From: Natronohydrobacter sp.
Lineage (GTDB): Bacteria > Pseudomonadota > Alphaproteobacteria > Rhodobacterales > Rhodobacteraceae
Direction: 5' to 3'
NCBI GenBank assembly: GCA_020832585.1
Contig: JAFIEL010000001.1
Location: forward strand, 1 to 64,000
Length of the DNA: 64,000 bases
Numbering within the stretch: the first letter of the stretch is position 1; every line of letters begins with the position of its first letter. Both the position numbers and the translations under genes were made by a program. Below are positions 1 to 64,000 of the stretch, one piece after another. The notes beneath the pieces were generated by a model. The model made no database searches. It saw only the letters and a list, made by a program, of their open reading frames with translations, and was not told the DNA's origin.

Positions 1-1
1 T

Positions 2-78
2 TGGCGATCCCGGGAGGACTCGAACCCCCAACATCCTGATTAGAAGTCAGGTGCTCTATCCAGTTGAGCTACGGGACC
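2..78 (-). tRNA. tRNA-Arg (anticodon TCT)
   Basis: Read on the minus strand this is a 77-nt cloverleaf. The acceptor arm GGTCCCG pairs with CGGGATC (one G-U pair), the T loop reads GGTTCGAGTCC, and an encoded CCA ends the gene at base 2. The anticodon loop CTTCTAA sits on a stem CCTGA/TCAGG and gives TCT, which decodes AGA. It lies downstream of rpmB on the same strand, beyond that gene's terminator. The fold was checked by eye. Confidence 0.95.
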
Positions 79-137
79 ACAATCGTTGAATAGCCACTTG
101 CCCTGATGCCTGCAATGCGCCTCAGTTATTGGAATAG

Positions 138-167
138 AAAAAAGCCCCGGCATTCGCTGGGGCTTTG
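138..167 (-). terminator. rho-independent terminator of rpmB
   Basis: On the minus strand a GC-rich stem (AGCCCC pairing with GGGGCT, small loop) is followed at once by a run of six T. It starts about 20 bases after the rpmB stop codon and separates rpmB from the tRNA. Confidence 0.85.
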
Positions 168-185
168 AGATCATATCTGCGGCAA

Positions 186-473
186 TCAAGCAGCGCTCTG
201 TGCTTTCGACAGTTCGCGTTTGATTTTGAGGGCGTTTGCCGACAGTTCTTCATCTTTCGCGCGCCCCAAATAGGCGTCCAGCCCGCCACGGTGATCGACA
301 GAGCGCAAAGCTGCAGAGGATACGCGAAGCTTGAAGCTGCGGCCCAACGCTTCAGACTGAAGCGACACGTCCTGCAAATTGGGCAGGAAGCGGCGACGCG
401 TCTTGTTGTTGGCGTGGCTGACATTGTTGCCCGTCATCGGGCCTTTTCCGGTGAGTTCGCAGCGGCGCGACAT
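186..473 (-). CDS. rpmB: 50S ribosomal protein L28
   Basis: 95-residue protein of the L28 family, a small basic component of the large ribosomal subunit. The N terminus [20 protein letters not shown] is the typical alphaproteobacterial L28 start. The start at 473 is preceded by a GAGGAAAA ribosome binding site. The reading frame stays open for 28 more codons upstream, but that stretch looks nothing like L28. The gene appears to stand alone, with its own terminator just downstream. Confidence 0.97.
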
Positions 474-649
474 GGGCTTTTCCTCGATAGATGGCTGCCA
501 AATTCTGTAGTGGCAAACACAAAGTAAGGGCACTGCATCGCAGTACCGATATGACACTGCGGGCTTCTATGGTGTAACTGGAGCGGCGTCAAGCGATTCC
601 GTTGCAGATTGGCCGCCGGTGGCGGCACGGTGTTCAGGTTCCGCGGATG

Positions 650-1627
650 TCATGCGCTCAGATGATCTTGCAGCATTTGCGCAACTGCGCGCGTATGGGT
701 GATCTCTCCATCGGCCAGTTGTTCCGACAGCATTTCCAGCGCCATTCGCGCCTGTGTCGTGCGCAATCGCGCCAGCAAGGCCTCTTGCAGATCGGCTTCG
801 AACCAGAAGCGTGTCTGTGCTTTTCGGATGGCGTCGAAATGCCCAGAGCTGCGACGCCAGTCTACCAGTGTCCGGATCTCGTCCCAGACCGTGTTCAGCC
901 CGGTATCTGTCAAGGCGGAGACTGTCATTGCCTTTGGAAAACCATCCGGGTCTTGCGGGCGTCGGCGCATCAGGCGCAGGGCACCGGCATAGTCGGCGCA
1001 GGTGCGGGTTGCTGTGGCTTTCAAATCGCCATCAGCCTTGTTGACCACAATCATGTCAGCCACTTCCATGATGCCACGCTTGACACCTTGCAACTCATCG
1101 CCCCCTGCGGGCGCCAGCAGCAGCAGGAACACATCCGAAAGCTCGGCAACGACGGTTTCGGACTGGCCGACGCCAACAGTTTCGATCAGCACGACATCGA
1201 AACCGGCGGCTTCGCACAGCGCCACCGCTTCGCGCGTGCGGCGGGCAACGCCGCCAAGATGCGACTGGCTGGGGCTGGGGCGGATAAAGGCTTCCGGCGC
1301 GCGCGCCAGACGCTCCATCCGGGTTTTGTCGCCGAGGATGGACCCCCCTGTGCGTGCACTGGAAGGGTCAACCGCCAAGACGGCAACGCGCAGTCCCTGA
1401 GCGACGAGCATCAGCCCGAAGCTTTCGATGAACGTGGACTTCCCGACGCCGGGTGTGCCCGAAAGACCGATGCGAATGGCCTGCCGCCCTGAGCCCGCCA
1501 ATTGCTCCAGAAGTTCTCCGGCGGTTGCGCGATGTTCAGACCGCGTGCTCTCGACAAGCGTGACAGCGCGCGCAAGGGCGCGACGGTCGCCCGCAAGTAT
1601 CGCATCGGCCAAGGCTGAAGTGTCCAT
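650..1627 (-). CDS. meaB: methylmalonyl-CoA mutase-associated GTPase MeaB (ArgK family)
   Basis: 325-residue G3E-type P-loop GTPase, the chaperone that protects methylmalonyl-CoA mutase and gates its adenosylcobalamin loading. The P-loop GTPGVGKST is at residues 57-65, ETVGVGQSE at about 150-158 and the guanine-specificity motif NKAD at 197-200. The length is usual for the family. It would act in the cytosol on the propionyl-CoA or ethylmalonyl-CoA route. The mutase genes are not in this window. It sits between rpmB and rpsO with its own spacing and is probably expressed independently. Confidence 0.95.
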   Translation of the reverse strand: MDTSALADAILAGDRRALARAVTLVESTRSEHRATAGELLEQLAGSGRQAIRIGLSGTPGVGKSTFIESFGLMLVAQGLRVAVLAVDPSSARTGGSILGDKTRMERLARAPEAFIRPSPSQSHLGGVARRTREAVALCEAAGFDVVLIETVGVGQSETVVAELSDVFLLLLAPAGGDELQGVKRGIMEVADMIVVNKADGDLKATATRTCADYAGALRLMRRRPQDPDGFPKAMTVSALTDTGLNTVWDEIRTLVDWRRSSGHFDAIRKAQTRFWFEADLQEALLARLRTTQARMALEMLSEQLADGEITHTRAVAQMLQDHLSA

Positions 1628-1727
1628 GCTGTACCCTTCGTGCAGACTGTTGCCCCGTTCTGGCCCGGACCGGCAAGAATTGTCCAGCCCTCTCGAGGCG
1701 TCTGACGCGCGCGCATGCCATACGACG

Positions 1728-1756
1728 AAACACGCCCGCCAGTCAGGCGGGCGTCA
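1728..1756 (-). terminator. probable rpsO terminator
   Basis: A perfect 9-bp stem (ACGCCCGCC pairing with GGCGGGCGT around a 5-base loop) lies some 25 bases past the rpsO stop on the minus strand. It is followed by a short, interrupted T-rich stretch. The stem is strong and the T tract is weak. Confidence 0.65.
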
Positions 1757-1777
1757 GAATCGATCTGTTCGGGCAGA

Positions 1778-2047
1778 TCAGCGGCGGATGCCGAGCTTGC
1801 CGATCAGATCGCGGTAACGGCCTTCGTCCTTGCTCTTGAGGTAGTCAAGAAGCTTGCGGCGGGTCGCAACCAGTTTCAGAAGCCCACGACGAGAATGGTT
1901 GTCTTTCTTGTGGGTCTTGAAATGCTCGGTCAGGTTCGTGATGCGCTTTGTCAGTACGGCAACCTGAACTTCGGGCGATCCGGTGTCACCGGCGGCGCGA
2001 GCGAAATCCTTGATGAGCTGGGTCTTGTCTTCAACGGTAATCGACAT
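1778..2047 (-). CDS. rpsO: 30S ribosomal protein S15
   Basis: 89-residue S15, the normal length. It binds the central domain of 16S rRNA early in small-subunit assembly. Family motifs include [11 protein letters not shown] and the [12 protein letters not shown] segment. The start at 2047 has a clear AAAGGAGAA site; the open frame runs 18 codons further upstream without S15 similarity. In many proteobacteria pnp follows rpsO, but here a hairpin and then meaB follow. Confidence 0.97.
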
Positions 2048-2323
2048 CGGGTTCTCCTTTGGTTTTGAAGTGACGGCACAGGCCGGGATGTCGTCCAGCA
2101 TGGCCCTGAGGCGCGACAGAGCACGCGCAGGTCGCGTAGACCAGAAACGCGGAAAAGAAAAGCCCTGATCGCGGCTCGTCGAGGTCTTGCTTCGATACCG
2201 TTAACCAATATTAAACTTTCCGATGGGGTAAAGGGTGAATCCGCTTAGTTAACGCACCTGTTGTGAGTCATAATTACCCTTGGGGATCGCGGCTCGATGG
2301 GTCGCCAGCAAGGGTGATGACAA

Positions 2324-3307
2324 ATGTGGCTTGTCTTGGGGCTGCTTGCAGCGCTGTCGGCGACGGCATTCATGGATTTTGGCGCGAGCGACACAGCCAG
2401 CGAAGATGATGATGACGCAGAACAGAATGAATCTGCCAACACCAGTGATGGCAGTGCTGCAACGGCTTTTGCAAGCCTGCTGCAGGAACTGTCGGTCTCG
2501 GGAAATGCCCCTGACCCGATCATCGGCAATGAGCCGACAGAGACCTGGAACGAGGATTCTGATGCAGGGTTGTTCGACGATATGGGCGAGCGTATTCACA
2601 GCAGCGATCTGGACCCTCCTGCCGAGTCTCCGCCGCCGCTGTTCATGGTCGGCACCGAGGGGGATGACCGGCTTGTCGGCGGCGCTGCCGATGATACGCT
2701 GATCGGGGGTGCGGGCAATGATACGCTGATCGGTGCTGGCGGTGACAACCTGTTGCAAGCGGATAGCGGAAACAACCACATGATCGGTGGCGAGGGTCAC
2801 GATACCCTGGTGGGCGGCACGGGCGATGACACACTGGAAGGAGGATGGGGCGACGACCTGCTGATCGCGGGCGAAGGCAATAACCTATTGTTCGGCGGCG
2901 CGGGCAATGACACCCTTTTCGGGGTGTGGTTCGATGAGAATGGAACCGACATCAGTGGCGAGAGTACCCTGAATGGTGGCGCTGGTGACGATATTCTTGT
3001 CGCTGGTCAGGGGGATGTCTTGCATGGTGGCGAAGGGTCAGATCAATTTGTGCTTGGTGACTGGCTTGCAGGTACCAGTCCGGCAACAATCATGGACTAC
3101 ACTCCAGAGATGGACCAGATTGTGCTGTATTTCGACGCGGAGCGGATAGATACACCGCAGGTGATGGTCACCTTCTCCGATACCATTCCGGATATGGCCG
3201 AGATCCGTCTTGACGGGCATGTAATCGCGCATGTCGCCAATGCTCAGGGTCTTACTGTAGAGGATATCCAGTTGATCCCGCTGCCTGATGCGATCGCGGC
3301 TGAGTAA
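2324..3307 (+). CDS. RTX-type calcium-binding protein with N-terminal membrane segment
   Basis: 327 residues. Residues 1-19 form a hydrophobic segment (membrane anchor or uncleaved signal). Residues 20-105 are acidic and low-complexity. Residues about 110-240 carry hemolysin-type nonapeptide repeats (GGAGNDTL, GGTGDDTL, GGEGSD), which bind calcium as a beta-roll. The C-terminal 85 residues resemble the tail of short RTX proteins. Its partner could be the type I secretion pair at 12.6-15.7 kb, but the hydrophobic N terminus would be unusual for a type I substrate, so it may instead stay on the membrane. It converges with dxs, nine bases apart. The substrate or function is unknown. Confidence 0.8.
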   Translation: MWLVLGLLAALSATAFMDFGASDTASEDDDDAEQNESANTSDGSAATAFASLLQELSVSGNAPDPIIGNEPTETWNEDSDAGLFDDMGERIHSSDLDPPAESPPPLFMVGTEGDDRLVGGAADDTLIGGAGNDTLIGAGGDNLLQADSGNNHMIGGEGHDTLVGGTGDDTLEGGWGDDLLIAGEGNNLLFGGAGNDTLFGVWFDENGTDISGESTLNGGAGDDILVAGQGDVLHGGEGSDQFVLGDWLAGTSPATIMDYTPEMDQIVLYFDAERIDTPQVMVTFSDTIPDMAEIRLDGHVIAHVANAQGLTVEDIQLIPLPDAIAAE

Positions 3308-3316
3308 GGCCGGTCA

Positions 3317-5233
3317 TCAAGCTCTTTTGCCCAGCTTTGCGACGCCCAGAACATCGAGCACTTTCTCTTCGATTTGCGGCGCGTTCATTGCGGCCACGTC
3401 ATACATGTCCTGCGGATTGGCCTGATCTATGAAAATATCGGGCAAGACCATTGAACGGAACTTGATCCCGTGGTCGAAAACCCCCTCATCGGCCAGAAGC
3501 TGCGCCACATGGCTGCCAAAGCCACCGACCGCACCTTCCTCTATCGTGATCAGGGCTTCATGATCCTGAGCAAGTTGAAGGATCAGGTCACGGTCCAGCG
3601 GCTTTGCGAAACGCGCATCCGCTACGGTTGGCGTGATCCCTTTCGCTGCCAGGGATTCGCAAGCGCGCAGCACTTCACCCAGTCTTGTGCCGAAGGACAG
3701 GATGGCCACGCGTGATCCTTCTCGGATCATGCGCCCCTTGCCGATTTCGAGCGGAAGACCGCGCTCTGGAAGATCAACCCCTTCTCCTTCGCCCCGCGGG
3801 AAGCGAAACGCAATCGGGCCATCATCATGCGCAACAGCCGTGGCGATCATATGCACCAGCTCGGCCTCGTCTGCGGCGGCCATCACCACGAAACCCGGCA
3901 GATTGGCCAGATAGGCAATATCAAAACTGCCTGCATGGGTTGCCCCGTCGGCGCCCACAAGCCCTGCGCGATCGATGGCGAAACGCACGGGCAGGCGTTG
4001 TATGGCCACATCATGCACAACCTGATCATATCCACGCTGCAGAAAGGTCGAATACATCGCACAAAACGGTTTCATTCCGCCCGCTGCCAACCCAGCGCAG
4101 AAGGTGACGCCGTGCTGCTCTGCGATGGCCACATCAAACATCCGCTGCGGAAAATGCTTCGCGAAAAGGTCAAGACCGGTCCCGTCAGGCATTGCGGCGG
4201 TCACGGCCACGATCTTGTCGTCACGCTGGGCTTCAGAGATCAGGCTTTCGGCAAAGACCTTGGTATAGCTTGGGGCGTTTGAGGGGGCTTTTTGTTGCTT
4301 CCCTGTCACCAGATCGAATTTTGCGCGCGCATGGCCCCTGTCGGCGGCATCCTCGGCAGGCGCATAGCCTTTGCCCTTCTTGGTAAGGACATGAATGAGC
4401 ATCGGCTCATCCGCCCGTTCGCGCAGGGTGCGCAAGACCCAGAGCAACTGGTCCATGTCATGTCCGTCAATCGGTCCGACATAGTTGAAGCCCAGTTCCT
4501 CAAACAGCGTGCCGCCTACGGTGACATGCTTGAGCAGATCTTTCGCGCGGCGCGCGCCCTGCTGGATTGGACCCGGAAGCAGCGACAAAGCGCCCTTCAT
4601 GGCGTTTTTCAGATCCTGCACAGGTTTGTCCGCATAGAGCCGCGACAGATAGGAGGACATGGCACCTGTGGGCGGCGCAATCGACATTTCATTGTCATTA
4701 AGGATCACGAACATGCGCCGACCCAGATGGCCCGCATTGTTCAACGCTTCAAACGCCATACCTGCGCTGATCGATCCATCCCCGATCACGGCAATCGCGT
4801 CACCCAGCGCAGGATCCGGTGCGCCACCCAGTTCGCGCGCCATGGTGAAGCCCAGCGCCGCCGAGATCGACGTCGAGCTATGCGCTGCGCCGAACGGGTC
4901 GTAGGGGGATTCGCTGCGCTTGGTAAAGCCTGACAACCCGTCCTTCTGGCGCAGGGTGCGGATGCGGTCGCGCCGCCCGGTCAGGATCTTGTGCGGGTAG
5001 CATTGATGCGACACGTCCCAGATCAACCGGTCGCGCGGTGTGTCAAAGACCGCATGCAGCGCGACGGTCAGTTCCACCACGCCCAGACCCGCCCCCAGAT
5101 GGCCGCCAGTCTCGGACACTGCTGCAATCGTTTCAGCGCGCAATTCATCCGCCAGCTGGCGTAACTCGCGGTCACTGAGGGATTTGAGATCCGCAGGGAT
5201 GCGTACATTGTCCAGGAGCGGTGTATTCGGCAT
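3317..5233 (-). CDS. dxs: 1-deoxy-D-xylulose-5-phosphate synthase
   Basis: 638-residue thiamine-diphosphate enzyme that condenses pyruvate with glyceraldehyde 3-phosphate, the first step of the non-mevalonate isoprenoid pathway. The ThDP/Mg motif [18 protein letters not shown] and the transketolase-like [10 protein letters not shown] motif are both present, and the length matches the family. It is the last gene of the leftward set HDAC-xseB-ispA-dxs, a common alphaproteobacterial arrangement that links DXP and farnesyl diphosphate supply. Confidence 0.97.
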
Positions 5234-5266
5234 GCTGTGCTTTTCCCGTTGCGGCCGCTGAAGCGT

Positions 5267-6142
5267 TCAGTTCTGACGGGCGATAACGAATTCCGCCGTC
5301 TCCCGCAACATCTGGCCCGTTTCGCCATAAGGGGCAAGTGCAGCATGCGCTTCTTCGACAAGCGCCCTTGCGCGGGACTTGGCACCCTCCAGCCCGAGAT
5401 GGGAAACAAATGTCGCTTTGCCCGCGGCTGCGTCCTTTTGCAGCCGCTTGCCAGCCAGTTCGGCATCGCCCTCGACATCAAGAATGTCATCAGCAATCTG
5501 AAAGGCAAGACCGAGGGCCTGCGCATAGCGCGTCAGCGGCGTTATTTCGGCGCGCGCCATCCGCGCACCGGCACAGGCGGACCATTCGATCAGTGCCCCG
5601 GTCTTGCCAGCCTGCAATATCGTGATTTCTTCGAGGGTCAGGGGAACCGGCGCTGTCTCTGCTCCGATATCGAGCGCCTGGCCATAGACCATCCCTGCCG
5701 CCCCTGCGGCTTGTGCCATGCTGGCGATCAGGTCCAGCCGCGCCTCTGCCGTGGGGGCGGCATCGGGGCGAGCAAGCAGACCGAAGGTCAGGGTCTGCAA
5801 GGCATCGCCTGCCAGAATGGCCGTAGCCTCATCCCATTTGACATGCACGGTCGGCTGTCCCCGGCGCAGGTCGTCATCATCCATTGCGGGCAGGTCGTCA
5901 TGCACCAGAGAACAGGCATGCATCGATTCAATCGCGGCAGCCGCCTGCAATGCCATTTCGGGCGAAACCCCATGCAGTCGAGCCGACTCGAGCACAAGAA
6001 ACCCGCGCAGTTTCTTGCCCCCCCGTGCCGCGTAAGCCATAGCATCGCGCACCTTAGAGTCCGGCAGCAAGCCGATTTCCGCCTGCAGTCGGGCCTCTAT
6101 GTGCTGTGCGGCGGCGTCCAGTGCGCGGGCGAAAGCGCTCAT
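5267..6142 (-). CDS. ispA: polyprenyl (farnesyl) diphosphate synthase
   Basis: 291-residue all-alpha prenyltransferase that joins isopentenyl diphosphate to allylic diphosphates, giving farnesyl (or geranyl) diphosphate. The first aspartate-rich motif reads DDLPAMD and the second DDILD; both bind Mg-diphosphate. The start overlaps the xseB stop by ATGA, so the two genes are translationally coupled. Chain length cannot be settled from sequence alone, but the size and position next to xseB and dxs fit IspA. Confidence 0.93.
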
Positions 6143-6378
6143 GCGGAAAACGGCTCCGTCCCTTTGGGAGTGCCATCTTCTGCGAGCCGGATTGCCTCAA
6201 CCCGCATCTGCGCGGCATTCAGCCGGGCTTCGCAATGCTTCTTCAACTCTGCGCCACGTTCGTAAAGTGTGATTGACTGGTCCAGGGCCACATCGCCGCG
6301 TTCCAGCCGGGTGACGATTTCTTCCAGCGCGCGCAGGGCTTCCTCGAAGCTCAGGTCGGCCACAGGTTTTTCGCTCAT
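6139..6378 (-). CDS. xseB: exodeoxyribonuclease VII small subunit
   Basis: 79-residue small subunit of exonuclease VII. It carries the family signature [20 protein letters not shown] followed by a second helix with [16 protein letters not shown]. It packs on the large subunit XseA, which is not in this window. It overlaps both neighbours by ATGA: the HDAC-family gene upstream and ispA downstream. Confidence 0.95.
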
Positions 6379-7310
6379 GCGCCTTTCTCCATCAACACGC
6401 GGATGTGCGTCGCGACACTAGCCGCCAGCGCGGGCAAGTCATAGCCACCTTCGAGGCAAGAGACCAGACGCCCGCTGGCATGACGCGCGGCGATGTCGCA
6501 CAATGCGCCCGTGACCCATGCGAAATCCTGTTCGACCAATGCAAGCTGCGCCAAGGGATCGTCGCGATGCGCGTCAAATCCCGCCGAGACGATCACCAGT
6601 TCAGGCGCGAAACGGTCGAGTTGCGGCAGCACCATGTCTTCATAGATCCGCCGGAAGCTTTGCCCATCGGTGCCGGGGGCCAGCGGCACATTCAGCACAT
6701 TGCCATGCGCGCCGCGTTCCTCTGGCTGCCCAGAGCCCGGCCAGAGTGGCATCTGGTGGCTGGAGACGAAAAAGGCGCGCGCCTCGGACCACAGAAGATC
6801 CTGTGTGCCATTGCCGTGATGCACGTCAAAATCAACCACGGCCACGCGCGACAGACCGTGTTGCTCCATTGCATGTCTGGCGGCAATCGCGACAGTCCCG
6901 AACAGGCAAAACCCCATCGGTGTCTGGGTTTCCGCATGATGGCCGGGGGGGCGCATTGCGACAAAGGCGTTTTGCGCCGTGTCTGCCATGACCAGATCAA
7001 CTGCGTGACAAGCCCCGCCGACAGCACGGCTGGCTGCATCGAATGACCCGTTTGAGACATGAGTATCGGCATCAAGCTGGTAGATGCCCGCTGCGGGAAT
7101 CGCCTTGCGGATGCGGTCAATATAGGCTTCGGGGTGGCAGAGCAGGAGTTGCGTCTGCTGCGCCAGAGGCGCGTCGATGCGCAATAGCGATGCGAAATCC
7201 GGGGCCGCAAGTGCTTCGGAAATCGCCGCAATCCGGGCGATCTGTTCCGGATGTCCGGGCGGCGTCTGGTGTCGCAGGGCGTCGGGGTGGGTCAGATAGG
7301 CTGTTGTCAT
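6375..7310 (-). CDS. histone deacetylase family protein (acetylpolyamine amidohydrolase type)
   Basis: 311 residues starting MTTAYLTH. The zinc-dependent deacetylase signatures are all visible: MRPPGHHA, the metal-binding [12 protein letters not shown], and [12 protein letters not shown]. Bacterial members deacetylate acetylpolyamines or protein lysines; the substrate here is not predictable. The frame is open for more than 170 codons further upstream, but that stretch is not homologous and the family starts at this Met. First gene of the leftward xseB-ispA-dxs set. Confidence 0.9.
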
Positions 7311-7439
7311 GCGTATGAAGCTAGTCGATCCTGCAAAAGGGGGGAAGTGCGATTTTGCCCCTTGGAGCGCTTGCCCATGCCCCCAAGCGGTGGCAGTCTG
7401 CGCGCAAGGCCAGATTGGCCGTTTCAGCCGGGATGATCC

Positions 7440-8921
7440 ATGACCTCCGACACCAGCCTGCCGATCCTGACACCAGAACCTGTCGCGCCGCAATACTTCA
7501 CGGATGCGACTGCGGCTGTGGCGTGTCTGGAGAGCCTGTATCTTTCGGCAACGAATTTTCTGATCGATGGCTTCAATCATTTGGCGCAGGGTGGTCAGGC
7601 CACTGCCCGCTACAGGGCGTATTATCCGGAAATCCGTTTCACGACGATCCGCTATGATCAGATCGACTCGCGCCTCAGCTTCGGTCATGTAACCGAGCCG
7701 GGTGTCTATGCCTCGACGATCACCCAGCCTGTTCTGTTTCGCAACTACCTGCGTCAGCAAATCGGGCTTCTGATCCAGAACCACGGGGCGCCGGTCAGCA
7801 TTGGCCCATCCACGACACCGATCCCGCTGCATTTCGCCATGGCCGGTCGTGGTGATGTCAGCTTGCCCGCGAACGGGGAGCTGTCGCTATCGCTGCGTGA
7901 CCTGTTCGATGTGCCGGATCTTGCGACCACGAATGATGATATTGTCAACGGCGACCGCAACCTGAATGAAGACGGCTCGCGTCCGCTTGCTTTGTTCACG
8001 GCGCAGCGTGTGGATTACTCGCTGGCCCGTCTGGCGCATTACACCGCGACATTGCCCGAGCATTTTCAGAACTACATCCTGTTCACCAACTATCAGTTCT
8101 ATGTCGATGAGTTCGAGGCTTTCGCCCGCGCCCAGTTGCGCGATCCCGACAGCGGTTACACGGCCTTTGTCGCGCCCGGTAATGTCGAGATCACCGACCC
8201 GGATGCGCAGGTTCCACAATTAGCGCGCCTGCCGCAGATGCCGACCTATCACCTCAAGCGTCCGCATGGGGCCGGAATTACGTTGGTCAATATCGGTGTC
8301 GGCCCGTCCAATGCAAAGACTGCCACAGATCATATCGCGGTCCTGCGGCCCCATGCCTGGATGATGGTGGGCCATTGCGCGGGGCTGCGCAACAGCCAGG
8401 CGCTGGGCGACTTCGTTCTGGCCCATGCCTATCTGCGGGAAGACAATGTGCTGGATGCCGATCTGCCGATCTGGGTGCCGATCCCGGCGCTGGCGGAGAT
8501 CCAGATCGCGCTGCAAGACGCTGTGGCACAAGTGACCGAACTGGAAGGCTATGCGCTGAAGCGGATCATGCGCACCGGAACAGTTGCCACAATCGACAAT
8601 CGCAACTGGGAATTGCGCGACCAGTCCGGCCCGGTGCAGCGGCTGAGCCAGTCGCGCGCCATCGCGCTGGATATGGAAAGCGCCACGATTGCTGCCAATG
8701 GGTTTCGCTTCCGCGTGCCCTATGGCACGCTTCTATGCGTATCGGACAAACCCTTGCATGGTGAATTGAAGCTGCCGGGCATGGCGTCGAGTTTCTACAA
8801 GACACAAGTTGCGCGCCACTTGCAGATCGGTATCCGAGCGATGGAGTTGCTGCGTGAGATGCCACTGGAGAAGATCCACAGCCGGAAACTCCGCTCTTTT
8901 GACGAAACTGCCTTTTTATAA
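7440..8921 (+). CDS. amn: AMP nucleosidase
   Basis: 493-residue enzyme that hydrolyses AMP to adenine and ribose 5-phosphate. The N-terminal regulatory domain (about 1-200) precedes a nucleoside-phosphorylase-like catalytic domain with NIGVGPSNAKT, the HAWMMVGHCAGLR segment and DMESATIAANG. The length is typical of the proteobacterial Amn family. It stands alone, divergent from the HDAC-family gene. A small GGCGG/CCGCC hairpin follows the stop, but its T residues are in the loop, so it is a poor terminator. Confidence 0.95.
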   Translation: MTSDTSLPILTPEPVAPQYFTDATAAVACLESLYLSATNFLIDGFNHLAQGGQATARYRAYYPEIRFTTIRYDQIDSRLSFGHVTEPGVYASTITQPVLFRNYLRQQIGLLIQNHGAPVSIGPSTTPIPLHFAMAGRGDVSLPANGELSLSLRDLFDVPDLATTNDDIVNGDRNLNEDGSRPLALFTAQRVDYSLARLAHYTATLPEHFQNYILFTNYQFYVDEFEAFARAQLRDPDSGYTAFVAPGNVEITDPDAQVPQLARLPQMPTYHLKRPHGAGITLVNIGVGPSNAKTATDHIAVLRPHAWMMVGHCAGLRNSQALGDFVLAHAYLREDNVLDADLPIWVPIPALAEIQIALQDAVAQVTELEGYALKRIMRTGTVATIDNRNWELRDQSGPVQRLSQSRAIALDMESATIAANGFRFRVPYGTLLCVSDKPLHGELKLPGMASSFYKTQVARHLQIGIRAMELLREMPLEKIHSRKLRSFDETAFL

Positions 8922-9069
8922 GGCCAGATCGGGCGGTTTTTTGCCGCCTCGTGGGCGTTTTTGTGGGTGTAGGTGATTGCCACTGTGGCGGAATCCGGGC
9001 TAGATGCGCCTTGCAAAACACTACGGGGACCACGATATGCAGGCCCGTTTATCCCAAGGAGAGTGACAT

Positions 9070-9360
9070 ATGACCACCAAGCCGATGACCAAGACGCAGC
9101 TTGTCGCTGCTCTGTCCGAAAAGATGGGCACTGACAAGAAAACCGCAAATACTGCGCTGGATGCTCTGGCGGAGATTGTTACGAGCGAAGTCGCGGCAGG
9201 CGGTGCAATTACTGTCCCCGGCATCGGCAAAGTCATGTGCCGCGCGCGCCCTGAGCGTCAGGTGCGCAATCCGGCAACCGGTGAAACCATGACCAAAGCC
9301 GCTGACAAAGCGGTGAAGATCACCATCGCGAAGGCTCTGAAAGACGCCGTCAACGGTTGA
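9070..9360 (+). CDS. HU family DNA-binding protein
   Basis: 96-residue histone-like protein. It has the N-terminal helical dimerisation part (KTQLVAALSEKMGTDKKTA), the GGAITVPGIGKV turn and the DNA-clasping arm containing RNPATGE. It bends and compacts DNA as a dimer. The ribosome binding site AAGGAGAG lies eight bases before ATG. It is followed by its own terminator, so it is monocistronic. Confidence 0.95.
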   Translation: MTTKPMTKTQLVAALSEKMGTDKKTANTALDALAEIVTSEVAAGGAITVPGIGKVMCRARPERQVRNPATGETMTKAADKAVKITIAKALKDAVNG

Positions 9361-9383
9361 GAACAGGGCCAATCCATCTGATT

Positions 9384-9416
9384 TGGGGCCATCCATCGCG
9401 GGTGGCCCTTTTTCGT
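9384..9416 (+). terminator. terminator of the HU gene
   Basis: A GGGCCA/TGGCCC stem around a short loop is followed by CCTTTTT, 25 bases after the HU stop codon. Confidence 0.8.
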
Positions 9417-9548
9417 CTGGTCATTCGGACACCTCTTGTGTCGGTCGGAAACCCGGCTATTGTGCCTCGTGTCTGATGCGCTCTCCCTCGCATCCCGTCT
9501 CTGAGGCCCGCCATACCGGCGGGCTGGACTGGTCGTGGGAGGGTCGAC

Positions 9549-10463
9549 ATGCAACGACGCCATTTTCTTCAAAACACCGGCGCGCTGGCGCTTTCACTGG
9601 CGCTGCCCTTTCGTGCGCAGGCCACAACAACGCTGAACTTCGGCTCTGTGCGGATCGATATGTTGTCCGACGGCCATCTTGTGCTGCCGCTCGATTTTCT
9701 GGAGTCAGATCAGAACCCCGAAGAGTTGCAAGCCATTCTCGCGCGGCACGGTCTGACTGGCGATGTATATGAGCCGCCCTGCAATCTGGTCCTGCTGCGG
9801 GACGCGGATAGGACTGTCTTGTTCGACATCGGTGCAGGGCATGATTTCATGTCCACGGCTGGTCATCTGCCCGAAGCAATGGCAAATCTGGGTGTAACCC
9901 CCGAGGAGATTACACATCTGGTCATAACCCATGCACATCCCGATCACCTCTGGGGTCTGCTGGATGATTTTGACGAACCGCTGCTGCCGCGTGCCGAGGT
10001 TCTGATGGGGCGCGCGGAATGGGATTACTGGATGGACCCCGATACGGTCGAGAGTATCGGTGCCGCACGCCAGTCTTTTGCCGTCGGGGCGCAGCGTCGT
10101 CTGGTCGAAATAGAGCATCAGGTGCAGCTTTTCGAGGATGGTGCGGAAATCCTGCCCGGCGTGCAAGCCATGCTGACCCCGGGCCATACGCCTGGGCATA
10201 TGGCCTTCGCGCTGCAAGCCGGGGGGCAAGGGCTGATGGTGGTGGGCGATGCCCTCGCCAACCCGCATCTGGCCTTCGAACGGCCCGAGTGGGAATCCTC
10301 GTCCGATCAGGTTCCCGATATGGCCGCTGCGACGCGCCTGCGCCTGCTGGACCGCATAACGGCCGAAGATCGGCTTGTCCTTGGCTTTCACCTGCCCGGC
10401 GGTGGCGTTGGTCGCGCCGAGGCGCAGGGTGAGGGCCGCTATATTTTCACGACGGAGGTATGA
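9549..10463 (+). CDS. secreted MBL-fold metallohydrolase
   Basis: 304 residues. The N terminus MQRRHFLQNTGALALSLALP looks like an export signal of the Tat-like type (RRHFL followed by a hydrophobic core). The metallo-beta-lactamase core is intact: THAHPDHLWG (HxHxDH), GHTPGHMAF, VVGDAL and a late FHLP. This supports a two-metal hydrolase in the periplasm with an unknown ester or thioester substrate. It is followed without a gap by a second MBL-fold gene whose first metal motif is lost. Confidence 0.85.
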   Translation: MQRRHFLQNTGALALSLALPFRAQATTTLNFGSVRIDMLSDGHLVLPLDFLESDQNPEELQAILARHGLTGDVYEPPCNLVLLRDADRTVLFDIGAGHDFMSTAGHLPEAMANLGVTPEEITHLVITHAHPDHLWGLLDDFDEPLLPRAEVLMGRAEWDYWMDPDTVESIGAARQSFAVGAQRRLVEIEHQVQLFEDGAEILPGVQAMLTPGHTPGHMAFALQAGGQGLMVVGDALANPHLAFERPEWESSSDQVPDMAAATRLRLLDRITAEDRLVLGFHLPGGGVGRAEAQGEGRYIFTTEV

Positions 10464-10464
10464 C

Positions 10465-11418
10465 ATGACACGCAAGCTTCTGATTTTTCTGACCAGCCTG
10501 TTCTGGGCCGGATTGGCAACCGCTTCCGAAGACATCGCTGACAAGTATCCGCAATCGGTGCTTTATAACAAACCGGTCGAGGTCATCCCGCATGTCTGGA
10601 CATCGATCGGCGCCACAGCGCCGCCCACTTATGAGAACGCGGGCCACAACAACAATCTGAGTTTCATCATCACGGGTGACGGGGTTGTTGTGGTCAATTC
10701 CGGCGCGTCCTACCAGTTGGCGCAGGCGCTCCATGATGAAATCAAGGCCCGCACAGATCAGGAGGTGAAACTGGTCATCGCCGAGAACGGGCAGGGCCAT
10801 GCGATGCTGGGCAACAATTACTGGATTGAACGGGGTGTGCCGATCCTTGCCCATGTCGATGCGGCAGAAGAGTTTGAAAAGGACTCTGGTCAGGCTTTCC
10901 TCAGCCTGCAGAACTATGCCCGCGAGAAATCCGAGGGTACTCAGCCCATGCAGCCGACCGAGACTTTCACCGATAGGGTCGAAATTTCAATGGGGGATTT
11001 CCGTATCGAGGTGCTGCATCTTGGTCCGGCCCACAGCCCCGGTGATACGCAGGTCTGGTTGCCGGATCAGTCGTTGCTGATCGCGGGTGATATCGCGTTT
11101 CAGGAACGCATGCCGCCGATCTTCGAGGGCACCTGCACCTCTTGCTGGATCGATACCTGGGACAATGCACTTGAGCCTCTGGGCGCAACCTATGTTATCC
11201 CCGGTCATGGACATCCGACCAATATGGCGCAGGTCCGCCGCTATACGCGCGATTATCTGGTCTGGCTGCGCGAGCGGATCGGCGAGCATATTGATGAAGG
11301 CGGTGATCTGACCAGCGCTTACTATGTCGATCAATCCCCCTTCGCGCATCTTGATACATTCGAGGAACTGGCGACCCGGAATGCAGGCGTGGTTTTTGCC
11401 GAAATGGAGTGGGAGTAA
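10465..11418 (+). CDS. secreted MBL-fold protein with degenerate metal-binding motif
   Basis: 317 residues starting at 10465, behind a GGAGGT site; a longer frame from 10375 has no such site. The signal peptide is MTRKLLIFLTSLFWAGLATA. The later MBL motifs are kept (LGPAHSPGD, IAGDIAF, IPGHGHP), but the position of HxHxDH reads ENGQGHAMLGNN, so the ligands of the first metal site are mostly gone. It may bind one metal, use different ligands, or have a non-catalytic role. It lies directly behind the intact MBL gene. Confidence 0.8.
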   Translation: MTRKLLIFLTSLFWAGLATASEDIADKYPQSVLYNKPVEVIPHVWTSIGATAPPTYENAGHNNNLSFIITGDGVVVVNSGASYQLAQALHDEIKARTDQEVKLVIAENGQGHAMLGNNYWIERGVPILAHVDAAEEFEKDSGQAFLSLQNYAREKSEGTQPMQPTETFTDRVEISMGDFRIEVLHLGPAHSPGDTQVWLPDQSLLIAGDIAFQERMPPIFEGTCTSCWIDTWDNALEPLGATYVIPGHGHPTNMAQVRRYTRDYLVWLRERIGEHIDEGGDLTSAYYVDQSPFAHLDTFEELATRNAGVVFAEMEWE

Positions 11419-11461
11419 CAGCGCGACTGGACAAAGCTCTCAGATCGCGTGAAATGCGGGG

Positions 11462-12616
11462 ATGGATGTGACCTGTCTGACCCCGCAAGAACTGACTGCG
11501 CTGATACAATTGCGGCATCAGCTTCATGCCAACCCGGAGCTTTCGGGTCATGAAGCTGCGACAGCGGCATGTGTTCGTGATTTTCTGCGCCATACGGCTC
11601 CGGCGCAGGTTGTCGAAGGGCTGGGCGGCAGTGGTCTGGCGCTGGTCTATGACAGCGGCCAGCCTGGCCCGCGTGTCATGTTCCGGGCCGAACTGGATGC
11701 GCTGCCCATCACGGAAGAAACCGGCGTGCCGCATGCCTCGCGCTGTCCCGGCAAGGCGCATCTTTGCGGTCATGACGGGCATATGGCGATCCTGGCTGGG
11801 CTGGGTCTGTGGCTGGCGCGCAACCCGCCGCAAGCCGGGCAGGTGGTGCTTCTGTTTCAGCCGGCCGAGGAAACGGGCGCGGGCGCGCGCGCGGTTCTGG
11901 CTGATCCGCGTTTCGCCGCGTTGCAGCCGGATTGGGCGTTCGCATTGCATAATATGCCGGGCATGGATTTCGAAACACTGGCGATTGCTCCGGGGGTGGC
12001 GAGTTGTGCGTCGGTCGGGCTGCGCGTCACACTTCGTGGGCGCGAGGCGCATGCCGCCCAGCCCGAAACCGGGCAATCACCTGCCCTGGCGCTTGGGGCG
12101 ATGATCGCGGCGCTGGCGCCGTATTCCACGCCTGGGCCAATGGGGGCTGATTTTCGGCTGGCGACACTGTGCCATCTGAACATGGGAACCCCCGCTTTCG
12201 GGATCGCCCCTGCGCAGGCGGAAGTCTGGATCACCCTGCGCGCCTATGATGATGCGGGGCTGGACACGTTCGAGGCGGCGGTCGTGGCGCTGGTTGAAAA
12301 CATCGCGCGGGGATTGTCTGTGCAGATCAGCCGACATGATCATTTCCACGCAACTGTGAATTCGCCGCTGGCTGTGGATCATGTGCTTGGGGCGCAAGGC
12401 GCTGTCGGGGTCGCGCCGGGCAACTTTTCCATACCGATGCGCCCGTCCGAGGATTTCGGTGCATTCAGCCGCAAGACGCGCACGGCCCTGTTTTTTCTGG
12501 GTGCGGGTCAGGACCAACCCGCATTGCATGATCCTGCCTATGATTTCCCGGATGCGCTGATCAGACCCGCCGTGGCGCTTTTTGCACAGATACAGCGACA
12601 GGTTCAGGCAGGCTGA
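11462..12616 (+). CDS. M20 family amidohydrolase (hippurate or N-acyl-amino-acid hydrolase type)
   Basis: 384-residue zinc-dependent M20D amidohydrolase. It starts with LRHQLHANPELSGHE, followed by CGHDGHMAIL, PAEETGAGAR and ALHNMPG, the usual dinuclear metal and catalytic segments. There is no signal peptide, so it is cytosolic. Members cleave N-acyl or N-benzoyl amino acids and related amides; the substrate cannot be told. It converges with the type I secretion genes, three bases apart. Confidence 0.88.
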   Translation: MDVTCLTPQELTALIQLRHQLHANPELSGHEAATAACVRDFLRHTAPAQVVEGLGGSGLALVYDSGQPGPRVMFRAELDALPITEETGVPHASRCPGKAHLCGHDGHMAILAGLGLWLARNPPQAGQVVLLFQPAEETGAGARAVLADPRFAALQPDWAFALHNMPGMDFETLAIAPGVASCASVGLRVTLRGREAHAAQPETGQSPALALGAMIAALAPYSTPGPMGADFRLATLCHLNMGTPAFGIAPAQAEVWITLRAYDDAGLDTFEAAVVALVENIARGLSVQISRHDHFHATVNSPLAVDHVLGAQGAVGVAPGNFSIPMRPSEDFGAFSRKTRTALFFLGAGQDQPALHDPAYDFPDALIRPAVALFAQIQRQVQAG

Positions 12617-12619
12617 AAC

Positions 12620-13912
12620 CTATCCGTCGCGCAGCGCGCGCGCGAAGAAATATGTAAGTGGTTGCGTCAGGTAGCTGATCGGGCGGCGCATTTCGGTCTG
12701 GAAGAAGACATCTACCGGCATGCCCGGTGCAAGCAGGGCTGTGTCGGAAATCGCGGCACTGTGAGGGTCAAGCGCGAGTTCGACCTTGTACTGACTGATG
12801 CCCGAATTTGCGTCGGTAAAGGCATCGGCAGAGATCTGGACAACATTTGCGATGATCTGCGGTATCTTGCGGCCACTGTTTCCGGACAGCATGATCACCG
12901 CCTGCTGCCCGTGCCAGACCTGCAATATGGCAGAGGGCACCAGTCGTGCGACCACGATCAGCGGGCTGTCGCGCGGGACGATGTAAAGTGCCGCCTCGGC
13001 CGGACGCAAGACCGCGCGGAGGGTTGTCACCTGCAATCCATGCACAACGCCATCAGCAGGGGCGCGCAGGGTCATCCGGTCGATCTGGGCGCGCAAGGCG
13101 CGCAGGCGCTCCGCCAGTTCCAGTTCCTGCGCACTGATCTCGCGCAATTCGCGCTCGGCCTCTTCGCGATGCTGGGCAATCAGCGACAGGATTTGTTGCG
13201 CGGTTTCCGTGTCGCGTTCCGCCGCCGCAGCGCGTTCTGCCAGCAAGGCTCCGTATTCTCCGTCAAGGCGCGCGGCGTCCCGGTCAAGCGCTGACAGACG
13301 AGCGGTCTGGGACAAGCCGCGCTGCACCAGTTCGGCCTGCGTGCTGCGTTCTGTCGCGACCAGATGGCGTTGACGCTCAAGCGCTTCCAGTTGCGCGCTC
13401 AGGCCAGTGATCTGCGCAGCAATCTGGACCCTGCGACGCAATAGCTGGGCAGTGATCCCGTCAAGGGTCTCTCGCCGCGCTTGCAACAGGCTTGCCTGCC
13501 CTTCCATCTGTGCCAGCACATCAGATCGGGTGCGGGCCGCTGCCTGCAAGTTGCCGGGAAAGGCCAGATCGGTGCCGTCCCGTTCAGCCCGCAAACGGGC
13601 CTGTCTTGCAAGTATTTCGAAGTGGCGGGTTTCGAGGACCGTCACCTCGGACTGGAACTGCGCGGTGTCCAGCCGGATCAGGGGTTGACCTGCAGTCACG
13701 GCATCGCCTTCGGCGATCAGGATGGCATCGACCACCCCGCCATCGGGATGCTGGACGACATGATGGTGCAGTGCGATTTCGATCTGCCCTTGCGCGGCAA
13801 CAGCCCCGGAGATCCGCGTGCCGATGGCCCAGCCGCCAAAGCCGAAGGCAAAGATCACAATGACATAACCTGCAAGGCGCAAGGGCGCGCGGGCAGAAAA
13901 CGCGTCGGTCAT
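12620..13912 (-). CDS. type I secretion membrane fusion protein (HlyD/PrtE family)
   Basis: 430-residue periplasmic adaptor. A short cytosolic N terminus is followed by a transmembrane helix (about 12-32), a lipoyl-type half (VVQHPDGGVVDAI), a long alpha-helical coiled coil (about 95-270) rich in Arg, Glu and Leu, the second lipoyl half, and a C-terminal beta domain ending LTYFFARALRDG. It links the inner-membrane ABC exporter to an outer-membrane TolC-type channel. It overlaps the upstream ABC gene by ATGA. No TolC gene is in the window. Confidence 0.9.
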   Translation of the reverse strand: MTDAFSARAPLRLAGYVIVIFAFGFGGWAIGTRISGAVAAQGQIEIALHHHVVQHPDGGVVDAILIAEGDAVTAGQPLIRLDTAQFQSEVTVLETRHFEILARQARLRAERDGTDLAFPGNLQAAARTRSDVLAQMEGQASLLQARRETLDGITAQLLRRRVQIAAQITGLSAQLEALERQRHLVATERSTQAELVQRGLSQTARLSALDRDAARLDGEYGALLAERAAAAERDTETAQQILSLIAQHREEAERELREISAQELELAERLRALRAQIDRMTLRAPADGVVHGLQVTTLRAVLRPAEAALYIVPRDSPLIVVARLVPSAILQVWHGQQAVIMLSGNSGRKIPQIIANVVQISADAFTDANSGISQYKVELALDPHSAAISDTALLAPGMPVDVFFQTEMRRPISYLTQPLTYFFARALRDG

Positions 13913-15690
13913 GAGCGCCGCTCCGCGTGGCGCAACTCCCAGGGGAACGCAGGATTGGGAGGGCGCGGCGGTGTGTGGAGTATATCTGCACTGTTGCGCG
14001 TGACCTGGCGTAGAATCTGTTCCGTGGGTCCGAATGCCGAAACCCGCCCGGAATCGAGTTTCATCAAGAGGTCACATTCGGCAATCGCCGAAGGTCGGTG
14101 TGCCATGATCACCACGGCTGCGCCGCGTAACTTTGCGCTGCGGATCGCGCTGTTGAGTGCGCGAGAACCAGCATCGTCAAGATTGGCATTTGGTTCGTCA
14201 AGGACAAGCAGAACCGGGTCGCGAAACAGCGCCCGCGCAAGCGCGATGCGTTGTCGTTGCCCACCGGACAAACCGCTTCCATCAAGTCCGATCCTGGTGT
14301 CATATCCTTGCGGAAATTTCAGGATCATCTCATGTGCGCCAGCCGCCATCGCCGCAGCGAAGACTGCGTGATCTTCTGCGGCTGGGTCAAATCTGGCGAT
14401 ATTGTCGCGCAGCGTGCCAGCAAAGAGGATGACGCTTTGTTGAAGATACCCGATTGCCCTGCTCAATTGTTCCGGCGGATAGTGGTCCAGCCGTCCGGCA
14501 CTGAGACGGACCTCGCCGGTTGTCGGAGACATCCCCCCGGAAAGCACTTGGGCCAATGTCGATTTTCCCGCGCCGCTTGGTCCAATCACGCCAAGTGCCT
14601 GACCTGGGCCGAGCGTGAAACTGATATCGTGTAGCAGGCTGCGCGCCATGCCCTGCTCGTCTGGCAGGCGCACATTTACTGATTTGAGTGTGAGCGCGCC
14701 GTTTGGTGGTGGCAACTGCATCCGCAAGCCTGCGGGTTCCGGGTCAGGAAGAAGTGTCTGCAGCCGATCCATCGCGACAAGAGCCGCCTGAATTTGGGGC
14801 CAACCCGCGATCATCTGGTCAAGCGGCGCCAAGGCGCGGCCAAGGATGATTGTCGCAGCAACCATGGCCCCCGGTGAAAGTTCAGCCTGAATAACAAGCC
14901 ATGCCCCGGTCGCCAGAAGTGCAGATTGCAAAAACAGGCGCAGCGCCCGTGCACTGGCACCGAACCCGCCTGAATGATCCTGCGAAGCCAGCGTCTGTCT
15001 GAGCGCAAGTTCTCGTGTATTGCGCCAGCGTTCGAGCAAGGCGTCCTGCAAGCCCATGGTCTTGAGGGTCGTGCCATTTTGCGCGATCTGGCGTGCCAGA
15101 AGGTCACTGTGCAGGCTGGAGTGCTGGCTTGCCACGACCAGATCCCTGCCCTTGCTATGGCTTGCCAGCCCGATGAGCACAATCAACAGTGCCGCGCCGA
15201 GTGCTGCAAGTCCAAGTAATGGATGCAACAGCGCAATGATGCACAGGAACAGTGGCACCCATGGGGCGTCGAACAGGGCCATGAACAACGGTGCGCTGCT
15301 GAGTTGCTGGAGCATGGTAAGGTCCTGGGGCGCGCGCGCGGCAGTCGCGTCTGCCTTCCTGTCAGAAGATGCGTTGAGCGACGCCTGAAACAAAGGGCGA
15401 TCCAGTTGGTGCTGAAGCTGTGCACCAACACGCGCGGCTATGCGCCCGCGTGCGTGATCAAGCAGCCCCATGACAATATATAGAAACGCGACCAGCGCAA
15501 TCAGTACCAATAGGGTTTCCTGTGACTGGCTGGCCAGTACGCGATCATAGACTTGCAGCATGAAGAGTGGCCCCGTCAGCATCAGCAGATTCGTGATCGT
15601 GCTGATCCCGGCGATGGCCCATAGCAGACGCCGCTGTGTTGCGTTCAGGAGGGACTTTTTTCTGGGGTCTTGCGCTTTGTTTCGGTGCAC
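13909..15690 (-). CDS. type I secretion ABC transporter (PrtD family)
   Basis: About 593 residues from the GTG at 15690. An N-terminal six-helix exporter domain is followed by an ATPase domain with Walker A GPSGAGKST, signature LSGGQRQR and Walker B VLLVLDEPNANLDD. This is the inner-membrane energiser that exports RTX-type substrates with C-terminal signals. The frame can be extended to a TTG at 15807, but those 39 residues lack family similarity and would reach toward the divergent tdm promoter; the GTG start is inferred, with only a weak GGGA before it. The RTX protein at 2.3 kb is the only candidate substrate seen. Confidence 0.87.
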   Translation of the reverse strand: MHRNKAQDPRKKSLLNATQRRLLWAIAGISTITNLLMLTGPLFMLQVYDRVLASQSQETLLVLIALVAFLYIVMGLLDHARGRIAARVGAQLQHQLDRPLFQASLNASSDRKADATAARAPQDLTMLQQLSSAPLFMALFDAPWVPLFLCIIALLHPLLGLAALGAALLIVLIGLASHSKGRDLVVASQHSSLHSDLLARQIAQNGTTLKTMGLQDALLERWRNTRELALRQTLASQDHSGGFGASARALRLFLQSALLATGAWLVIQAELSPGAMVAATIILGRALAPLDQMIAGWPQIQAALVAMDRLQTLLPDPEPAGLRMQLPPPNGALTLKSVNVRLPDEQGMARSLLHDISFTLGPGQALGVIGPSGAGKSTLAQVLSGGMSPTTGEVRLSAGRLDHYPPEQLSRAIGYLQQSVILFAGTLRDNIARFDPAAEDHAVFAAAMAAGAHEMILKFPQGYDTRIGLDGSGLSGGQRQRIALARALFRDPVLLVLDEPNANLDDAGSRALNSAIRSAKLRGAAVVIMAHRPSAIAECDLLMKLDSGRVSAFGPTEQILRQVTRNSADILHTPPRPPNPAFPWELRHAERRS

Positions 15691-15830
15691 GTCAGGTTGT
15701 CCCTTCGGGCAATGCGAGCCCTGTGACACATCAGGATCGGTGCAGGTTAGCCAAGAAGCGTTACGAATCCCTTCTCGCGGCACTGCAGGAATGATGTTGC
15801 GTGACAAACCCGGAAAGAACCTGGCGCATC

Positions 15831-15862
15831 TTGTCAGGCGCCATTCTCTGTATTAATATAAT
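15831..15862 (+). promoter_or_regulatory. candidate tdm promoter
   Basis: TTGTCA at 15831-15836 and TAATAT at 15854-15859 are 17 bases apart; an overlapping TATAAT occurs at 15857-15862. Transcription would start near 15866-15869. This is close enough to the ATG at 15872 to argue for the downstream start at 15893. Seen in sequence only. Confidence 0.5.
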
Positions 15863-15892
15863 ATTCCTGTTATGCAATTCTGGGAGCGGCAG

Positions 15893-18262
15893 ATGCGAGA
15901 AACCCTTTTCCCTCTCATGCGTCCCGGCCCTCCGCGGCCCAGTGCGATCATCGCACCCGGCATCTTCGCGTTGCCGCAGGGCACAGAGCGATATGTGGTC
16001 GCTGGTGGTGGGGCGATTCTGGTTCCAATCCGGGCTAGTGACAAGTTGACCGTTCGAAATGATGAGGGCGGGCAACGCTGCGAGATCGTGGTCGTCGATG
16101 CTTCGGGGCAGGGTGATCCGGGAATTCTTGGCGCACCTGCATCTGGCAAGGCAGAGGGTTTGATGGCCCTGCTGGACAGTTCGGACCTGTCGTTGCGCAA
16201 GTTGCGTATGGGCCTTGCGGCGCGCAAGATTGACCTTGCAGGTGCACCGGCGCTGCATCTTTTTGGCTCGACCACCCCTGCAGGCACAGAAGAGAAATTC
16301 CGCGCGAGCCGCGACGGTGTTGCCATCATAGCCGCACCTGGTGGCGTTATGGATTTCGAGCGACAGGATACGTCAACGCCGCTTACGGTCACGATCACGC
16401 GCGCGACGATCAGGTCGCACATCCGTTTCGAATTGCCCGATCCGCTGGCCGATCCCGTGGCCGATATCCGCGTCCATTCCGCGACGGCAGAGGCCTATTT
16501 TGTCAAGGCGGGCGATTATATCCAGATCCTAGATGTGGATGGCCGCCAATGCACGGATTTTCAATGCTTTTCCGCCCGCAAGCTGGACCGCGGCTTGCAG
16601 CGCCCGCTGGATGTGACGACGACCCGCACGCTGATGGGTCATGCCTATCCGATGCCGGGGCTTCATGGGAAATACTACGATCAGGATATGGAGCCGCTGG
16701 TCGAGGTGGTGCAGGATACCTGCGGGCGCCATGATGCTTTCGCGATGGCCTGTGCGGCGAAATATTACGACGATATCGGCTATCCCGGCCATGTGAATTG
16801 CACTGACAATTTCAATGGCGCGCTGGCCCCATTCGGGGCAGAGCCGCGACCGGGCTGGATGGCGATCAATTTCTTCTTCAACACCGGGCTGGACGAACAC
16901 GGCGTGATGTATGCCGACGAGCCCTGGTCGCGCCCCGGTGACTATGTGCTGCTGCGCGCGCTGACCGATCTGGTCTGCGTCAGTTCGGCCTGCCCGGATG
17001 ACACCACAGCCGCGAATGGCTGGAACCCCACGGATATTCATGTGCGCACCTATAGCGGGGCCGAGCGTTTTCAGCGCGCCATCGCGATCCGTGCCACCCC
17101 CGATTCGGAGCCAAAAATGACCAAGGAAACCGGCTTTCACGCGAGTTTTGCCAAGCATACCGGCAATTTTGTCGAGTATAACGGCTATTGGCTGGCCAGT
17201 TCCTTCGCCAGGACGGGTGCTGTTGAGGAATATTGGGCCTGTCGCGAGAAGGCCGTGATCATGGACCTGTCGCCCTTGCGCAAGTTCGAGATCACCGGCC
17301 CGGATGCGGAAGCGCTGTGCCAGTATATCTTCACCCGCGATGTGCGCAAAATGTCGGAAGGGGGCGTCGTCTATACCGCGATGTGCTACCCGCATGGCGG
17401 CATGATCGATGATGGCACCCTGTTCCGGCTGGGGCGCGACAATTTCCGCTGGATCGGCGGGAATGACTATGGCGGCGAATGGATCCGCGAACAGGCCGAG
17501 AAGCTGGGGCTGAAGGTGCTGGTGCGGTCGTCCACCGACCAGTTGCACAATGTCGCGGTGCAGGGGCCGGAAAGCCGTGATCTGCTGCGCAAGATCATCT
17601 GGACGGCGCCGCACCGCCCTACCTTCGATCAGTTGGAGTGGTTCCGCTTCACGCCCGCGCGCCTGAATGGGCCGGAGGGCGTGCCGCTGGTGGTTTCGCG
17701 CACGGGCTATACGGGCGAATTGGGCTATGAGGTGATGTGCCATCCGCGCGATTGCGCCACGGTGTTTGATGCGATCTGGGAAGCGGGCCAGGATCACGGG
17801 CTGAAGCCTTTTGGGTTGGAAGCGCTGGATATGGTGCGGATCGAAGCCGGGCTGATCTTTGCGGGCTATGATTTCAGCGACCAGACCGACCCGTTTGAAG
17901 CGGGGATCGGCTTTACCGTGCCGCTGAAATCCAAGCAGGATGATTTCATCGGGCGTGACGCGCTGATCCGGCGCAAGGAGCATCCGTCGCGCAAGCTGGT
18001 GGGGCTGGATATCGACAGCAATGTGGATGTCGGTCACGGGGATTGTGTGCATGTAGGGCGTGCGCAGGTGGGCGAGGTCACGTCCTCGATGCGCTCACCC
18101 ATTCTGGGCAAGAATATCGCGCTGGCGCGGATTGATGTGGCCCATGCCGAGATCGGGACAGAAGTGGAAATCGGCAAGCTGGATGGCCAGCAGAAACGCC
18201 TGCCCGCGAAGATCGTGCCGTTTGCACATTATGATCCGAAGAAGGAGCGTCCGCGTTCATAA
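15893..18262 (+). CDS. tdm: trimethylamine N-oxide demethylase (DUF1989 plus GcvT fusion)
   Basis: About 789 residues. The N-terminal half is a DUF1989 domain with a metal-site region (DGRQCTDFQ, DTCGRHDAF, VNCTDNFNG, SSACPDDTT). The C-terminal half, from about residue 420, is a glycine-cleavage T-protein-like domain (SRTGYTGELGYEVM) that binds tetrahydrofolate. Known Tdm enzymes have this architecture and convert TMAO to dimethylamine plus formaldehyde, the second domain capturing the formaldehyde. I chose ATG 15893 because GGGAG lies seven bases before it; ATG 15872 overlaps the expected transcription start. It is followed by a truncated haemoglobin gene 11 bases later. Confidence 0.93.
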   Translation: MRETLFPLMRPGPPRPSAIIAPGIFALPQGTERYVVAGGGAILVPIRASDKLTVRNDEGGQRCEIVVVDASGQGDPGILGAPASGKAEGLMALLDSSDLSLRKLRMGLAARKIDLAGAPALHLFGSTTPAGTEEKFRASRDGVAIIAAPGGVMDFERQDTSTPLTVTITRATIRSHIRFELPDPLADPVADIRVHSATAEAYFVKAGDYIQILDVDGRQCTDFQCFSARKLDRGLQRPLDVTTTRTLMGHAYPMPGLHGKYYDQDMEPLVEVVQDTCGRHDAFAMACAAKYYDDIGYPGHVNCTDNFNGALAPFGAEPRPGWMAINFFFNTGLDEHGVMYADEPWSRPGDYVLLRALTDLVCVSSACPDDTTAANGWNPTDIHVRTYSGAERFQRAIAIRATPDSEPKMTKETGFHASFAKHTGNFVEYNGYWLASSFARTGAVEEYWACREKAVIMDLSPLRKFEITGPDAEALCQYIFTRDVRKMSEGGVVYTAMCYPHGGMIDDGTLFRLGRDNFRWIGGNDYGGEWIREQAEKLGLKVLVRSSTDQLHNVAVQGPESRDLLRKIIWTAPHRPTFDQLEWFRFTPARLNGPEGVPLVVSRTGYTGELGYEVMCHPRDCATVFDAIWEAGQDHGLKPFGLEALDMVRIEAGLIFAGYDFSDQTDPFEAGIGFTVPLKSKQDDFIGRDALIRRKEHPSRKLVGLDIDSNVDVGHGDCVHVGRAQVGEVTSSMRSPILGKNIALARIDVAHAEIGTEVEIGKLDGQQKRLPAKIVPFAHYDPKKERPRS

Positions 18263-18273
18263 GGGGGAGCCCC

Positions 18274-18699
18274 ATGCAGCAGACCATGATCGAACATATG
18301 GGTGGCGAAGGGGCTGTCCGCGAGCTGGTCGAGGCGTTCTATGACCTGATGGAAACCCTGCCAGAGGGCGCGCATCTACGTCTGTTGCATGAGCGTGGGC
18401 AGGGCATGGCCAATGCGCGGGCGGAGCAGTTCGATTTCCTTTGCGGCTTCCTTGGCGGGCGGCGCTATTATGCCGAACGCCACGGCCATATGGACCTGCG
18501 CGAGATTCATGCGCATGTGCCGGTGCGGGTGGAAGATGCCGAAAACTGGCTTTTGTGCATGGACCGCGCGCTTGTTGATTGCGGGCATGTGGGGCCAGAG
18601 GTGGACCGCCTGCGTGCCTCGCTCCGGCGTGCGGCGCTGCGGCTGGTCAATAATCTGGGGGAATGGGGTGTGCCAAAGGCAAAACCCGCCGGGGGGTGA
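18274..18699 (+). CDS. group II truncated haemoglobin
   Basis: 141-residue haem protein of the 2-on-2 globin family. The signature around the proximal His reads AERHGHMDLREIHAHVPV, preceded by LCGFLGGRRYY, as in group II (TrHbO-type) globins. Such proteins bind O2, NO or peroxide; the role here is unknown. It lies 11 bases behind tdm with an AGGGGGAG site and is followed by a terminator, so the two form a two-gene operon. That placement suggests a link to the oxygen-dependent demethylation steps, haem supply to DmmABC or formaldehyde stress, but this is inference. Confidence 0.88.
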   Translation: MQQTMIEHMGGEGAVRELVEAFYDLMETLPEGAHLRLLHERGQGMANARAEQFDFLCGFLGGRRYYAERHGHMDLREIHAHVPVRVEDAENWLLCMDRALVDCGHVGPEVDRLRASLRRAALRLVNNLGEWGVPKAKPAGG

Positions 18700-18718
18700 T
18701 CCGGCGGGTTGGTCTGTT
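18681..18718. terminator. bidirectional terminator between globin gene and gmaS
   Basis: The stem AACCCGCCGG pairs perfectly with CCGGCGGGTT over an 8-base loop and lies between two convergent genes. It is T-rich to the right (GGTCTGTTT), and on the minus strand the stem ends in TTTT. Confidence 0.8.
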
Positions 18719-18729
18719 TCAAGACGTGC

Positions 18730-20049
18730 TCAGATGTCGAGCGTGTTCTCGCGTTCCCAGCGGCTGAAATGCGACACAAACGAATTCCATTCCTGACGCT
18801 TCAGTTTCAGGAAGGCCTGCGAGAATTCGTTGCCCATCATTTCCATCAGTTCGGGATCAGCCTCATAGGCGCGCAGAGCGTCAAGCAGGTTCAGCGGCAG
18901 TTTTGGCGCACCTTCGACCTTGTGGCCTTCGGCATACATGTCGATATCCCAACGCTTGCCCGGATCGGCCTTTGAATGGATGCCGCTCATGCCGGCTGCG
19001 ATGATGACCGCTTGCAGCAGATAGGGGTTTGCTGCGCCATCGGGCAGGCGCAATTCAAAACGGCCCGGCCCCGGCACCCGCACCATATGGGTGCGGTTAT
19101 TGCCGGTCCATGTGACCGAATTGGGCGCCCATGTCGCGCCTGAAATCGTGCGCGGGGCGTTGATACGCTTGTAGCTGTTCACTGTCGGGTTGGTGATCGC
19201 GGCCAAGGCGCTGGCGTGCTTCATGATGCCGCCAAGGAAATGCGCCCCTTGCTCTGACAGGCCCAGTTCGCCCGTCGGGCCAGTGCCCTTGTCGGTGGCA
19301 AAGGCATTTTTGCCCGCGTCATCCCAGACCGAGATATGCACATGGCAGCCATTCCCGGTCAGGCCCTGAATGGGCTTGGGCATGAAGGTGGCGCGGAAGC
19401 CATGCGCTTCGGCCACGGATTTGACCATGAACTTGAAGAAGCTGTGCCGGTCGGCGGTCACGAGCGCGTCGTCAAATTCCCAGTTCATTTCGAACTGGCC
19501 ATTCGCGTCCTCGTGGTCGTTCTGATAGGGGCCCCAGCCCAGATCGAGCATGTAGTCGCAAATCTCGCGCACGACATCATAGCGGCGCATGATCGCCTGC
19601 TGGTCGTAGCAGGGTTTGGCGGCTGTGTCGTAAGGGTCGGAAATCTGCATCCCGTCGGGGGTCAGCAGGAAGAATTCAGCCTCGATCCCGGTCTTGACGG
19701 TCAGCCCTTCCTTTGCAGCTTCGGCAATCTGGCGGCGCAGCACATTGCGCGGGGCTTGGGCCACATCCTGCCCTTCCATCACGCAATCGGCAGCGACCCA
19801 GGCGACTTCGGGTTTCCATGGGATCTGGATAACGGATGCCGGGTCGGGCACCGCCAGCATGTCGGGGTGCGCGGGTGTCAGGTCCAGCCAGGTGGCAAAA
19901 CCGGCAAAACCTGCACCATCTTCCTGCATATCAGAAATGGCCTGTGTCGGCACCAGTTTCGCGCGCTGGCCGCCGAAAAGGTCCGTGAAGGAAATCATGA
20001 AATACTTGATGCCGCGTTCTTCGGCATAGGCTTTCAGGTCGAGTGTCAT
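18730..20049 (-). CDS. gmaS: gamma-glutamylmethylamide synthetase
   Basis: 439-residue glutamine-synthetase-fold ligase that joins methylamine to glutamate using ATP, the first step of the N-methylglutamate pathway. Catalytic segments include GIEAEFFLL, NDHEDANGQFEMNWEF, GNGCHVHISVWD and PGPGRFELRLPD. A plain type III glutamine synthetase would look similar; assignment to GmaS rests on the position directly behind mgsABC. It is the last gene of the leftward operon mgsA-mgsB-mgsC-gmaS. Confidence 0.92.
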   Translation of the reverse strand: MTLDLKAYAEERGIKYFMISFTDLFGGQRAKLVPTQAISDMQEDGAGFAGFATWLDLTPAHPDMLAVPDPASVIQIPWKPEVAWVAADCVMEGQDVAQAPRNVLRRQIAEAAKEGLTVKTGIEAEFFLLTPDGMQISDPYDTAAKPCYDQQAIMRRYDVVREICDYMLDLGWGPYQNDHEDANGQFEMNWEFDDALVTADRHSFFKFMVKSVAEAHGFRATFMPKPIQGLTGNGCHVHISVWDDAGKNAFATDKGTGPTGELGLSEQGAHFLGGIMKHASALAAITNPTVNSYKRINAPRTISGATWAPNSVTWTGNNRTHMVRVPGPGRFELRLPDGAANPYLLQAVIIAAGMSGIHSKADPGKRWDIDMYAEGHKVEGAPKLPLNLLDALRAYEADPELMEMMGNEFSQAFLKLKRQEWNSFVSHFSRWERENTLDI

Positions 20050-20121
20050 CTTGTCCCCATTGGTCGCGTGTTTTTGAAGTGAAAACGCGGGCCAGACAAC
20101 TGTCTGACCCGCGCGATAATC

Positions 20122-21465
20122 TCAGTAGCCTGATCCCGGTTTGCCCGGATACCAGTCGGTGCCCGCAAGCGGCACCTGTGCCATGGCTGCTGCCTCCATC
20201 GTCAGGGCGCAGAGGTCTTCGGGTTCCAGATTGTGCAGATGGTTATGACCACAAGCGCGCGCGATGGTCTGGGCTTCCAGCGTCATCACTTTCAGATAGT
20301 TGCGCAGTCGCCGCCCGGCCTCGACCGGGTCCAGACGTGCGGCAAGTTCCGGGTCTTGCGTCGTGATCCCTGCCGGGTCGCGGCCTTCGTGCCAGTCGTC
20401 ATAGGCCCCGGTCGTCGTGCCAAGCTTCTGATATTCGGATTCCCATTTCGGGTCATTGTCGCCCAGCGCGATCAGCGCCGCCGTGCCGATGGCCACCGCA
20501 TCCGCGCCGAGCGCCAGCGCCTTGGCCACGTCCGCACCCGTGCGGATACCGCCCGAGACGATCAGCTGCACTTCGCGGTGCATCCCTAGATCCTGCAATG
20601 CGCGCACGGCGGGGCGGATGCAGGAGAGGATCGGCAGTCCTACATTCTCGATGAACACATCCTGCGTGGCGGCTGTGCCGCCCTGCATGCCGTCCAGAAC
20701 CACCACATCCGCCCCCGCTTTCACCGCGAGCGCCGTGTCGTAATAGGGCCGCGTGCCGCCGACTTTGACGTAAATCGGAACCTGCCAGCCGGTGATTTCG
20801 CGCAACTCAAGGATCTTGATTTCCAGATCATCCGGCCCGGTCCAGTCGGGGTGACGGCAGGCGGAGCGCTGGTCGATGCCCTTGGGCAGGGTGCGCATCT
20901 CGGCCACGCGGTCGCTGATTTTCTGACCCAGGAGCATGCCGCCCCCACCCGGTTTCGCGCCCTGACCGACCACGACTTCAATCGCATCGGCGCGGCGCAG
21001 ATCGTCGGGGTTCATGCCGTAACGTGAGGGCAGATACTGATAGACCAGCTTGGTGGAATGGCCGCGTTCTTCGGGCGTCATGCCGCCGTCGCCTGTGGTG
21101 GTCGAAGTACCTGCGGCCGAGGCCCCGCGCCCCAGTGCTTCCTTGGCTTGCGCTGAAAGCGCGCCAAAGCTCATGCCCGCGATGGTGATGGGAATGTCCA
21201 ACTCGATGGGTTTCTTGGCGAAGCGCGTGCCAAGCGTCACGCGGGTGTCGCATTTCTCGCGATAGCCTTCGAGCGGGTAGCGGCTGATCGAGGCCCCGAG
21301 GAACAGAAGATCGTCGAAATGCGGCACCTTGCGCTTCGCGCCACCACCGCGAATGTCATAGATCCCGGTCGCCGCGGCGCGACGGATTTCGGCATTGATC
21401 GGATTTGAGAAGGTCGCGGACTGGATCGGCATCGTCTGCGGGATGCGTTTGTCATGTTGGTTCAT
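20122..21465 (-). CDS. mgsC: N-methylglutamate synthase subunit C (FMN-binding glutamate-synthase domain)
   Basis: 447 residues homologous to the FMN/alpha-ketoglutarate domain of glutamate synthase. PITIAGMSFGALSAQAKEAL begins the barrel, and GDGGMTPEER, KPGGGGMLLG and DGMQGGTAATQD follow. With MgsA and MgsB it transfers the methylamine group from gamma-glutamylmethylamide to make N-methylglutamate. The ribosome binding site GAGGG lies before ATG 21465, and the gene starts 12 bases after mgsB. Confidence 0.93.
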   Translation of the reverse strand: MNQHDKRIPQTMPIQSATFSNPINAEIRRAAATGIYDIRGGGAKRKVPHFDDLLFLGASISRYPLEGYREKCDTRVTLGTRFAKKPIELDIPITIAGMSFGALSAQAKEALGRGASAAGTSTTTGDGGMTPEERGHSTKLVYQYLPSRYGMNPDDLRRADAIEVVVGQGAKPGGGGMLLGQKISDRVAEMRTLPKGIDQRSACRHPDWTGPDDLEIKILELREITGWQVPIYVKVGGTRPYYDTALAVKAGADVVVLDGMQGGTAATQDVFIENVGLPILSCIRPAVRALQDLGMHREVQLIVSGGIRTGADVAKALALGADAVAIGTAALIALGDNDPKWESEYQKLGTTTGAYDDWHEGRDPAGITTQDPELAARLDPVEAGRRLRNYLKVMTLEAQTIARACGHNHLHNLEPEDLCALTMEAAAMAQVPLAGTDWYPGKPGSGY

Positions 21466-21477
21466 GGAGTTGGTCCC

Positions 21478-22161
21478 TCAATAGGCCGCAGCGTTGTCGA
21501 TGTCGAAATTGTAGAGCTTGCGCGCTGATCCGTAGCGGCGGAACTCTTCAGGCTTCGCGTCCACGCCGGAACGCGCGATCAGGTCGCGCAGGATCTCCAG
21601 ATGCTCGGGGCGCATTTCCTTCTCGATGCAATCCGCACCAAGGCTTTTGACCGAACCGCGCACGAAAAGCCGTGCTTCGTAAAGCGAGTCGCCCAAGGCG
21701 TCGCCCGCATCGCCGCAGACGACCAGATTGCCGGCCTGCCCCATGAAGGCCGACATATGCCCGATATTGCCCTGCACGACGATATCGATGCCCTTCATCG
21801 AAATCCCGCAGCGGGATGATGCATTGCCCTTGATGACCAGCAGGCCGCCGCGGCCGGTGGCACCGGCATACTGGCTGGCATCACCGTCGATGATGACCGT
21901 GCCCGACATCATGTTCTCGGCCACACCCGGCCCGGCAGAGCCTGCGACATGCACGGTCGCCTGCTTGTTCATGCCCGCGCAATAATAGCCGGTCGAGCCA
22001 CGCACGGTGACTTCGATGGGCGCATCGAGGCCCACGGCAATGGCATGCGCGCCGCGCGGGTTCAGGATTTCCCAGCTTGTCGCGTTGGTCTGGTCTTTTT
22101 GGGCCTGCAGGGTTGCGTTCAACTCGCGCAGGGACTGGGTTGCAAGATCGATGGTTTGCAT
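21478..22161 (-). CDS. mgsB: N-methylglutamate synthase subunit B (GltB C-terminal, GXGXG domain)
   Basis: 227 residues matching the right-handed beta-helix (GXGXG) tail domain of glutamate synthase: repeated GSTGYYCAGMN, GSAGPGVAEN, GATGRGGLLVIKGN and QAGNLVVCGDAGDALG turns. It has a structural role in the MgsABC complex. It starts three bases after mgsA, so translation is probably coupled. Confidence 0.92.
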   Translation of the reverse strand: MQTIDLATQSLRELNATLQAQKDQTNATSWEILNPRGAHAIAVGLDAPIEVTVRGSTGYYCAGMNKQATVHVAGSAGPGVAENMMSGTVIIDGDASQYAGATGRGGLLVIKGNASSRCGISMKGIDIVVQGNIGHMSAFMGQAGNLVVCGDAGDALGDSLYEARLFVRGSVKSLGADCIEKEMRPEHLEILRDLIARSGVDAKPEEFRRYGSARKLYNFDIDNAAAY

Positions 22162-22164
22162 GGC

Positions 22165-23061
22165 TCAGTGGCTCCAGAAATAGACAGTGGCGGGCTCGGG
22201 TTCCCAGACGCGGGCAGTTTCAATGCCCGGCAGGTTGACCAGCGCGCGGTATTCGGACCCGAAGGCCACATATTGATCGGTTTCGGCCATGACGGCAGGT
22301 TTGCAGGCAATCGGATCGCGGACAACGCCAAACCCGTCCTTGGTGCCGACGACGAAGGTGAAGAAACCGTCCAGATCGTCGAGCGTGCCTTCGAGTGCTT
22401 CGCCCAAGCTGGCGCCGTTCTGCATTTTCCAGGTCAGATAGGCCGCACCGACTTCGGTATCGTTCATGCTCTCGATACGGATGCCTTCGCGCTTCAGTTT
22501 GCGCCGCCAGTTGTTGTGGTTCGACAGCGACCCGTTATGCACAAGGCACTGATCTGCCCCGGTCGAGAACGGGTGCGCGCCTTGCGTGGTGACGGCGGAT
22601 TCGGTGGCCATGCGGGTATGGCCGATGCCATGCGTGCCGGACATGGAGGACAGTTCAAAGCGGCGGGCAACATCCTTGGGAAGGCCGACTTCCTTGTAGA
22701 TCTCGATGCTTTCGCCATCGCTCATCACGCGCAGGCCGGGGCGCAGGTCAGCCAGTTTGGCGCGGGCGTCTGCGGCCTTGTCTGCAGGCAGGGTCAGAAC
22801 GGCGTGGGTGTCTTTGCGATGCAGCGTGACTGCAGCACCCAGCGCGGATGACAGGTCATCCGCCAGGGCCGCAAAATCCGCATCGGCCTGATCCGACTGG
22901 ATCGTGAGTTTGGCCTGACCTTGCGCGCTGCCGCCATAGATCGCGATCCCGGCGCTGTCAGGTCCGCGATCGGTCATTGTGACCAGCATATCGGTCAGCA
23001 TTGCCCCGAGTTTCGGCTCAAGGGATTTGTCTTTGAGGAACAATCCGACAATTCCACACAT
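22165..23061 (-). CDS. mgsA: N-methylglutamate synthase subunit A (class II amidotransferase)
   Basis: 298 residues with an N-terminal-nucleophile amidotransferase fold. MCGIVGLFL exposes the catalytic Cys2 after Met removal; TDRGPDSAGIAIYGG and HNGSLSNHNNWRR are the substrate-binding segments. It would release methylamine from gamma-glutamylmethylamide for transfer in MgsC. It heads the leftward mgsABC-gmaS operon, divergent from the first amt gene across 276 bases. Confidence 0.93.
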   Translation of the reverse strand: MCGIVGLFLKDKSLEPKLGAMLTDMLVTMTDRGPDSAGIAIYGGSAQGQAKLTIQSDQADADFAALADDLSSALGAAVTLHRKDTHAVLTLPADKAADARAKLADLRPGLRVMSDGESIEIYKEVGLPKDVARRFELSSMSGTHGIGHTRMATESAVTTQGAHPFSTGADQCLVHNGSLSNHNNWRRKLKREGIRIESMNDTEVGAAYLTWKMQNGASLGEALEGTLDDLDGFFTFVVGTKDGFGVVRDPIACKPAVMAETDQYVAFGSEYRALVNLPGIETARVWEPEPATVYFWSH

Positions 23062-23337
23062 TCTGGTCGCTCCACTGTCTGTGATGTTGTCCTTACGCTA
23101 GCAGCATCCTCGCGTCGGTTCAACTGCGAAGAAACAAATTTTCATTTGGTGCGCAATAGGGCAGCGTCTGGCGGTTTTCTCAGGTTTTGCTTGACAGAAT
23201 GTCGCAGCGCAGTTTCTTACTATGAATAATTTTTCAACGAGGGGTCAAAATTCGACAAGGTTTGTGCGGTCCTGCCGATGCCCGTTGCATGGTTGATTCG
23301 CGCAACGTCACGCCTGTAGCGAAAGGGAGGAGCAAGG

Positions 23338-24690
23338 GTGGACACGCAACTTGATGCAATCACGACAATCTTTACTGAGTTCTATTACTGGGTGACGATC
23401 CCGCTGATGTTTCTGATTCATGTGGGGTTCTGCATGTATGAAGTAGGGGCCAGCCGACGGCGAAACCACATGCACACGCTGATGAAGAACTCGATGATCA
23501 TCCCGCTGGTCACGATCACCTTCTTTTTCTTCGGCTGGTGGCTCTACTGGGCCTTGCCCAACGGGCCGTTCATCACAGGCGGGATTTTATGGGAGGATGC
23601 CGCCGCCAATGCCGCCAATTCACCGACAATGGGCACCAACCTGGATGACCGCATAACGGGCGTGTTCTGGGCTGCATTTCTTCTGTTTTCATGGACTGCC
23701 GCCTCGATCGTGTCGGGGGCGGTGATCGAACGGATCAATTCGGGTGCTTTCTGGGTGCTGGCTGTCGTGATCGGGTCAGGCGCATGGATCATTGATGCAT
23801 CCTGGGGCTGGCACCCGAATGGCTGGATGGTCCAAATCCTCGGCTATCATGACGCCTATGCTTCTGGGGTGATCCACGCCATTGCAGGCGGTTTCGCGCT
23901 GGGTGTGTTGTGCGTTCTGGGACCAAGGCTGGGTAAATTTGCGGCTGACGGTACACCGCGCAATATCCTGCCGCATAATCCTTGGATGGTCGCTGTAGGG
24001 CTGTTCATCATCTATACAGGGTTCTGGGGCTTCTATGTGGCCTGCAACATTCCGATCATATCGCCTGCGGAAATCGACGGTGTGATCGTGGGAACCACAT
24101 GGACCGCGACCACGATCTATCTGACGCCGACCTCGCTAAGTGCGATTACCTTCAACTTCCTGATGTCGCTGTCAGGTGGGATGCTCATGGCCTTTGCCGT
24201 GTCCAAGGGGGATGCGTTCTGGACATATTCCGGCGGCTTGGCGGGGATCATCTGTGCCTCTGCAGGCAATGATCTCTATCATCCGATTCAGGCCATGTTC
24301 GTGGGCTGTATCGGGGCATTTGTCGCCTACAAGATGCACCATTTCGTCGAGCGGCGTTTCAAGATCGACGATGCGGTGGGCGCAGTGGCCGTGCATGGCT
24401 ATGCAGGCTTTGCCGGGCTTGTCATCGCGGGTTTCCTGCTTTGGGGCCATCCGGCCGGAGCGTATGAAGGCTATGCCAGCATCAATCCGTTGGGTCAGTT
24501 CCTTGGGGCGATCATCATGTTCGGGGTGCTCGGGTTCCTGCCAGGATGGATCGTCGCCAAGATCCTGCATGCTTTTGGCCTGTTGCGTATCCCGCGCGAG
24601 ATCGAGATCATGGGACTGGATTTTCAGGACATGCAGATGGAGCGCGAAGCTGAAATCGAAGTGCGCGCCGCCAAGCGCGAACTTGTCTGA
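23338..24690 (+). CDS. amt: ammonium/methylammonium channel, Amt family (twin-His retained)
   Basis: 450 residues, about 11 membrane helices. The start is GTG behind GGGAGG. D172 and H180 (motif HDAYASGVIH) and H353 (AVHGYAGFAG) occupy the places of E. coli AmtB Asp160, His168 and His318, so the conducting pore is intact. Expression opposite mgsABC-gmaS suggests uptake of methylammonium or recapture of released ammonium. No glnK is next to it. A small membrane protein gene follows 26 bases later. Confidence 0.92.
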   Translation: MDTQLDAITTIFTEFYYWVTIPLMFLIHVGFCMYEVGASRRRNHMHTLMKNSMIIPLVTITFFFFGWWLYWALPNGPFITGGILWEDAAANAANSPTMGTNLDDRITGVFWAAFLLFSWTAASIVSGAVIERINSGAFWVLAVVIGSGAWIIDASWGWHPNGWMVQILGYHDAYASGVIHAIAGGFALGVLCVLGPRLGKFAADGTPRNILPHNPWMVAVGLFIIYTGFWGFYVACNIPIISPAEIDGVIVGTTWTATTIYLTPTSLSAITFNFLMSLSGGMLMAFAVSKGDAFWTYSGGLAGIICASAGNDLYHPIQAMFVGCIGAFVAYKMHHFVERRFKIDDAVGAVAVHGYAGFAGLVIAGFLLWGHPAGAYEGYASINPLGQFLGAIIMFGVLGFLPGWIVAKILHAFGLLRIPREIEIMGLDFQDMQMEREAEIEVRAAKRELV

Positions 24691-24716
24691 CCTGTGCAGC
24701 GAAAGGAGAAACGCAA

Positions 24717-24935
24717 ATGTCTACGACAGGTGTAACAAGCTGGGCCGTCGATCTGGCAGAGGTTGGTCCAATCTATCCCTTTCAGGGCGGCGAAACACTG
24801 TTCTGGGTCCTGGGGCTCGCTTTCTGGATTGGCTGGCATGTGTGGTCGATCCGATGGGAGAAGGCCTATCAGAAAGATCGCATCGCCAAATACGGGGATA
24901 GCGACACCCTGAAGAAGTCGCTTGATCTGCATTGA
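24717..24935 (+). CDS. small one-helix membrane protein, unknown
   Basis: 72 residues with one clear transmembrane helix (about 27-47, FWVLGLAFWIGWHVW) and a charged C-terminal tail (RWEKAYQKDRIAKYGDSDTL). AAAGGAGAAA precedes ATG and a strong terminator follows, so it is the second gene of the amt operon. I do not recognise the family. The position suggests an accessory subunit of the Amt channel or of another membrane step in the pathway. Confidence 0.75.
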   Translation: MSTTGVTSWAVDLAEVGPIYPFQGGETLFWVLGLAFWIGWHVWSIRWEKAYQKDRIAKYGDSDTLKKSLDLH

Positions 24936-24954
24936 ACCGACCGGGATCATGTCA

Positions 24955-24985
24955 GGGCCAGCCATTCCGATGGCTGGCCCTTTCG
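24955..24985 (+). terminator. terminator of the amt operon
   Basis: A perfect 11-bp stem GGGCCAGCCAT/ATGGCTGGCCC around TCCG is followed by TTTCG, 20 bases after the small-protein stop codon. Confidence 0.88.
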
Positions 24986-25202
24986 AATTCGCTGCAGCAG
25001 ACGCTTGATTCGGGTATCCTGCGCCAAGTGGTTTGTAAATTGGTTCCGCGTGGCCTGCCAGTTGATCACGGCAATGGTCGAATTATCACCGGTTTTGGCG
25101 GAAAAATTGCCCTTCAGTAAAATTATTTTCATTAAGTATTGATTTTGTCTGCGCGATTTGTCCAACTATGGCGAGATTCCAGAAGATGCGCGGCCGATGG
25201 CG

Positions 25203-25242
25203 CAACCGCAAGGAACCAGATTGAACCAGATCGGACCACATA
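25203..25242 (+). promoter_or_regulatory. four 10-bp-phased ACC(A) repeats before dmmD
   Basis: Consecutive decamers read CAACCGCAAG, GAACCAGATT, GAACCAGATC and GGACCACATA. The spacing is exactly one helical turn, so every ACC faces the same side. They end 12 bases before the dmmD ATG, which places them at or after any promoter. Similar half-sites occur before the second amt and tmm. Probably an operator; the protein is unknown. Confidence 0.55.
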
Positions 25243-25254
25243 GGGAGAGAAGAG

Positions 25255-26391
25255 ATGACGACATCGTGGCGTTTTTCGGTTTTGGCAGACCGCCATCGGG
25301 CGATGGGCTCGGCGCTGGAGGACTGGTCTGGCATGGGGACCGCTTGGAGCTATGACAAGGATCAGGAAGAGGAATATCTCGCGATCCGCACCAAGGCCGG
25401 GTTCATGGATGTGTCGGGGTTGAAAAAGGTGCATGTGGTCGGGCCGCATGCCTTTCATGTGATCGACCGGGCCACGACGCGCAGTGCCGACAAGATCAAG
25501 CCGGGGCGCAGTTCCTATGCCACGATGCTGAATGATGAAGGCAAGTTCATCGACGATTGCGTGATCTACCGCACCGGGCCGAATGCCTATATGGTGGTGC
25601 ATGGATCAGGTCAGGGCCATGAGCAACTGACCATGGCCGCGACGGGCCGCGATGTGGATATCCGCTTCGACGACAACCTCCATGACATCTCGCTGCAGGG
25701 GCCGCTGGCGGTGGATTTCCTGGAAGCACAGGGCGTGCCGGGCATCCGCGATCTGCCCTATTTCGCCCACACGCAGACCATGCTTTGGGACAAGCCCGTG
25801 ATGATCTCGCGCACGGGCTATACCGGCGAGCGTGGTTATGAGATTTTCTGCCGCGCACAGGATGCGGTGGAGATCTGGGATGCGTTGGTCGAAAAAGGCG
25901 CACCGATGGGAATTATCCCGACGCGGTTTACCACGCTCGATCTGTTGCGCGCGGAAAGCTACCTGCTGTTCTTCCCCTATGACAATTCCGAGAAATACCC
26001 GTTCGAGAACGAGAAATGCGGCGACACGCTCTGGGAACTGGGGCTGGATTTCACGGTCTCCAAGGGCAAGACGGGTTTTCGCGGGGCCGAAGAGCATTAC
26101 CGTCTGAAGGGCAAGGAGCGCTTCAAGATTTATGGTGTGAAACTCGAAGGCACGACCCCTGCCGAGGAAGGTGCTGCGCTGATGAAGGACGGGAAGCAAG
26201 TGGGCGTCGTCACGATCGGTATGTATTCCTCGCTCAACAAGCACAATGTCGGCATTGCCCGGATGCCGGTGGATTGCGCGGTGGATGGCACGGCGATGGT
26301 TGTTAAGAATTCTGACGGGGAAATCCCCTGCGTGGCCCATTCCATGCCCTTCTACGACCCGGACAAGAAGCGCCGCACGGCGAAAGGCTGA
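25255..26391 (+). CDS. dmmD: DmmD, GcvT-like tetrahydrofolate-dependent protein of dimethylamine demethylation
   Basis: 378-residue aminomethyltransferase (GcvT) homologue. It has SRTGYTGERGYEIF, the folate-domain TFTT-like segment TRFTTLDLLRAESYLLFF, and a C-terminal barrel with KHNVGIARM. In characterised Ruegeria dmmDABC the GcvT-like DmmD is thought to receive the formaldehyde made by DmmABC on tetrahydrofolate. GGGAGAGAAGAG precedes ATG. A strong terminator lies between this gene and dmmA. Confidence 0.88.
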   Translation: MTTSWRFSVLADRHRAMGSALEDWSGMGTAWSYDKDQEEEYLAIRTKAGFMDVSGLKKVHVVGPHAFHVIDRATTRSADKIKPGRSSYATMLNDEGKFIDDCVIYRTGPNAYMVVHGSGQGHEQLTMAATGRDVDIRFDDNLHDISLQGPLAVDFLEAQGVPGIRDLPYFAHTQTMLWDKPVMISRTGYTGERGYEIFCRAQDAVEIWDALVEKGAPMGIIPTRFTTLDLLRAESYLLFFPYDNSEKYPFENEKCGDTLWELGLDFTVSKGKTGFRGAEEHYRLKGKERFKIYGVKLEGTTPAEEGAALMKDGKQVGVVTIGMYSSLNKHNVGIARMPVDCAVDGTAMVVKNSDGEIPCVAHSMPFYDPDKKRRTAKG

Positions 26392-26399
26392 ACACAGGC

Positions 26400-26432
26400 G
26401 GGCGCGGTTCATCTTGGGCCGCGCCTTTTTTG
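26400..26432 (+). terminator. strong intrinsic terminator inside the dmm operon
   Basis: The stem GGCGCGG pairs with CCGCGCC (11-base loop) and is followed by six T. It lies nine bases after the dmmD stop and within 30 bases of the dmmA start, leaving no room for a separate promoter beyond it. It probably works as a partial terminator that sets the dmmD to dmmABC ratio. Confidence 0.85.
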
Positions 26433-26460
26433 CGACATGACAGACGGAGCAAAACCCCGG

Positions 26461-27066
26461 ATGAGCAAGTTCGACTTTCCCCCTTCCATCGCCAGCCGCC
26501 CGGTCTATGGCACGCTCAAGCCTCGCAAGGGCACGCAACATCTGATGATCGCCGATGGTGCAGGAGCAGAGGCGCTGCTGGATCTGGTGGCCTCTGCGCC
26601 CGAGATCATGGCGCAGGCCCATGTGATTTTCATTTCGCGCGGTTCCGACACGCATTCTGAAAAATTACGCGCGGCGGGTCCGGCGATCCTGCATGTCGGC
26701 CCGAGCTATCCGGCAACAGTGCAGCGTATCCGGCGGGTGCTGCAGGATACTGTTATGGGCGCGCAGATCTATCTGGCAGGCACCGAAGGGCTGATCGGAC
26801 AGGCCATGAATGAGGCGCTTCAGGCGGGTATCCCGCTGGCTGCGATCCAGACCGAGCATCGGGGGTCCGTCGCGCGGCGCGTGCAATGCGTGCATTGCAA
26901 GGGGATCACCGAGGGTGTGATGACAGACCCCTTCGTATGCAGCCATTGCGGGCTGAACCTGTTCGTGCGGGACCATTATTCGCGCAGGCTGGCGGCGTTT
27001 CAGGGGGTCTGCATCGATGCCGAAGACCCCGGCGAGGTTCCCGATCCGGTGGAGTTGTACAAATGA
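26461..27066 (+). CDS. dmmA: dimethylamine monooxygenase subunit (DmmA-like)
   Basis: 201 residues from ATG 26461; an in-frame ATG at 26437 would give 209 but lies next to the terminator T run without a ribosome binding site. The N-terminal part is a Rossmann-like alpha/beta region (about 25-125). The C-terminal part carries two CxxC pairs (CVHC and CSHC, at 143-146 and 160-163), a zinc- or iron-binding knuckle. It matches the approximately 200-residue DmmA family of the three-component haem-dependent dimethylamine monooxygenase. It overlaps dmmB by ATGA. Confidence 0.85.
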   Translation: MSKFDFPPSIASRPVYGTLKPRKGTQHLMIADGAGAEALLDLVASAPEIMAQAHVIFISRGSDTHSEKLRAAGPAILHVGPSYPATVQRIRRVLQDTVMGAQIYLAGTEGLIGQAMNEALQAGIPLAAIQTEHRGSVARRVQCVHCKGITEGVMTDPFVCSHCGLNLFVRDHYSRRLAAFQGVCIDAEDPGEVPDPVELYK

Positions 27067-28028
27067 GCGCTGGCACACAGAAAATCCCCGTTATCGTGCG
27101 GGCGAAGGTCAAGCTGAACGATCTGGTCACGCGGTTTGAATTTGAACATGCCGAGGGCGGCAGCCTGCCGCCGTTTTCTGGCGGCGCGCATACCGTCGTG
27201 GAAATGCAGGATGGAGATCGCCTTCGGCTGAACCCCTATTCGCTGATGTCTGATCCGATGGATCCCAGCCATTATGCGATTTCCGTGCGCCGCGATGATC
27301 AGGGGCGTGGTGGGTCGATCTTCCTGCATGACAAGGTGCAGGTGGGCGACCGGATGGTGATCAGCTACCCGGTCAATCTGTTTTCACTGAACATGACCGC
27401 GAAGAAACACCTGATGTTCGCAGGCGGGATCGGGATCACGCCGTTTCTTTCGCAAATCCGGCAGTTGGAACGGATCGCAGGCCGCTTCGAGCTGCATTAT
27501 TCAGTGCGCAATGCGGCTCTGGCAAGTTATGCCGATGATCTGACCACACGCCACCCGGCGCATGTGCATGTCTATCACGACGACAAGGATCAGCGCATTC
27601 CGTTGAAAGACCTGCTCAAGGGCCAGCCCCTTGGCACGCATGTCTATATCTGTGGCCCGCGCGGCATGATCGATTGGGTGCTGAACACTGCCGCCGATCT
27701 GGGTTGGCCAGAGGCGGCGGTGCATTATGAGGAGTTCCTCGCGCCCCAGTCCGGCAAGCCCTTTGCAGTGGAACTGGCCGCGTCCGGCAAGACCGTTCAG
27801 GTGGGCGAACATGAAAGCCTGCTGGAAGCCATAGAGCGCGCGGGCGTGGATGCGCCCTATCTGTGCCGGGGTGGGGCTTGCGGGCAATGCGAAACCCGCG
27901 TGATCCGCCATGATGGCACCATTCTGCATAATGATCACTGGCTGGACGAGGACGAACATGCCAGTGGCGAGAAAATCATGCCCTGTGTCAGCCGGTTTGA
28001 AGGCAAGACACTGGTGCTGGACCGTTAA
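27063..28028 (+). CDS. dmmB: ferredoxin-reductase component of dimethylamine monooxygenase (PDR/VanB type)
   Basis: 321 residues: flavin domain with RLNPYSLMS, NAD domain with AGGIGITPFLSQI and YICGPRGMIDWV, then a plant-type 2Fe-2S domain CRGGACGQCETRV with a late Cys in MPCVSR. It passes electrons from NAD(P)H to the haem component. It begins at ATG 27063, overlapping the dmmA stop; the longer frame upstream is a shadow of dmmA. The letter used for this subunit varies between annotations. Confidence 0.88.
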   Translation: MSAGTQKIPVIVRAKVKLNDLVTRFEFEHAEGGSLPPFSGGAHTVVEMQDGDRLRLNPYSLMSDPMDPSHYAISVRRDDQGRGGSIFLHDKVQVGDRMVISYPVNLFSLNMTAKKHLMFAGGIGITPFLSQIRQLERIAGRFELHYSVRNAALASYADDLTTRHPAHVHVYHDDKDQRIPLKDLLKGQPLGTHVYICGPRGMIDWVLNTAADLGWPEAAVHYEEFLAPQSGKPFAVELAASGKTVQVGEHESLLEAIERAGVDAPYLCRGGACGQCETRVIRHDGTILHNDHWLDEDEHASGEKIMPCVSRFEGKTLVLDR

Positions 28029-28040
28029 GAGAGAAATGCC

Positions 28041-29108
28041 ATGACCATCCAGTTCAATGACGAGACCTTCCGCGACGATTACACCTTCCGCAACTCGGAA
28101 TGGGCGATCAAGCGCTTTCCCTTCCCGTTCCACGAAGACAGCTACATGTATTCGGTGAACATGGAACAGCATCGCGGCGGGCCGAAGGGCTCGGTCTATG
28201 AAAAGCGCTTCGATGTGGACGAGCACTATATTTCCGAAATGCGCGACCGGGCGCTGGTGCTGGCCGATGATCCGCTGCGCTGCCAGTCGCTGCCGCATAT
28301 GACGCTGGCGGGGTGGGACTTGCTGGAGCTGATCATGGTCAGCAAATCCGAGGATTACCCCGACCTGTTCGAGCTGCACCGCAACGGCAACCAGTGGCGC
28401 TGGATCAACAAGCCGCTGGGCATTGATGACAGCTTCACCTTCATGGATGAAGCCAGCCTACCCTACGGGCCGATGGAGTATATCACCCGGCAGGCGCAGG
28501 GCGATTATGCGGTGCTCGACCAGCGCGAGAACAACCTGTGGATGGACGCGGGCATGGTCACGACCCAGGCCGACTGGTCGCTCGATTTCGACATCGGGAT
28601 GAATTTCTTCGAATGGCACGCGCCGGTGCCGCTCGCGCATGAAATGGGCGTGTTCAAGCGGGCGCTGAAATTCCTTCTGAACATCCAGCAGGGCAGCCCG
28701 GCGCGGCGGCTGAACTGGACGATGACGGTCAATCCGCTGTTGGATACCAGCCCAGAGAATTACCACAAATGGGGTCGCCAGAAGACCACGCTCACGCCCG
28801 AGAACCTGGGGCGCAAACAGCATCTGCGGGTCGAGTTGCAGACCTTCTACCGCCTGCCGCGCTCTAACGCGCTGGTCTTTCCGATCCGCTGCTACTTGAT
28901 CGCGCTAGAAGATCTGGTGACTGTCCCGAAATGGGGCCGCCGGTTGCACAGGGTGATCCGTGACCTGCCCGAGGAGCTTGCGACCTACAAGGGCTTCATC
29001 CGCAACCGCCCCATGATCCTCGACTATCTGGCGCAATATGACGACGGACTGCCTACATCCCCCGGCATCTGGCCCGATCTGGACACCGAACCCCCGCTAC
29101 AGAAATAG
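28041..29108 (+). CDS. dmmC: haem-dependent oxidative N-demethylase component (DUF3445)
   Basis: 355 residues of the DUF3445/HODM family, the catalytic haem component of dimethylamine monooxygenase, which converts dimethylamine to methylamine and formaldehyde with O2. Recognisable segments are WAIKRFPFPFHED, FEWHAPVPLAHEMGVF, LNWTMTVNPLL and ETQTF-like VELQTFYRLPRSNALVFPIR. A GAGAG site precedes ATG, and the gene follows dmmB by 12 bases. It is convergent with the XRE regulator, one base apart. Confidence 0.87.
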   Translation: MTIQFNDETFRDDYTFRNSEWAIKRFPFPFHEDSYMYSVNMEQHRGGPKGSVYEKRFDVDEHYISEMRDRALVLADDPLRCQSLPHMTLAGWDLLELIMVSKSEDYPDLFELHRNGNQWRWINKPLGIDDSFTFMDEASLPYGPMEYITRQAQGDYAVLDQRENNLWMDAGMVTTQADWSLDFDIGMNFFEWHAPVPLAHEMGVFKRALKFLLNIQQGSPARRLNWTMTVNPLLDTSPENYHKWGRQKTTLTPENLGRKQHLRVELQTFYRLPRSNALVFPIRCYLIALEDLVTVPKWGRRLHRVIRDLPEELATYKGFIRNRPMILDYLAQYDDGLPTSPGIWPDLDTEPPLQK

Positions 29109-29109
29109 G

Positions 29110-29772
29110 TCAGCCATTTTGCGGGTAACAGATGATCGACAGGTAGCGGGCCGGAAGCTTCTCCAACACCTCCGGCCCGTGCGGGGCATCCGCGTCGAAA
29201 AACAGCGTGTCACCGGGGCGCAGATGATAGAGCGAATTGCTGTGGCGATACTGCAATTCTCCTTCCAGCATGTAGATCGTCTCGATTCCGCCATGCTGGA
29301 AAGTGGGAAAAATATCCGATTCGGTGCTGAGCGTGATCAGATAGGGTTCGACCATGACGCCGCTGCCATTGGCCCCGATATGGCCCAGCAGATTGTACTG
29401 ATGCCCGGCCCGCGTGCCCGCGCGCTCGATCTCGACGCCTTCGCCCGCGCGAGTATGCACAGCCTCGCGATGTTCCTCGAATCCGCGAAAAAAGGATGTC
29501 AGTGGCACGCTCAGCGCATGGGCGAGTGTTTGGAGCGTGGTCAACGAGGGCGAAGTGTTGCCATTCTCGATCTTGGACAGCATTCCGATGGACAGTCCCG
29601 TGCGCGCCGCAAGCTCTGCAACCGTGATGTCTTTCTGCCGACGAAAGGCCCTTACTTCGCGGCCAATGGCCACTTCCAGCACATTCTCGCGTTCTTCGCG
29701 CAACCGGTGCGGATCCTGGCTGAGCTTTGCCTTCCGGTCCGGGGCGGCGGCTTTCTGGATCGCCTGAGACAT
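29110..29772 (-). CDS. XRE family regulator with cupin domain
   Basis: 220 residues from ATG 29772. The N-terminal helix-turn-helix (about 35-90) includes VAELAARTGLSIGMLSKIENG; the C-terminal cupin (about 140-215) includes HGGIETIYMLEGELQYRH and LRPGDTLFFDADAPHGPE. Such regulators sense a small metabolite and often control amine or amino-acid use. It is transcribed toward dmmC and divergently from the AraC regulator, 56 bases apart. Confidence 0.88.
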   Translation of the reverse strand: MSQAIQKAAAPDRKAKLSQDPHRLREERENVLEVAIGREVRAFRRQKDITVAELAARTGLSIGMLSKIENGNTSPSLTTLQTLAHALSVPLTSFFRGFEEHREAVHTRAGEGVEIERAGTRAGHQYNLLGHIGANGSGVMVEPYLITLSTESDIFPTFQHGGIETIYMLEGELQYRHSNSLYHLRPGDTLFFDADAPHGPEVLEKLPARYLSIICYPQNG

Positions 29773-29828
29773 GGGGGTTCCTTCAATCACGTTGTAGGCT
29801 ATCCTGCGGGCGCAGGAAAGGGTGTGGA

Positions 29829-30890
29829 ATGTTTCACGAGAGTATAAGTCGCAGCACCGGAAATGAAAATATCCATCTGGGAATCCTGATCTTCCCAGGT
29901 TTTCCGATGGCTTGTCTGACCTCGATGATCGAACCCTTGCGCGCTGCCAATGAGATTTCGGGAGAAACGGCGTTTCGCTGGACACTGATCTCGGAAACCG
30001 GCGCGCCTGTGGACAGCAGCGCGATGGTACGGTTTCATCCCTCTGCGGACCTGGTGACGGTGCGGGATCTGGATTATCTGATCGTGCTCAGCCCGCCTGA
30101 TGCGCGGTTTGACAACCCGCGGGCGGGTTTTGGCGCCCTGCGCGCGCTGGAACGGCATGGGGCTATTCTAGGGGGCGTTAGCGGCGGGGTGTTCCTGCTG
30201 GCGCGTGCGGGTGTGATGGAAGGGCATGTGACCTCTGTCCATTGGTGCTATGCTGCCGCTTTCGCCGATGAATTTCCGAACCACGCGACGACGGATGAAG
30301 TCATCATGCCAGACCGACGCCGCGTGACCGTCGCCGGAGCGGCGGCTGCATTTGATCTGGCGCTGATGATGATTGACAAGCGGCTTGGCGCAGATGTGAT
30401 GACCGAGGTTGCCTGCTGGTTCCAGCATCCGCTGGTCCGAGGCGAAGGCGTGCGTCAGAAGATCCCCGCCCCGCGTGTGGCCGTGACCGCTGACATGCTG
30501 CCCGAACCGCTGGCACGCGCTGTGCAGTTGATGTCAGAAAATCTGGAAGATCCGATCTGTATTGCCGATATCTGCGAGCAGATCGACATTTCTCCGCGCC
30601 ATCTGGAACGGTTGTTCAAGAAACTGACCGGCAAAAGCCCTTTGATCTATTACCGCAACATGCGACTGTCGGCAGCGCGGCAGTTGGTGATGTATTCAAA
30701 CCGCACTATGCGCGAGATTGCAGAGGCGATTGGTTATTCCAGCGCCAGCCCATTTCGTGCGCGCTATGCGGAGATTTATGGACTGACGCCGGAAGAGGAT
30801 CGGCACAAGATCAATATGTTTCGGGTGCGCGAGAATGCACCGCTGCCATCGAGTGCGGTGCCGATCAAAACACCGATTTCGCAACAGTGA
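29829..30890 (+). CDS. AraC-family regulator, GlxA type (DJ-1/PfpI plus AraC)
   Basis: 353 residues from ATG 29829. Residues about 15-190 form an amidotransferase-like DJ-1/PfpI sensor domain (LGILIFPGFPMACLTSMIEP, GVSGGVFLLARAGVM). Residues about 235-330 hold the double helix-turn-helix (ICIADICEQIDISPRHLERL, MREIAEAIGYSSASPFRARY). GlxA/GbdR-type members activate quaternary- and methylated-amine genes. A monomer contacts two adjacent helical turns, so it is one candidate reader of the 10-bp-phased repeats. Its 3' end overlaps mgdD by 26 bases. Confidence 0.9.
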   Translation: MFHESISRSTGNENIHLGILIFPGFPMACLTSMIEPLRAANEISGETAFRWTLISETGAPVDSSAMVRFHPSADLVTVRDLDYLIVLSPPDARFDNPRAGFGALRALERHGAILGGVSGGVFLLARAGVMEGHVTSVHWCYAAAFADEFPNHATTDEVIMPDRRRVTVAGAAAAFDLALMMIDKRLGADVMTEVACWFQHPLVRGEGVRQKIPAPRVAVTADMLPEPLARAVQLMSENLEDPICIADICEQIDISPRHLERLFKKLTGKSPLIYYRNMRLSAARQLVMYSNRTMREIAEAIGYSSASPFRARYAEIYGLTPEEDRHKINMFRVRENAPLPSSAVPIKTPISQQ

Positions 30891-31425
30891 CCAGCGCGTG
30901 ATGCAGGCTTTTCGCTGAAGAGCGTGGGCCGTAGATCGTGATGCTGTCTGCATGGCGGATCACATAGCAGCCCAGATGCTCGATCACGGTGCGCCGCGCG
31001 GTCCCGGCTTGCATCTTGCCCATGTCCAGATTGCACAGCCGTTCCATCAGGCGCGGCAGGTCGTCCCCGGTCAGATCGAACCGGACCCATGCGCCGGTCT
31101 GGTCGGTGACGCTGGCGGTATCGGCGCAGGTGGCCTTGATCTGGGCTGCGAGGTCGGGATGGGTGGCATAGGGGGCCTCAACCATCCAGATATGCGGGCC
31201 AATCCAGAAAGCCGAGAAGATAGCGCCGCTGGTATGGCCAGCAATGCCGGGGGCAGGGTTGCCCATAACTTTTTCAAGTGCGGCCTGAGAGGTTGCTTCC
31301 TGTCCCAGACGCGCAGCGACAGAGGTAAGCGCCCAATCTGGCGCTTCGGTGATCGTGACAGGGCCGATCGTGTCGCGGCGGGGGGCGGATGCGCCAAGCG
31401 GGGTCATGGGGGCCAGATCATGCAC
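30865..31425 (-). CDS. mgdD: N-methylglutamate dehydrogenase subunit D (sarcosine oxidase gamma-like)
   Basis: 186 residues homologous to the gamma subunit of heterotetrameric sarcosine oxidase (SAIFSAFWIGPHIWMV-type core, ATCADTASVTDQTGAWVRF). I chose GTG 31425 because AAGGAGAG lies nine bases before it; it overlaps the mgdC stop by eight bases. An ATG at 31407 has no such site. It is the last gene of mgdA-mgdB-mgdC-mgdD. Confidence 0.88.
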   Translation of the reverse strand: MHDLAPMTPLGASAPRRDTIGPVTITEAPDWALTSVAARLGQEATSQAALEKVMGNPAPGIAGHTSGAIFSAFWIGPHIWMVEAPYATHPDLAAQIKATCADTASVTDQTGAWVRFDLTGDDLPRLMERLCNLDMGKMQAGTARRTVIEHLGCYVIRHADSITIYGPRSSAKSLHHALVTVAKSVF

Positions 31426-34363
31426 GGAGGCGCTCTCCTTCCGGGTCAACAAAATGCGCCGAGACGATTTCGATCTCGACATCCTCGCCGGTCAGCGGGC
31501 TGGCGGCGCGCAGGGTTTCGCCCATCCGGGCTTGCCCGTTTTTCAGGAAACCTATGGCGATGTAGCTTTCCAGCGTGGGCGAATAGCAGGCGGATGTGAC
31601 ATAGCCCAGATCATTCGCCACGACCATTGCCGCCCCTTTTTCAAGCAGATGCGCGCCCGCCGGGATGCGGGTTTGCGGGTTTTTGGGACGGAAACCCACA
31701 AGCCTCAAGGCGTCGGGCATGGTCAGCCCTTCGCGGCGCGACAGGACTGCGCCGATGCTGTCTTTCTTGTCACTGACCATGCGGCCCATGCCAAGGTTGA
31801 GTGCCGTGGTCTGGCCGTTCAACTCATTGCCTGCCGCATGGCCCTTCTCGATGCGCATGACGCCAAGGGCTTCGGTGCCATAGGGTGTGACATCAAATTC
31901 CGCCCCTTCGGCCATAATGCGCCGGATCAGCGCATCGCCGTAGCGGGTGGGGACGGCCAGTTCATAGGCCAGTTCCCCCGAGAATGAGATGCGGAACAGT
32001 CGTGCCGGGCAGCCATTGCAGACGGTAATTTCGGCGCAGGCCATGAAGGGGAAAGCGTCATTCGAGATGTCGAACGCAGGGTCCACGATCTTCTGCAGCA
32101 GCTTGCGCGCATTGGGGCCAGCGATGGCATATTGTGCCCAGGCTTCGGTCGTCGAGATCAGTTGCACATCCATGTCGGGCCAGAGGCATTGGCGCGCGAA
32201 TTCCATGTGGCGATAGACGGCAACGGCATTGGCGGTGGTGGTGGTGACGACGAAATGATCCTCTGCCAGCCGCGCGGCAGTGCCGTCATCATAGGCGATC
32301 CCATCTTCGCGCAGCATCAGCCCGTAGCGGACACGGCCCACGGGCAGTTTGGCGAAGGCGTTGCAATAGATGCGGTTCAGGAATTCGGCGGCGTCAACGC
32401 CCTGCACGTCGATCTTGCCCAGGGTGGTCACATCGCAGACCCCGACCGAGTTGCGGGTCGCGCGCACTTCGCGGTCCACGCTTTCGCGCCAGGTTTTTTC
32501 GCCCGGACGCGGGAACCATTGCGCGCGGAGCCACATGCCCACTTCGACAAAGACCGCGCCCTGTTCCTTGGCCCAGTGATGGCTGGGGGTCAGACGGGTG
32601 GGACGGAAATCGGTGCCGGTTGAGCGGCCCGCCAGCACACCCATCGCCACAGGCGTATAGGGCGGGCGGAACATGGTGGTGCCGGTCTGGGCGATGGTCT
32701 GGCCCGTCAGTTCTGCCATGACCGCAAGCCCGCCCATATTCGAGGTCTTGCCCTGATCCGTCGCCATGCCAAGCGTGGTGTAGCGTTTCAGATGCTCGAC
32801 TGAGCGGAACCCTTCCTGATGGGCGAGTTTCACGTCCTTGACGGTCACATCATTCTGGAAATCCAGCCAGGCGCGCTTGTCGCCCCTCACATGCCAGAAG
32901 GGGGTGATCTTCGTGGGCGCATCTTCGGCCTGTGGCAAGTCTGGCTTCGTCGTAGTGATGCCGAGGTCGTTCAGCGCCTGCGCGGCCTTGGTGGCCCCGC
33001 CTGCGAGCGCGGCATGGGTGCTGAACTGCCCTTCCGCCGCGCCTGCGATGGTCATGCCCTGCGGCAGATCGCCAGCGGGGATGAAAGCGGCGATGCTGTC
33101 ATCCCATGCGGGCCGTCCGCGCTGGTGGCAGGTCATGGCGACATTGGGGTTCCAGCCGCCTGAAACGCCCAGCGCGCCGACAGCAAGTTTGCGGGTCTGG
33201 CCATTGGCGAGTTTCACCGTGATCCCGGCCAGGCCCAACCGCCCGGAGGTGTCGATCACCTGCGCCCCAGCAATCAGTTCCGTACCTGCGGGTTTGGGGG
33301 CATCCGCGCGCGTATCGATCAGGGCTACGACCTTCACGCCCTTGGCGATCAGGTCAGCGGCGGTGCGGTGGCCGTCGTCATTGTTGGTAAAGACAGCGAC
33401 AGTCTCGGCGGGCGATGCGGCCCAGCGATTGACATAGGCGCGCAGCGCGCTGGCGGTCATGATGCCGGGGCGGTCATTATTGGCAAAGGCAATCGGGCGT
33501 TCCAGCGCGCCCGCACAAAGCAGCGTGCGTTTTGTGTAGATGCGCCAGAGTGTCTGGCGGGGCTTGCCATCCTGTGGCGTAGGCAGGTGGTCCGAGACGC
33601 GCTCGACCGCGCCGTAGATGCCGTGGTCAAACGCGCCGAAAACGGTCGTGCGCGGCATCAGGCGGACATTGGACAGGGTGGTGAGTTCTGCGACAGCTTG
33701 TGCGGCCCACGCGCTGCCCGCCATGTCGCTGATCGCAAAGGTCTCGGCGTTGAGCCGCCCGCCCATGCGGAAATCCTCATCCGCGAGAATGACCCGCGCA
33801 CCGGCGCGGCCAGCCGTGAGTGCCGCCATCAGACCCGAAGGACCAGCGCCGATGATCAGCAGGTCGCAATGCAGGAAGCCTTTGTCATAGGCGTCCGGGT
33901 CGGGCTTTGTCGTGATCGAGCCAAGACCAGCGGCGCGGCGGATGATCGGCTCGTAGAGCTTTTCCCAGAAGGCTGCGGGCCACATGAAGGTCTTGTAATA
34001 GAAGCCTGCGGTCAGGAAGGGCGACAGCCGATCATTGATCGCGAGCGCGTCGAATTTCAGGCTGGGCCAGGCGTTTTGCGGCTCGGCCCGCAACCCGTCG
34101 AAGAGTTCGATCACGGTGGCGCGCGTGTTCGGTTCCTGCCGCCCTCCACTGCGCAACTCGACCAGTGCGTTGGGTTCGTCGCTGCCAGCGGTCAGCACCC
34201 CACGCGGGCGGTGATACTTGAACGACCGCCCCATCAGCCGCACGCCATTGGCCAGAAGGGCAGAGGCCAGCGTGTCGCCGGGATGGCCTTTGTAATACTG
34301 CCCGTCAAAGCGAAAGCTGATCGTGGTGTCGCGGTCGATCTGGCCGCCTGTCCTGAGCCTCAT
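31418..34363 (-). CDS. mgdC: N-methylglutamate dehydrogenase subunit C (sarcosine oxidase alpha-like)
   Basis: 981 residues. It starts with a ferredoxin-like part (FDGQYYKGHPGDTLASALLA), then a dinucleotide-binding domain ([21 protein letters not shown]), and ends in a GcvT/tetrahydrofolate-binding half (from about 600; ISFSGELAYELAVP). The complex oxidises N-methylglutamate to glutamate and passes the methyl carbon to tetrahydrofolate. It overlaps mgdB by ATGA. Confidence 0.92.
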   Translation of the reverse strand: MRLRTGGQIDRDTTISFRFDGQYYKGHPGDTLASALLANGVRLMGRSFKYHRPRGVLTAGSDEPNALVELRSGGRQEPNTRATVIELFDGLRAEPQNAWPSLKFDALAINDRLSPFLTAGFYYKTFMWPAAFWEKLYEPIIRRAAGLGSITTKPDPDAYDKGFLHCDLLIIGAGPSGLMAALTAGRAGARVILADEDFRMGGRLNAETFAISDMAGSAWAAQAVAELTTLSNVRLMPRTTVFGAFDHGIYGAVERVSDHLPTPQDGKPRQTLWRIYTKRTLLCAGALERPIAFANNDRPGIMTASALRAYVNRWAASPAETVAVFTNNDDGHRTAADLIAKGVKVVALIDTRADAPKPAGTELIAGAQVIDTSGRLGLAGITVKLANGQTRKLAVGALGVSGGWNPNVAMTCHQRGRPAWDDSIAAFIPAGDLPQGMTIAGAAEGQFSTHAALAGGATKAAQALNDLGITTTKPDLPQAEDAPTKITPFWHVRGDKRAWLDFQNDVTVKDVKLAHQEGFRSVEHLKRYTTLGMATDQGKTSNMGGLAVMAELTGQTIAQTGTTMFRPPYTPVAMGVLAGRSTGTDFRPTRLTPSHHWAKEQGAVFVEVGMWLRAQWFPRPGEKTWRESVDREVRATRNSVGVCDVTTLGKIDVQGVDAAEFLNRIYCNAFAKLPVGRVRYGLMLREDGIAYDDGTAARLAEDHFVVTTTTANAVAVYRHMEFARQCLWPDMDVQLISTTEAWAQYAIAGPNARKLLQKIVDPAFDISNDAFPFMACAEITVCNGCPARLFRISFSGELAYELAVPTRYGDALIRRIMAEGAEFDVTPYGTEALGVMRIEKGHAAGNELNGQTTALNLGMGRMVSDKKDSIGAVLSRREGLTMPDALRLVGFRPKNPQTRIPAGAHLLEKGAAMVVANDLGYVTSACYSPTLESYIAIGFLKNGQARMGETLRAASPLTGEDVEIEIVSAHFVDPEGERLRA

Positions 34364-34647
34364 CTGCTGCGCCCCATGCTGCGCGCGACATCACGCGCGA
34401 GTTCGACCGATGTGATTTCATGCGTCACGGTGTTGCGGGTGACGACCAGCCAGGAGCGGTCGCCCTGTTCGTGATACCAGAGTTCGCGATGTTCGCCCGC
34501 CGGGTTGTCGCGCAGATAGGCGTAGTCGTAAAAGGCTGCGTCAGTGCCGTCAGCCATGCCGTCGGGGCGGTCGATCAGGCTTGCATCGCCCTTGTAGACG
34601 AATTCCTGCGCGTCGCAGGGACCGAGGAGGGGGTGGTTGATGATCAT
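34360..34647 (-). CDS. mgdB: N-methylglutamate dehydrogenase subunit B (sarcosine oxidase delta-like)
   Basis: 95 residues of the SoxD family, a small zinc-binding subunit that clamps the alpha and beta subunits. The tail YLRDNPAGEHRELWYHEQGDRSWLVVTRN is characteristic. The usual N-terminal CPxCG pair reads HPLLGPC here, so at least one Zn ligand differs from sarcosine oxidase. Confidence 0.88.
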   Translation of the reverse strand: MIINHPLLGPCDAQEFVYKGDASLIDRPDGMADGTDAAFYDYAYLRDNPAGEHRELWYHEQGDRSWLVVTRNTVTHEITSVELARDVARSMGRSR

Positions 34648-34690
34648 GGCTGCTCTCGCAAGCGCTGCGCCGGGATGCGGCGGGGGGATT

Positions 34691-34712
34691 GAGTATTTTT
34701 GGCAAGATGAAA
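34691..34712. repeat. Rhodobacteraceae-type intergenic motif
   Basis: In the 76-base gap between mgdA and mgdB the plus strand reads GAGTATTTTTGGCAAGATGA. I recall near-identical sequence (TTCATCTTGCCAAAAATACTC on the other strand) ahead of GC-rich runs in many Rhodobacteraceae intergenic regions. Only one copy was noticed here. Confidence 0.5.
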
Positions 34713-34723
34713 CATGAGCGGGG

Positions 34724-35974
34724 TCAGTGCAGATTGGGCTGTGCGCCCATGCCTTTTTCGTCGATCAAATAGCCGCGCTCGAAGCGGTCGAAGCGGTAGG
34801 CGGTGGCGGTCTTGTGGGGCGTGTCGGTGGCCAGAAGATGCGCGAAGCACCAGCCTGAGGCGGGCGTGGCCTTGAACCCGCCATAGCACCAGCCGCCGTT
34901 GAAATAGAGCCCGTCGATATGAGTGCGGTCGATGATCGGCGAGCCGTCCATGCTCATGTCCATGATGCCGCCCCAGATGCGCAGCAGGCGCACGCGGCCA
35001 AGACCGGGGAACAGCGCCATGCCGCCTTCGGCCACATCCTCGATCACGGGCAGGTTGCCGCGCTGGGCGTAGGAATTGTAGCCGTCAATGTCGCCGCCGA
35101 AGACAAGGCCGCCCTTGTCGGACTGGCTGCAATAGAAGTGACCCGCGCCAAAGGTGATGACGCCAGGCAGGACGGGTTTCAGCCCTTCGGAGACAAAGGC
35201 TTGCAGCGCGTGGGATTCGATGGGCAGGCGCATGCCCGCTTTTGCCATGACGCGCGACGAACTGCCTGCGACCGCGACTCCGACCTTGCCCGCGCCGATG
35301 AAGCCGCGCGACGTCTCGACGCCAAGGCATTTGCCGTTCTCGATGCGGAAGCCCGTGACTTCGCAATTCTGGATGATGTCCACCCCGCGGCTGTCCGCGC
35401 CGCGCGCATACCCCCAGGCAACTGCATCATGGCGCACGGTCCCGCCCCGGCGCTGGGCAAGGCCGCCCTTGATCGGGAAGCGGGCATTGTCGTAGTTCAG
35501 GAAGGGATATTCGCGTTTGAGTTGGGCGACGCTCAGGAGTTCGGCATCTGCGCCGTTCAGGATCATGCCATTGCCGCGCCGGATAAAGGCATCACGCTGG
35601 GCATCCGTATGGATCAGGTTCAGGATGCCGCGCTGGCTGACCATGGCATTATAGTTGAAATCCTGTTCCAGCCCTTCCCAGAGCTTGAGGGAAAACTCGT
35701 AGAACGGCTCATTGCCATCGAGCAGATAGTTCGAGCGGATGATGGTGGTGTTGCGCCCCACATTGCCGCCGCCGATCCAGCCCTTCTCGATCACGGCGAT
35801 ACGGTGCTGGCGAAATTCCTTGGCCAGGTAGTAGGCCGTGGCCAGACCATGCCCGCCGCCGCCCACGATGACGATGTCATAGTGTGGCTGGGGATCGGGG
35901 TCGCGCCAGGCGGGGGTCCAGCCCTTGTGGCCTGTCAGGGCCTCTTTGAGAACGCGAAAGCCGGAATAGCGCAT
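34724..35974 (-). CDS. mgdA: N-methylglutamate dehydrogenase subunit A (sarcosine oxidase beta-like)
   Basis: 416-residue FAD-dependent oxidoreductase of the DAO family. The dinucleotide-binding motif DIVIVGGGGHGLATAYYLAKE is near residue 30, and the C-terminal DGSPIIDRTHIDGLYFNGGW closes the flavin site. It oxidises the N-methyl group of N-methylglutamate. First gene of the leftward mgdABCD operon, divergent from the second amt-like gene. Confidence 0.93.
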   Translation of the reverse strand: MRYSGFRVLKEALTGHKGWTPAWRDPDPQPHYDIVIVGGGGHGLATAYYLAKEFRQHRIAVIEKGWIGGGNVGRNTTIIRSNYLLDGNEPFYEFSLKLWEGLEQDFNYNAMVSQRGILNLIHTDAQRDAFIRRGNGMILNGADAELLSVAQLKREYPFLNYDNARFPIKGGLAQRRGGTVRHDAVAWGYARGADSRGVDIIQNCEVTGFRIENGKCLGVETSRGFIGAGKVGVAVAGSSSRVMAKAGMRLPIESHALQAFVSEGLKPVLPGVITFGAGHFYCSQSDKGGLVFGGDIDGYNSYAQRGNLPVIEDVAEGGMALFPGLGRVRLLRIWGGIMDMSMDGSPIIDRTHIDGLYFNGGWCYGGFKATPASGWCFAHLLATDTPHKTATAYRFDRFERGYLIDEKGMGAQPNLH

Positions 35975-36533
35975 GGCGAGCCTCGTGGTTGCTGGCCTCT
36001 CCTAGCGCGTTTTCGCGGCAATCAGGCGCTGAAAACTGACAGGCTTGGCGTCAAATGCGACTCGATGATGTGTTCTGCTGGCGATGAAGGTGCGTCGGTG
36101 AGAGCGGGGTCGTACACAAGCATACAGAATTAAACGATTTTCTGTGGCGGTGCGGAGACTCTGAAGGTCCGGGCGCGTGATGGAGGCATGTCGTCAAATC
36201 CGGCCTTGAGACCGGGCGTTACGCAGTTTCAGAACGATTCGTGCCCGGGTTTGCAGTGCGGTCTGTGTGACATCCGGCCGATCTGGAGTGGTGAACCAGA
36301 TTGATCCAATTGGCACCAGAACTGCTCAAGAAACCGGATTCTGAGAAAAATATATTCCCCAAATTAAATTTTTCTTTTGAAAAATGCCAGAACTGCGGCA
36401 ATCTGTCCCTGTTTCAGCGCCCAGTGGTGGGATGTCTGGACCAAAACAAGACCAGTTCCGGTGTATTGGTCTCAGTCGCCGGTGCAGGCCAAGGGCAGGA
36501 AGGCCCTAAACATCCTCACAACAGGAGAGGGAT
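35975..36533. other. 559-bp divergent regulatory region (mgdA / second amt)
   Basis: No gene is visible. It contains three decamer ACCA-type repeats at 36293-36322, two more at 36438-36458 (11 apart), an inverted TTGGTC at 36475, and a very A/T-rich stretch at about 36349-36385. The half next to mgdA (35975-36280) shows no such repeats. Confidence 0.65.
36293..36322 (+). promoter_or_regulatory. three 10-bp-phased ACCA-type repeats before the second amt
   Basis: Decamers GAACCAGATT, GATCCAATTG and GCACCAGAAC lie head to tail. The first is identical to a decamer in the dmm leader. They are 212 bases upstream of the amt-like gene and 320 upstream of mgdA, so they could serve either. Confidence 0.5.
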
Positions 36534-37904
36534 ATGTCACTCAATCTCGCAACGGTTCAGGCTGATCAGGTCAGCCTGGCCTCGCTGGTACAAAACCTTG
36601 TCTATGCCTCTGGCACGGTCGGCGCGATCATGGTCGTGGTCGGCCTGCTGATGATCGACGCAGGGACGACGCGCAGCAAGAACCTGCTGACCTCGACCAT
36701 CGAGAAGCTGATGGGCTTCTTCATCGGGTTTGCGGTCTATTTCCTGATCGGCTTCGCGTTCTGGGCCGCGCAATATTACGTCATGGAAGAGGCCACGCTG
36801 GGCGATTCCATCGCTGATTGGTGGTTGGGCGGCGGCATGGTCAATGCTCGTGCGCATGAAGTGCCCGGCGATGTGTTCCCGGGGCTGAACAACTTCCAGA
36901 TCTTCGTGTTCTTCCTGGCCTGCTTTGCCGGGATCATCAATGTTCTGTTGCATTTCGCTGTCGCCGAACGGATGAAGGCTGCGGCCTATTTTGTGATGTG
37001 TATCGCCGCGACGCTGGTCTCTTCCGCGCTGAGTTGGGCGACATGGGGGTCGGTCGGGCCGCTGACCAATCCTGGTTTCCACGACTTCTTCGGGGTGGGC
37101 TTCGTCTATCTGTTCCCGGCAGGCATGGCGCTGGTGCTGGTGCCGAAACTGGGGGCGCGTCCGGGCATGTTCGCGCCGCACCCCAAAGTGCCCAGCTATA
37201 ATGCACCGAGCATCGGGCTGGCTGCGACGGGTCTGATGACGATTTTCGCAGGCCTGCCCATGGTGATCCTGTCGTGCCTGTTCTTCTTCGACCCCGAGGC
37301 GCTGGCCGTGTCGGTGACGATGGCGAATACCTCTGTCGGTATCGCGTTCAACAATTACGGTTTGGCTTGGGCCGGTGGTGCAATCTCGGGTCTACTGATC
37401 GCGTACAAGACGCGCAATTACGCCTATACCCTGCTGGGGCCGCTTGCAGGCTATGTTGCGGGCGCTTCGGGTTTTGATGTCTATCTGCCTTGGCAGATGT
37501 TTGTGGTGTCACTGGGCGCGCCATTTGTCGCATGGGCGGTCTATGAGTTCACGCTCAAGCGCGGAATCGACGAGCACAAACTCTTTCCGCTGTTCCTTGG
37601 GGCTGGTTCCTACGGCTTGGTGATGCTGGGGATTTTCAAGGCAGGCACACCGCGCGGTGGCTATCTGGGGATCGAAGAAGGCGCCTATGCTTTCCAGCAT
37701 GGCCAGATCGGGATCGTGATGCAGGTTGTGGGCACGCTGGCCTGTATTGGTGCCGGCGCGGTCACGGCGTTGGTTGTGGGGTTCATTCTGGACAAGACCA
37801 TCGGCTTGCGCATCAGTGAGGACGAGCAGGCCGAAGGGCTGGACGAGAAAATCTGGGATGTGAAGCATGAAGGGGATTCCATTGTCCTGAAACCTGCCGA
37901 GTAA
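36534..37904 (+). CDS. Amt-family membrane protein lacking the twin pore histidines
   Basis: 456 residues, about 11 helices; it aligns well with AmtB (AERMK, the WG.GFHDFFG region, GLRISEDEQAEGLDEKIW tail). Asp184 of the DFFGVGFVY motif is kept, but the AmtB His168 position is Tyr192 and the His318 position is Phe354 (FPLFLGAGSYG). Loss of both histidines should change or block ammonium conduction. It lies within the methylamine cluster, opposite mgdABCD, so it could carry methylated amines or act as a sensor. AGGAGAGGG precedes ATG. Confidence 0.88.
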   Translation: MSLNLATVQADQVSLASLVQNLVYASGTVGAIMVVVGLLMIDAGTTRSKNLLTSTIEKLMGFFIGFAVYFLIGFAFWAAQYYVMEEATLGDSIADWWLGGGMVNARAHEVPGDVFPGLNNFQIFVFFLACFAGIINVLLHFAVAERMKAAAYFVMCIAATLVSSALSWATWGSVGPLTNPGFHDFFGVGFVYLFPAGMALVLVPKLGARPGMFAPHPKVPSYNAPSIGLAATGLMTIFAGLPMVILSCLFFFDPEALAVSVTMANTSVGIAFNNYGLAWAGGAISGLLIAYKTRNYAYTLLGPLAGYVAGASGFDVYLPWQMFVVSLGAPFVAWAVYEFTLKRGIDEHKLFPLFLGAGSYGLVMLGIFKAGTPRGGYLGIEEGAYAFQHGQIGIVMQVVGTLACIGAGAVTALVVGFILDKTIGLRISEDEQAEGLDEKIWDVKHEGDSIVLKPAE

Positions 37905-37913
37905 CTTGATACG

Positions 37914-37946
37914 CTGCCACCCTTGCGGTCTCGTCGGGGTGGCAGG
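37914..37946 (+). terminator. weak terminator after the second amt-like gene
   Basis: A 9-bp stem CTGCCACCC/GGGTGGCAG with a 14-base loop lies just after the stop. No T run follows. Confidence 0.4.
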
Positions 37947-38084
37947 CTGCGATGAAAGCCCACTGGCGTTTTCGGCTGTCACTAATTATGTGAGGATAAA
38001 AGTAATACCCGTCTGCATATTGCGCGCCTGTTGTGCAAACCCGCAGCGGAATTGAAGGTTGGTGAAACGAGAGTGGGACTGCGA

Positions 38085-38804
38085 ATGGCCACCAGACTGG
38101 ATGCGGAGCTGATCTCTGGGCATAGCGTTGGTGGAACAGTGCAGGTGGTCATCGACACGCTGTTTGCCAAGATCAAGGCGGAAGAGTATCCCGCCGATAC
38201 GCGACTTCCCAGTGAACGCTCTCTGGCGGCAGATCTTGGTGTGTCACGCAATACAGTGCGTGAAGCGCTGGATGTGCTGGAGTCCCATGCGATCATCCGT
38301 CGTCGTGCTGGCAGCGGCAGTTTTGTGATCTGGCGCGCAAGTGCGGCACCTGACAATCAGCCTGACAGCGTGGCCGAGCGGACCAGCCCTCTGGATCATC
38401 TGGTGGTGCGCAGTATCATCGAGCCAGAGATGGTGCGCCTGGCCACAATCAACATGAGTCCGCGGGAGTTGGACGAACTGGATGCGATTGTCTCGCGTAT
38501 TGAATCTGTGCGAACAGATGTGACCGAATTCGTTACTTGCGAGGAAGACCTTTATCGCAAGATTGCCCAGGGAACGCGCAATCCCTTGCTGGAATCCTGC
38601 TATGAACTAACGATTGCGGTCTGTCGGCAGAGTTTCCGGACAGCCCTGATGCGGCGGCATCTGACGCCTGATCGGATTGCAGAATACCAGAAGCGCTATA
38701 ACACGCTGTTCAATGCGATTGCCTCGCGCGATGTCGAGGCGGCGGTCGAGTTCATCAAGCTACATCTGATCGAAGAACAGAAGCTGTTGTTGCACGAGGG
38801 CTGA
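38085..38804 (+). CDS. GntR/FadR-family transcriptional regulator
   Basis: 239 residues from ATG 38085. The winged helix-turn-helix (RLPSERSLAADLGVSRNTVREALDVLE) is followed by an all-helical FCD effector domain with RSIIEPEMVRLA and the late HLIEEQKLLL helix. FCD regulators bind small carboxylates. The frame opens at a TTG at 38031, but the family starts near this ATG. The context suggests control of the adjacent amine genes; the operator is unknown. Confidence 0.88.
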   Translation: MATRLDAELISGHSVGGTVQVVIDTLFAKIKAEEYPADTRLPSERSLAADLGVSRNTVREALDVLESHAIIRRRAGSGSFVIWRASAAPDNQPDSVAERTSPLDHLVVRSIIEPEMVRLATINMSPRELDELDAIVSRIESVRTDVTEFVTCEEDLYRKIAQGTRNPLLESCYELTIAVCRQSFRTALMRRHLTPDRIAEYQKRYNTLFNAIASRDVEAAVEFIKLHLIEEQKLLLHEG

Positions 38805-38846
38805 GGTGTGTCGAGCCCAGTCACGGGGCATCGCTACACGCGAATC

Positions 38847-40148
38847 CTAAGTCAAAAAGCTACGCAGTGCCGGGCTTGCAACGTCTGATAAGCGTCCGAA
38901 TCTCTGGTGCCATAGCTGACCAAGATCCGACATTTCATCAAATAACAGCGCTTCATGTTGTGAAAGCCAGTTGGGGATGGATTCGAAGCTGACGATCCGC
39001 GCCTTTCCTTCTTCGATCCTGACAACTGGCCAATCTCCGATCAGGGCATTGTCGATCCCGAACAGGTTCTCGCCCCACCATTGCGCAGGCCCGAACGCAT
39101 GGCTGACCGTTCCCATCTGTTTCATGGCCGCCATGACAGAGGCAGCGCTCAGTGCACCCACTTTCTCGACGGCGGCATGCCAGATGTCCAGGATCGCGGC
39201 ATATTCCCAACTGACAGCGCTCCACGTCCCTGGAAAGCGACGTTGGTATTCACTGTAGAACAGGCTTGGCTGGTTGAAGAAGAACGCCTTTTCAGTGAGT
39301 GCCGGATCGTCGAAATCGGGGAACTGGAAGATGGTCCCTTCCATGAACTCAGGCGATGTGCGCGCGATCAGGCGATCATACTGGTCCATCGTGCAGGACA
39401 GGATTGTTCCAGTGAAGCCCTGTGCATGGGCGTATTCGGTCATCGCATGAACCATTGGCGTGTAGCTGGTGCACCAGCACAGCACATCCGGGTTCGCGGC
39501 CAGCATTGGATCTACGATAGCCGCCACATCGGTCTGATCCGGGGGGTATTGAACTTCGGCACAGAGTGACATGCCGGTAGCCCGCAGCGCGGCGCGATAA
39601 GTGGCAAGCGAAGGCAGACCGAAGGAATCGCGCTGGCTGCACAGGGCGATGCGTTTCAGCTCCGGCCGCGTCCGCGCGAGCCAGGCGACAGCGGTGACGT
39701 TATAGACCGGGTGCACCTCTGACGGCGCAATCAGGGTGCGCATGTCGGGTGACAGGTCCGTAGGCAGCAGGGTCGAGGCGACAACCTTGTGGGTGTTCAG
39801 AAAATCTCTCAAGGGCGCGACCGTGTCGCCGCCCAGCATCATCAGGAGTGCTGCCTTGTCCGAGAGAACGAGTTTGCGCGCAGCTTCGAGCACCTGATCG
39901 GGGGATGTGGCCGAATCCTCGGCGATGATGCGCACTGGATAGCGCCGACCTGCGATCAAGGCGCCCCCTGCGGCATTGAGCCAGTCCTGCCAGATCTGGC
40001 ATCCGTTCAGTCCCGGTAGGCCCCAGGACGCCGCAGGCCCGCTGAGCGGCACAAGCATGCCGATGGTGATCTCTTGCGTCATGCCCACGCGGTAGCTGGG
40101 CAAGAGGCTGCGCATGGCGATCCGATGGGCGAAGCTGGGCTCGTTCAT
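38847..40148 (-). CDS. orphan Peripla_BP_6 (LIV/amide-binding type) protein without signal peptide
   Basis: Up to 433 residues. The fold starts ITIGMLVPLSGPAASWGLPG, as in UrtA, FmdD and AmiC proteins, and continues with RIIAEDSATSPDQVLEAARKL and LMMLGGDTVAPLRDFL. No hydrophobic signal sequence precedes it; the true start may be Met-23 (40082). No permease or ATPase gene of the same system is nearby. This pattern resembles AmiC, a cytosolic amide sensor, more than a transporter subunit. It is divergent from tmm. Confidence 0.8.
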   Translation of the reverse strand: MNEPSFAHRIAMRSLLPSYRVGMTQEITIGMLVPLSGPAASWGLPGLNGCQIWQDWLNAAGGALIAGRRYPVRIIAEDSATSPDQVLEAARKLVLSDKAALLMMLGGDTVAPLRDFLNTHKVVASTLLPTDLSPDMRTLIAPSEVHPVYNVTAVAWLARTRPELKRIALCSQRDSFGLPSLATYRAALRATGMSLCAEVQYPPDQTDVAAIVDPMLAANPDVLCWCTSYTPMVHAMTEYAHAQGFTGTILSCTMDQYDRLIARTSPEFMEGTIFQFPDFDDPALTEKAFFFNQPSLFYSEYQRRFPGTWSAVSWEYAAILDIWHAAVEKVGALSAASVMAAMKQMGTVSHAFGPAQWWGENLFGIDNALIGDWPVVRIEEGKARIVSFESIPNWLSQHEALLFDEMSDLGQLWHQRFGRLSDVASPALRSFLT

Positions 40149-40210
40149 GGCTACGGTCTAGCATGGGAAAAGCGCGGTGCGAGAGCAGTTTTCGCATCTG
40201 GAGATGAAAT

Positions 40211-40291
40211 TTGGTTTCCCATGATGAAAATTGGTTGACAGATTGGTTCTGATTGGCGCAGTTTTGGTTCAATCAAGATATATAATTGGTC
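40211..40291 (+). promoter_or_regulatory. tmm promoter with phased TTGGT(T/C) half-sites
   Basis: TTGGTT occurs at 40211, 40231, 40243 and 40264, TTGGCG at 40253 and TTGGTC at 40286, giving spacings of 20, 12, 10, 11 and 22 bases. The complement is the ACCA core seen before dmm and the second amt. TATAAT at 40281-40286 is a likely -10; the matching -35 is poor, which suggests activator dependence. Confidence 0.55.
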
Positions 40292-40316
40292 CAAACCTGC
40301 CGACACGGAGCGTCAC

Positions 40317-41663
40317 ATGTCCCAGAAAAGAGTTGCCATTATCGGTGCAGGCCCATCTGGTCTTGCGCAGTTGCGCGCCTTTCAATCTGCCGCCGCCAAT
40401 GGCGAGGCAATTCCCGAGATTGTCTGTTTCGAGAAACAAAGTGACTGGGGTGGGTTGTGGAACTACACATGGCGCACCGGATTGGACGAGAATGGCGAGC
40501 CTGTGCATTGCTCGATGTATCGCTATCTGTGGTCAAACGGTCCCAAGGAAGGGCTGGAATTCGCCGATTATTCCTTTGAAGAGCATTTCGGCAAGCAGAT
40601 CGCTTCTTACCCGCCGCGCGCCGTGCTGTTCGACTATATCGAAGGGCGCGTGAAGAAGGCAGGCGTGCGTGACTGGATCCGGTTCAGTTCGCCCGTGCGC
40701 TGGGTGGACTATGATGACAGCACGGGTCTGTTCACGGTTACAGTTCATGACCATGAGAAGGACCATGTCTATTCCGAGACCTTCGATCATGTCATCGTCG
40801 CCTCTGGGCATTTTTCGGTGCCGAATGTCCCGCACTATCCGGGTTTCGAGACCTTCAATGGCCGCTTGCTGCACGCCCATGATTTCCGCGATGCCCGTGA
40901 ATTCGCGGGCAAGGACATTCTGGTGATGGGCGCGTCCTATTCCGCCGAGGATATCGGGTCGCAATGCTGGAAATACGGCGCGAAATCGATCACGTCCTGC
41001 TACCGGTCGGCACCGATGGGGTTCAAATGGCCGGCAAACTGGGAAGAGAAACCTGCGCTGGAGCGTGTCGAGGGCAACACGGCCCATTTCAGCGATGGCA
41101 CATCAAAACATGTCGATGCGATCATCCTGTGCACGGGTTACAAGCATTTCTTCAATTTCCTGCCCGACGACCTGCGCCTGAAAACCGCGAACCGGCTGGC
41201 CACGGCAGACCTGTATAAGGGCGTGGTCTGGGTGCATAACCCCAAGGTCTTTTATCTTGGGATGCAGGACCAGTGGTTCACGTTCAACATGTTCGATGCG
41301 CAAGCCTGGTGGGTGCGTGATGCGATCATGGACAAGATCGAGATTCCTTCCGACAAGGACACGCTGCTGGCGGATGTGGCAGAGCGTGTGGCGCGCGAAG
41401 ATGCCGGAGAAGATACGAAATACGCGATCCAGTATCAGGCCGATTACGTCAAGGAACTGGTGGCGGAAACCGACTATCCGTCGTTTGACATTGACGGGGC
41501 ATCGGAAGCTTTCTTCGAGTGGAAAAAGCACAAGGCCAAGGATATCATGGCGTTTCGCGACAACAGTTACCGCTCGGTCATCACCGGCAGCATGGCACCT
41601 GTGCATCATACGCCGTGGAAAGATGCGCTCGATGACAGCATGGAGAGCTATCTGGAGAACTGA
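40317..41663 (+). CDS. tmm: trimethylamine monooxygenase (flavin-containing)
   Basis: 448-residue class B flavoprotein. FAD motif [17 protein letters not shown] is at the N terminus, the FMO-type segment [14 protein letters not shown] and the NADP motif [14 protein letters not shown] are central, and [10 protein letters not shown] follows. Bacterial Tmm oxidises trimethylamine to TMAO with NADPH and O2, the first step of this pathway. Length and motifs fit Tmm of Roseobacter and SAR11. It stands alone with its own promoter and terminator. Confidence 0.93.
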
Positions 41664-41684
41664 GACAGCAACGGAATGAACAAC

Positions 41685-41720
41685 AGCCGCCGATTGCAGC
41701 ATGTGATCGGCGGCTTTCGT
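41685..41720 (+). terminator. tmm terminator
   Basis: A 10-bp stem AGCCGCCGAT/ATCGGCGGCT with a 10-base loop is followed by TTCGTT, about 20 bases after the tmm stop. Confidence 0.78.
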
Positions 41721-41872
41721 TGTGGGTCCATTCCAATTTGCCCGCAACTCATGTGTGACCGAGTGCGATCTGACCTGCCCGGAGGCGCTCAGATTCGTTG
41801 CACATGCGAAATACTGTGGTAGCGTAACCAGCATGGCAGCGACGAATCGCTGTTTCGGGAGGAGAAAAGCCA

Positions 41873-42859
41873 ATGCAAAAAACGACTTATTCAAAGATCG
41901 CCACAGCTTGTGCCGCGAGCATGTTCCTGTTTGGTGCGTCCGCAGCGTCGGCAGATGATTGCCCCAATCGCGGGGATCTGGATGACATGTTCTGCGATGT
42001 CGATGGCGATCTGGTTGCGGATACACCAGCAGATCCGTCACAGTGGCGCGATCCCTCGACGCTGGTTTTCGCCTATACGCCTGTCGAAGACCCGGCAGTC
42101 TATGCCAATATCTTTTCGGATTTCGTTGACTATCTGGCAGAGTGCACTGACCGCAATGTCGTGTATTTCAATGTCCAGTCGAACGCAGCACAGATCGAGG
42201 CAATGCGCTCGGGGCGGTTGCATATCGGCGGTTTCTCGACGGGGCCGACCGGTTTTGCCGTGAACCTTGCGGGGGCTGTGCCATTTGCCGTAAAAGGCGA
42301 TGTAGAGGATTGGCAGGGCTACAATCTGATCGTGATCGTGCGGGCAGACAGCGACATTCATGACCTGACCGATCTGGCAGGCAAGCGGATGGCGCACACG
42401 TCCGCTTCGTCCAATTCGGGGAATCTGGCCCCGATGGCGCTTTTCCCCGATGCCGGTCTGACACCGGGAGAGGATTACGAAGTGCTTTTCTCGGGCGGGC
42501 ATGACAACTCGGTCATGGGCGTCGATTCGGGCGACTATGACGGGGCAGCGGTCGCTTCGGACGTGTTCGAGCGGATGGCGCGGCGCGGGCAGGTCAATGA
42601 GGATGATTTCCGTATCGTCTATACCTCCGAGCGGTTCCCGACATCGTCTTTCGCTTATGACAGCCGCCTTGCGCCAGAACTGCGTGATACGATGCTGGCA
42701 TGTTTCCTGGACTATACCTTTACCGAAGACATGCAGCGCGAATTTGGCGGGGCTGACCGGTTCTTCCCGGTGACATATGCCGAACATTGGGACGTCGTCC
42801 GTCGCGTCGCAGATGCGTCCGGCGCACCGTTTAACCGGACGACCTGGGAAAGCCAGTGA
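41873..42859 (+). CDS. phnD: phosphonate-type ABC transporter substrate-binding protein (PhnD family)
   Basis: 328 residues with a signal peptide ending near ASAASADD (about residue 25). The PhnD core is visible: [36 protein letters not shown], the [15 protein letters not shown] loop that contacts the phosphonate oxygens, and [20 protein letters not shown]. The ligand may be a phosphonate, phosphite or a phosphate ester. GGGAGGAG precedes ATG; the stop overlaps phnC by GTGA. Confidence 0.88.
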
Positions 42860-43686
42860 GCGTCGCGGAAGACCGGACAAGCCGGAGCGCAATGCGCGCT
42901 CCGGCAAGGGACGCAGCGCGGAGCAATGTGCTCTCGCTGCGCAACCTGACCAAAGCTTATGAGCGCGGCAAGCCCGTGCTTTCAGATATCTCGCTGGACT
43001 TCCCTGCGCGTGGTGTGGTCGCGATTATCGGACCTTCCGGCACGGGGAAATCCACGCTGATCCGCTGTATCAACCGGCTGGTAGAGCCGACCTCGGGGCA
43101 GGTCTTGCTGGGGGACACGGATCTGACGACGCTGCGTGGGGCGGCTCTGCGTGCTGCGCGTCGCGAAATCGGGATGGTGTTTCAGGAATACAACCTGGTT
43201 GAACGTCTGAGCGTGATCGAGAACCTGCTCTGCGGGCGTCTTGGCTATGTGCCGCTTTGGCGTGTCTGGATGCGCCGCTTTCCCGACGATGATATTGCCC
43301 GTGCTTTCGCTCTGCTGGAGCGCGTGGGCCTTGCCGAATTCGCCACGCGGCGCGCAGATGCGCTGTCAGGTGGCCAGCGTCAGCGTGTCGGGATCGCGCG
43401 CGCGGTCATGCAATCACCGCGACTGTTGCTTGCTGACGAGCCGACTAGCTCACTTGATCCGCGGACATCTGTCGAGATCATGGAATTGATGCGCGACATG
43501 GCGGCGGAACGCGATATCCCGGTGATCATCAACATTCATGACGTGGCTCTTGCGCGGCGCTTTGCCAGCCGGATTGTCGGCATGTCGGGCGGATCAGTGG
43601 TCTATGACGGGCCGCCCGAGGGGCTGAATGATGAGCATCTGACCCAGATCTATGGGCGCAGCGAAACAGGCGGCTGGATCGGATGA
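42856..43686 (+). CDS. phnC: phosphonate-type ABC transporter ATP-binding protein
   Basis: 276-residue ABC ATPase: Walker [10 protein letters not shown], signature [14 protein letters not shown], Walker [13 protein letters not shown], and the switch His in NIHDVALA. The GTG start overlaps phnD and the stop overlaps phnE1. The extra 25 residues at the N terminus are weakly conserved; an inner ATG is possible but lacks a ribosome binding site. Confidence 0.9.
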
Positions 43687-44483
43687 GTATGCGACAGACG
43701 GAACTGGATCAGATTCGCGCCCGCGCTTTTGCGCCAGACTGGCGTATGCGGGCCGTCTGGCTGGGCTTTGCGGTCTATGTGATCTATGCGACAGGTCAGT
43801 TGAATTTCACATGGGAACGTTTTGTTGTCGGACTGGATCGCGGGGCGACCTTTCTCGGCCGGATGTTTCCGCCGGAATTCACGCGTTGGGAATTATTGGC
43901 GGAAGGGCTGCTGGAAAGTCTTCAGATCGCGATCATTTCATCAGCCATCGGTATCTTGTTGTCGCTGCCGATTGGTCTGATGGCGGCGCGAAATCTGATG
44001 CCTGTGGCCGTGACCGTGCCCGCGCGCGCATTCATCGCCCTCGCGCGATCCTTTCACCCGATCATCATTGCGATCATTTTCGTCAAGGCGATTGGCTTCG
44101 GACCACTGGCAGGCATCTTCGCACTGATCTTTGCGTCGATCGGGTTCGTCGCGAAGCTCTTTGCCGAAGCGATCGAGGAGATCTCGCTCAAGCAGGTGGA
44201 AGCCGTACGCGCAACAGGAGCCAGTTTCATGGGTGTCGTGATAATGGGGGTGCTGCCGCAGGTGTTTTCGCGCTTCATCGGCTTTGCCACATATCAGTTG
44301 GACAGCAATCTGCGCCAATCGACCATGGTCGGAATCGTTGGCGGTGGCGGGATCGGGGGGACGCTCTTCTCTGCCTTCCGCCGGTTTGATTATGATTTCG
44401 TCTGCGCGATCCTGATCTCCATTATCGCCATGATCATGGTGGGTGAATTGATTGCCTCTTGGCTGAGAAAGACTTTCCAGTGA
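43683..44483 (+). CDS. phnE: phosphonate-type ABC transporter permease 1
   Basis: 266-residue inner-membrane permease with about six helices. The ATPase-docking EAA loop reads [20 protein letters not shown], followed by the PhnE-type [30 protein letters not shown] segment (in two parts). Coupled by ATGA to phnC and by GTGA to the second permease. Confidence 0.9.
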
Positions 44484-45295
44484 GCGTGACAACAACCACA
44501 CCGCCCTCGGGCCCGACATGGCAGCGCTTTACTCCCGCAGAGCGGCTTGCCCGTTATGCCGTCTATCTGGTCGCGGTCATGGCACTGGTCTGGTCGGTGC
44601 GCAATGTAAGTATCATCCCCGAGTTCCTCTATGATGCGCATACCCAGATGGCCGATCTGCTGACCCGCATGTGGCCGCCTGATCTGAGCTATTATCCGAC
44701 AACCGTGCATGGCGCGCTGATAGAGACCTTGCACATCGCAACACTCGGCACGATTCTGTCCATCGTGATGGCGGTGCCTATAGGGTTGATGGCCGCCCGA
44801 AATATCGTACCGTTCCGGGCCGTGAACGAGTTTGCGAAACTGATCCTCGTTGCCTCGCGCTCGGTCAATTCGCTGGTCTGGGCGCTGCTTTTCGTGGCGA
44901 TCTTTGGCCCCGGCGCGCTGGCAGGCACAATCGCGATTGCGTTCCGGTCCATCGGCTTCGTGGGCAAACTATTTGCCGAGGCGGTGGAAGAAGCCAGCCC
45001 CGGCCCGATCGAGGCGCTGACCGCCGCCGGGGCAAGCTGGCCTGCGCTGCTTCTCAAGGGTTATTGGCCACAGGTGCAGCCAGCCTTTTGGTCGATCGCC
45101 CTGTTTCGCTGGGATATCAATGTGCGCGAATCTGCTGTGCTGGGGCTGGTGGGGGCTGGCGGCATCGGGTTGGTGCTGGACACGGCGATGAACTTCTTCC
45201 AGTGGACGCGCGTCGCCACGATCCTTCTGGCCATTTTCGCGGTCGTGGTTCTAGCTGAGATTCTTGTCACCCAAATCCGCAAGCGGTTGATCTGA
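44480..45295 (+). CDS. phnE: phosphonate-type ABC transporter permease 2
   Basis: 271 residues from the GTG that overlaps the phnE1 stop; the frame is open from 44459 but that part lies inside phnE1. It is a paralogue of phnE1 with the same EAA loop (EAVEEASPGPIEALTAAGAS) and the INVRESAVLGLVGAGGIG segment. Two PhnE copies presumably form a heterodimeric channel. Confidence 0.9.
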   Translation: MSVTTTTPPSGPTWQRFTPAERLARYAVYLVAVMALVWSVRNVSIIPEFLYDAHTQMADLLTRMWPPDLSYYPTTVHGALIETLHIATLGTILSIVMAVPIGLMAARNIVPFRAVNEFAKLILVASRSVNSLVWALLFVAIFGPGALAGTIAIAFRSIGFVGKLFAEAVEEASPGPIEALTAAGASWPALLLKGYWPQVQPAFWSIALFRWDINVRESAVLGLVGAGGIGLVLDTAMNFFQWTRVATILLAIFAVVVLAEILVTQIRKRLI

Positions 45296-45298
45296 GAG

Positions 45299-46222
45299 AT
45301 GGGTCTTTCTCCGATGGCGCCCGGCTGGAGCGCGCGAGATGCAGTGGCGCGCTACGAAGTGATCCGGGCCGATCTGCCGCAGACGACTTTTCCGCCTGCC
45401 GCGCGCGCGATTCATGATCTGTCCGAAGTCATCGCAAGCCATGATGCTTTTGTGCTGGATGCTTTTGGCGTCCTGAATGTGGGCGAAACGGCGATTCCGG
45501 GTGCTGTAGAGCGCGTGGCGCAGATGCGGCGTGCTGGCCGTTCTGTCGTCGTCCTGACAAATGGGGCGAGTTTCGCGAAGGAAAAGGCACTGGCGAAATA
45601 CCGGCGGCTGGGGTTTGACTTTGCCCCCGAAGAGGTGATCGCCAGCCGCGATATCGCTGCCGCGGCCCTAGCCGACTGGCCGCAGGATCATGTCTGGGCC
45701 GCGATTACCGCAACAGGGGCCGAGTTTGAAGATATTCCCTTTGATCTGCGTCCGCTTGATCGGTCGCCTGATCTTTGGCAGCATGCGGACGGGTTTTTGT
45801 TTCTTGGGTCTGAAAGTTGGACCGAGGCCAGACAAGCGAGGCTGATTGCGGCACTAAAGGACAAACCGCGCCCGCTTCTGGTTGCCAACCCTGACATCGT
45901 GGCGCCGCGCGAGGTCGGGTTTTCGCTTGAGCCGGGGCATTTTGTCCAAGAGATCGCGCAAGAAACAGGGTGTCGCGTGCAGTATTTCGGCAAACCTCAT
46001 GCCAATGCGTTCGAAGCAGTGCGGAAAGCCTTGCCGAGCGGGTTGCGTTCTGAACGGATCGCGATGGTAGGTGACACGCTGCATACGGATATTTTGGGTG
46101 GGCGCGCTGCAGGCATGGCAACCGTGCTGATTGCAGGACATGGATTGTTCGCCGGGCATGACCCTACGGGTTTCATCGCGGCCTCTGGGATTGTGCCGGA
46201 TTATATCGCGGCAACGACATGA
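45299..46222 (+). CDS. HAD-superfamily class IIA phosphatase (NagD-like)
   Basis: 307 residues. HAD motif I is DAFGVLNVG, motif II VLTNGAS, motif III GKPHANAF and motif IV MVGDTLHTDILGG. Class IIA members dephosphorylate small sugar, glycerol or nucleotide phosphates. It starts three bases after phnE2, so it is part of the operon; the imported compound may be a phosphate ester that this enzyme cleaves. No C-P lyase genes are present. Confidence 0.87.
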   Translation: MGLSPMAPGWSARDAVARYEVIRADLPQTTFPPAARAIHDLSEVIASHDAFVLDAFGVLNVGETAIPGAVERVAQMRRAGRSVVVLTNGASFAKEKALAKYRRLGFDFAPEEVIASRDIAAAALADWPQDHVWAAITATGAEFEDIPFDLRPLDRSPDLWQHADGFLFLGSESWTEARQARLIAALKDKPRPLLVANPDIVAPREVGFSLEPGHFVQEIAQETGCRVQYFGKPHANAFEAVRKALPSGLRSERIAMVGDTLHTDILGGRAAGMATVLIAGHGLFAGHDPTGFIAASGIVPDYIAATT

Positions 46223-46235
46223 TCCAAAGGCCGGA

Positions 46236-47381
46236 TCATTGCTCCGGGAACCTGCCTGACAGACAGGTTTTCTGAATCGTCAGGTCCGGGGCCAGGAATA
46301 TCAGATCGGCGCGCGCGCCCGGTGCAATCCGTCCCCTGTCCTGTGCGCCGATCACATCAGCAGGGACGCGGCTTGCCATCGCAAGGGCGCGCGCGGTATC
46401 GACCCCCAGTTCGACCAGATGGCGCACCGATTGCGGCAGTGAAATATCAGCACCTGCCAATGTGCCGTCTTCAAGCGTCAGGCGGTTGTCACGCCGCAGG
46501 ATACGCCGCCCGTTCAGGGTGAAATGATCTACGTTGCTGCCTGCAACGGCCATGGCGTCGCTGACAAGAAACAGCCCGTCAGCGGGTTTCATGGCCAAGG
46601 CCACCTGCAGACATTCGGGCGCCACATGGACCCCATCGGCAATGATCCCGGCCACAAGCGGTGTGGTCAGGGCCGCGCCGACCAGACCGGGGGCACGGTT
46701 GGCCAGTGCGCCCATGGCATTGTATAAATGGGTGACACAGCGCGCCCCTGCATCATGGGCGGCCCTTGCGTGCTCTGCAGAGCAATCACTATGGCCAAGG
46801 CTGACAATCACCCCGGCGCGGTCCAGCGCGGTGATCTGATCCAGTGTGACGGATTCAGGGGCGACCGTGACCAGCAGCACGGGCAAATCCTGCGCAGCAG
46901 TGCAAATCAGGTCGAGATCGCTTTCGGTCATGGGGCGCAGAAATGCTGCATCATGCGCGCCTTTGCGCGCCGGGTCGAGATGCGGCCCCTCCAGATGCAG
47001 GCCAGCAAAGCCGGGCACATCCTCGCGCGCTGCGGCAATTCCTGCTGCGATCACACGGCGCGTGGTCTGTGGCGTATCGCTGATCAGTGTCGGCAGGATC
47101 GCTGTTGATCCAAGCCGGATATGTGCAGCACAGATCTGCGCAAGTTGCGCGATATCCGTGTCCGGCCCGACCATCACACCATCGCCACCATTGACCTGCA
47201 GATCGACAAAGCCGGGCGCGAGCAGTCCTTCACCCAAATCCGTGACCACTGCGTCGGCGGGCAGATCCGCAGCTTGCAAGTGCAAAGCAGCGATCCGGCC
47301 GTCCGCCGTCACGCTGACAGCGGCGTTTCGGTGCAGGGTCCAGCCATCAAAGATTTGGGTAGCCTTGAACGCTCGGATCAT
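46236..47381 (-). CDS. nagA: N-acetylglucosamine-6-phosphate deacetylase
   Basis: 381-residue amidohydrolase that removes acetate from GlcNAc-6-phosphate. Metal and substrate motifs: HLEGPHLDP, LGHSDCSAEH, THLYNAMG and LVSDAMA. The start at 47381 overlaps the upstream SIS gene by ATGA; the open frame continues 206 codons further but is not homologous. Last gene of the leftward kinase-SIS-nagA set. Confidence 0.93.
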   Translation of the reverse strand: MIRAFKATQIFDGWTLHRNAAVSVTADGRIAALHLQAADLPADAVVTDLGEGLLAPGFVDLQVNGGDGVMVGPDTDIAQLAQICAAHIRLGSTAILPTLISDTPQTTRRVIAAGIAAAREDVPGFAGLHLEGPHLDPARKGAHDAAFLRPMTESDLDLICTAAQDLPVLLVTVAPESVTLDQITALDRAGVIVSLGHSDCSAEHARAAHDAGARCVTHLYNAMGALANRAPGLVGAALTTPLVAGIIADGVHVAPECLQVALAMKPADGLFLVSDAMAVAGSNVDHFTLNGRRILRRDNRLTLEDGTLAGADISLPQSVRHLVELGVDTARALAMASRVPADVIGAQDRGRIAPGARADLIFLAPDLTIQKTCLSGRFPEQ

Positions 47382-48403
47382 CAGACCGTCTCGGTTATCT
47401 TGCGCAGATGGCGTGGTGTGTCGGGTTGCAACCCGCGGCGTCGGGCCAGCGCCTCGATGAAGGCATAGAAGGACACGACGCGCAACAGCGGGTCGATCAA
47501 CGGGTGCAGTGGTGGTGCAACCGGCAACTCGATCACATCTGCTACCTCGGCGGTCACAAAGACATCTGCCCCTTGTGCTTTCAGGCGTTGGGTTGTCGCT
47601 GAGAATCCGTCTTTTGCGGCATCCTCGCAGATCAGGCCAAGCACCGGAAAGCCGCGCTCGACCAGCGCAGCCGGGCCGTGCAGCACTTCGGCGGCGGAAT
47701 AGGCTTCGGCATGGATGGCCGATGTTTCCTTGAATTTCAGCGCAACCTCGCTGGCAATCGCATAGCCCGCACCGCGCCCAAGCACATAGAGCGCAGGGGC
47801 GCGTACCAACCGGTCCGAGAGGGCGTGCCAGTCGCATTTCAGCGCAGCCTCGCAGGCTTCGGGTAGCGCAGTCAATGCATTGGCCAAGACCTGATCGTCG
47901 CGCCAGGTCGCCAGCAAGGCGAGACTGCCAACGACTGATGTGACGAAACTCTTGGTTGCGGCAACACTGCGTTCCGGACCGCAATGCAACGGCAGACACT
48001 GATTGCTCTCGCGAGCAAGATCGCTGTCGGGATTGTTTGTCAGCGCAACGGCAATGGCGCCGGAATCGCGCGCCGCGCGGGTCATCGCCACGATATCCGG
48101 ACTTTGGCCGGATTGCGAAATCGACAGTGACATGGTGCGCGGCAGGCGCAACGGAGTGGCATAGACCGAGGCAATGGATGGCCCGACCGAGGCCACCGGG
48201 ATCCCGGTCAGGATTTCACAGGCATATTTGAAATAGCTGGCTGCATGATCGGATGACCCGCGCGCCACCGTGATCACAAGCTGTGGATCGAAGGCGCGCA
48301 GAGTTTCGGCCAATTCGGCCTGTGCCGCTGCATTGTTGCCAAGACAGGCAGCGACACTTGCGGGAATCTCTGCGATTTCCTGTGCCATGAAGGTCTGGGT
48401 CAT
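47381..48403 (-). CDS. SIS-domain sugar isomerase, probable glucosamine-6-phosphate deaminase (NagB-II type)
   Basis: 340 residues with two SIS domains: VARGSSDHAASYFKYACE and SISQSGQSPDIVAMTRAA in the first, LGRGAGYAIASEVALKFKET and HAEAYSAAEVLHGP in the second. It resembles the isomerase half of GlmS without the amidotransferase domain, as in NagB-II, which converts GlcN-6-P to fructose-6-P and ammonia. No classical nagB is nearby, so it probably completes the pathway. It overlaps the kinase gene by four bases. Confidence 0.88.
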   Translation of the reverse strand: MTQTFMAQEIAEIPASVAACLGNNAAAQAELAETLRAFDPQLVITVARGSSDHAASYFKYACEILTGIPVASVGPSIASVYATPLRLPRTMSLSISQSGQSPDIVAMTRAARDSGAIAVALTNNPDSDLARESNQCLPLHCGPERSVAATKSFVTSVVGSLALLATWRDDQVLANALTALPEACEAALKCDWHALSDRLVRAPALYVLGRGAGYAIASEVALKFKETSAIHAEAYSAAEVLHGPAALVERGFPVLGLICEDAAKDGFSATTQRLKAQGADVFVTAEVADVIELPVAPPLHPLIDPLLRVVSFYAFIEALARRRGLQPDTPRHLRKITETV

Positions 48404-49290
48404 TCGGGCTGATCCTCTGTTCTGGCGTTCTGACGCGCCGTCCATATCGCGCCATCCAGCGCTGTTCCCTTGGGGGTGGTCCGACGCAGTTTTGCGCCGC
48501 CCTGGTTTGTGATCCGATCCAGCAAGATTGGTCCAAGCCCGCCAAGCGGGGCCACTGGCATGTCGGTTTCACCCTCTTGCAGGCGGGTGATCGCGCGCAG
48601 CAGATAGTCGCAACCCTGATCAAGAATTGCGCCCGCCACAGGGCAATGCTGTCGGGCATGACGCAAAACGCGCGGAGCAAGCGCTGCGTAATCCGACGGC
48701 CTTGCCCGACCGGCGAAGCTGATCATGTCTGAGAGTGTGCCGAATTCCTGCCAGATATCGGCGACCAGTGGGCCATCGGACCCAAGTCTGTCGCGGGCGT
48801 GCAGGGCGCGGCGCAGGGCCTCGCGTCCGATCCATGCGCCGCTGCCCTCGTCACCCAGGGTGAAACCATAGCCGCCCAGGCGCAGCATCTGGCCCGCGCG
48901 CTGGCGCGCAAAGACAGAGCCGGTGCCAACCGCCATCACAATGCCGTCCTGATTCTCGAACGCGCCCGCAAGCGAGATGTCTATATCACCCAGAATCGCC
49001 AAATGCGGATAGGGCAGCGCGGCGCGCAAGCGCGCGGCCGCCCCTGATTCGCTGACGCCTGCCAGACCCATCGCGATTTGTGGCGGTGCGAATGTGACGC
49101 CCGGCGCAAGCGCGTGCGCTTGCGCCAGCGTTGTGGCAAGTAGTACAGTTATCTCGCGCAAGGCTGAAGAAAAGTCACTGAAAACATTGGCGGCGCCGCC
49201 GGTCACGATCGCGGTGCGCAGGCCGCACGTCAGTTGCGCCTGCGCCCTGCATGCCGTGCCGCCGCCGTCCAGTCCAATGAAAATCTGCAT
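48400..49290 (-). CDS. BadF/BadG-type sugar kinase (GlcNAc/MurNAc kinase candidate)
   Basis: 296 residues from ATG 49290, behind AGGAGG. The ASKHA phosphate-binding loop is IFIGLDGGGTACRAQ, and VMAVGTGSVFA and GYGFTLGDEGSGAWIG follow. Family members include MurK of Clostridium, which phosphorylates both MurNAc and GlcNAc at O6. With nagA, the SIS gene and murQ nearby, that role fits well here. The exact sugar is inference. Confidence 0.85.
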   Translation of the reverse strand: MQIFIGLDGGGTACRAQAQLTCGLRTAIVTGGAANVFSDFSSALREITVLLATTLAQAHALAPGVTFAPPQIAMGLAGVSESGAAARLRAALPYPHLAILGDIDISLAGAFENQDGIVMAVGTGSVFARQRAGQMLRLGGYGFTLGDEGSGAWIGREALRRALHARDRLGSDGPLVADIWQEFGTLSDMISFAGRARPSDYAALAPRVLRHARQHCPVAGAILDQGCDYLLRAITRLQEGETDMPVAPLGGLGPILLDRITNQGGAKLRRTTPKGTALDGAIWTARQNARTEDQPE

Positions 49291-49590
49291 CGCTGCCTCC
49301 TGATTAATATAATACCAAAAGAATACCAAATGAAAAGTGGTTTTTGACTGGTATCTTCGGATTGGGAGGGCGGTGGATAGCCTGGGTGAGTGGATCAAGC
49401 GCTATATTAGCTGATGAAATAGAAAGATTTTTCGAGGAGGCGCAGGTTTTTGGATTGCATGTGCCGGGCCGGCGAGAAAAAAATCTGGACAAATGGTATT
49501 AATTTGGTTCTACTGTGTTTCGGGGAGGCACTTATGAAATCGGGATGTGAATCCCGAAATGGTGCCCCTGCTGTAACAAGGAGGACTGCC
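49291..49590. other. divergent regulatory region with ATACCA/TGGTAT half-sites
   Basis: ATACCA at 49312 and 49323 (11 apart), TGGTAT at 49349 and 49494, and TGGTTC at 49505 lie between the kinase operon and the sugar transporter operon. These could bind the GntR/UTRA regulator encoded at 55.6 kb. No gene is visible; frames crossing the region are not homologous to anything I recognise. Confidence 0.55.
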
Positions 49591-50844
49591 ATGACGATCC
49601 GTAAGACCCTGTCCCTGACGACTGCCTTTGCGCTTTGTGCGACGGGGGTGTTCGCGCAGGATGTGACGCTGACCATCGAAAGCTGGCGCAATGATGATAT
49701 CACGATCTGGCGCACCCAGATCATCCCCGCATTCGAGGCTGCTCATCCCGGCATCAAGCTGGATTTCCAGCCAACGGCCCCCGCACAATACAATTCTGCG
49801 CTGAACTCGAAGCTTGACGCGGGCACTGCAGGCGACATCGTGACGTGCCGCGCTTTTGATGCGTCGCTGCAACTGTTTGAGCGTGGGCAGCTTTCGGATC
49901 TGACCGATCTGCCGGGGATGGCAAACTACTCGGATGTTGCGAAATCGGCATGGTCCACGGATGACGGCAGCCAGACTTTCTGTGTTCCGCTGGCTTCGGT
50001 GATCCACGGTTTCATCTATAATGCCGATATTTTCAACGAGTTGGGTCTTGAAGTGCCCACGACCGAAGAAGAGTTCTTCGCGGTTCTGGACGCGATCCAG
50101 GCCGAGGGCAGTTATATCCCGATGGCCATGGGCATCAATGACCAGTGGGAAGCCGCTACAATGGGTTTCGCCAATATCGGCGTGAATTTCTGGCGCGGAG
50201 AGGAAGGGCGCGCGGCGCTCATCGCCGGGGAAAGCCGCCTGACGGACGAGGAATGGGTCGCCCCCTTCCGCCAGTTGGCGCGCTGGTCGCCATACCTTGG
50301 GCGCGGGTTTGAATCGCAAAGCTATCCGGACAGCCAGAACCTGTTCACGCTTGGTCGTGCTGCGATCTATCCCTCGGGTTCGTGGGAAATCGCGGGCTTC
50401 CGCGAGCAGGCTGATTTCGAGATGGGCGCTTTCCCGCCGCCCGTTCCCGCCGGAACCGAGGGCTGCTACATTTCTGACCACACTGATATGGGAATCGGCC
50501 TGAATGCCGCATCGCCCAATCAGGAGGCCGGGCGTATCTTCCTTGACTGGCTGACCGGTGCCGAAGCCTCGACGCTTTTCGCCAACGCCATCCCCGGTTT
50601 CTTCCCGCTCTCCTCGGCCGAAGTGACGCTCGAAGACCCGCTGGCAGAAGAGTTCCTGAGCTGGCGCGGGCAGTGCGAAAGCACGATCCGGCCCTTCCAC
50701 CAGATCGTTTCGCGCGGGACGCCGAATCTTTCGAACGAGAGCTGGACTGCATCCGCGAACGTGATGCGCGGCACATGGACACCTGAGGAAGCGGGCGAGG
50801 CCCTGCAGGCGGGTCTGTCCTCTTGGTATGCGCCGCATCAGTAA
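49591..50844 (+). CDS. sugar ABC transporter substrate-binding protein
   Basis: 417 residues from ATG 49591, behind AAGGAGG. Signal peptide MTIRKTLSLTTAFALCATGV with cleavage near VFAQD. Family 1 solute-binding fold (LTIESWRNDDITIWRTQIIP, KLDAGTAGDIVTCRAFDASL, YPSGSWEIAGF). The ligand is unknown; the murQ and nagA context suggests MurNAc, GlcNAc or a disaccharide. The frame upstream from 49450 is not coding. Confidence 0.9.
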   Translation: MTIRKTLSLTTAFALCATGVFAQDVTLTIESWRNDDITIWRTQIIPAFEAAHPGIKLDFQPTAPAQYNSALNSKLDAGTAGDIVTCRAFDASLQLFERGQLSDLTDLPGMANYSDVAKSAWSTDDGSQTFCVPLASVIHGFIYNADIFNELGLEVPTTEEEFFAVLDAIQAEGSYIPMAMGINDQWEAATMGFANIGVNFWRGEEGRAALIAGESRLTDEEWVAPFRQLARWSPYLGRGFESQSYPDSQNLFTLGRAAIYPSGSWEIAGFREQADFEMGAFPPPVPAGTEGCYISDHTDMGIGLNAASPNQEAGRIFLDWLTGAEASTLFANAIPGFFPLSSAEVTLEDPLAEEFLSWRGQCESTIRPFHQIVSRGTPNLSNESWTASANVMRGTWTPEEAGEALQAGLSSWYAPHQ

Positions 50845-50904
50845 GCGCGAACTCTGGCCCCGGACATGATCCGGGGCCGTATCCTTACGCAATCGGAGGT
50901 TCCC

Positions 50905-51837
50905 ATGTCCCGGTCCCGCGCTCCGCGGCGCCCGATCCGCTGGCATATTGCCGTGTTTCTGGCCCCGGCTCTCATTGTCTACACGGCGATCATGATCATC
51001 CCGTTGTTCGGCACGCTGAACCTGTCGCTGTTTACGCGCGGCGAGGGGAACACGCGGGAATTCGTGGGTCTCGCCAATTTCGCAACGCTGTTTGGTGATC
51101 CGCGCTGGTCGGGTGCCTTCTGGAACGCGACGTGGAATAACCTTTGGTTCTTCATCATCCATATGCTGGTGCAGAATCCCATCGGAGTGGCGCTTGCCGC
51201 GATCCTGTCCTCGCCGCGTCTGCGTTTCGCGGCGTTCTACCGGACCGCAATCTTCATTCCGGCGATCCTGAGTTTCGTAATTGTGGGATTCGTCTGGCGG
51301 TTGATCCTGTCACCGCTCTGGGGTGTCGCGCCGAACATGATGGACGCGATTGGTCTGGGCAATTGGTTCGCGCCGTGGCTGGGGCAGGAAAGCTCGGCGC
51401 TGACCACACTCGCGCTGATCTCTGTCTGGCAATTCGTAGGGATCCCGATGATGCTGATCTATGCTGCGTTGCTGTCGATCCCCGATGAGGTGCTTGAGGC
51501 CGCAGAGATGGACGGGATTACCGGCGCATCGCAATTCTGGAAGATCAAGCTGCCCCTGATCCTGCCCACGATCGGCATCATCTCGATCCTGACATTCGTC
51601 GGCAATTTCAACGCTTTCGACCTGATCTATGTGGCCCAAGGGGCGCTGGCCGGGCCGAATTATTCGACCGATATTCTGGGCAGTTTCCTTTTCCGCACGT
51701 TCTTCGGCTTTCAATTGCAGCTTGGTGATCCGCATATGGGCGCGACTGTGGCAACCGTGATGTTCTTTATCATCCTTGCTGGCGTCTCGCTGTATCTGTT
51801 CGGCATTCAGACGCGGCTGCGCCGCTACCAGTTCTGA
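50905..51837 (+). CDS. sugar ABC transporter permease (UgpA/MalF type)
   Basis: 310 residues from ATG 50905, behind CGGAGG. Six membrane helices and the EAA loop EAAEMDGITGASQFWKIKLP that docks on the ATPase. The N terminus is short, without the MalF extension. It pairs with the next permease. Confidence 0.92.
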   Translation: MSRSRAPRRPIRWHIAVFLAPALIVYTAIMIIPLFGTLNLSLFTRGEGNTREFVGLANFATLFGDPRWSGAFWNATWNNLWFFIIHMLVQNPIGVALAAILSSPRLRFAAFYRTAIFIPAILSFVIVGFVWRLILSPLWGVAPNMMDAIGLGNWFAPWLGQESSALTTLALISVWQFVGIPMMLIYAALLSIPDEVLEAAEMDGITGASQFWKIKLPLILPTIGIISILTFVGNFNAFDLIYVAQGALAGPNYSTDILGSFLFRTFFGFQLQLGDPHMGATVATVMFFIILAGVSLYLFGIQTRLRRYQF

Positions 51838-51843
51838 GAGGGC

Positions 51844-52686
51844 ATGATCATGTCTGCACGCGCCAATATCATGCGGTCATCTGCCGCCCATGCGATCCTG
51901 ATCGCCTACACGATCCTTGCGCTTTATCCGGTCTTTCTGATCGTCATCAATTCGATGAAATCGCGCCGCGCGATCTTCAATGACCCGCTGGCGCTGCCCA
52001 CGCGCGAAACTTTCGATCTGGTGGGCTTCCATACGGTGCTGGAGCAGGGGAATTTCCTGCTTTATTTCCAGAACTCGCTGATCGTTACCGTGGCCTCGCT
52101 CTTCTTCGCGCTCTTGTTCGGGGCGATGGCTGCTTTTGCGCTGGCCGAATACCGCTTTCGCGGCAATCTGTTGATGGGGCTATATCTGGCGCTGGGCATC
52201 ATGATCCCGATCCGGCTGGGCACAGTCGCCATTCTGGAAATGATGGTCGCGGCCAATCTGGTAAACACGCATTGGGCACTGATACTGGTCTACACGGCCA
52301 ATGGCTTGCCTTTGGCGGTGTTCATCCTGTCCGAATTCATGCGGCAAGTGTCAGACGATCTGAAAAACGCTGCCCGTATCGACGGACTGAGCGAATACCG
52401 CATCTTCTTTACCATCGCGCTGCCACTGGTGCGCCCGGCACTGGCTACAGTTGCGGTGTTTACCATGATCCCGATCTGGAACGACCTGTGGTTCCCGCTG
52501 ATCCTTGCACCGGGCGAGTCGACCAAAACGCTGACTCTGGGCAGCCAGATATTCCTCGGCCAGTATGTAACCAACTGGAACGCAGTTCTGGCCGCGCTGA
52601 CGCTCGCGATCCTGCCGGTGGTGGTGCTGTATCTGATTTTCTCGCGTCAGCTTATTCGCGGCATCACGCGGGGGGCGGTGAAATGA
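51844..52686 (+). CDS. sugar ABC transporter permease (UgpE/MalG type)
   Basis: 280 residues, six helices, EAA loop KNAARIDGLSEYRIFFTIALP. ATG at 51844, six bases after the first permease; a second ATG at 51850 is equally possible. The stop overlaps the oxidoreductase gene by ATGA. Confidence 0.92.
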   Translation: MIMSARANIMRSSAAHAILIAYTILALYPVFLIVINSMKSRRAIFNDPLALPTRETFDLVGFHTVLEQGNFLLYFQNSLIVTVASLFFALLFGAMAAFALAEYRFRGNLLMGLYLALGIMIPIRLGTVAILEMMVAANLVNTHWALILVYTANGLPLAVFILSEFMRQVSDDLKNAARIDGLSEYRIFFTIALPLVRPALATVAVFTMIPIWNDLWFPLILAPGESTKTLTLGSQIFLGQYVTNWNAVLAALTLAILPVVVLYLIFSRQLIRGITRGAVK

Positions 52687-53708
52687 TCCGGGTTCTGGTC
52701 GTGGGGCTTGGGCAGATGGGGCAAAGCCATGCGCTCGCCTATGAAAACCTGCCTGAATTCGAACTTGTCGGGCTGGTGAACCGTTCGGATGTCACCTTGC
52801 CAGAGGCGCTTTCCCATCTGCCGGTCGAGCAGAACTTCATGGCAGCGCTTGCACGACATAAGCCTGACATGGTGTCTGTCGCGACCTATTCGGACAGCCA
52901 TGCGGCACTTGCGATCACCGCGATGCAGGCCGGCGCGCAAGTCTTTGTCGAAAAACCGCTTGCAACGACTGTGGCCGATTGCGAGGCCGTGGCAGAAACA
53001 GCCAGACGCACCGGCCGCAAGCTGATGGTGGGGCATATCTTGCGCCATCATCCGACATGGATTGAACTCATCAAGGCCGCGCGCGACTTGCAAGGGCCGT
53101 ATGTGTTCCGGCTGAACCTGAACCAGCGTTCCAGCGGTCCCGCATGGGAGATCCACAAGGCGCTGATGCAATCCACCTCGCCGATTGTCGATTGCGGGGT
53201 GCATTATGTCGATGTGATGTGCCAGATCACCGATGCCGCCCCGGTGGAAGTCAGGGGCATGGGCCTGCGCCTTTCGGATGAAATCGCGCCTGACATGTAT
53301 AACTACGGACATTTTCAGGTGCTCTTCGCGGATGGGTCTTGTGGCTGGTATGAGGCAGGTTGGGGTCCGATGATGTCCGAGACCGCGCATTTCGTGAAGG
53401 ACATTGTCTCGCCTGGTGGTGCGGTCAGCTTGCGCGCACCGCAAGGGATCGGATCAGCAGATGTCGAGGGACATACCGCGGCGGATCATCTGATCATTGC
53501 GCCAACAGGGCAGGGCGAGCGCGTCCAGACCTTCGCGGATAGCCCGGGTCATCAGGGACTCTGTGATTTGCAGGCGGCGGCTATGGCGCGCGCCATTAAC
53601 GAGGGTCAGGATTTGAGCCGCCATGTAACCGATGCGATCCGCTCGGTCGCAGTCTGTCTGGCGGCAGATCAAAGCGTGCGCACAGGTCAGCCTGTGCGCC
53701 TTGGGTAA
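52683..53708 (+). CDS. Gfo/Idh/MocA family oxidoreductase
   Basis: 341 residues. The NAD-binding motif VLVVGLGQMGQSHALAYENL is at the N terminus, then VFVEKPLATTVADCEAV with the conserved EKP Lys, and DCGVHYVDVM. Members oxidise or epimerise sugars and inositols. It is translationally coupled to the permease, so it should act on the imported sugar, but the standard MurNAc/GlcNAc route has no step for it. Confidence 0.9.
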   Translation: MIRVLVVGLGQMGQSHALAYENLPEFELVGLVNRSDVTLPEALSHLPVEQNFMAALARHKPDMVSVATYSDSHAALAITAMQAGAQVFVEKPLATTVADCEAVAETARRTGRKLMVGHILRHHPTWIELIKAARDLQGPYVFRLNLNQRSSGPAWEIHKALMQSTSPIVDCGVHYVDVMCQITDAAPVEVRGMGLRLSDEIAPDMYNYGHFQVLFADGSCGWYEAGWGPMMSETAHFVKDIVSPGGAVSLRAPQGIGSADVEGHTAADHLIIAPTGQGERVQTFADSPGHQGLCDLQAAAMARAINEGQDLSRHVTDAIRSVAVCLAADQSVRTGQPVRLG

Positions 53709-53723
53709 GGGAGGGGAAACCTC

Positions 53724-54725
53724 ATGGGAAATCTGTCACTGACGAAAGTCTGTAAATCCTTCGGCCCCGTGGATGTGATCCGCGATGTGGATCTGGAAGT
53801 GAAGGATGGCGAGTTTTGCGTTTTTGTGGGCCCCTCGGGCTGTGGCAAGTCAACACTGCTGCGGATGATTGCCGGGTTGGAGGAAATCACATCGGGCGAT
53901 GTCTGCATTGACGGGGCGGTGGTGAATAACGTGCCGCCCTCGAAGCGGGAGATCGCGATGGTGTTCCAGTCCTATGCGCTTTATCCGCATCTGAATGTGC
54001 GTGACAATATGGGGCTGGGGTTGAAGCAGGCGGGCCAGCCGCGCGCTGAAATTGCGGAAAAGGTGGACCGCGCTGCCAAGATGCTGGATCTGGAGAAATA
54101 CCTGACGCGGCGTCCGGGTGAATTGTCCGGCGGCCAGCGCCAACGCGTCGCTATTGGCCGCGCCATTGTGCGCAAGCCCAAGCTCTTTCTTTTCGACGAG
54201 CCGCTCTCGAACCTTGATGCGGCGCTGCGCGTCCAGACCCGGATCGAGATCGCCAATCTGCACCGCGAACTGGGTGCGACCATGATCTATGTGACCCATG
54301 ATCAGGTCGAGGCGATGACTCTCGCCGACCGCATCGTGGTGCTGCGCGATGGGCGGATCGAGCAGGTCGGCGCGCCGATGGAGCTTTATCACAACCCCGC
54401 CAATGAATTCGTCGCAGGCTTCATTGGTTCGCCGAAAATGAACTTCCTCAATGCCTCTGCGCTGGGCCAGCCCGGCAAGAGCCTTGGCATCCGGCCTGAA
54501 CACCTCATGCTCTCGCGCGATAGCGGCTTGATCGAGGGACGTGTGAGCCATGTCGAACATCTTGGCGGCGAAACATTGATCTATCTTCGCGCAGACCCGC
54601 ATGGGTTGATCACAGTGCGGTTGTTCGGGGAACATGCGGCCTCTGTCGATGACCGCGCTTTCGTGACGCCAGATATGGCGCGTGCGTTTCACTTCGGGGA
54701 TGATGGCCTGCGACTGGCTGCGTGA
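53724..54725 (+). CDS. sugar ABC transporter ATP-binding protein (UgpC/MalK type)
   Basis: 333 residues: Walker [11 protein letters not shown] loop VFQSYALYP, signature [14 protein letters not shown], Walker [13 protein letters not shown] and switch [15 protein letters not shown], then a shortened C-terminal TOBE region (IRPEHLMLS). AAGGGAGG precedes ATG. It energises the two permeases upstream. Confidence 0.93.
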
Positions 54726-54758
54726 CTTTGCTGGCTATCTGAAACAAAGGACTTTTCC

Positions 54759-55646
54759 ATGACAGAAAATGCAGACCCCCGATATCGCGCGCTGGACAGT
54801 TGGGACAGCCTGACCGCGCTGCGCGCCATCTGGGAGAGCCAGATGGCGGCTGTGGCAGGCATCGGACCGGCCTTGCCCACCTTGGCCGAGGTGGTAGAAG
54901 CCGCATTGCCGCGCCTGCGCGCGGGTGGGCGGCTGGTCTATGCAGGTGCGGGAACCTCTATCCGCATTGCCGTGCAGGATGGCACCGAACTGGGGCCAAC
55001 CTTCAACTGGCCGGAAGAGCGCACCCATTACCTGATCGCGGGCGGACCGGCGGCGCTGAGCCTTGGGATCGAAGGTGCGGAAGATGACGCAGAGGATGCG
55101 CGCGCACAGGTCGCAGCGGCCGAGATCGGCGCGCAGGATGTGGTGATCGGGCTGGCGGCCAGCGGGCGCACGCCTTTTACTATCGCCGCTATCGAAGCCG
55201 CGCGTGCTGCTGGCGCTCTTACTGTGGGGATTTCCTGCAATCCCGGCGCGCGGTTGCTGGAGGTTGCGGAACATGCAGTCGTCACCGAGACGGGTGCGGA
55301 AGTTGTGGCAGGTTCGACCCGGATGAAAGCGGGCACCGCGCAGAAGGTCGTCCTGAACATGATCTCGACGCAAGTGATGGTGCGGCTAGGCCATGTGCAT
55401 GACGGACTGATGGTTGACATGCGCCCGCAGAACATCAAACTTCGCGGTCGCGCGCGAGATATGGTCATGCGGATTGCGGATGTATCCCCCGAAAGCGCTG
55501 ATGCCGCGCTGGAACAATGCGGCTGGCGCGTCAAGCCTGCAGTTCTGGTTGCGCTGGGCGCCTCGCCTGATCAGGCAGATGCGTCCCTCGCACAGGCAGG
55601 AGGGATGCTGCGACTGGCGATCGCGAGCTACAGGGGGGCGGAATGA
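54759..55646 (+). CDS. murQ: N-acetylmuramic acid 6-phosphate etherase
   Basis: 295-residue SIS-domain lyase that cleaves the lactyl ether of MurNAc-6-phosphate to give GlcNAc-6-phosphate and D-lactate. Typical segments are YAGAGTSIRIAVQDGTELGP, where the Glu is the likely acid/base, and GSTRMKAGTAQKVVLNMIST. The length matches MurQ. It lies behind the transporter operon and is coupled by ATGA to the GntR gene. Confidence 0.92.
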   Translation: MTENADPRYRALDSWDSLTALRAIWESQMAAVAGIGPALPTLAEVVEAALPRLRAGGRLVYAGAGTSIRIAVQDGTELGPTFNWPEERTHYLIAGGPAALSLGIEGAEDDAEDARAQVAAAEIGAQDVVIGLAASGRTPFTIAAIEAARAAGALTVGISCNPGARLLEVAEHAVVTETGAEVVAGSTRMKAGTAQKVVLNMISTQVMVRLGHVHDGLMVDMRPQNIKLRGRARDMVMRIADVSPESADAALEQCGWRVKPAVLVALGASPDQADASLAQAGGMLRLAIASYRGAE

Positions 55647-56377
55647 GCCTGCGGCAAGAGCTTCTGACCTCGCGCGCTGAAGCCACACCGATCTATGTCC
55701 GGCTGGCCGCGATCCTGCGCGAGAAGGTCCATCAGGGGGAATTCGCCGTGGGCGAAGCACTGCCCTCGGAACGCGATATAGCCGAGCGGATGGCAGTGTC
55801 GCGTGTCACGGTGCGAAAGGCGATAGACCTCTTGATGCGCGAGGGTGTGCTCTCGCGCAGGCAGGGATCCGGCACATATGTTGCGCCGCGGATTGAACAG
55901 CCATCTTCCATGCTGGCCGGGTTTTCCGAAGATCTGCGCAGGCGCGGGTTGGCTGCTGGTTCCGTCTGGCTGGAAAAGGCGACCGATATGGCATCACCCG
56001 ATGAGGTGATCGCCTTCGGCTTTGCAGTGAACACGCCCGTCAAGCGCTTTCGTCGTATCCGCACTGCAAATGGTGAACCACTGGCTCTGGAACATGCGGT
56101 CGTGCCGGAAGCATATCTGCCCGATCACAACAGCGTCGATACGTCGCTTTATGCCGCGCTCGCGATGATCGGGGCAAAGCCGGTGACGGGGCTTCAGCGC
56201 GTGACGGCCTCGCTTGCGACAGAGGATGAAGCGCAGCATCTGGGCGTTCCCACTGGTGCCGCCGTGCTGCGGATCGAGCGGCGCGGCTATCTGGCCGATG
56301 GCACCATGGTCGAGTTGACGCGCTCTGCCTATCGCGGCGACCGGTATGATTTCGTCAGTGAGTTGCGTGAAATCTGA
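55643..56377 (+). CDS. GntR-family regulator with UTRA domain (HutC/NagR type)
   Basis: 244 residues. The winged helix-turn-helix LPSERDIAERMAVSRVTVRKAIDLLMREGVL (in parts) is followed by a UTRA effector domain (about 90-235) with RIRTANGEPLALEHAVVPE and LRIERRGYLADGTMVELTRS. NagR/DasR-type members respond to phosphorylated amino sugars. It closes the operon and probably controls the divergent promoters at 49.3 kb. Confidence 0.9.
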   Translation: MSLRQELLTSRAEATPIYVRLAAILREKVHQGEFAVGEALPSERDIAERMAVSRVTVRKAIDLLMREGVLSRRQGSGTYVAPRIEQPSSMLAGFSEDLRRRGLAAGSVWLEKATDMASPDEVIAFGFAVNTPVKRFRRIRTANGEPLALEHAVVPEAYLPDHNSVDTSLYAALAMIGAKPVTGLQRVTASLATEDEAQHLGVPTGAAVLRIERRGYLADGTMVELTRSAYRGDRYDFVSELREI

Positions 56378-56855
56378 ACGGCGGCAGACGCGTGGAAATA
56401 TCTCTTTACATTTACGATAGAACTTGTCAGGAATTAAGGAACCCAGCCGCCTGACACTCTGGCCGCCCGGCAAGACAGCTTTGATCCCTGTTCCTGCCAG
56501 AGTTTCCATGCGACGCTTGCCCAATACATTTCTGATTGATCTGCTGGCAATGGATTGCCATGGGCGCGAGTATGGTTGCGGCCTGGAGTCGCGGCTTCTG
56601 GAAATGTTGCTTGACCGACATGCGGTCAGGCCCGGTTCCGTGCCGCTGAATCGTGCCGTTCGGCAAGATGGGCCGACCAGACAGGATCATTACAATGTCC
56701 CGCGCTGACCGCCACCCCATGCAAGGCCGCGTATGTTCTCTTTTCGAGACAGTGCCCCTGTATGGCTCGTCTCAAATGGACAGGCCGGATGATATGCATC
56801 TGGACATGCTGTCACGTCACCTGTTTCCCGATGATGAAAAACAAGGAAAACTCCA
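56378..56855. other. 478-bp stretch without a supported gene
   Basis: Short open frames exist on both strands, but none has a ribosome binding site, plausible codon use or a recognisable family. It may contain decayed sequence. The following small gene begins right at its end. Confidence 0.5.
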
Positions 56856-57134
56856 ATGATCCGAACAGTTTTCGCAACAACAACTTGTCTGTTGCTTGCC
56901 CTTCCTGCGCTTGCCGATGAACGCGGGCGCTATGTCTATGCGGATTTTGAGGCCTCGGTGCCGCATATCGACCTGGAAACCTGTCCCACAGGTCTGGCAG
57001 AGGGTGATGTCATCTGTCGTGTAACGATGAATGACGATGGCTTGCACGTCTACGTTTTCGAGGCAGATGGCGCGCGCCCGTTTGTTTCGGTTCATAGCTA
57101 TTTCGAGGAAGATTTCGAGTTGGTCCTGAAATAG
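56856..57134 (+). CDS. small secreted protein, unknown
   Basis: 92 residues. The signal peptide MIRTVFATTTCLLLALPALA is cleaved before DERGRY, leaving about 72 residues with two Cys (in ETCPTG and DVICRV) that could form a disulphide, and an acidic C terminus. AAGGAAAA lies before ATG. I do not recognise a family; the mature part is probably periplasmic. Confidence 0.7.
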   Translation: MIRTVFATTTCLLLALPALADERGRYVYADFEASVPHIDLETCPTGLAEGDVICRVTMNDDGLHVYVFEADGARPFVSVHSYFEEDFELVLK

Positions 57135-57146
57135 GCACCTGACCAG

Positions 57147-57184
57147 ATTATTCCCTTGCGCCAAGTATTGCGGAAGGGAATAAT
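57147..57184 (+). terminator. inverted repeat after the small secreted protein gene
   Basis: ATTATTCCCTT and AAGGGAATAAT form a perfect 11-bp stem around 16 bases, 12 bases past the stop codon. It ends without a clear T run, so it may be a weak terminator or a protein-binding site. Confidence 0.4.
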
Positions 57185-57186
57185 TC

Positions 57187-57201
57187 TGACTGAAACGGTC
57201 A
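57187..57201 (+). promoter_or_regulatory. TGA-N9-TCA box (iron-type) before a hypothetical gene
   Basis: TGACTGAAACGGTCA matches the RirA/iron-responsive TGA-N9-TCA pattern and agrees at 11 of 15 positions with the box upstream of hemP read on the minus strand. It lies about 45-60 bases before the hypothetical gene. Confidence 0.5.
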
Positions 57202-57260
57202 ATTTATCTGGCGCTGCCGCATGAATCGCACTATTTCAGTCGGAAATGGAGTTGGATTTC

Positions 57261-57695
57261 ATGTTCGATTATGCGTTCAAGCGCCTTGAAGGCGGGCAGT
57301 CGTGGTCGGCAGCGCAGGAGCCCGAGCTTGTTCTTTTGCGCGTGCTGATGCGCCAGTGTCGCGCCAAGGCGCGGGTCGAAGTGTTTGAGACTTGCTCCCT
57401 TCTGTTGAATGCGCCGCAGGAGGGTGCGCAGGATTACGCAGATGCGCTGTTGAGAGTGCTTTCGTCAAGCTTGCCAAGCGGTCCGCTCATTCACGACGTG
57501 AAGGCTCCGGAACGTTCGTTTGACGAGAACTGGTTGCTTGCGATCTTCGCCGCCATCAGGCGCGCCGATCATGCCAGCATCGATTTCCTGCTGCGCGCGC
57601 GCCTTCCCTTGCATTTACGCCGACCTGTTGGCTGGCTATCGGCAGAACTGGTTCTGCGGATGCAGCAATTTGATGAGCTGAAATCCCTGAATTAG
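57261..57695 (+). CDS. hypothetical protein, possibly iron-regulated
   Basis: 144 residues from ATG 57261 (MFDYAFKRLEGG); ATG 57246 would add five residues. Mostly helical by composition, with neither signal peptide nor membrane segment. The segment LVLLRVLMRQCRAKARVEVFE and a late Arg-rich LRARLPLHLRRPVGWL stand out. The family was not recognised. The upstream TGA-N9-TCA box and the neighbours dps and hemP point to iron limitation, by inference. Confidence 0.65.
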   Translation: MFDYAFKRLEGGQSWSAAQEPELVLLRVLMRQCRAKARVEVFETCSLLLNAPQEGAQDYADALLRVLSSSLPSGPLIHDVKAPERSFDENWLLAIFAAIRRADHASIDFLLRARLPLHLRRPVGWLSAELVLRMQQFDELKSLN

Positions 57696-57780
57696 AATCT
57701 TTCTAAAAATCCTTGAAATCTACCATGAACTAGCTTAGCTAGGCTACAAGCGGGTAGCCAGCTTTTTGCCAGCCAGTCCC

Positions 57781-57810
57781 GTGTTGCTCAACACCTGTAA
57801 TTTGCAACAC
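57781..57810 (+). promoter_or_regulatory. hairpin in the dps leader
   Basis: GTGTTGC and GCAACAC can pair as a 7-bp stem around a 16-base loop, ending a few bases before the AAAGGGGAAGG ribosome binding site of dps. It could affect translation or be a binding site. Confidence 0.35.
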
Positions 57811-57826
57811 GAAAGGGGAAGGGTAT

Positions 57827-58297
57827 ATGACCCAGACAGCACATCAACTGACCGTTTCTGCCAAGGAAGCGATTTGCGAGGCGCTAAATCAAAGCGTGGC
57901 CGAAACTGTCGTCGTGACCATGCTGGCGCAGAATTTTCACTGGAACGTCAAAGGCATGGCCTTTGGTCCGCTGCATGATATGTTCCAGAAAATCTATGAG
58001 GATCATTTTGCGGCGCAAGATGATCTGGCCGAAAGGATCAAGGCGTTGGGTGGGCATGCCGAAGGGCAATTGGCGCGTATGCTCAAGCGCTCGAAGGTGG
58101 CCGAGCATGATGGGCACGCCTCGGCCGAAGACATGATCGAAACGATGGCAAAGGCGCAAGATACCTTGGCGGCCACATTGGCAGGCACTGCAGCTATCGC
58201 TGAACAGCATGGTGATCTGCTGACGCAGGATCTGGTTATCGGGCGTGGTCAGACCCATGAGAAATTCGCCTGGCTACTCCGTGCCCATCTGGGATGA
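57827..58297 (+). CDS. dps: Dps family DNA-protection ferritin
   Basis: 156-residue four-helix ferritin-like protein. The ferroxidase-site residues are in NFHWNVKGMAFGPLHDMFQ and DHFAAQDDLAERIKALGG, spanning the dodecamer interface. It oxidises and stores iron and shields DNA during starvation or peroxide stress. AGGGGAAGG precedes ATG. It converges with the DUF1289 gene, six bases apart. Confidence 0.93.
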   Translation: MTQTAHQLTVSAKEAICEALNQSVAETVVVTMLAQNFHWNVKGMAFGPLHDMFQKIYEDHFAAQDDLAERIKALGGHAEGQLARMLKRSKVAEHDGHASAEDMIETMAKAQDTLAATLAGTAAIAEQHGDLLTQDLVIGRGQTHEKFAWLLRAHLG

Positions 58298-58303
58298 GTG
58301 CTG

Positions 58304-58543
58304 TCAGATCGGAGCTTTGATGCCCTTCCGGTCGCACCGCTTGCGGTAGGCGTCAGCCCAGTGGCGATATTTTCCCATATCATTCTGTTGATGCACCAGC
58401 ATGTCCAAGAAGGCGCGCTGGTGCGTTTCCTTTTTCAGCTTCTTGAACATGGATTTCTGCGCTTTTGTCATCGAACAGCCAATGCAATGCCCCTCGCGTT
58501 TGAATTTGCACACATCGATACAGGGCGACGGGATCTTGCTCAT
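58304..58543 (-). CDS. DUF1289 domain protein
   Basis: 79 residues. The DUF1289 signature SPCIDVCKFKREGHCIGCSM carries four Cys that probably bind a metal, followed by TKAQKSMFKKLKKE. The function of the family is unknown. It lies 41 bases after hemP on the same strand and may be co-transcribed with it. Confidence 0.88.
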   Translation of the reverse strand: MSKIPSPCIDVCKFKREGHCIGCSMTKAQKSMFKKLKKETHQRAFLDMLVHQQNDMGKYRHWADAYRKRCDRKGIKAPI

Positions 58544-58584
58544 CTTTCATTCCTGACTTGCCCGCTGGGTGGGGCTGCTGCTGG

Positions 58585-58788
58585 TTACTTGGTCAGGATC
58601 AGTTTCCCCGCGCGTGTGATACGCAGCGTGTAAATCTGTCCTTGAAGTTGGATCAGGGCTGTTGTGCCGCCGCCAGTCAGGTACTCTGCCGAATGTGTCG
58701 GAATACTATCGACGCGAGGGGGCGCTGCGGGGGAGCTTTCGTGCTGCATTGGGCGGTCAGGCATGGGATATCGCCCGAATACTTGCAT
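58585..58788 (-). CDS. hemP: hemin uptake protein HemP
   Basis: 67 residues. The conserved HemP core occupies the C terminus (GTTALIQLQGQIYTLRITRA followed by GKLILTK). HemP is an activator or accessory of haem-uptake genes in alpha- and betaproteobacteria. The start is uncertain: ATG 58788 or ATG 58764. No haem receptor gene is adjacent in this window. A TGA-N9-TCA box lies about 100 bases upstream. Confidence 0.82.
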   Translation of the reverse strand: MQVFGRYPMPDRPMQHESSPAAPPRVDSIPTHSAEYLTGGGTTALIQLQGQIYTLRITRAGKLILTK

Positions 58789-58884
58789 GGCCGTTCACAT
58801 TCTGCATCACCGTCACCCTATGACAGCAAAAATACCGATGTGCCGGGCTGACCTTGCGATTGGCTGGGCGTCTGGCTTGTTATC

Positions 58885-58899
58885 TGACAAATTCAGTCA
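58885..58899 (-). promoter_or_regulatory. TGA-N9-TCA box upstream of hemP
   Basis: On the minus strand TGACTGAATTTGTCA fits the RirA/IRO-type TGA-N9-TCA pattern reported for iron-responsive genes of Rhizobiales and Rhodobacterales. It is 97 bases before the upstream hemP start codon. Confidence 0.6.
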
Positions 58900-58905
58900 G
58901 AATAG

Positions 58906-59958
58906 TCAAGCCATGTTCGGAGGGAATGATTCTGCGCCGATGGCCATCGTCGATTCGCGCGCGATCAAGTCGACTGGCGCAAGGACAATGCGAGACGCCT
59001 CTTGCGGTTGCACCGAGTTCAGACGCGTTATCAGCTCTTCAGCCGCGAGTCGTCCAAGGCGCGTGCGATCCTGCCGAATGGTGGTCAAGGATGGCTCCAC
59101 GAAACCCGCAATCTCGAGATCGTCGAACCCGATCACGGACAGATCCCTCGGGACACTCACCCCGAGATGTTTGCAGCGCGAGATCAGGCTGAGCGCTATT
59201 TCGTCAGATGCACAGAACACTGCCGTCGGACGCTCTGGCATGGCCGCAATCTGTTCTGCGGCGAGCGCGCCTGACGCCAGCGAGAAATCTCCGGGAATGA
59301 TCCAATCGGGTGCAATCGAAAGCCCAAGCTCGGCACAACGTGTCTCGAACGCAGCTTTTCGCACTTGCGCAAGGATATTGTCTGACGGGCCAGTGACGTG
59401 GCCGATCCTGCGATGACCCAAGGAAAAAAGATGATCGACCGCGAGTCGCGCGCCCAGTGCATTGTCACTGCGAATCGAGGGCAGGGACATCTCGTCGGAC
59501 CATTCACAGCAGAAGACGACATTCCTGAGCATATTGGCGCTTTTCAGGGTCTCACCCATCGCGCTGGACATGTTGCCGTCGAGAGTGATCAGGCCGTCAA
59601 CGCTGCCATTCAGAAGATAGTCTGAAACGACCTGACCGCGCGCGCTGGGCTGCTGGCTGTCGAAGACAAGAACCGAATAGCCATTTGCAGCCAGAACTTC
59701 GTTGATGCTCGAAAGGATTACAGAAAAGAACGGGTTGCCAAGATTTGGCACCAGCACCAGAACAGCCCCGGCGCGGCGGGTGCGCAGGTTGCGGGCGGCC
59801 TTGTTGACCCGGTAGCCTGTCGCGCGAATGGCCTCATAGACCTTTTCACGCGTCGACTCGGACAGTCGTTCAGGTTGCGTAAGGGCGCGGCTCACCGTCG
59901 CTGTCGAGACCCCTGCGACATGCGCGACGTCCTTGATCTTGGGCTGGAGCTTTTGCAT
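58906..59958 (-). CDS. LacI-family transcriptional regulator
   Basis: 350 residues from ATG 59958. The helix-turn-helix IKDVAHVAGVSTATVSRAL is at residues 8-26, the hinge helix includes KAARNLRTRRAGA, and a periplasmic-binding-protein-like effector domain follows (FDDLEIAGFVEPSLTTIRQD). It is divergent from a sugar ABC operon, with two matching palindromes between them, so it probably represses that operon in the absence of the sugar. Confidence 0.92.
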   Translation of the reverse strand: MQKLQPKIKDVAHVAGVSTATVSRALTQPERLSESTREKVYEAIRATGYRVNKAARNLRTRRAGAVLVLVPNLGNPFFSVILSSINEVLAANGYSVLVFDSQQPSARGQVVSDYLLNGSVDGLITLDGNMSSAMGETLKSANMLRNVVFCCEWSDEMSLPSIRSDNALGARLAVDHLFSLGHRRIGHVTGPSDNILAQVRKAAFETRCAELGLSIAPDWIIPGDFSLASGALAAEQIAAMPERPTAVFCASDEIALSLISRCKHLGVSVPRDLSVIGFDDLEIAGFVEPSLTTIRQDRTRLGRLAAEELITRLNSVQPQEASRIVLAPVDLIARESTMAIGAESFPPNMA

Positions 59959-60027
59959 CCGGATGCGTTGCCTTGTGTAACCTTGCGACAATTTTCTTGA
60001 CAGGTTCTGGCAGCTAGGTGAAGCTGC

Positions 60028-60041
60028 TGTAATCGATTACA
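60028..60041. promoter_or_regulatory. LacI-type operator 1
   Basis: TGTAATCGATTACA is a perfect 14-bp palindrome with the central CG typical of LacI-family operators. It is repeated exactly 54 bases further on. Confidence 0.8.
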
Positions 60042-60081
60042 TCGTGATTCGACACCAACAAGAGCAATCGTTAGACGAAAA

Positions 60082-60095
60082 TGTAATCGATTACA
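60082..60095. promoter_or_regulatory. LacI-type operator 2
   Basis: Second copy of the same palindrome, 76 bases before the sugar-binding-protein start. A spacing of 54 bases, about five helical turns, would allow looping by a tetramer or cooperative binding. Confidence 0.8.
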
Positions 60096-60170
60096 TGGTG
60101 CTGGCAAGGGAGTTTCAGGATTGCCGTCGCACCAAAGCGCACGACACTTTCGCCGTTCAGGGAGGAACGC

Positions 60171-61406
60171 ATGAAAAAGACCCTCGCATTGCTGGCCAGC
60201 ACCAGCCTGATTTCCGTCGGTTCATCCGCATTTGCGGTTGATCTTGAAGTGACGCATTGGTGGACATCGGGCGGCGAAGCCGCCGCCGTCGCCGAATTTG
60301 CGCGCCTGTTCAATGAGAAAACAGAGCACAACTGGGTTGATGGCGCGATTGCCGGGTCCGGCGGCACAGCGCGGCCCATCATGATCGGGCGCATCACCGG
60401 CGGTGATCCGATGGGTGCCACGCAGTTCAACCACGGGCGGCAGGCCGAAGAGCTGGTCGAGGCCGGGTTGATGCTCGACCTGACCGATCTGGCAGAGGCC
60501 GAGGGCTGGCGCGATTTCGTGAACCCGACCTCGCTTCTGGATAGCTGCACTCTGGATGGTCGGATCTATTGCGTGCCGATCAACATCCATTCGTGGCAAT
60601 GGCTTTGGTTGAGCCATAAGGCCTATGAAGATGCGGGTGTCCCTGTCCCAACCAACTGGGATGAGTTCGTGGCCGCCGCGCCTGCGCTGGAAGAAGCCGG
60701 GAAAATCCCGCTCGCCGTTGGCCAGCAGCCTTGGCAATCCACTGGCGCTTTCGGCGTGATGTCCATCGCACTGGCCGGTCGTGAAGCGTGGGAAGCCGTG
60801 CATATCGACCAGAATGCCGAAGTCGCGGCCGGGCCGGACTATGCGCGCGTATTCGAAGCCGCCGCCAATGCGCGCAGTTTTGCCGCCCGCTCGAACGTGC
60901 AGGACTGGAATCAGGCCACCAATCTGGTCATCACCGGTCAGGCCGGTGGGCAGATCATGGGCGACTGGGCACAGGGTGAATTTCAGGTGGCCGGGCTTGT
61001 CGCGGGCGAGGATTATTCCTGTCTGCCGGGTCTGGGTGTGAATGAAATCATCTCGACCGGGGGCGACGCTTTCTATTTCCCCAAGGTCAACAACCCCGAA
61101 GTCGAGGCCGCGCAGCTTGAACTCGCATCCCTGATGATCTCGAAAGAGGCGCAGGTTGCCTTCAACCTGAAGAAAGGCTCGCTGCCGGTGCGCGGCGATA
61201 TCGATCTGCAAGCTGCCAATGACTGCATGCAAAAAGGCCTGGAAATTCTGGCAACCGGCGCGATCCTGCCCGATGCAAACCAGACATTCTCACCCGATAC
61301 GCAGGGCCAGATCGAGGATCTGATGGTCGAGTTCTGGAATGATCCGAACTTCTCGGCAGAAGAGGCGCAGCGCCTCTATGCCGAGATCATCGCCAACGCG
61401 GACTGA
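60171..61406 (+). CDS. sugar ABC transporter substrate-binding protein
   Basis: 411 residues. Signal peptide with cleavage near SSAFAVD (residue 23). Family 1 solute-binding protein (LEVTHWWTSGGEAAAVAEFA, GGDPMGATQFNHGRQ, GGQIMGDWAQGEF) of the kind that binds glucose, mannose or glucosides. GGGAGG precedes ATG. First gene of the operon controlled by the LacI protein. Confidence 0.9.
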   Translation: MKKTLALLASTSLISVGSSAFAVDLEVTHWWTSGGEAAAVAEFARLFNEKTEHNWVDGAIAGSGGTARPIMIGRITGGDPMGATQFNHGRQAEELVEAGLMLDLTDLAEAEGWRDFVNPTSLLDSCTLDGRIYCVPINIHSWQWLWLSHKAYEDAGVPVPTNWDEFVAAAPALEEAGKIPLAVGQQPWQSTGAFGVMSIALAGREAWEAVHIDQNAEVAAGPDYARVFEAAANARSFAARSNVQDWNQATNLVITGQAGGQIMGDWAQGEFQVAGLVAGEDYSCLPGLGVNEIISTGGDAFYFPKVNNPEVEAAQLELASLMISKEAQVAFNLKKGSLPVRGDIDLQAANDCMQKGLEILATGAILPDANQTFSPDTQGQIEDLMVEFWNDPNFSAEEAQRLYAEIIANAD

Positions 61407-61418
61407 TCCGCAAGGCCG

Positions 61419-61444
61419 TGGCCCTTCGCTATAGCGAAGGGCCA
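61419..61444 (+). promoter_or_regulatory. 26-bp perfect palindrome between binding-protein and permease genes
   Basis: TGGCCCTTCGC and its exact complement meet around TATA, forming a strong hairpin in the mRNA 13 bases after the binding-protein stop. No T run follows. Such hairpins often protect the upstream message or lower downstream expression, giving excess binding protein. Confidence 0.7.
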
Positions 61445-61471
61445 TATTCCCCAGACAGACCGGAGGCCCTG

Positions 61472-62383
61472 ATGTCCCGCGCCAGAAGCGGCGGCGCTCA
61501 TGCACGCCCGCCCATCCGAATGTTCAGAAACTTCTCGTCCAAACTCGCCGCCATCCCCATGGTTCTTGTGGGCCTTGGTGTCTTTGTTGGCGGTACGATC
61601 TGGACGATCGTTCATTCCTTCACCGACTCGCGCCTGTTGCCACGTCTGCGCTGGGTCGGGTTTGATCAGTATGAACGGCTCTGGAGCACGCGGCGCTGGC
61701 TGGTATCGATCGAGAACCTTGCGGTCTATGGGATCGTGTCGCTGGTCCTGACCATGTGCCTGGGCTTTCTGCTGGCCGCCCTTCTGGACCGCAAGATCCG
61801 CTACGAAGACACGTTCCGCACGATCTTTCTTTACCCATTCGCACTGTCCTTCATCGTGACAGGTCTGGTCTGGCAATGGATCCTGAACCCGGAATTCGGC
61901 ATCCAGTCGATCATGCGGGGGCTGGGTTTCGCGAATTTCAACTTCGATCCGCTTTACAATCCTGATCTGGTCATCATCGGCTTGCTGATCGCCGGGCTGT
62001 GGCAAGGGACAGGTCTGATCATGGTGATCATGCTGGCCGGTCTGCGCGGTATCGATGAGGATATCTGGAAAGCCACCCGCGTCGACGGAATCCCGGTCTG
62101 GAAGACCTATGTCATCGTGATCATCCCTATGATGAAGCCGGTTTTCGTGACAGCGCTGGTGCTGGTCACAAGCGGGATCGTGAAGCTTTATGATCTGGTC
62201 GTGGCCATGACGTCAGGTGGCCCCGGTATCGCGTCCGAAGTGCCTGCGAAATATGTCTATGACACGCTCTTCACCCGCCAGAACCTGGGGCAGGGCTTTG
62301 CCGCCTCGACCATGATGCTGGTCACGGTCGCGATCATTCTCATCCCTTGGGCCTATATGCAATTCCGGGAGAAGCGCCAATGA
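61472..62383 (+). CDS. sugar ABC transporter permease (MalF/UgpA type)
   Basis: 303 residues from ATG 61472, behind CGGAGG. Six helices, EAA loop EDIWKATRVDGIPVWKTYVI and the C-terminal FREKRQ. The stop overlaps the next permease by ATGA. Confidence 0.92.
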   Translation: MSRARSGGAHARPPIRMFRNFSSKLAAIPMVLVGLGVFVGGTIWTIVHSFTDSRLLPRLRWVGFDQYERLWSTRRWLVSIENLAVYGIVSLVLTMCLGFLLAALLDRKIRYEDTFRTIFLYPFALSFIVTGLVWQWILNPEFGIQSIMRGLGFANFNFDPLYNPDLVIIGLLIAGLWQGTGLIMVIMLAGLRGIDEDIWKATRVDGIPVWKTYVIVIIPMMKPVFVTALVLVTSGIVKLYDLVVAMTSGGPGIASEVPAKYVYDTLFTRQNLGQGFAASTMMLVTVAIILIPWAYMQFREKRQ

Positions 62384-63303
62384 GTGCCACCGAAATCACC
62401 ACGGCCACCAGAAACGCCAGCGCTGTCGCCCCGCGCGGGGCCAAGCCGAAAAACCCCTTCGCGCCGCGCAATATCATGCTCTATGGCACACTGATCATCT
62501 TCAGTATCTACTACCTGTTGCCGCTCTATGTGATGCTTGTGACATCGCTGAAGGGCATGGCGGAAATCCGGGTTGGCAATGTGTTCTCGCCCCCGGTCGA
62601 GATCACCTTCCAGCCCTGGGTCAAGGCATGGTCTGAAGCCTGCACCGGGATCAATTGCGACGGGTTGTCGCGCGGGTTCTGGAATTCGGTGCGTATCCTG
62701 ATCCCGTCGCTGATCTTGTCCGTGTCGGTTGCAGCGCTGACCGGCTACGTTCTGGCCTGCTGGCGCTTCAAGGGGTCGGAAATCTTCTTCGGCATCCTTC
62801 TGCTGGGTGCGTTCATTCCCTATCAGGTGCTCTTGTATCCGCTGGTGATCATCTTGCGCGAATTGGGGCTGTTCGGGTCGCTCTGGGGGCTGGTGCTGGT
62901 GCATACGGTCTTTGCCATGCCGATCAACGTGCTGTTGTTCCGAAACTATTTCGTCGCGCTGCCCGAAGAGCTGTTCAAGGCCGCGCGCGTCGATGGCGCA
63001 GGCTTCTGGGGGATCTTCTTTCGCATCGTGGTCCCGATGTCACTGCCGATCTTCGTGGTATCCGGCATCATACAGGTCACGGGCATCTGGAACGATTTCC
63101 TGTTCGGGGTCGTCTACACGCGACCCGAGAATTATCCGATGACCGTGCAGCTGAACAATATCGTCAATTCGGTGCAGGGCGTGAAGGAATACAATGTCAA
63201 CATGGCGGCCACGTTGCTGACGGGGTTGGTGCCGCTGGTGGTGTATTTCTTCTCTGGCAGGTTATTCGTTCGCGGCATTGCTGCCGGCGCAGTCAAGGGC
63301 TGA
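62380..63303 (+). CDS. sugar ABC transporter permease (MalG/UgpE type)
   Basis: 307 residues from ATG 62380. An unusually long N-terminal cytosolic stretch (about 30 residues) precedes the first helix. EAA loop EELFKAARVDGAGFWGIFFR. Pairs with the preceding permease. Confidence 0.92.
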   Translation: MSATEITTATRNASAVAPRGAKPKNPFAPRNIMLYGTLIIFSIYYLLPLYVMLVTSLKGMAEIRVGNVFSPPVEITFQPWVKAWSEACTGINCDGLSRGFWNSVRILIPSLILSVSVAALTGYVLACWRFKGSEIFFGILLLGAFIPYQVLLYPLVIILRELGLFGSLWGLVLVHTVFAMPINVLLFRNYFVALPEELFKAARVDGAGFWGIFFRIVVPMSLPIFVVSGIIQVTGIWNDFLFGVVYTRPENYPMTVQLNNIVNSVQGVKEYNVNMAATLLTGLVPLVVYFFSGRLFVRGIAAGAVKG

Positions 63304-63307
63304 GGGC

Positions 63308-64000
63308 ATGACACATTCAATCGAAATCAAGGAACTGAAACTCAGCTTCGGCGCTGTGACCGTGCTGGAAGACCTGAACCTGCAGGTCGGGCAGGGCGAG
63401 TTTCTCGTGCTGCTTGGGTCGTCCGGTTGCGGGAAATCCACGCTTCTGAACTGCATCGCGGGGCTATTGGACATCACCGATGGCGAGATTCACATTCAGG
63501 GCCGCAATGTGACCTGGGAAGAACCGTCGCAACGCGGGATTGGCATGGTGTTCCAATCCTATGCGCTTTACCCGCAGATGACGGTCGAGGGGAATCTGAC
63601 TTTCGGTCTGAAAAACGCGCGCGTCCCCAAGGACGAGATTGCAAAGCGCATCGCGCGTGCTGCAGAAGTCTTGCAGATCGAACCGCTTCTGAAACGCAAG
63701 CCCGGCGCGCTGTCGGGCGGGCAGCGTCAGCGGGTTGCCATTGGCCGGGCGCTGGTGCGCGATGTGGATGTGTTTCTGTTCGATGAACCGCTCTCGAACC
63801 TTGATGCAAAACTGCGTGCCGATCTGCGCGTTGAAATCAAGCGCCTGCACCAGACGCTGAAAAACACCATGATCTATGTGACCCATGATCAGGTCGAGGC
63901 GATGACCCTCGCGGACCGCATCGCGATCATGAAGGGCGGGCAGATCATGCAGCTTGCACCGCCCTCGGAAATCTACAACCGGCCTGTGAATAAATATGTC
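63308..64000 (+). CDS. sugar ABC transporter ATP-binding protein (partial, runs off the window)
   Basis: 231 residues present, open at the right edge. Walker A GSSGCGKST, Q loop VFQSYALYP, signature [14 protein letters not shown], Walker [13 protein letters not shown] and switch [15 protein letters not shown] are all present; the TOBE region is missing beyond the edge. UgpC/MalK type, and a paralogue of the ATPase at 53.7 kb. Confidence 0.92.
   Translation, partial: MTHSIEIKELKLSFGAVTVLEDLNLQVGQGEFLVLLGSSGCGKSTLLNCIAGLLDITDGEIHIQGRNVTWEEPSQRGIGMVFQSYALYPQMTVEGNLTFGLKNARVPKDEIAKRIARAAEVLQIEPLLKRKPGALSGGQRQRVAIGRALVRDVDVFLFDEPLSNLDAKLRADLRVEIKRLHQTLKNTMIYVTHDQVEAMTLADRIAIMKGGQIMQLAPPSEIYNRPVNKYV

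Follow-up and report, generated by a model that had tools for sequence, protein, structure and literature searches.

AmtY, as we call an Amt-fold protein encoded in a 64,000-nucleotide stretch of Natronohydrobacter sp. DNA (the whole stretch analysed, referred to as the window), belongs, according to alignments and a tree, to a very long-branched clade of its own, in which the twin-His pair of canonical Amt proteins is replaced by a fixed Tyr/Phe pair. Since Tyr and Phe stand in place of the signature histidines in nearly all relatives, AmtY is likely a dedicated gate that admits methylated amines instead of ammonium. We propose, with a probability of about 0.48, that it could serve as an uptake channel for methylammonium, perhaps dimethylammonium, which would operate without the twin-His ammonium mechanism.

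The uninterrupted amtY reading frame is immediately preceded by an AGGAG-like site (coordinates are given in Table 1), and PF00909 is the sole Pfam family found on its product at E <= 0.001 (113 bits, cut-off 23.2, profile positions 9-393 of 399). The predicted structure, a monomer model, has the Amt fold and matches Amt structures, which together with the Pfam result places AmtY outside the BCCT family. Identity to AmtB is 22% in the HH profile-profile alignment, and a PDB sequence search with AmtY gave no match at E <= 0.001. Against TIGR00836, AmtY scores 124.2 bits, about a third of the cut-off of 343.3 bits, a result that by itself cannot separate it from twin-His Amts, because Amt2, the second Amt of the cluster, also falls below this cut-off (183.1 bits). 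The C-terminal tail (GLRISEDEQAEGLD, compared with GLRVPEEQEREGLD in AmtB) retains the tail motif, as had been claimed; W441 follows directly behind the motif and the protein ends 15 residues past it, with no C-terminal signalling domain or fusion detected by the Pfam search. The closest named relatives are found in Natronohydrobacter (92-96%) and Roseinatronobacter, and AmtY-type proteins in public records are called ammonium transporter where they are named, a few being entered as 'hypothetical protein'.

Two methods, MAFFT and HH profile-profile alignment, agree in placing Tyr192 in the column of AmtB His168 and Phe354 in that of His318, which bears out the pair named in the original prediction and rules out an alignment artefact; a one-residue gap right before K349 in the HH alignment leaves the pair unaffected. 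The outer-site residues D160, W148 and F107 are kept as D184, W171 and F131, each in all 232 of the homologues listed, Asp184 having been correctly foreseen. The original prediction understated the extent of the change, as W212 is also lost by alignment (the L241 column contains Leu in 228 and Ile in 4 of the 232 homologues listed) and F215 and S219 are probably replaced by Val and Cys. The latter two assignments, V244 for F215 and C248 for S219, we infer from a gapless mapping of TM6 by its predicted helix, since both MAFFT and HH put a gap in this stretch, MAFFT instead offering F251 and E255 behind the gap. Among the same listed homologues, the V244 column holds Val in 206 and Ile in 26 cases and the C248 column Cys in all 232. 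Four other histidines, H140, H183, H216 and H348, are conserved in 231 or 232 of the 232 homologues listed and were considered as stand-ins for the twin-His pair; none of them lies in the twin-His columns, H183 directly preceding D184, while H140 may be positioned in the pore.

The Tyr/Phe pair is present in 120 of 120 listed homologues of AmtY (the best 120 of 788, 70-97% identity). When the best 120 of 686 matches from a second search, seeded with an actinobacterial member, are included, Tyr is found in 232 and Phe in 230 of the 232 distinct proteins listed, the exceptions being Leu and Met. Named genome loci, whose AmtY members span alpha-, beta- and gammaproteobacteria as well as Actinomycetota, give the same picture, with Tyr in 77/77 and Phe in 78/78 covered rows (80 rows, the remainder being gapped at these columns). 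One locus, L099, is titled Enemella evansiae, and its genome (G424) shares the contigs and coordinates of GmaS and Tmm with G433, a genome that the genome search places in the family of the window itself; as the record title looks mislabelled, this locus was left out of the actinobacterial count.

By comparison, all 70 control Amts of the same class, which are the best-first matches of the AmtY query in the class search and not a random sample of Amts, have His at both positions. Given this near-fixation against 70/70 His-His controls, the pair is not a product of chance, and a lone mutation or sequencing error is ruled out by its clade-wide occurrence. The loss of both histidines had been called unusual, and this holds for the bacterial Amts sampled (0/70 controls). 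In a search of 385 class genomes, the next matches after AmtY itself were at most 33% identical, which speaks against an ordinary gradation of Amts, although the genome of the window was the sole AmtY carrier in this sample. Inspection of the family tree, which had been suggested as a check alongside that of the twin-His columns, likewise resolves AmtY as a clade of its own: the 24 AmtY rows among 61 form one group (SH-aLRT 100), separated from the midpoint root by 4.92 changes per column, with a placement inside the family that is limited by the meeting of long branches flagged by the tree program.

Judged by profile matches, the neighbourhood of AmtY is a TMA/TMAO/DMA/MMA cluster (Table 1), in agreement with the methylamine context noted earlier. 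The names mgsC, mgsB and mgsA are based on glutamate-synthase-, FwdC- and amidotransferase-type matches, all below cut-offs, and the mgd names on cluster context, a TIGR01374 match among these genes also being below its cut-off. In the dmm region, the GcvT-like (25255) and reductase-like (26886) matches are below cut-offs and the ORF at 28041 has no NCBIfam match; the ORFs at 26437, 26886 and 28041 share 58%, 52% and 78% identity with genes of Paracoccus sp. MA whose annotations read DmmA family, PDR/VanB oxidoreductase and DUF3445, respectively. The two regulators were named after their counterparts as described for Ruegeria pomeroyi, where TmoR (SPO1553, GntR family) is encoded near tmm and TmaR (SPO1584) between dmm and mgd (PMC13390433); the text of that source gives no TmaR motif. 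No glnK was found in the 64-kb window. Elsewhere in the window, a type I secretion ATPase and an HlyD adaptor are encoded at 13909-15807 and 12620-13912, and a further ORF, at 2324-3307, resembles RTX proteins weakly, with a score below the cut-off.

Table 1. Features of the window around amtY (positions are those of the window)
Feature	Position	Strand	Basis or remark
tdm, TMAO demethylase	15872..18262	+	NF053776 1229 bits, cut-off 1100
gmaS (18730-20049), then mgsC, mgsB, mgsA	18730..23061	-	gmaS TIGR03105 673 bits, cut-off 470
Amt2, second Amt of the cluster, twin-His kept	23338..24690	+	GTG start; PF00909 187 bits
dmmD and dimethylamine monooxygenase genes (ORFs at 25255, 26437, 26886, 28041)	25255..29108	+	
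AraC-type regulator at tmaR position	29727..30890	+	GbdR-like match below cut-off; between dmm and mgd
mgdD	30865-31482	-	TIGR01375 below cut-off
mgdA, mgdB, mgdC, sarcosine-oxidase-like N-methylglutamate dehydrogenase	31418..35974	-	TIGR01373, TIGR01372 over cut-off
Divergent intergenic region, mgdA (minus) / amtY (plus)	35975..36533	.	ORF map, sequence
amtY (label coined here), Amt-fold protein, twin-His = Tyr192/Phe354	36534..37904	+	ORF, ATG at 36534, TAA ends 37904; 456 aa
Asp184 codon, column of AmtB Asp160 (kept)	37083..37085	+	alignment
Tyr192 codon TAT, column of AmtB His168	37107..37109	+	MAFFT + HH alignments; Tyr in 232/232 homologues listed
TM6 stretch L241-C248	37254..37277	+	predicted helix 227-248; W212 -> L241
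Phe354 codon TTC, column of AmtB His318	37593..37595	+	MAFFT + HH alignments; Phe in 230/232 homologues listed
GntR/FCD regulator, TmoR by position and type	38031..38804	+	Pfam GntR+FCD
Peripla_BP_6 substrate-binding protein, between tmoR and tmm	38847..40148	-	Pfam
tmm, trimethylamine monooxygenase	40317..41663	+	NF058570 839 bits, cut-off 675
Phosphonate-type ABC transporter: binding protein, ATPase, two permeases	41873..45295	+	

The draft genome behind the window (3.3 Mb, 86.6% complete) contains three PF00909 genes, namely amtY, amt2 and a third on contig C34. The latter is directly preceded by a glnK whose product shares 54% identity with E. coli GlnK, unlike AmtY with its glnK-free surroundings, although Amts other than AmtY can also be without a glnK neighbour. 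Amt2 retains the pore residues D172, H180 and H353, just as had been read earlier, and at the AmtB positions F103, Y140, W212 and S219 it carries Ala, Trp, Phe and Cys, each of which is a state seen in 21 of the 70 class controls. Its gene lies between mgsA and dmmD, as does that of a 72% identical relative in Ponticoccus p-SCP4. Amt2 is a second candidate for methylammonium transport.

With these data at hand, one could argue that AmtY simply conducts ammonium as other Amts do and that Tyr/Phe is a tolerated variant, a notion consistent with the predicted fold and the retained D160, W148, F107 and tail motif, as well as with the title of one paper, according to which the twin His and the aromatic triad of AmtB are replaceable. 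We regard it as improbable, as the pair is near-invariant, limited to one long-branched clade and absent from the 70 controls, a glnK-linked Amt is already available in the genome, and AmtB and Mep2 altered at both histidines are described as losing selective transport (PMC3647058, PMC9040831).

Across 79 AmtY loci, at least one methylamine gene was found in 46 and none in 33 of the stretches covered (4.8 to 21.4 kb, identity limits chosen gene by gene, tmoR not counted as a methylamine gene), and glnK in a single one. Of the 29 genome loci with tmoR, 28 have it within 400 bp after AmtY, mostly with tmm beyond, and 50 of the 79 loci have AmtY without tmoR in the stretch covered, at an identity limit that we set. 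Three plasmids were checked by tblastn with the window genes: that of Paracoccus sp. MA carries tmoR, tmm, tdm, dmm, AmtY, mgs, gmaS and mgd in one run, that of P. alcaliphilus tmoR, tmm, tdm and AmtY, and that of Ponticoccus AmtY, tmoR, the binding protein, tmm, dmm and Amt2; in both Paracoccus plasmids tmoR is not adjacent to AmtY. The orphan Peripla_BP_6 binding protein (38847-40148) was matched in 28 of the 79 loci. The AmtY match is split over two open frames in L103 (9986-11382), L105 (542-1725) and L108 (2-972), possibly as a result of frameshifts or assembly errors. From 14 loci, the majority lacking a methylamine gene nearby, 20 neighbours were scanned against Pfam; 13 of them matched at E <= 1e-15 (transporters, a transposase, a sulfotransferase and the like), and none of these has an obvious role in methylamine use. 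The methylamine link of such loci therefore rests on genome-wide co-occurrence.

The regulator gene adjoining AmtY in nearly all loci that possess it would suit a non-conducting sensor, or a protein that regulates TmoR or TmaR, and a sensor had indeed been offered by the original prediction next to a changed substrate. This part gained no support and appears very improbable to us, since AmtY has no second Pfam domain and an AmtB-like tail, glnK is missing from the window and present in 1/79 loci, and AmtY occurs both without tmoR in most stretches covered and apart from it in the two Paracoccus plasmids.

To follow AmtY beyond its immediate neighbourhood, we searched the genomes behind 47 of the 79 loci, near-duplicate strains, fragments and short contigs having been dropped by eye. 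GmaS was present in 45 of them, MgsC in 44, Dmm (DUF3445-type) in 35, Tmm in 34, Tdm in 34 and an Amt2-type protein in 29. The GmaS count comprises 44 genomes at E <= 1e-95 and G415, in which the match is in two pieces, while a count of 47/47 at E <= 1e-20 takes in ordinary glutamine synthetases. For 14 of the 45 genomes, identity of the matched protein falls short of 50%, and GmaS is putative there; 11 of these 14 have MgsC at most 5 kb away, and the remaining G393, G425 and G426 have none within 5 kb. No match to Tmm, Tdm or Dmm was obtained in five of the 47 genomes. GmaS is still matched in four of them: G412 (Methylophilaceae), G421 (a gammaproteobacterium) and, from Actinomycetota, the said G425 and G426; judging from their titles, all four are metagenome assemblies. 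The fifth, G414 (Thiotrichaceae UBA4486), also has no GmaS and shows only a 54% MgsC match, and G423 has Tmm with GmaS and MgsC absent. By gene content, monomethylamine is the commonest shared denominator among the genes searched (GmaS, MgsC, Dmm, Tmm and Tdm). Among 149 genomes used as a family control, 5 have AmtY, 45 GmaS and 34 Tmm, and all five AmtY carriers have both of the latter, with a chance of such overlap of 0.002 for GmaS and 0.0005 for Tmm, uncorrected for kinship. AmtY hence accompanies methylamine use but is accessory to it, because it is missing from 40 of the 45 family genomes in which GmaS occurs.

Support for the postulated change of substrate thus comes from the fixation of Tyr/Phe, from the wider remodelling of the pore and from a methylamine pathway that is near-universal among the carriers examined, and this half of the original prediction gained in strength; as to which of the methylated amines is meant, monomethylamine is the commonest shared denominator, whereas in many Rhodobacterales the local wiring is that of tmoR and tmm. 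From our point of view, uptake of methylammonium by AmtY could be envisaged as follows. The cation would still be attracted to the outer site formed by Asp184, Trp171 and Phe131, the Phe gate would be open with Val244 in place of F215, and the methylated amine might then cross a wider, hydrophobic and aromatic pore without a His-pair relay, which would leave ammonium as a weaker competitor. Imported methylammonium would feed the N-methylglutamate pathway, and amtY could be co-induced with mgd and tmm via the divergent promoter region and the adjoining tmoR. One could speculate further that a natural Amt branch gave up the twin-His relay and had its pore rebuilt (Tyr/Phe centre, opened Phe gate, Cys outer site) for a methylated amine, excluding or ignoring ammonium, and that this branch spread over Proteobacteria and Actinomycetota alongside methylamine metabolism, a scenario that we hold tentatively, at somewhat less than even odds.

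Several observations speak against a methylammonium channel. Engineered AmtB without both histidines is reported to have lost methylamine transport as well (PMC3647058), and His substitutions in Mep2 and AmtB to have left the discrimination between ammonium and methylammonium unchanged (PMC9040831); these mutants are less telling, since their pore is otherwise ammonium-tuned whereas in AmtY the whole neighbourhood has changed. Moreover, Amt2 beside mgsA is a rival for monomethylamine uptake, the loci without a methylamine gene and the exceptions G414 and G423 do not fit readily, and the same is true for the low-identity GmaS matches and the GmaS genomes of the family that do without AmtY.

Di- or trimethylammonium, and not monomethylammonium, could alternatively be the substrate, bound by cation-pi contacts in the aromatic Tyr/Phe pore. 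In many Rhodobacterales AmtY is wired to tmoR and tmm, and as the main effector of TmoR is DMA according to PMC13390433, this arrangement hints at DMA or TMA; the BCCT transporter TmaT is likewise described as binding TMA in aromatic boxes (PMC11708041), and Amt2 could take over monomethylamine. We nevertheless find this version rather unlikely, given that Tmm goes unmatched in 13 and Dmm in 12 of the 47 AmtY genomes, and that four keep GmaS alone of GmaS, Tmm, Tdm and Dmm, the genes searched. A two-way leak, through which surplus ammonium from methylamine breakdown would be released, is quite improbable in our eyes: a double-His variant of AmtB was no longer unidirectional in simulation (PMC3647058) and methylamine degraders are reported to release ammonium (PMC7574528), but such a leak would be costly wherever amines are a nitrogen source only, as stated for R. 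pomeroyi (PMC13390433). We retain uptake of methylammonium, perhaps also of dimethylammonium, as the proposed function of AmtY.

Compared with canonical AmtB/Amt proteins (PF00909; TIGR00836), AmtY shares the fold, the outer-site Trp/Phe/Asp and the tail motif and differs in the Tyr/Phe pair, in Leu at W212 and probably in Val and Cys at F215 and S219. Rh30 proteins (RhD/RhCE) are not known to carry the pore histidines either. This subset of the superfamily is said to have lost transport (PMC10433425) and, unlike AmtY, consists of erythrocyte antigens with no methylamine link. Fungal Mep proteins, a number of which are reported to have Glu at the first His (PMC3647058), resemble AmtY in having a natural twin-His change, yet this concerns one residue and is acidic, whereas in AmtY both are replaced by aromatic residues. 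Engineered AmtB and Mep2 double-His variants have, like AmtY, neither histidine, but were made in the laboratory and conduct poorly or in a channel-like manner (PMC3647058, PMC9040831), whereas AmtY stands for a natural conserved clade. TmaT of the marine bacterium Myroides profundi, a characterised TMA transporter, offers a parallel for dedicated methylated-amine uptake and differs as a Na+/TMA symporter of the BCCT family (PMC11708041).

The place of such genes in methylamine clusters is already known, under the name of ammonium transporter. The amt of a gmas-mgsABC-amt operon, which may be of the AmtY or the Amt2 kind, is called an inner membrane methylamine transporter in a review (PMC8292978), and like AmtY and the His-containing Amt2 it is an Amt in a methylamine operon; legends to other methylamine clusters are marked with 'amt, ammonium transporter' or amtB, with no Amt type given there (PMC7574528, PMC5520151). 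The main text of a transporter-mutant screen in R. pomeroyi does not contain the words methylamine or amt (PMC10130141), and SPO1554, the inferred tag of the R. pomeroyi AmtY orthologue, was not found mentioned in the literature searched. In titles and abstracts, with subscription papers mostly outside the search, we found no description of an Amt clade with Tyr/Phe at the twin-His positions, and the AmtY pore clade hence appears undescribed in the literature searched.

How Amt proteins choose and transport their substrates, and what the twin-His pair contributes, is still described as debated (PMC10433425). As the double-His material in the literature searched consists of engineered, poorly working mutants, the natural and conserved AmtY clade gives a direct test of this matter. 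The literature searched held no characterised route for mono- or dimethylamine uptake in marine methylamine degraders, and it is this gap in their physiology that AmtY may fill.
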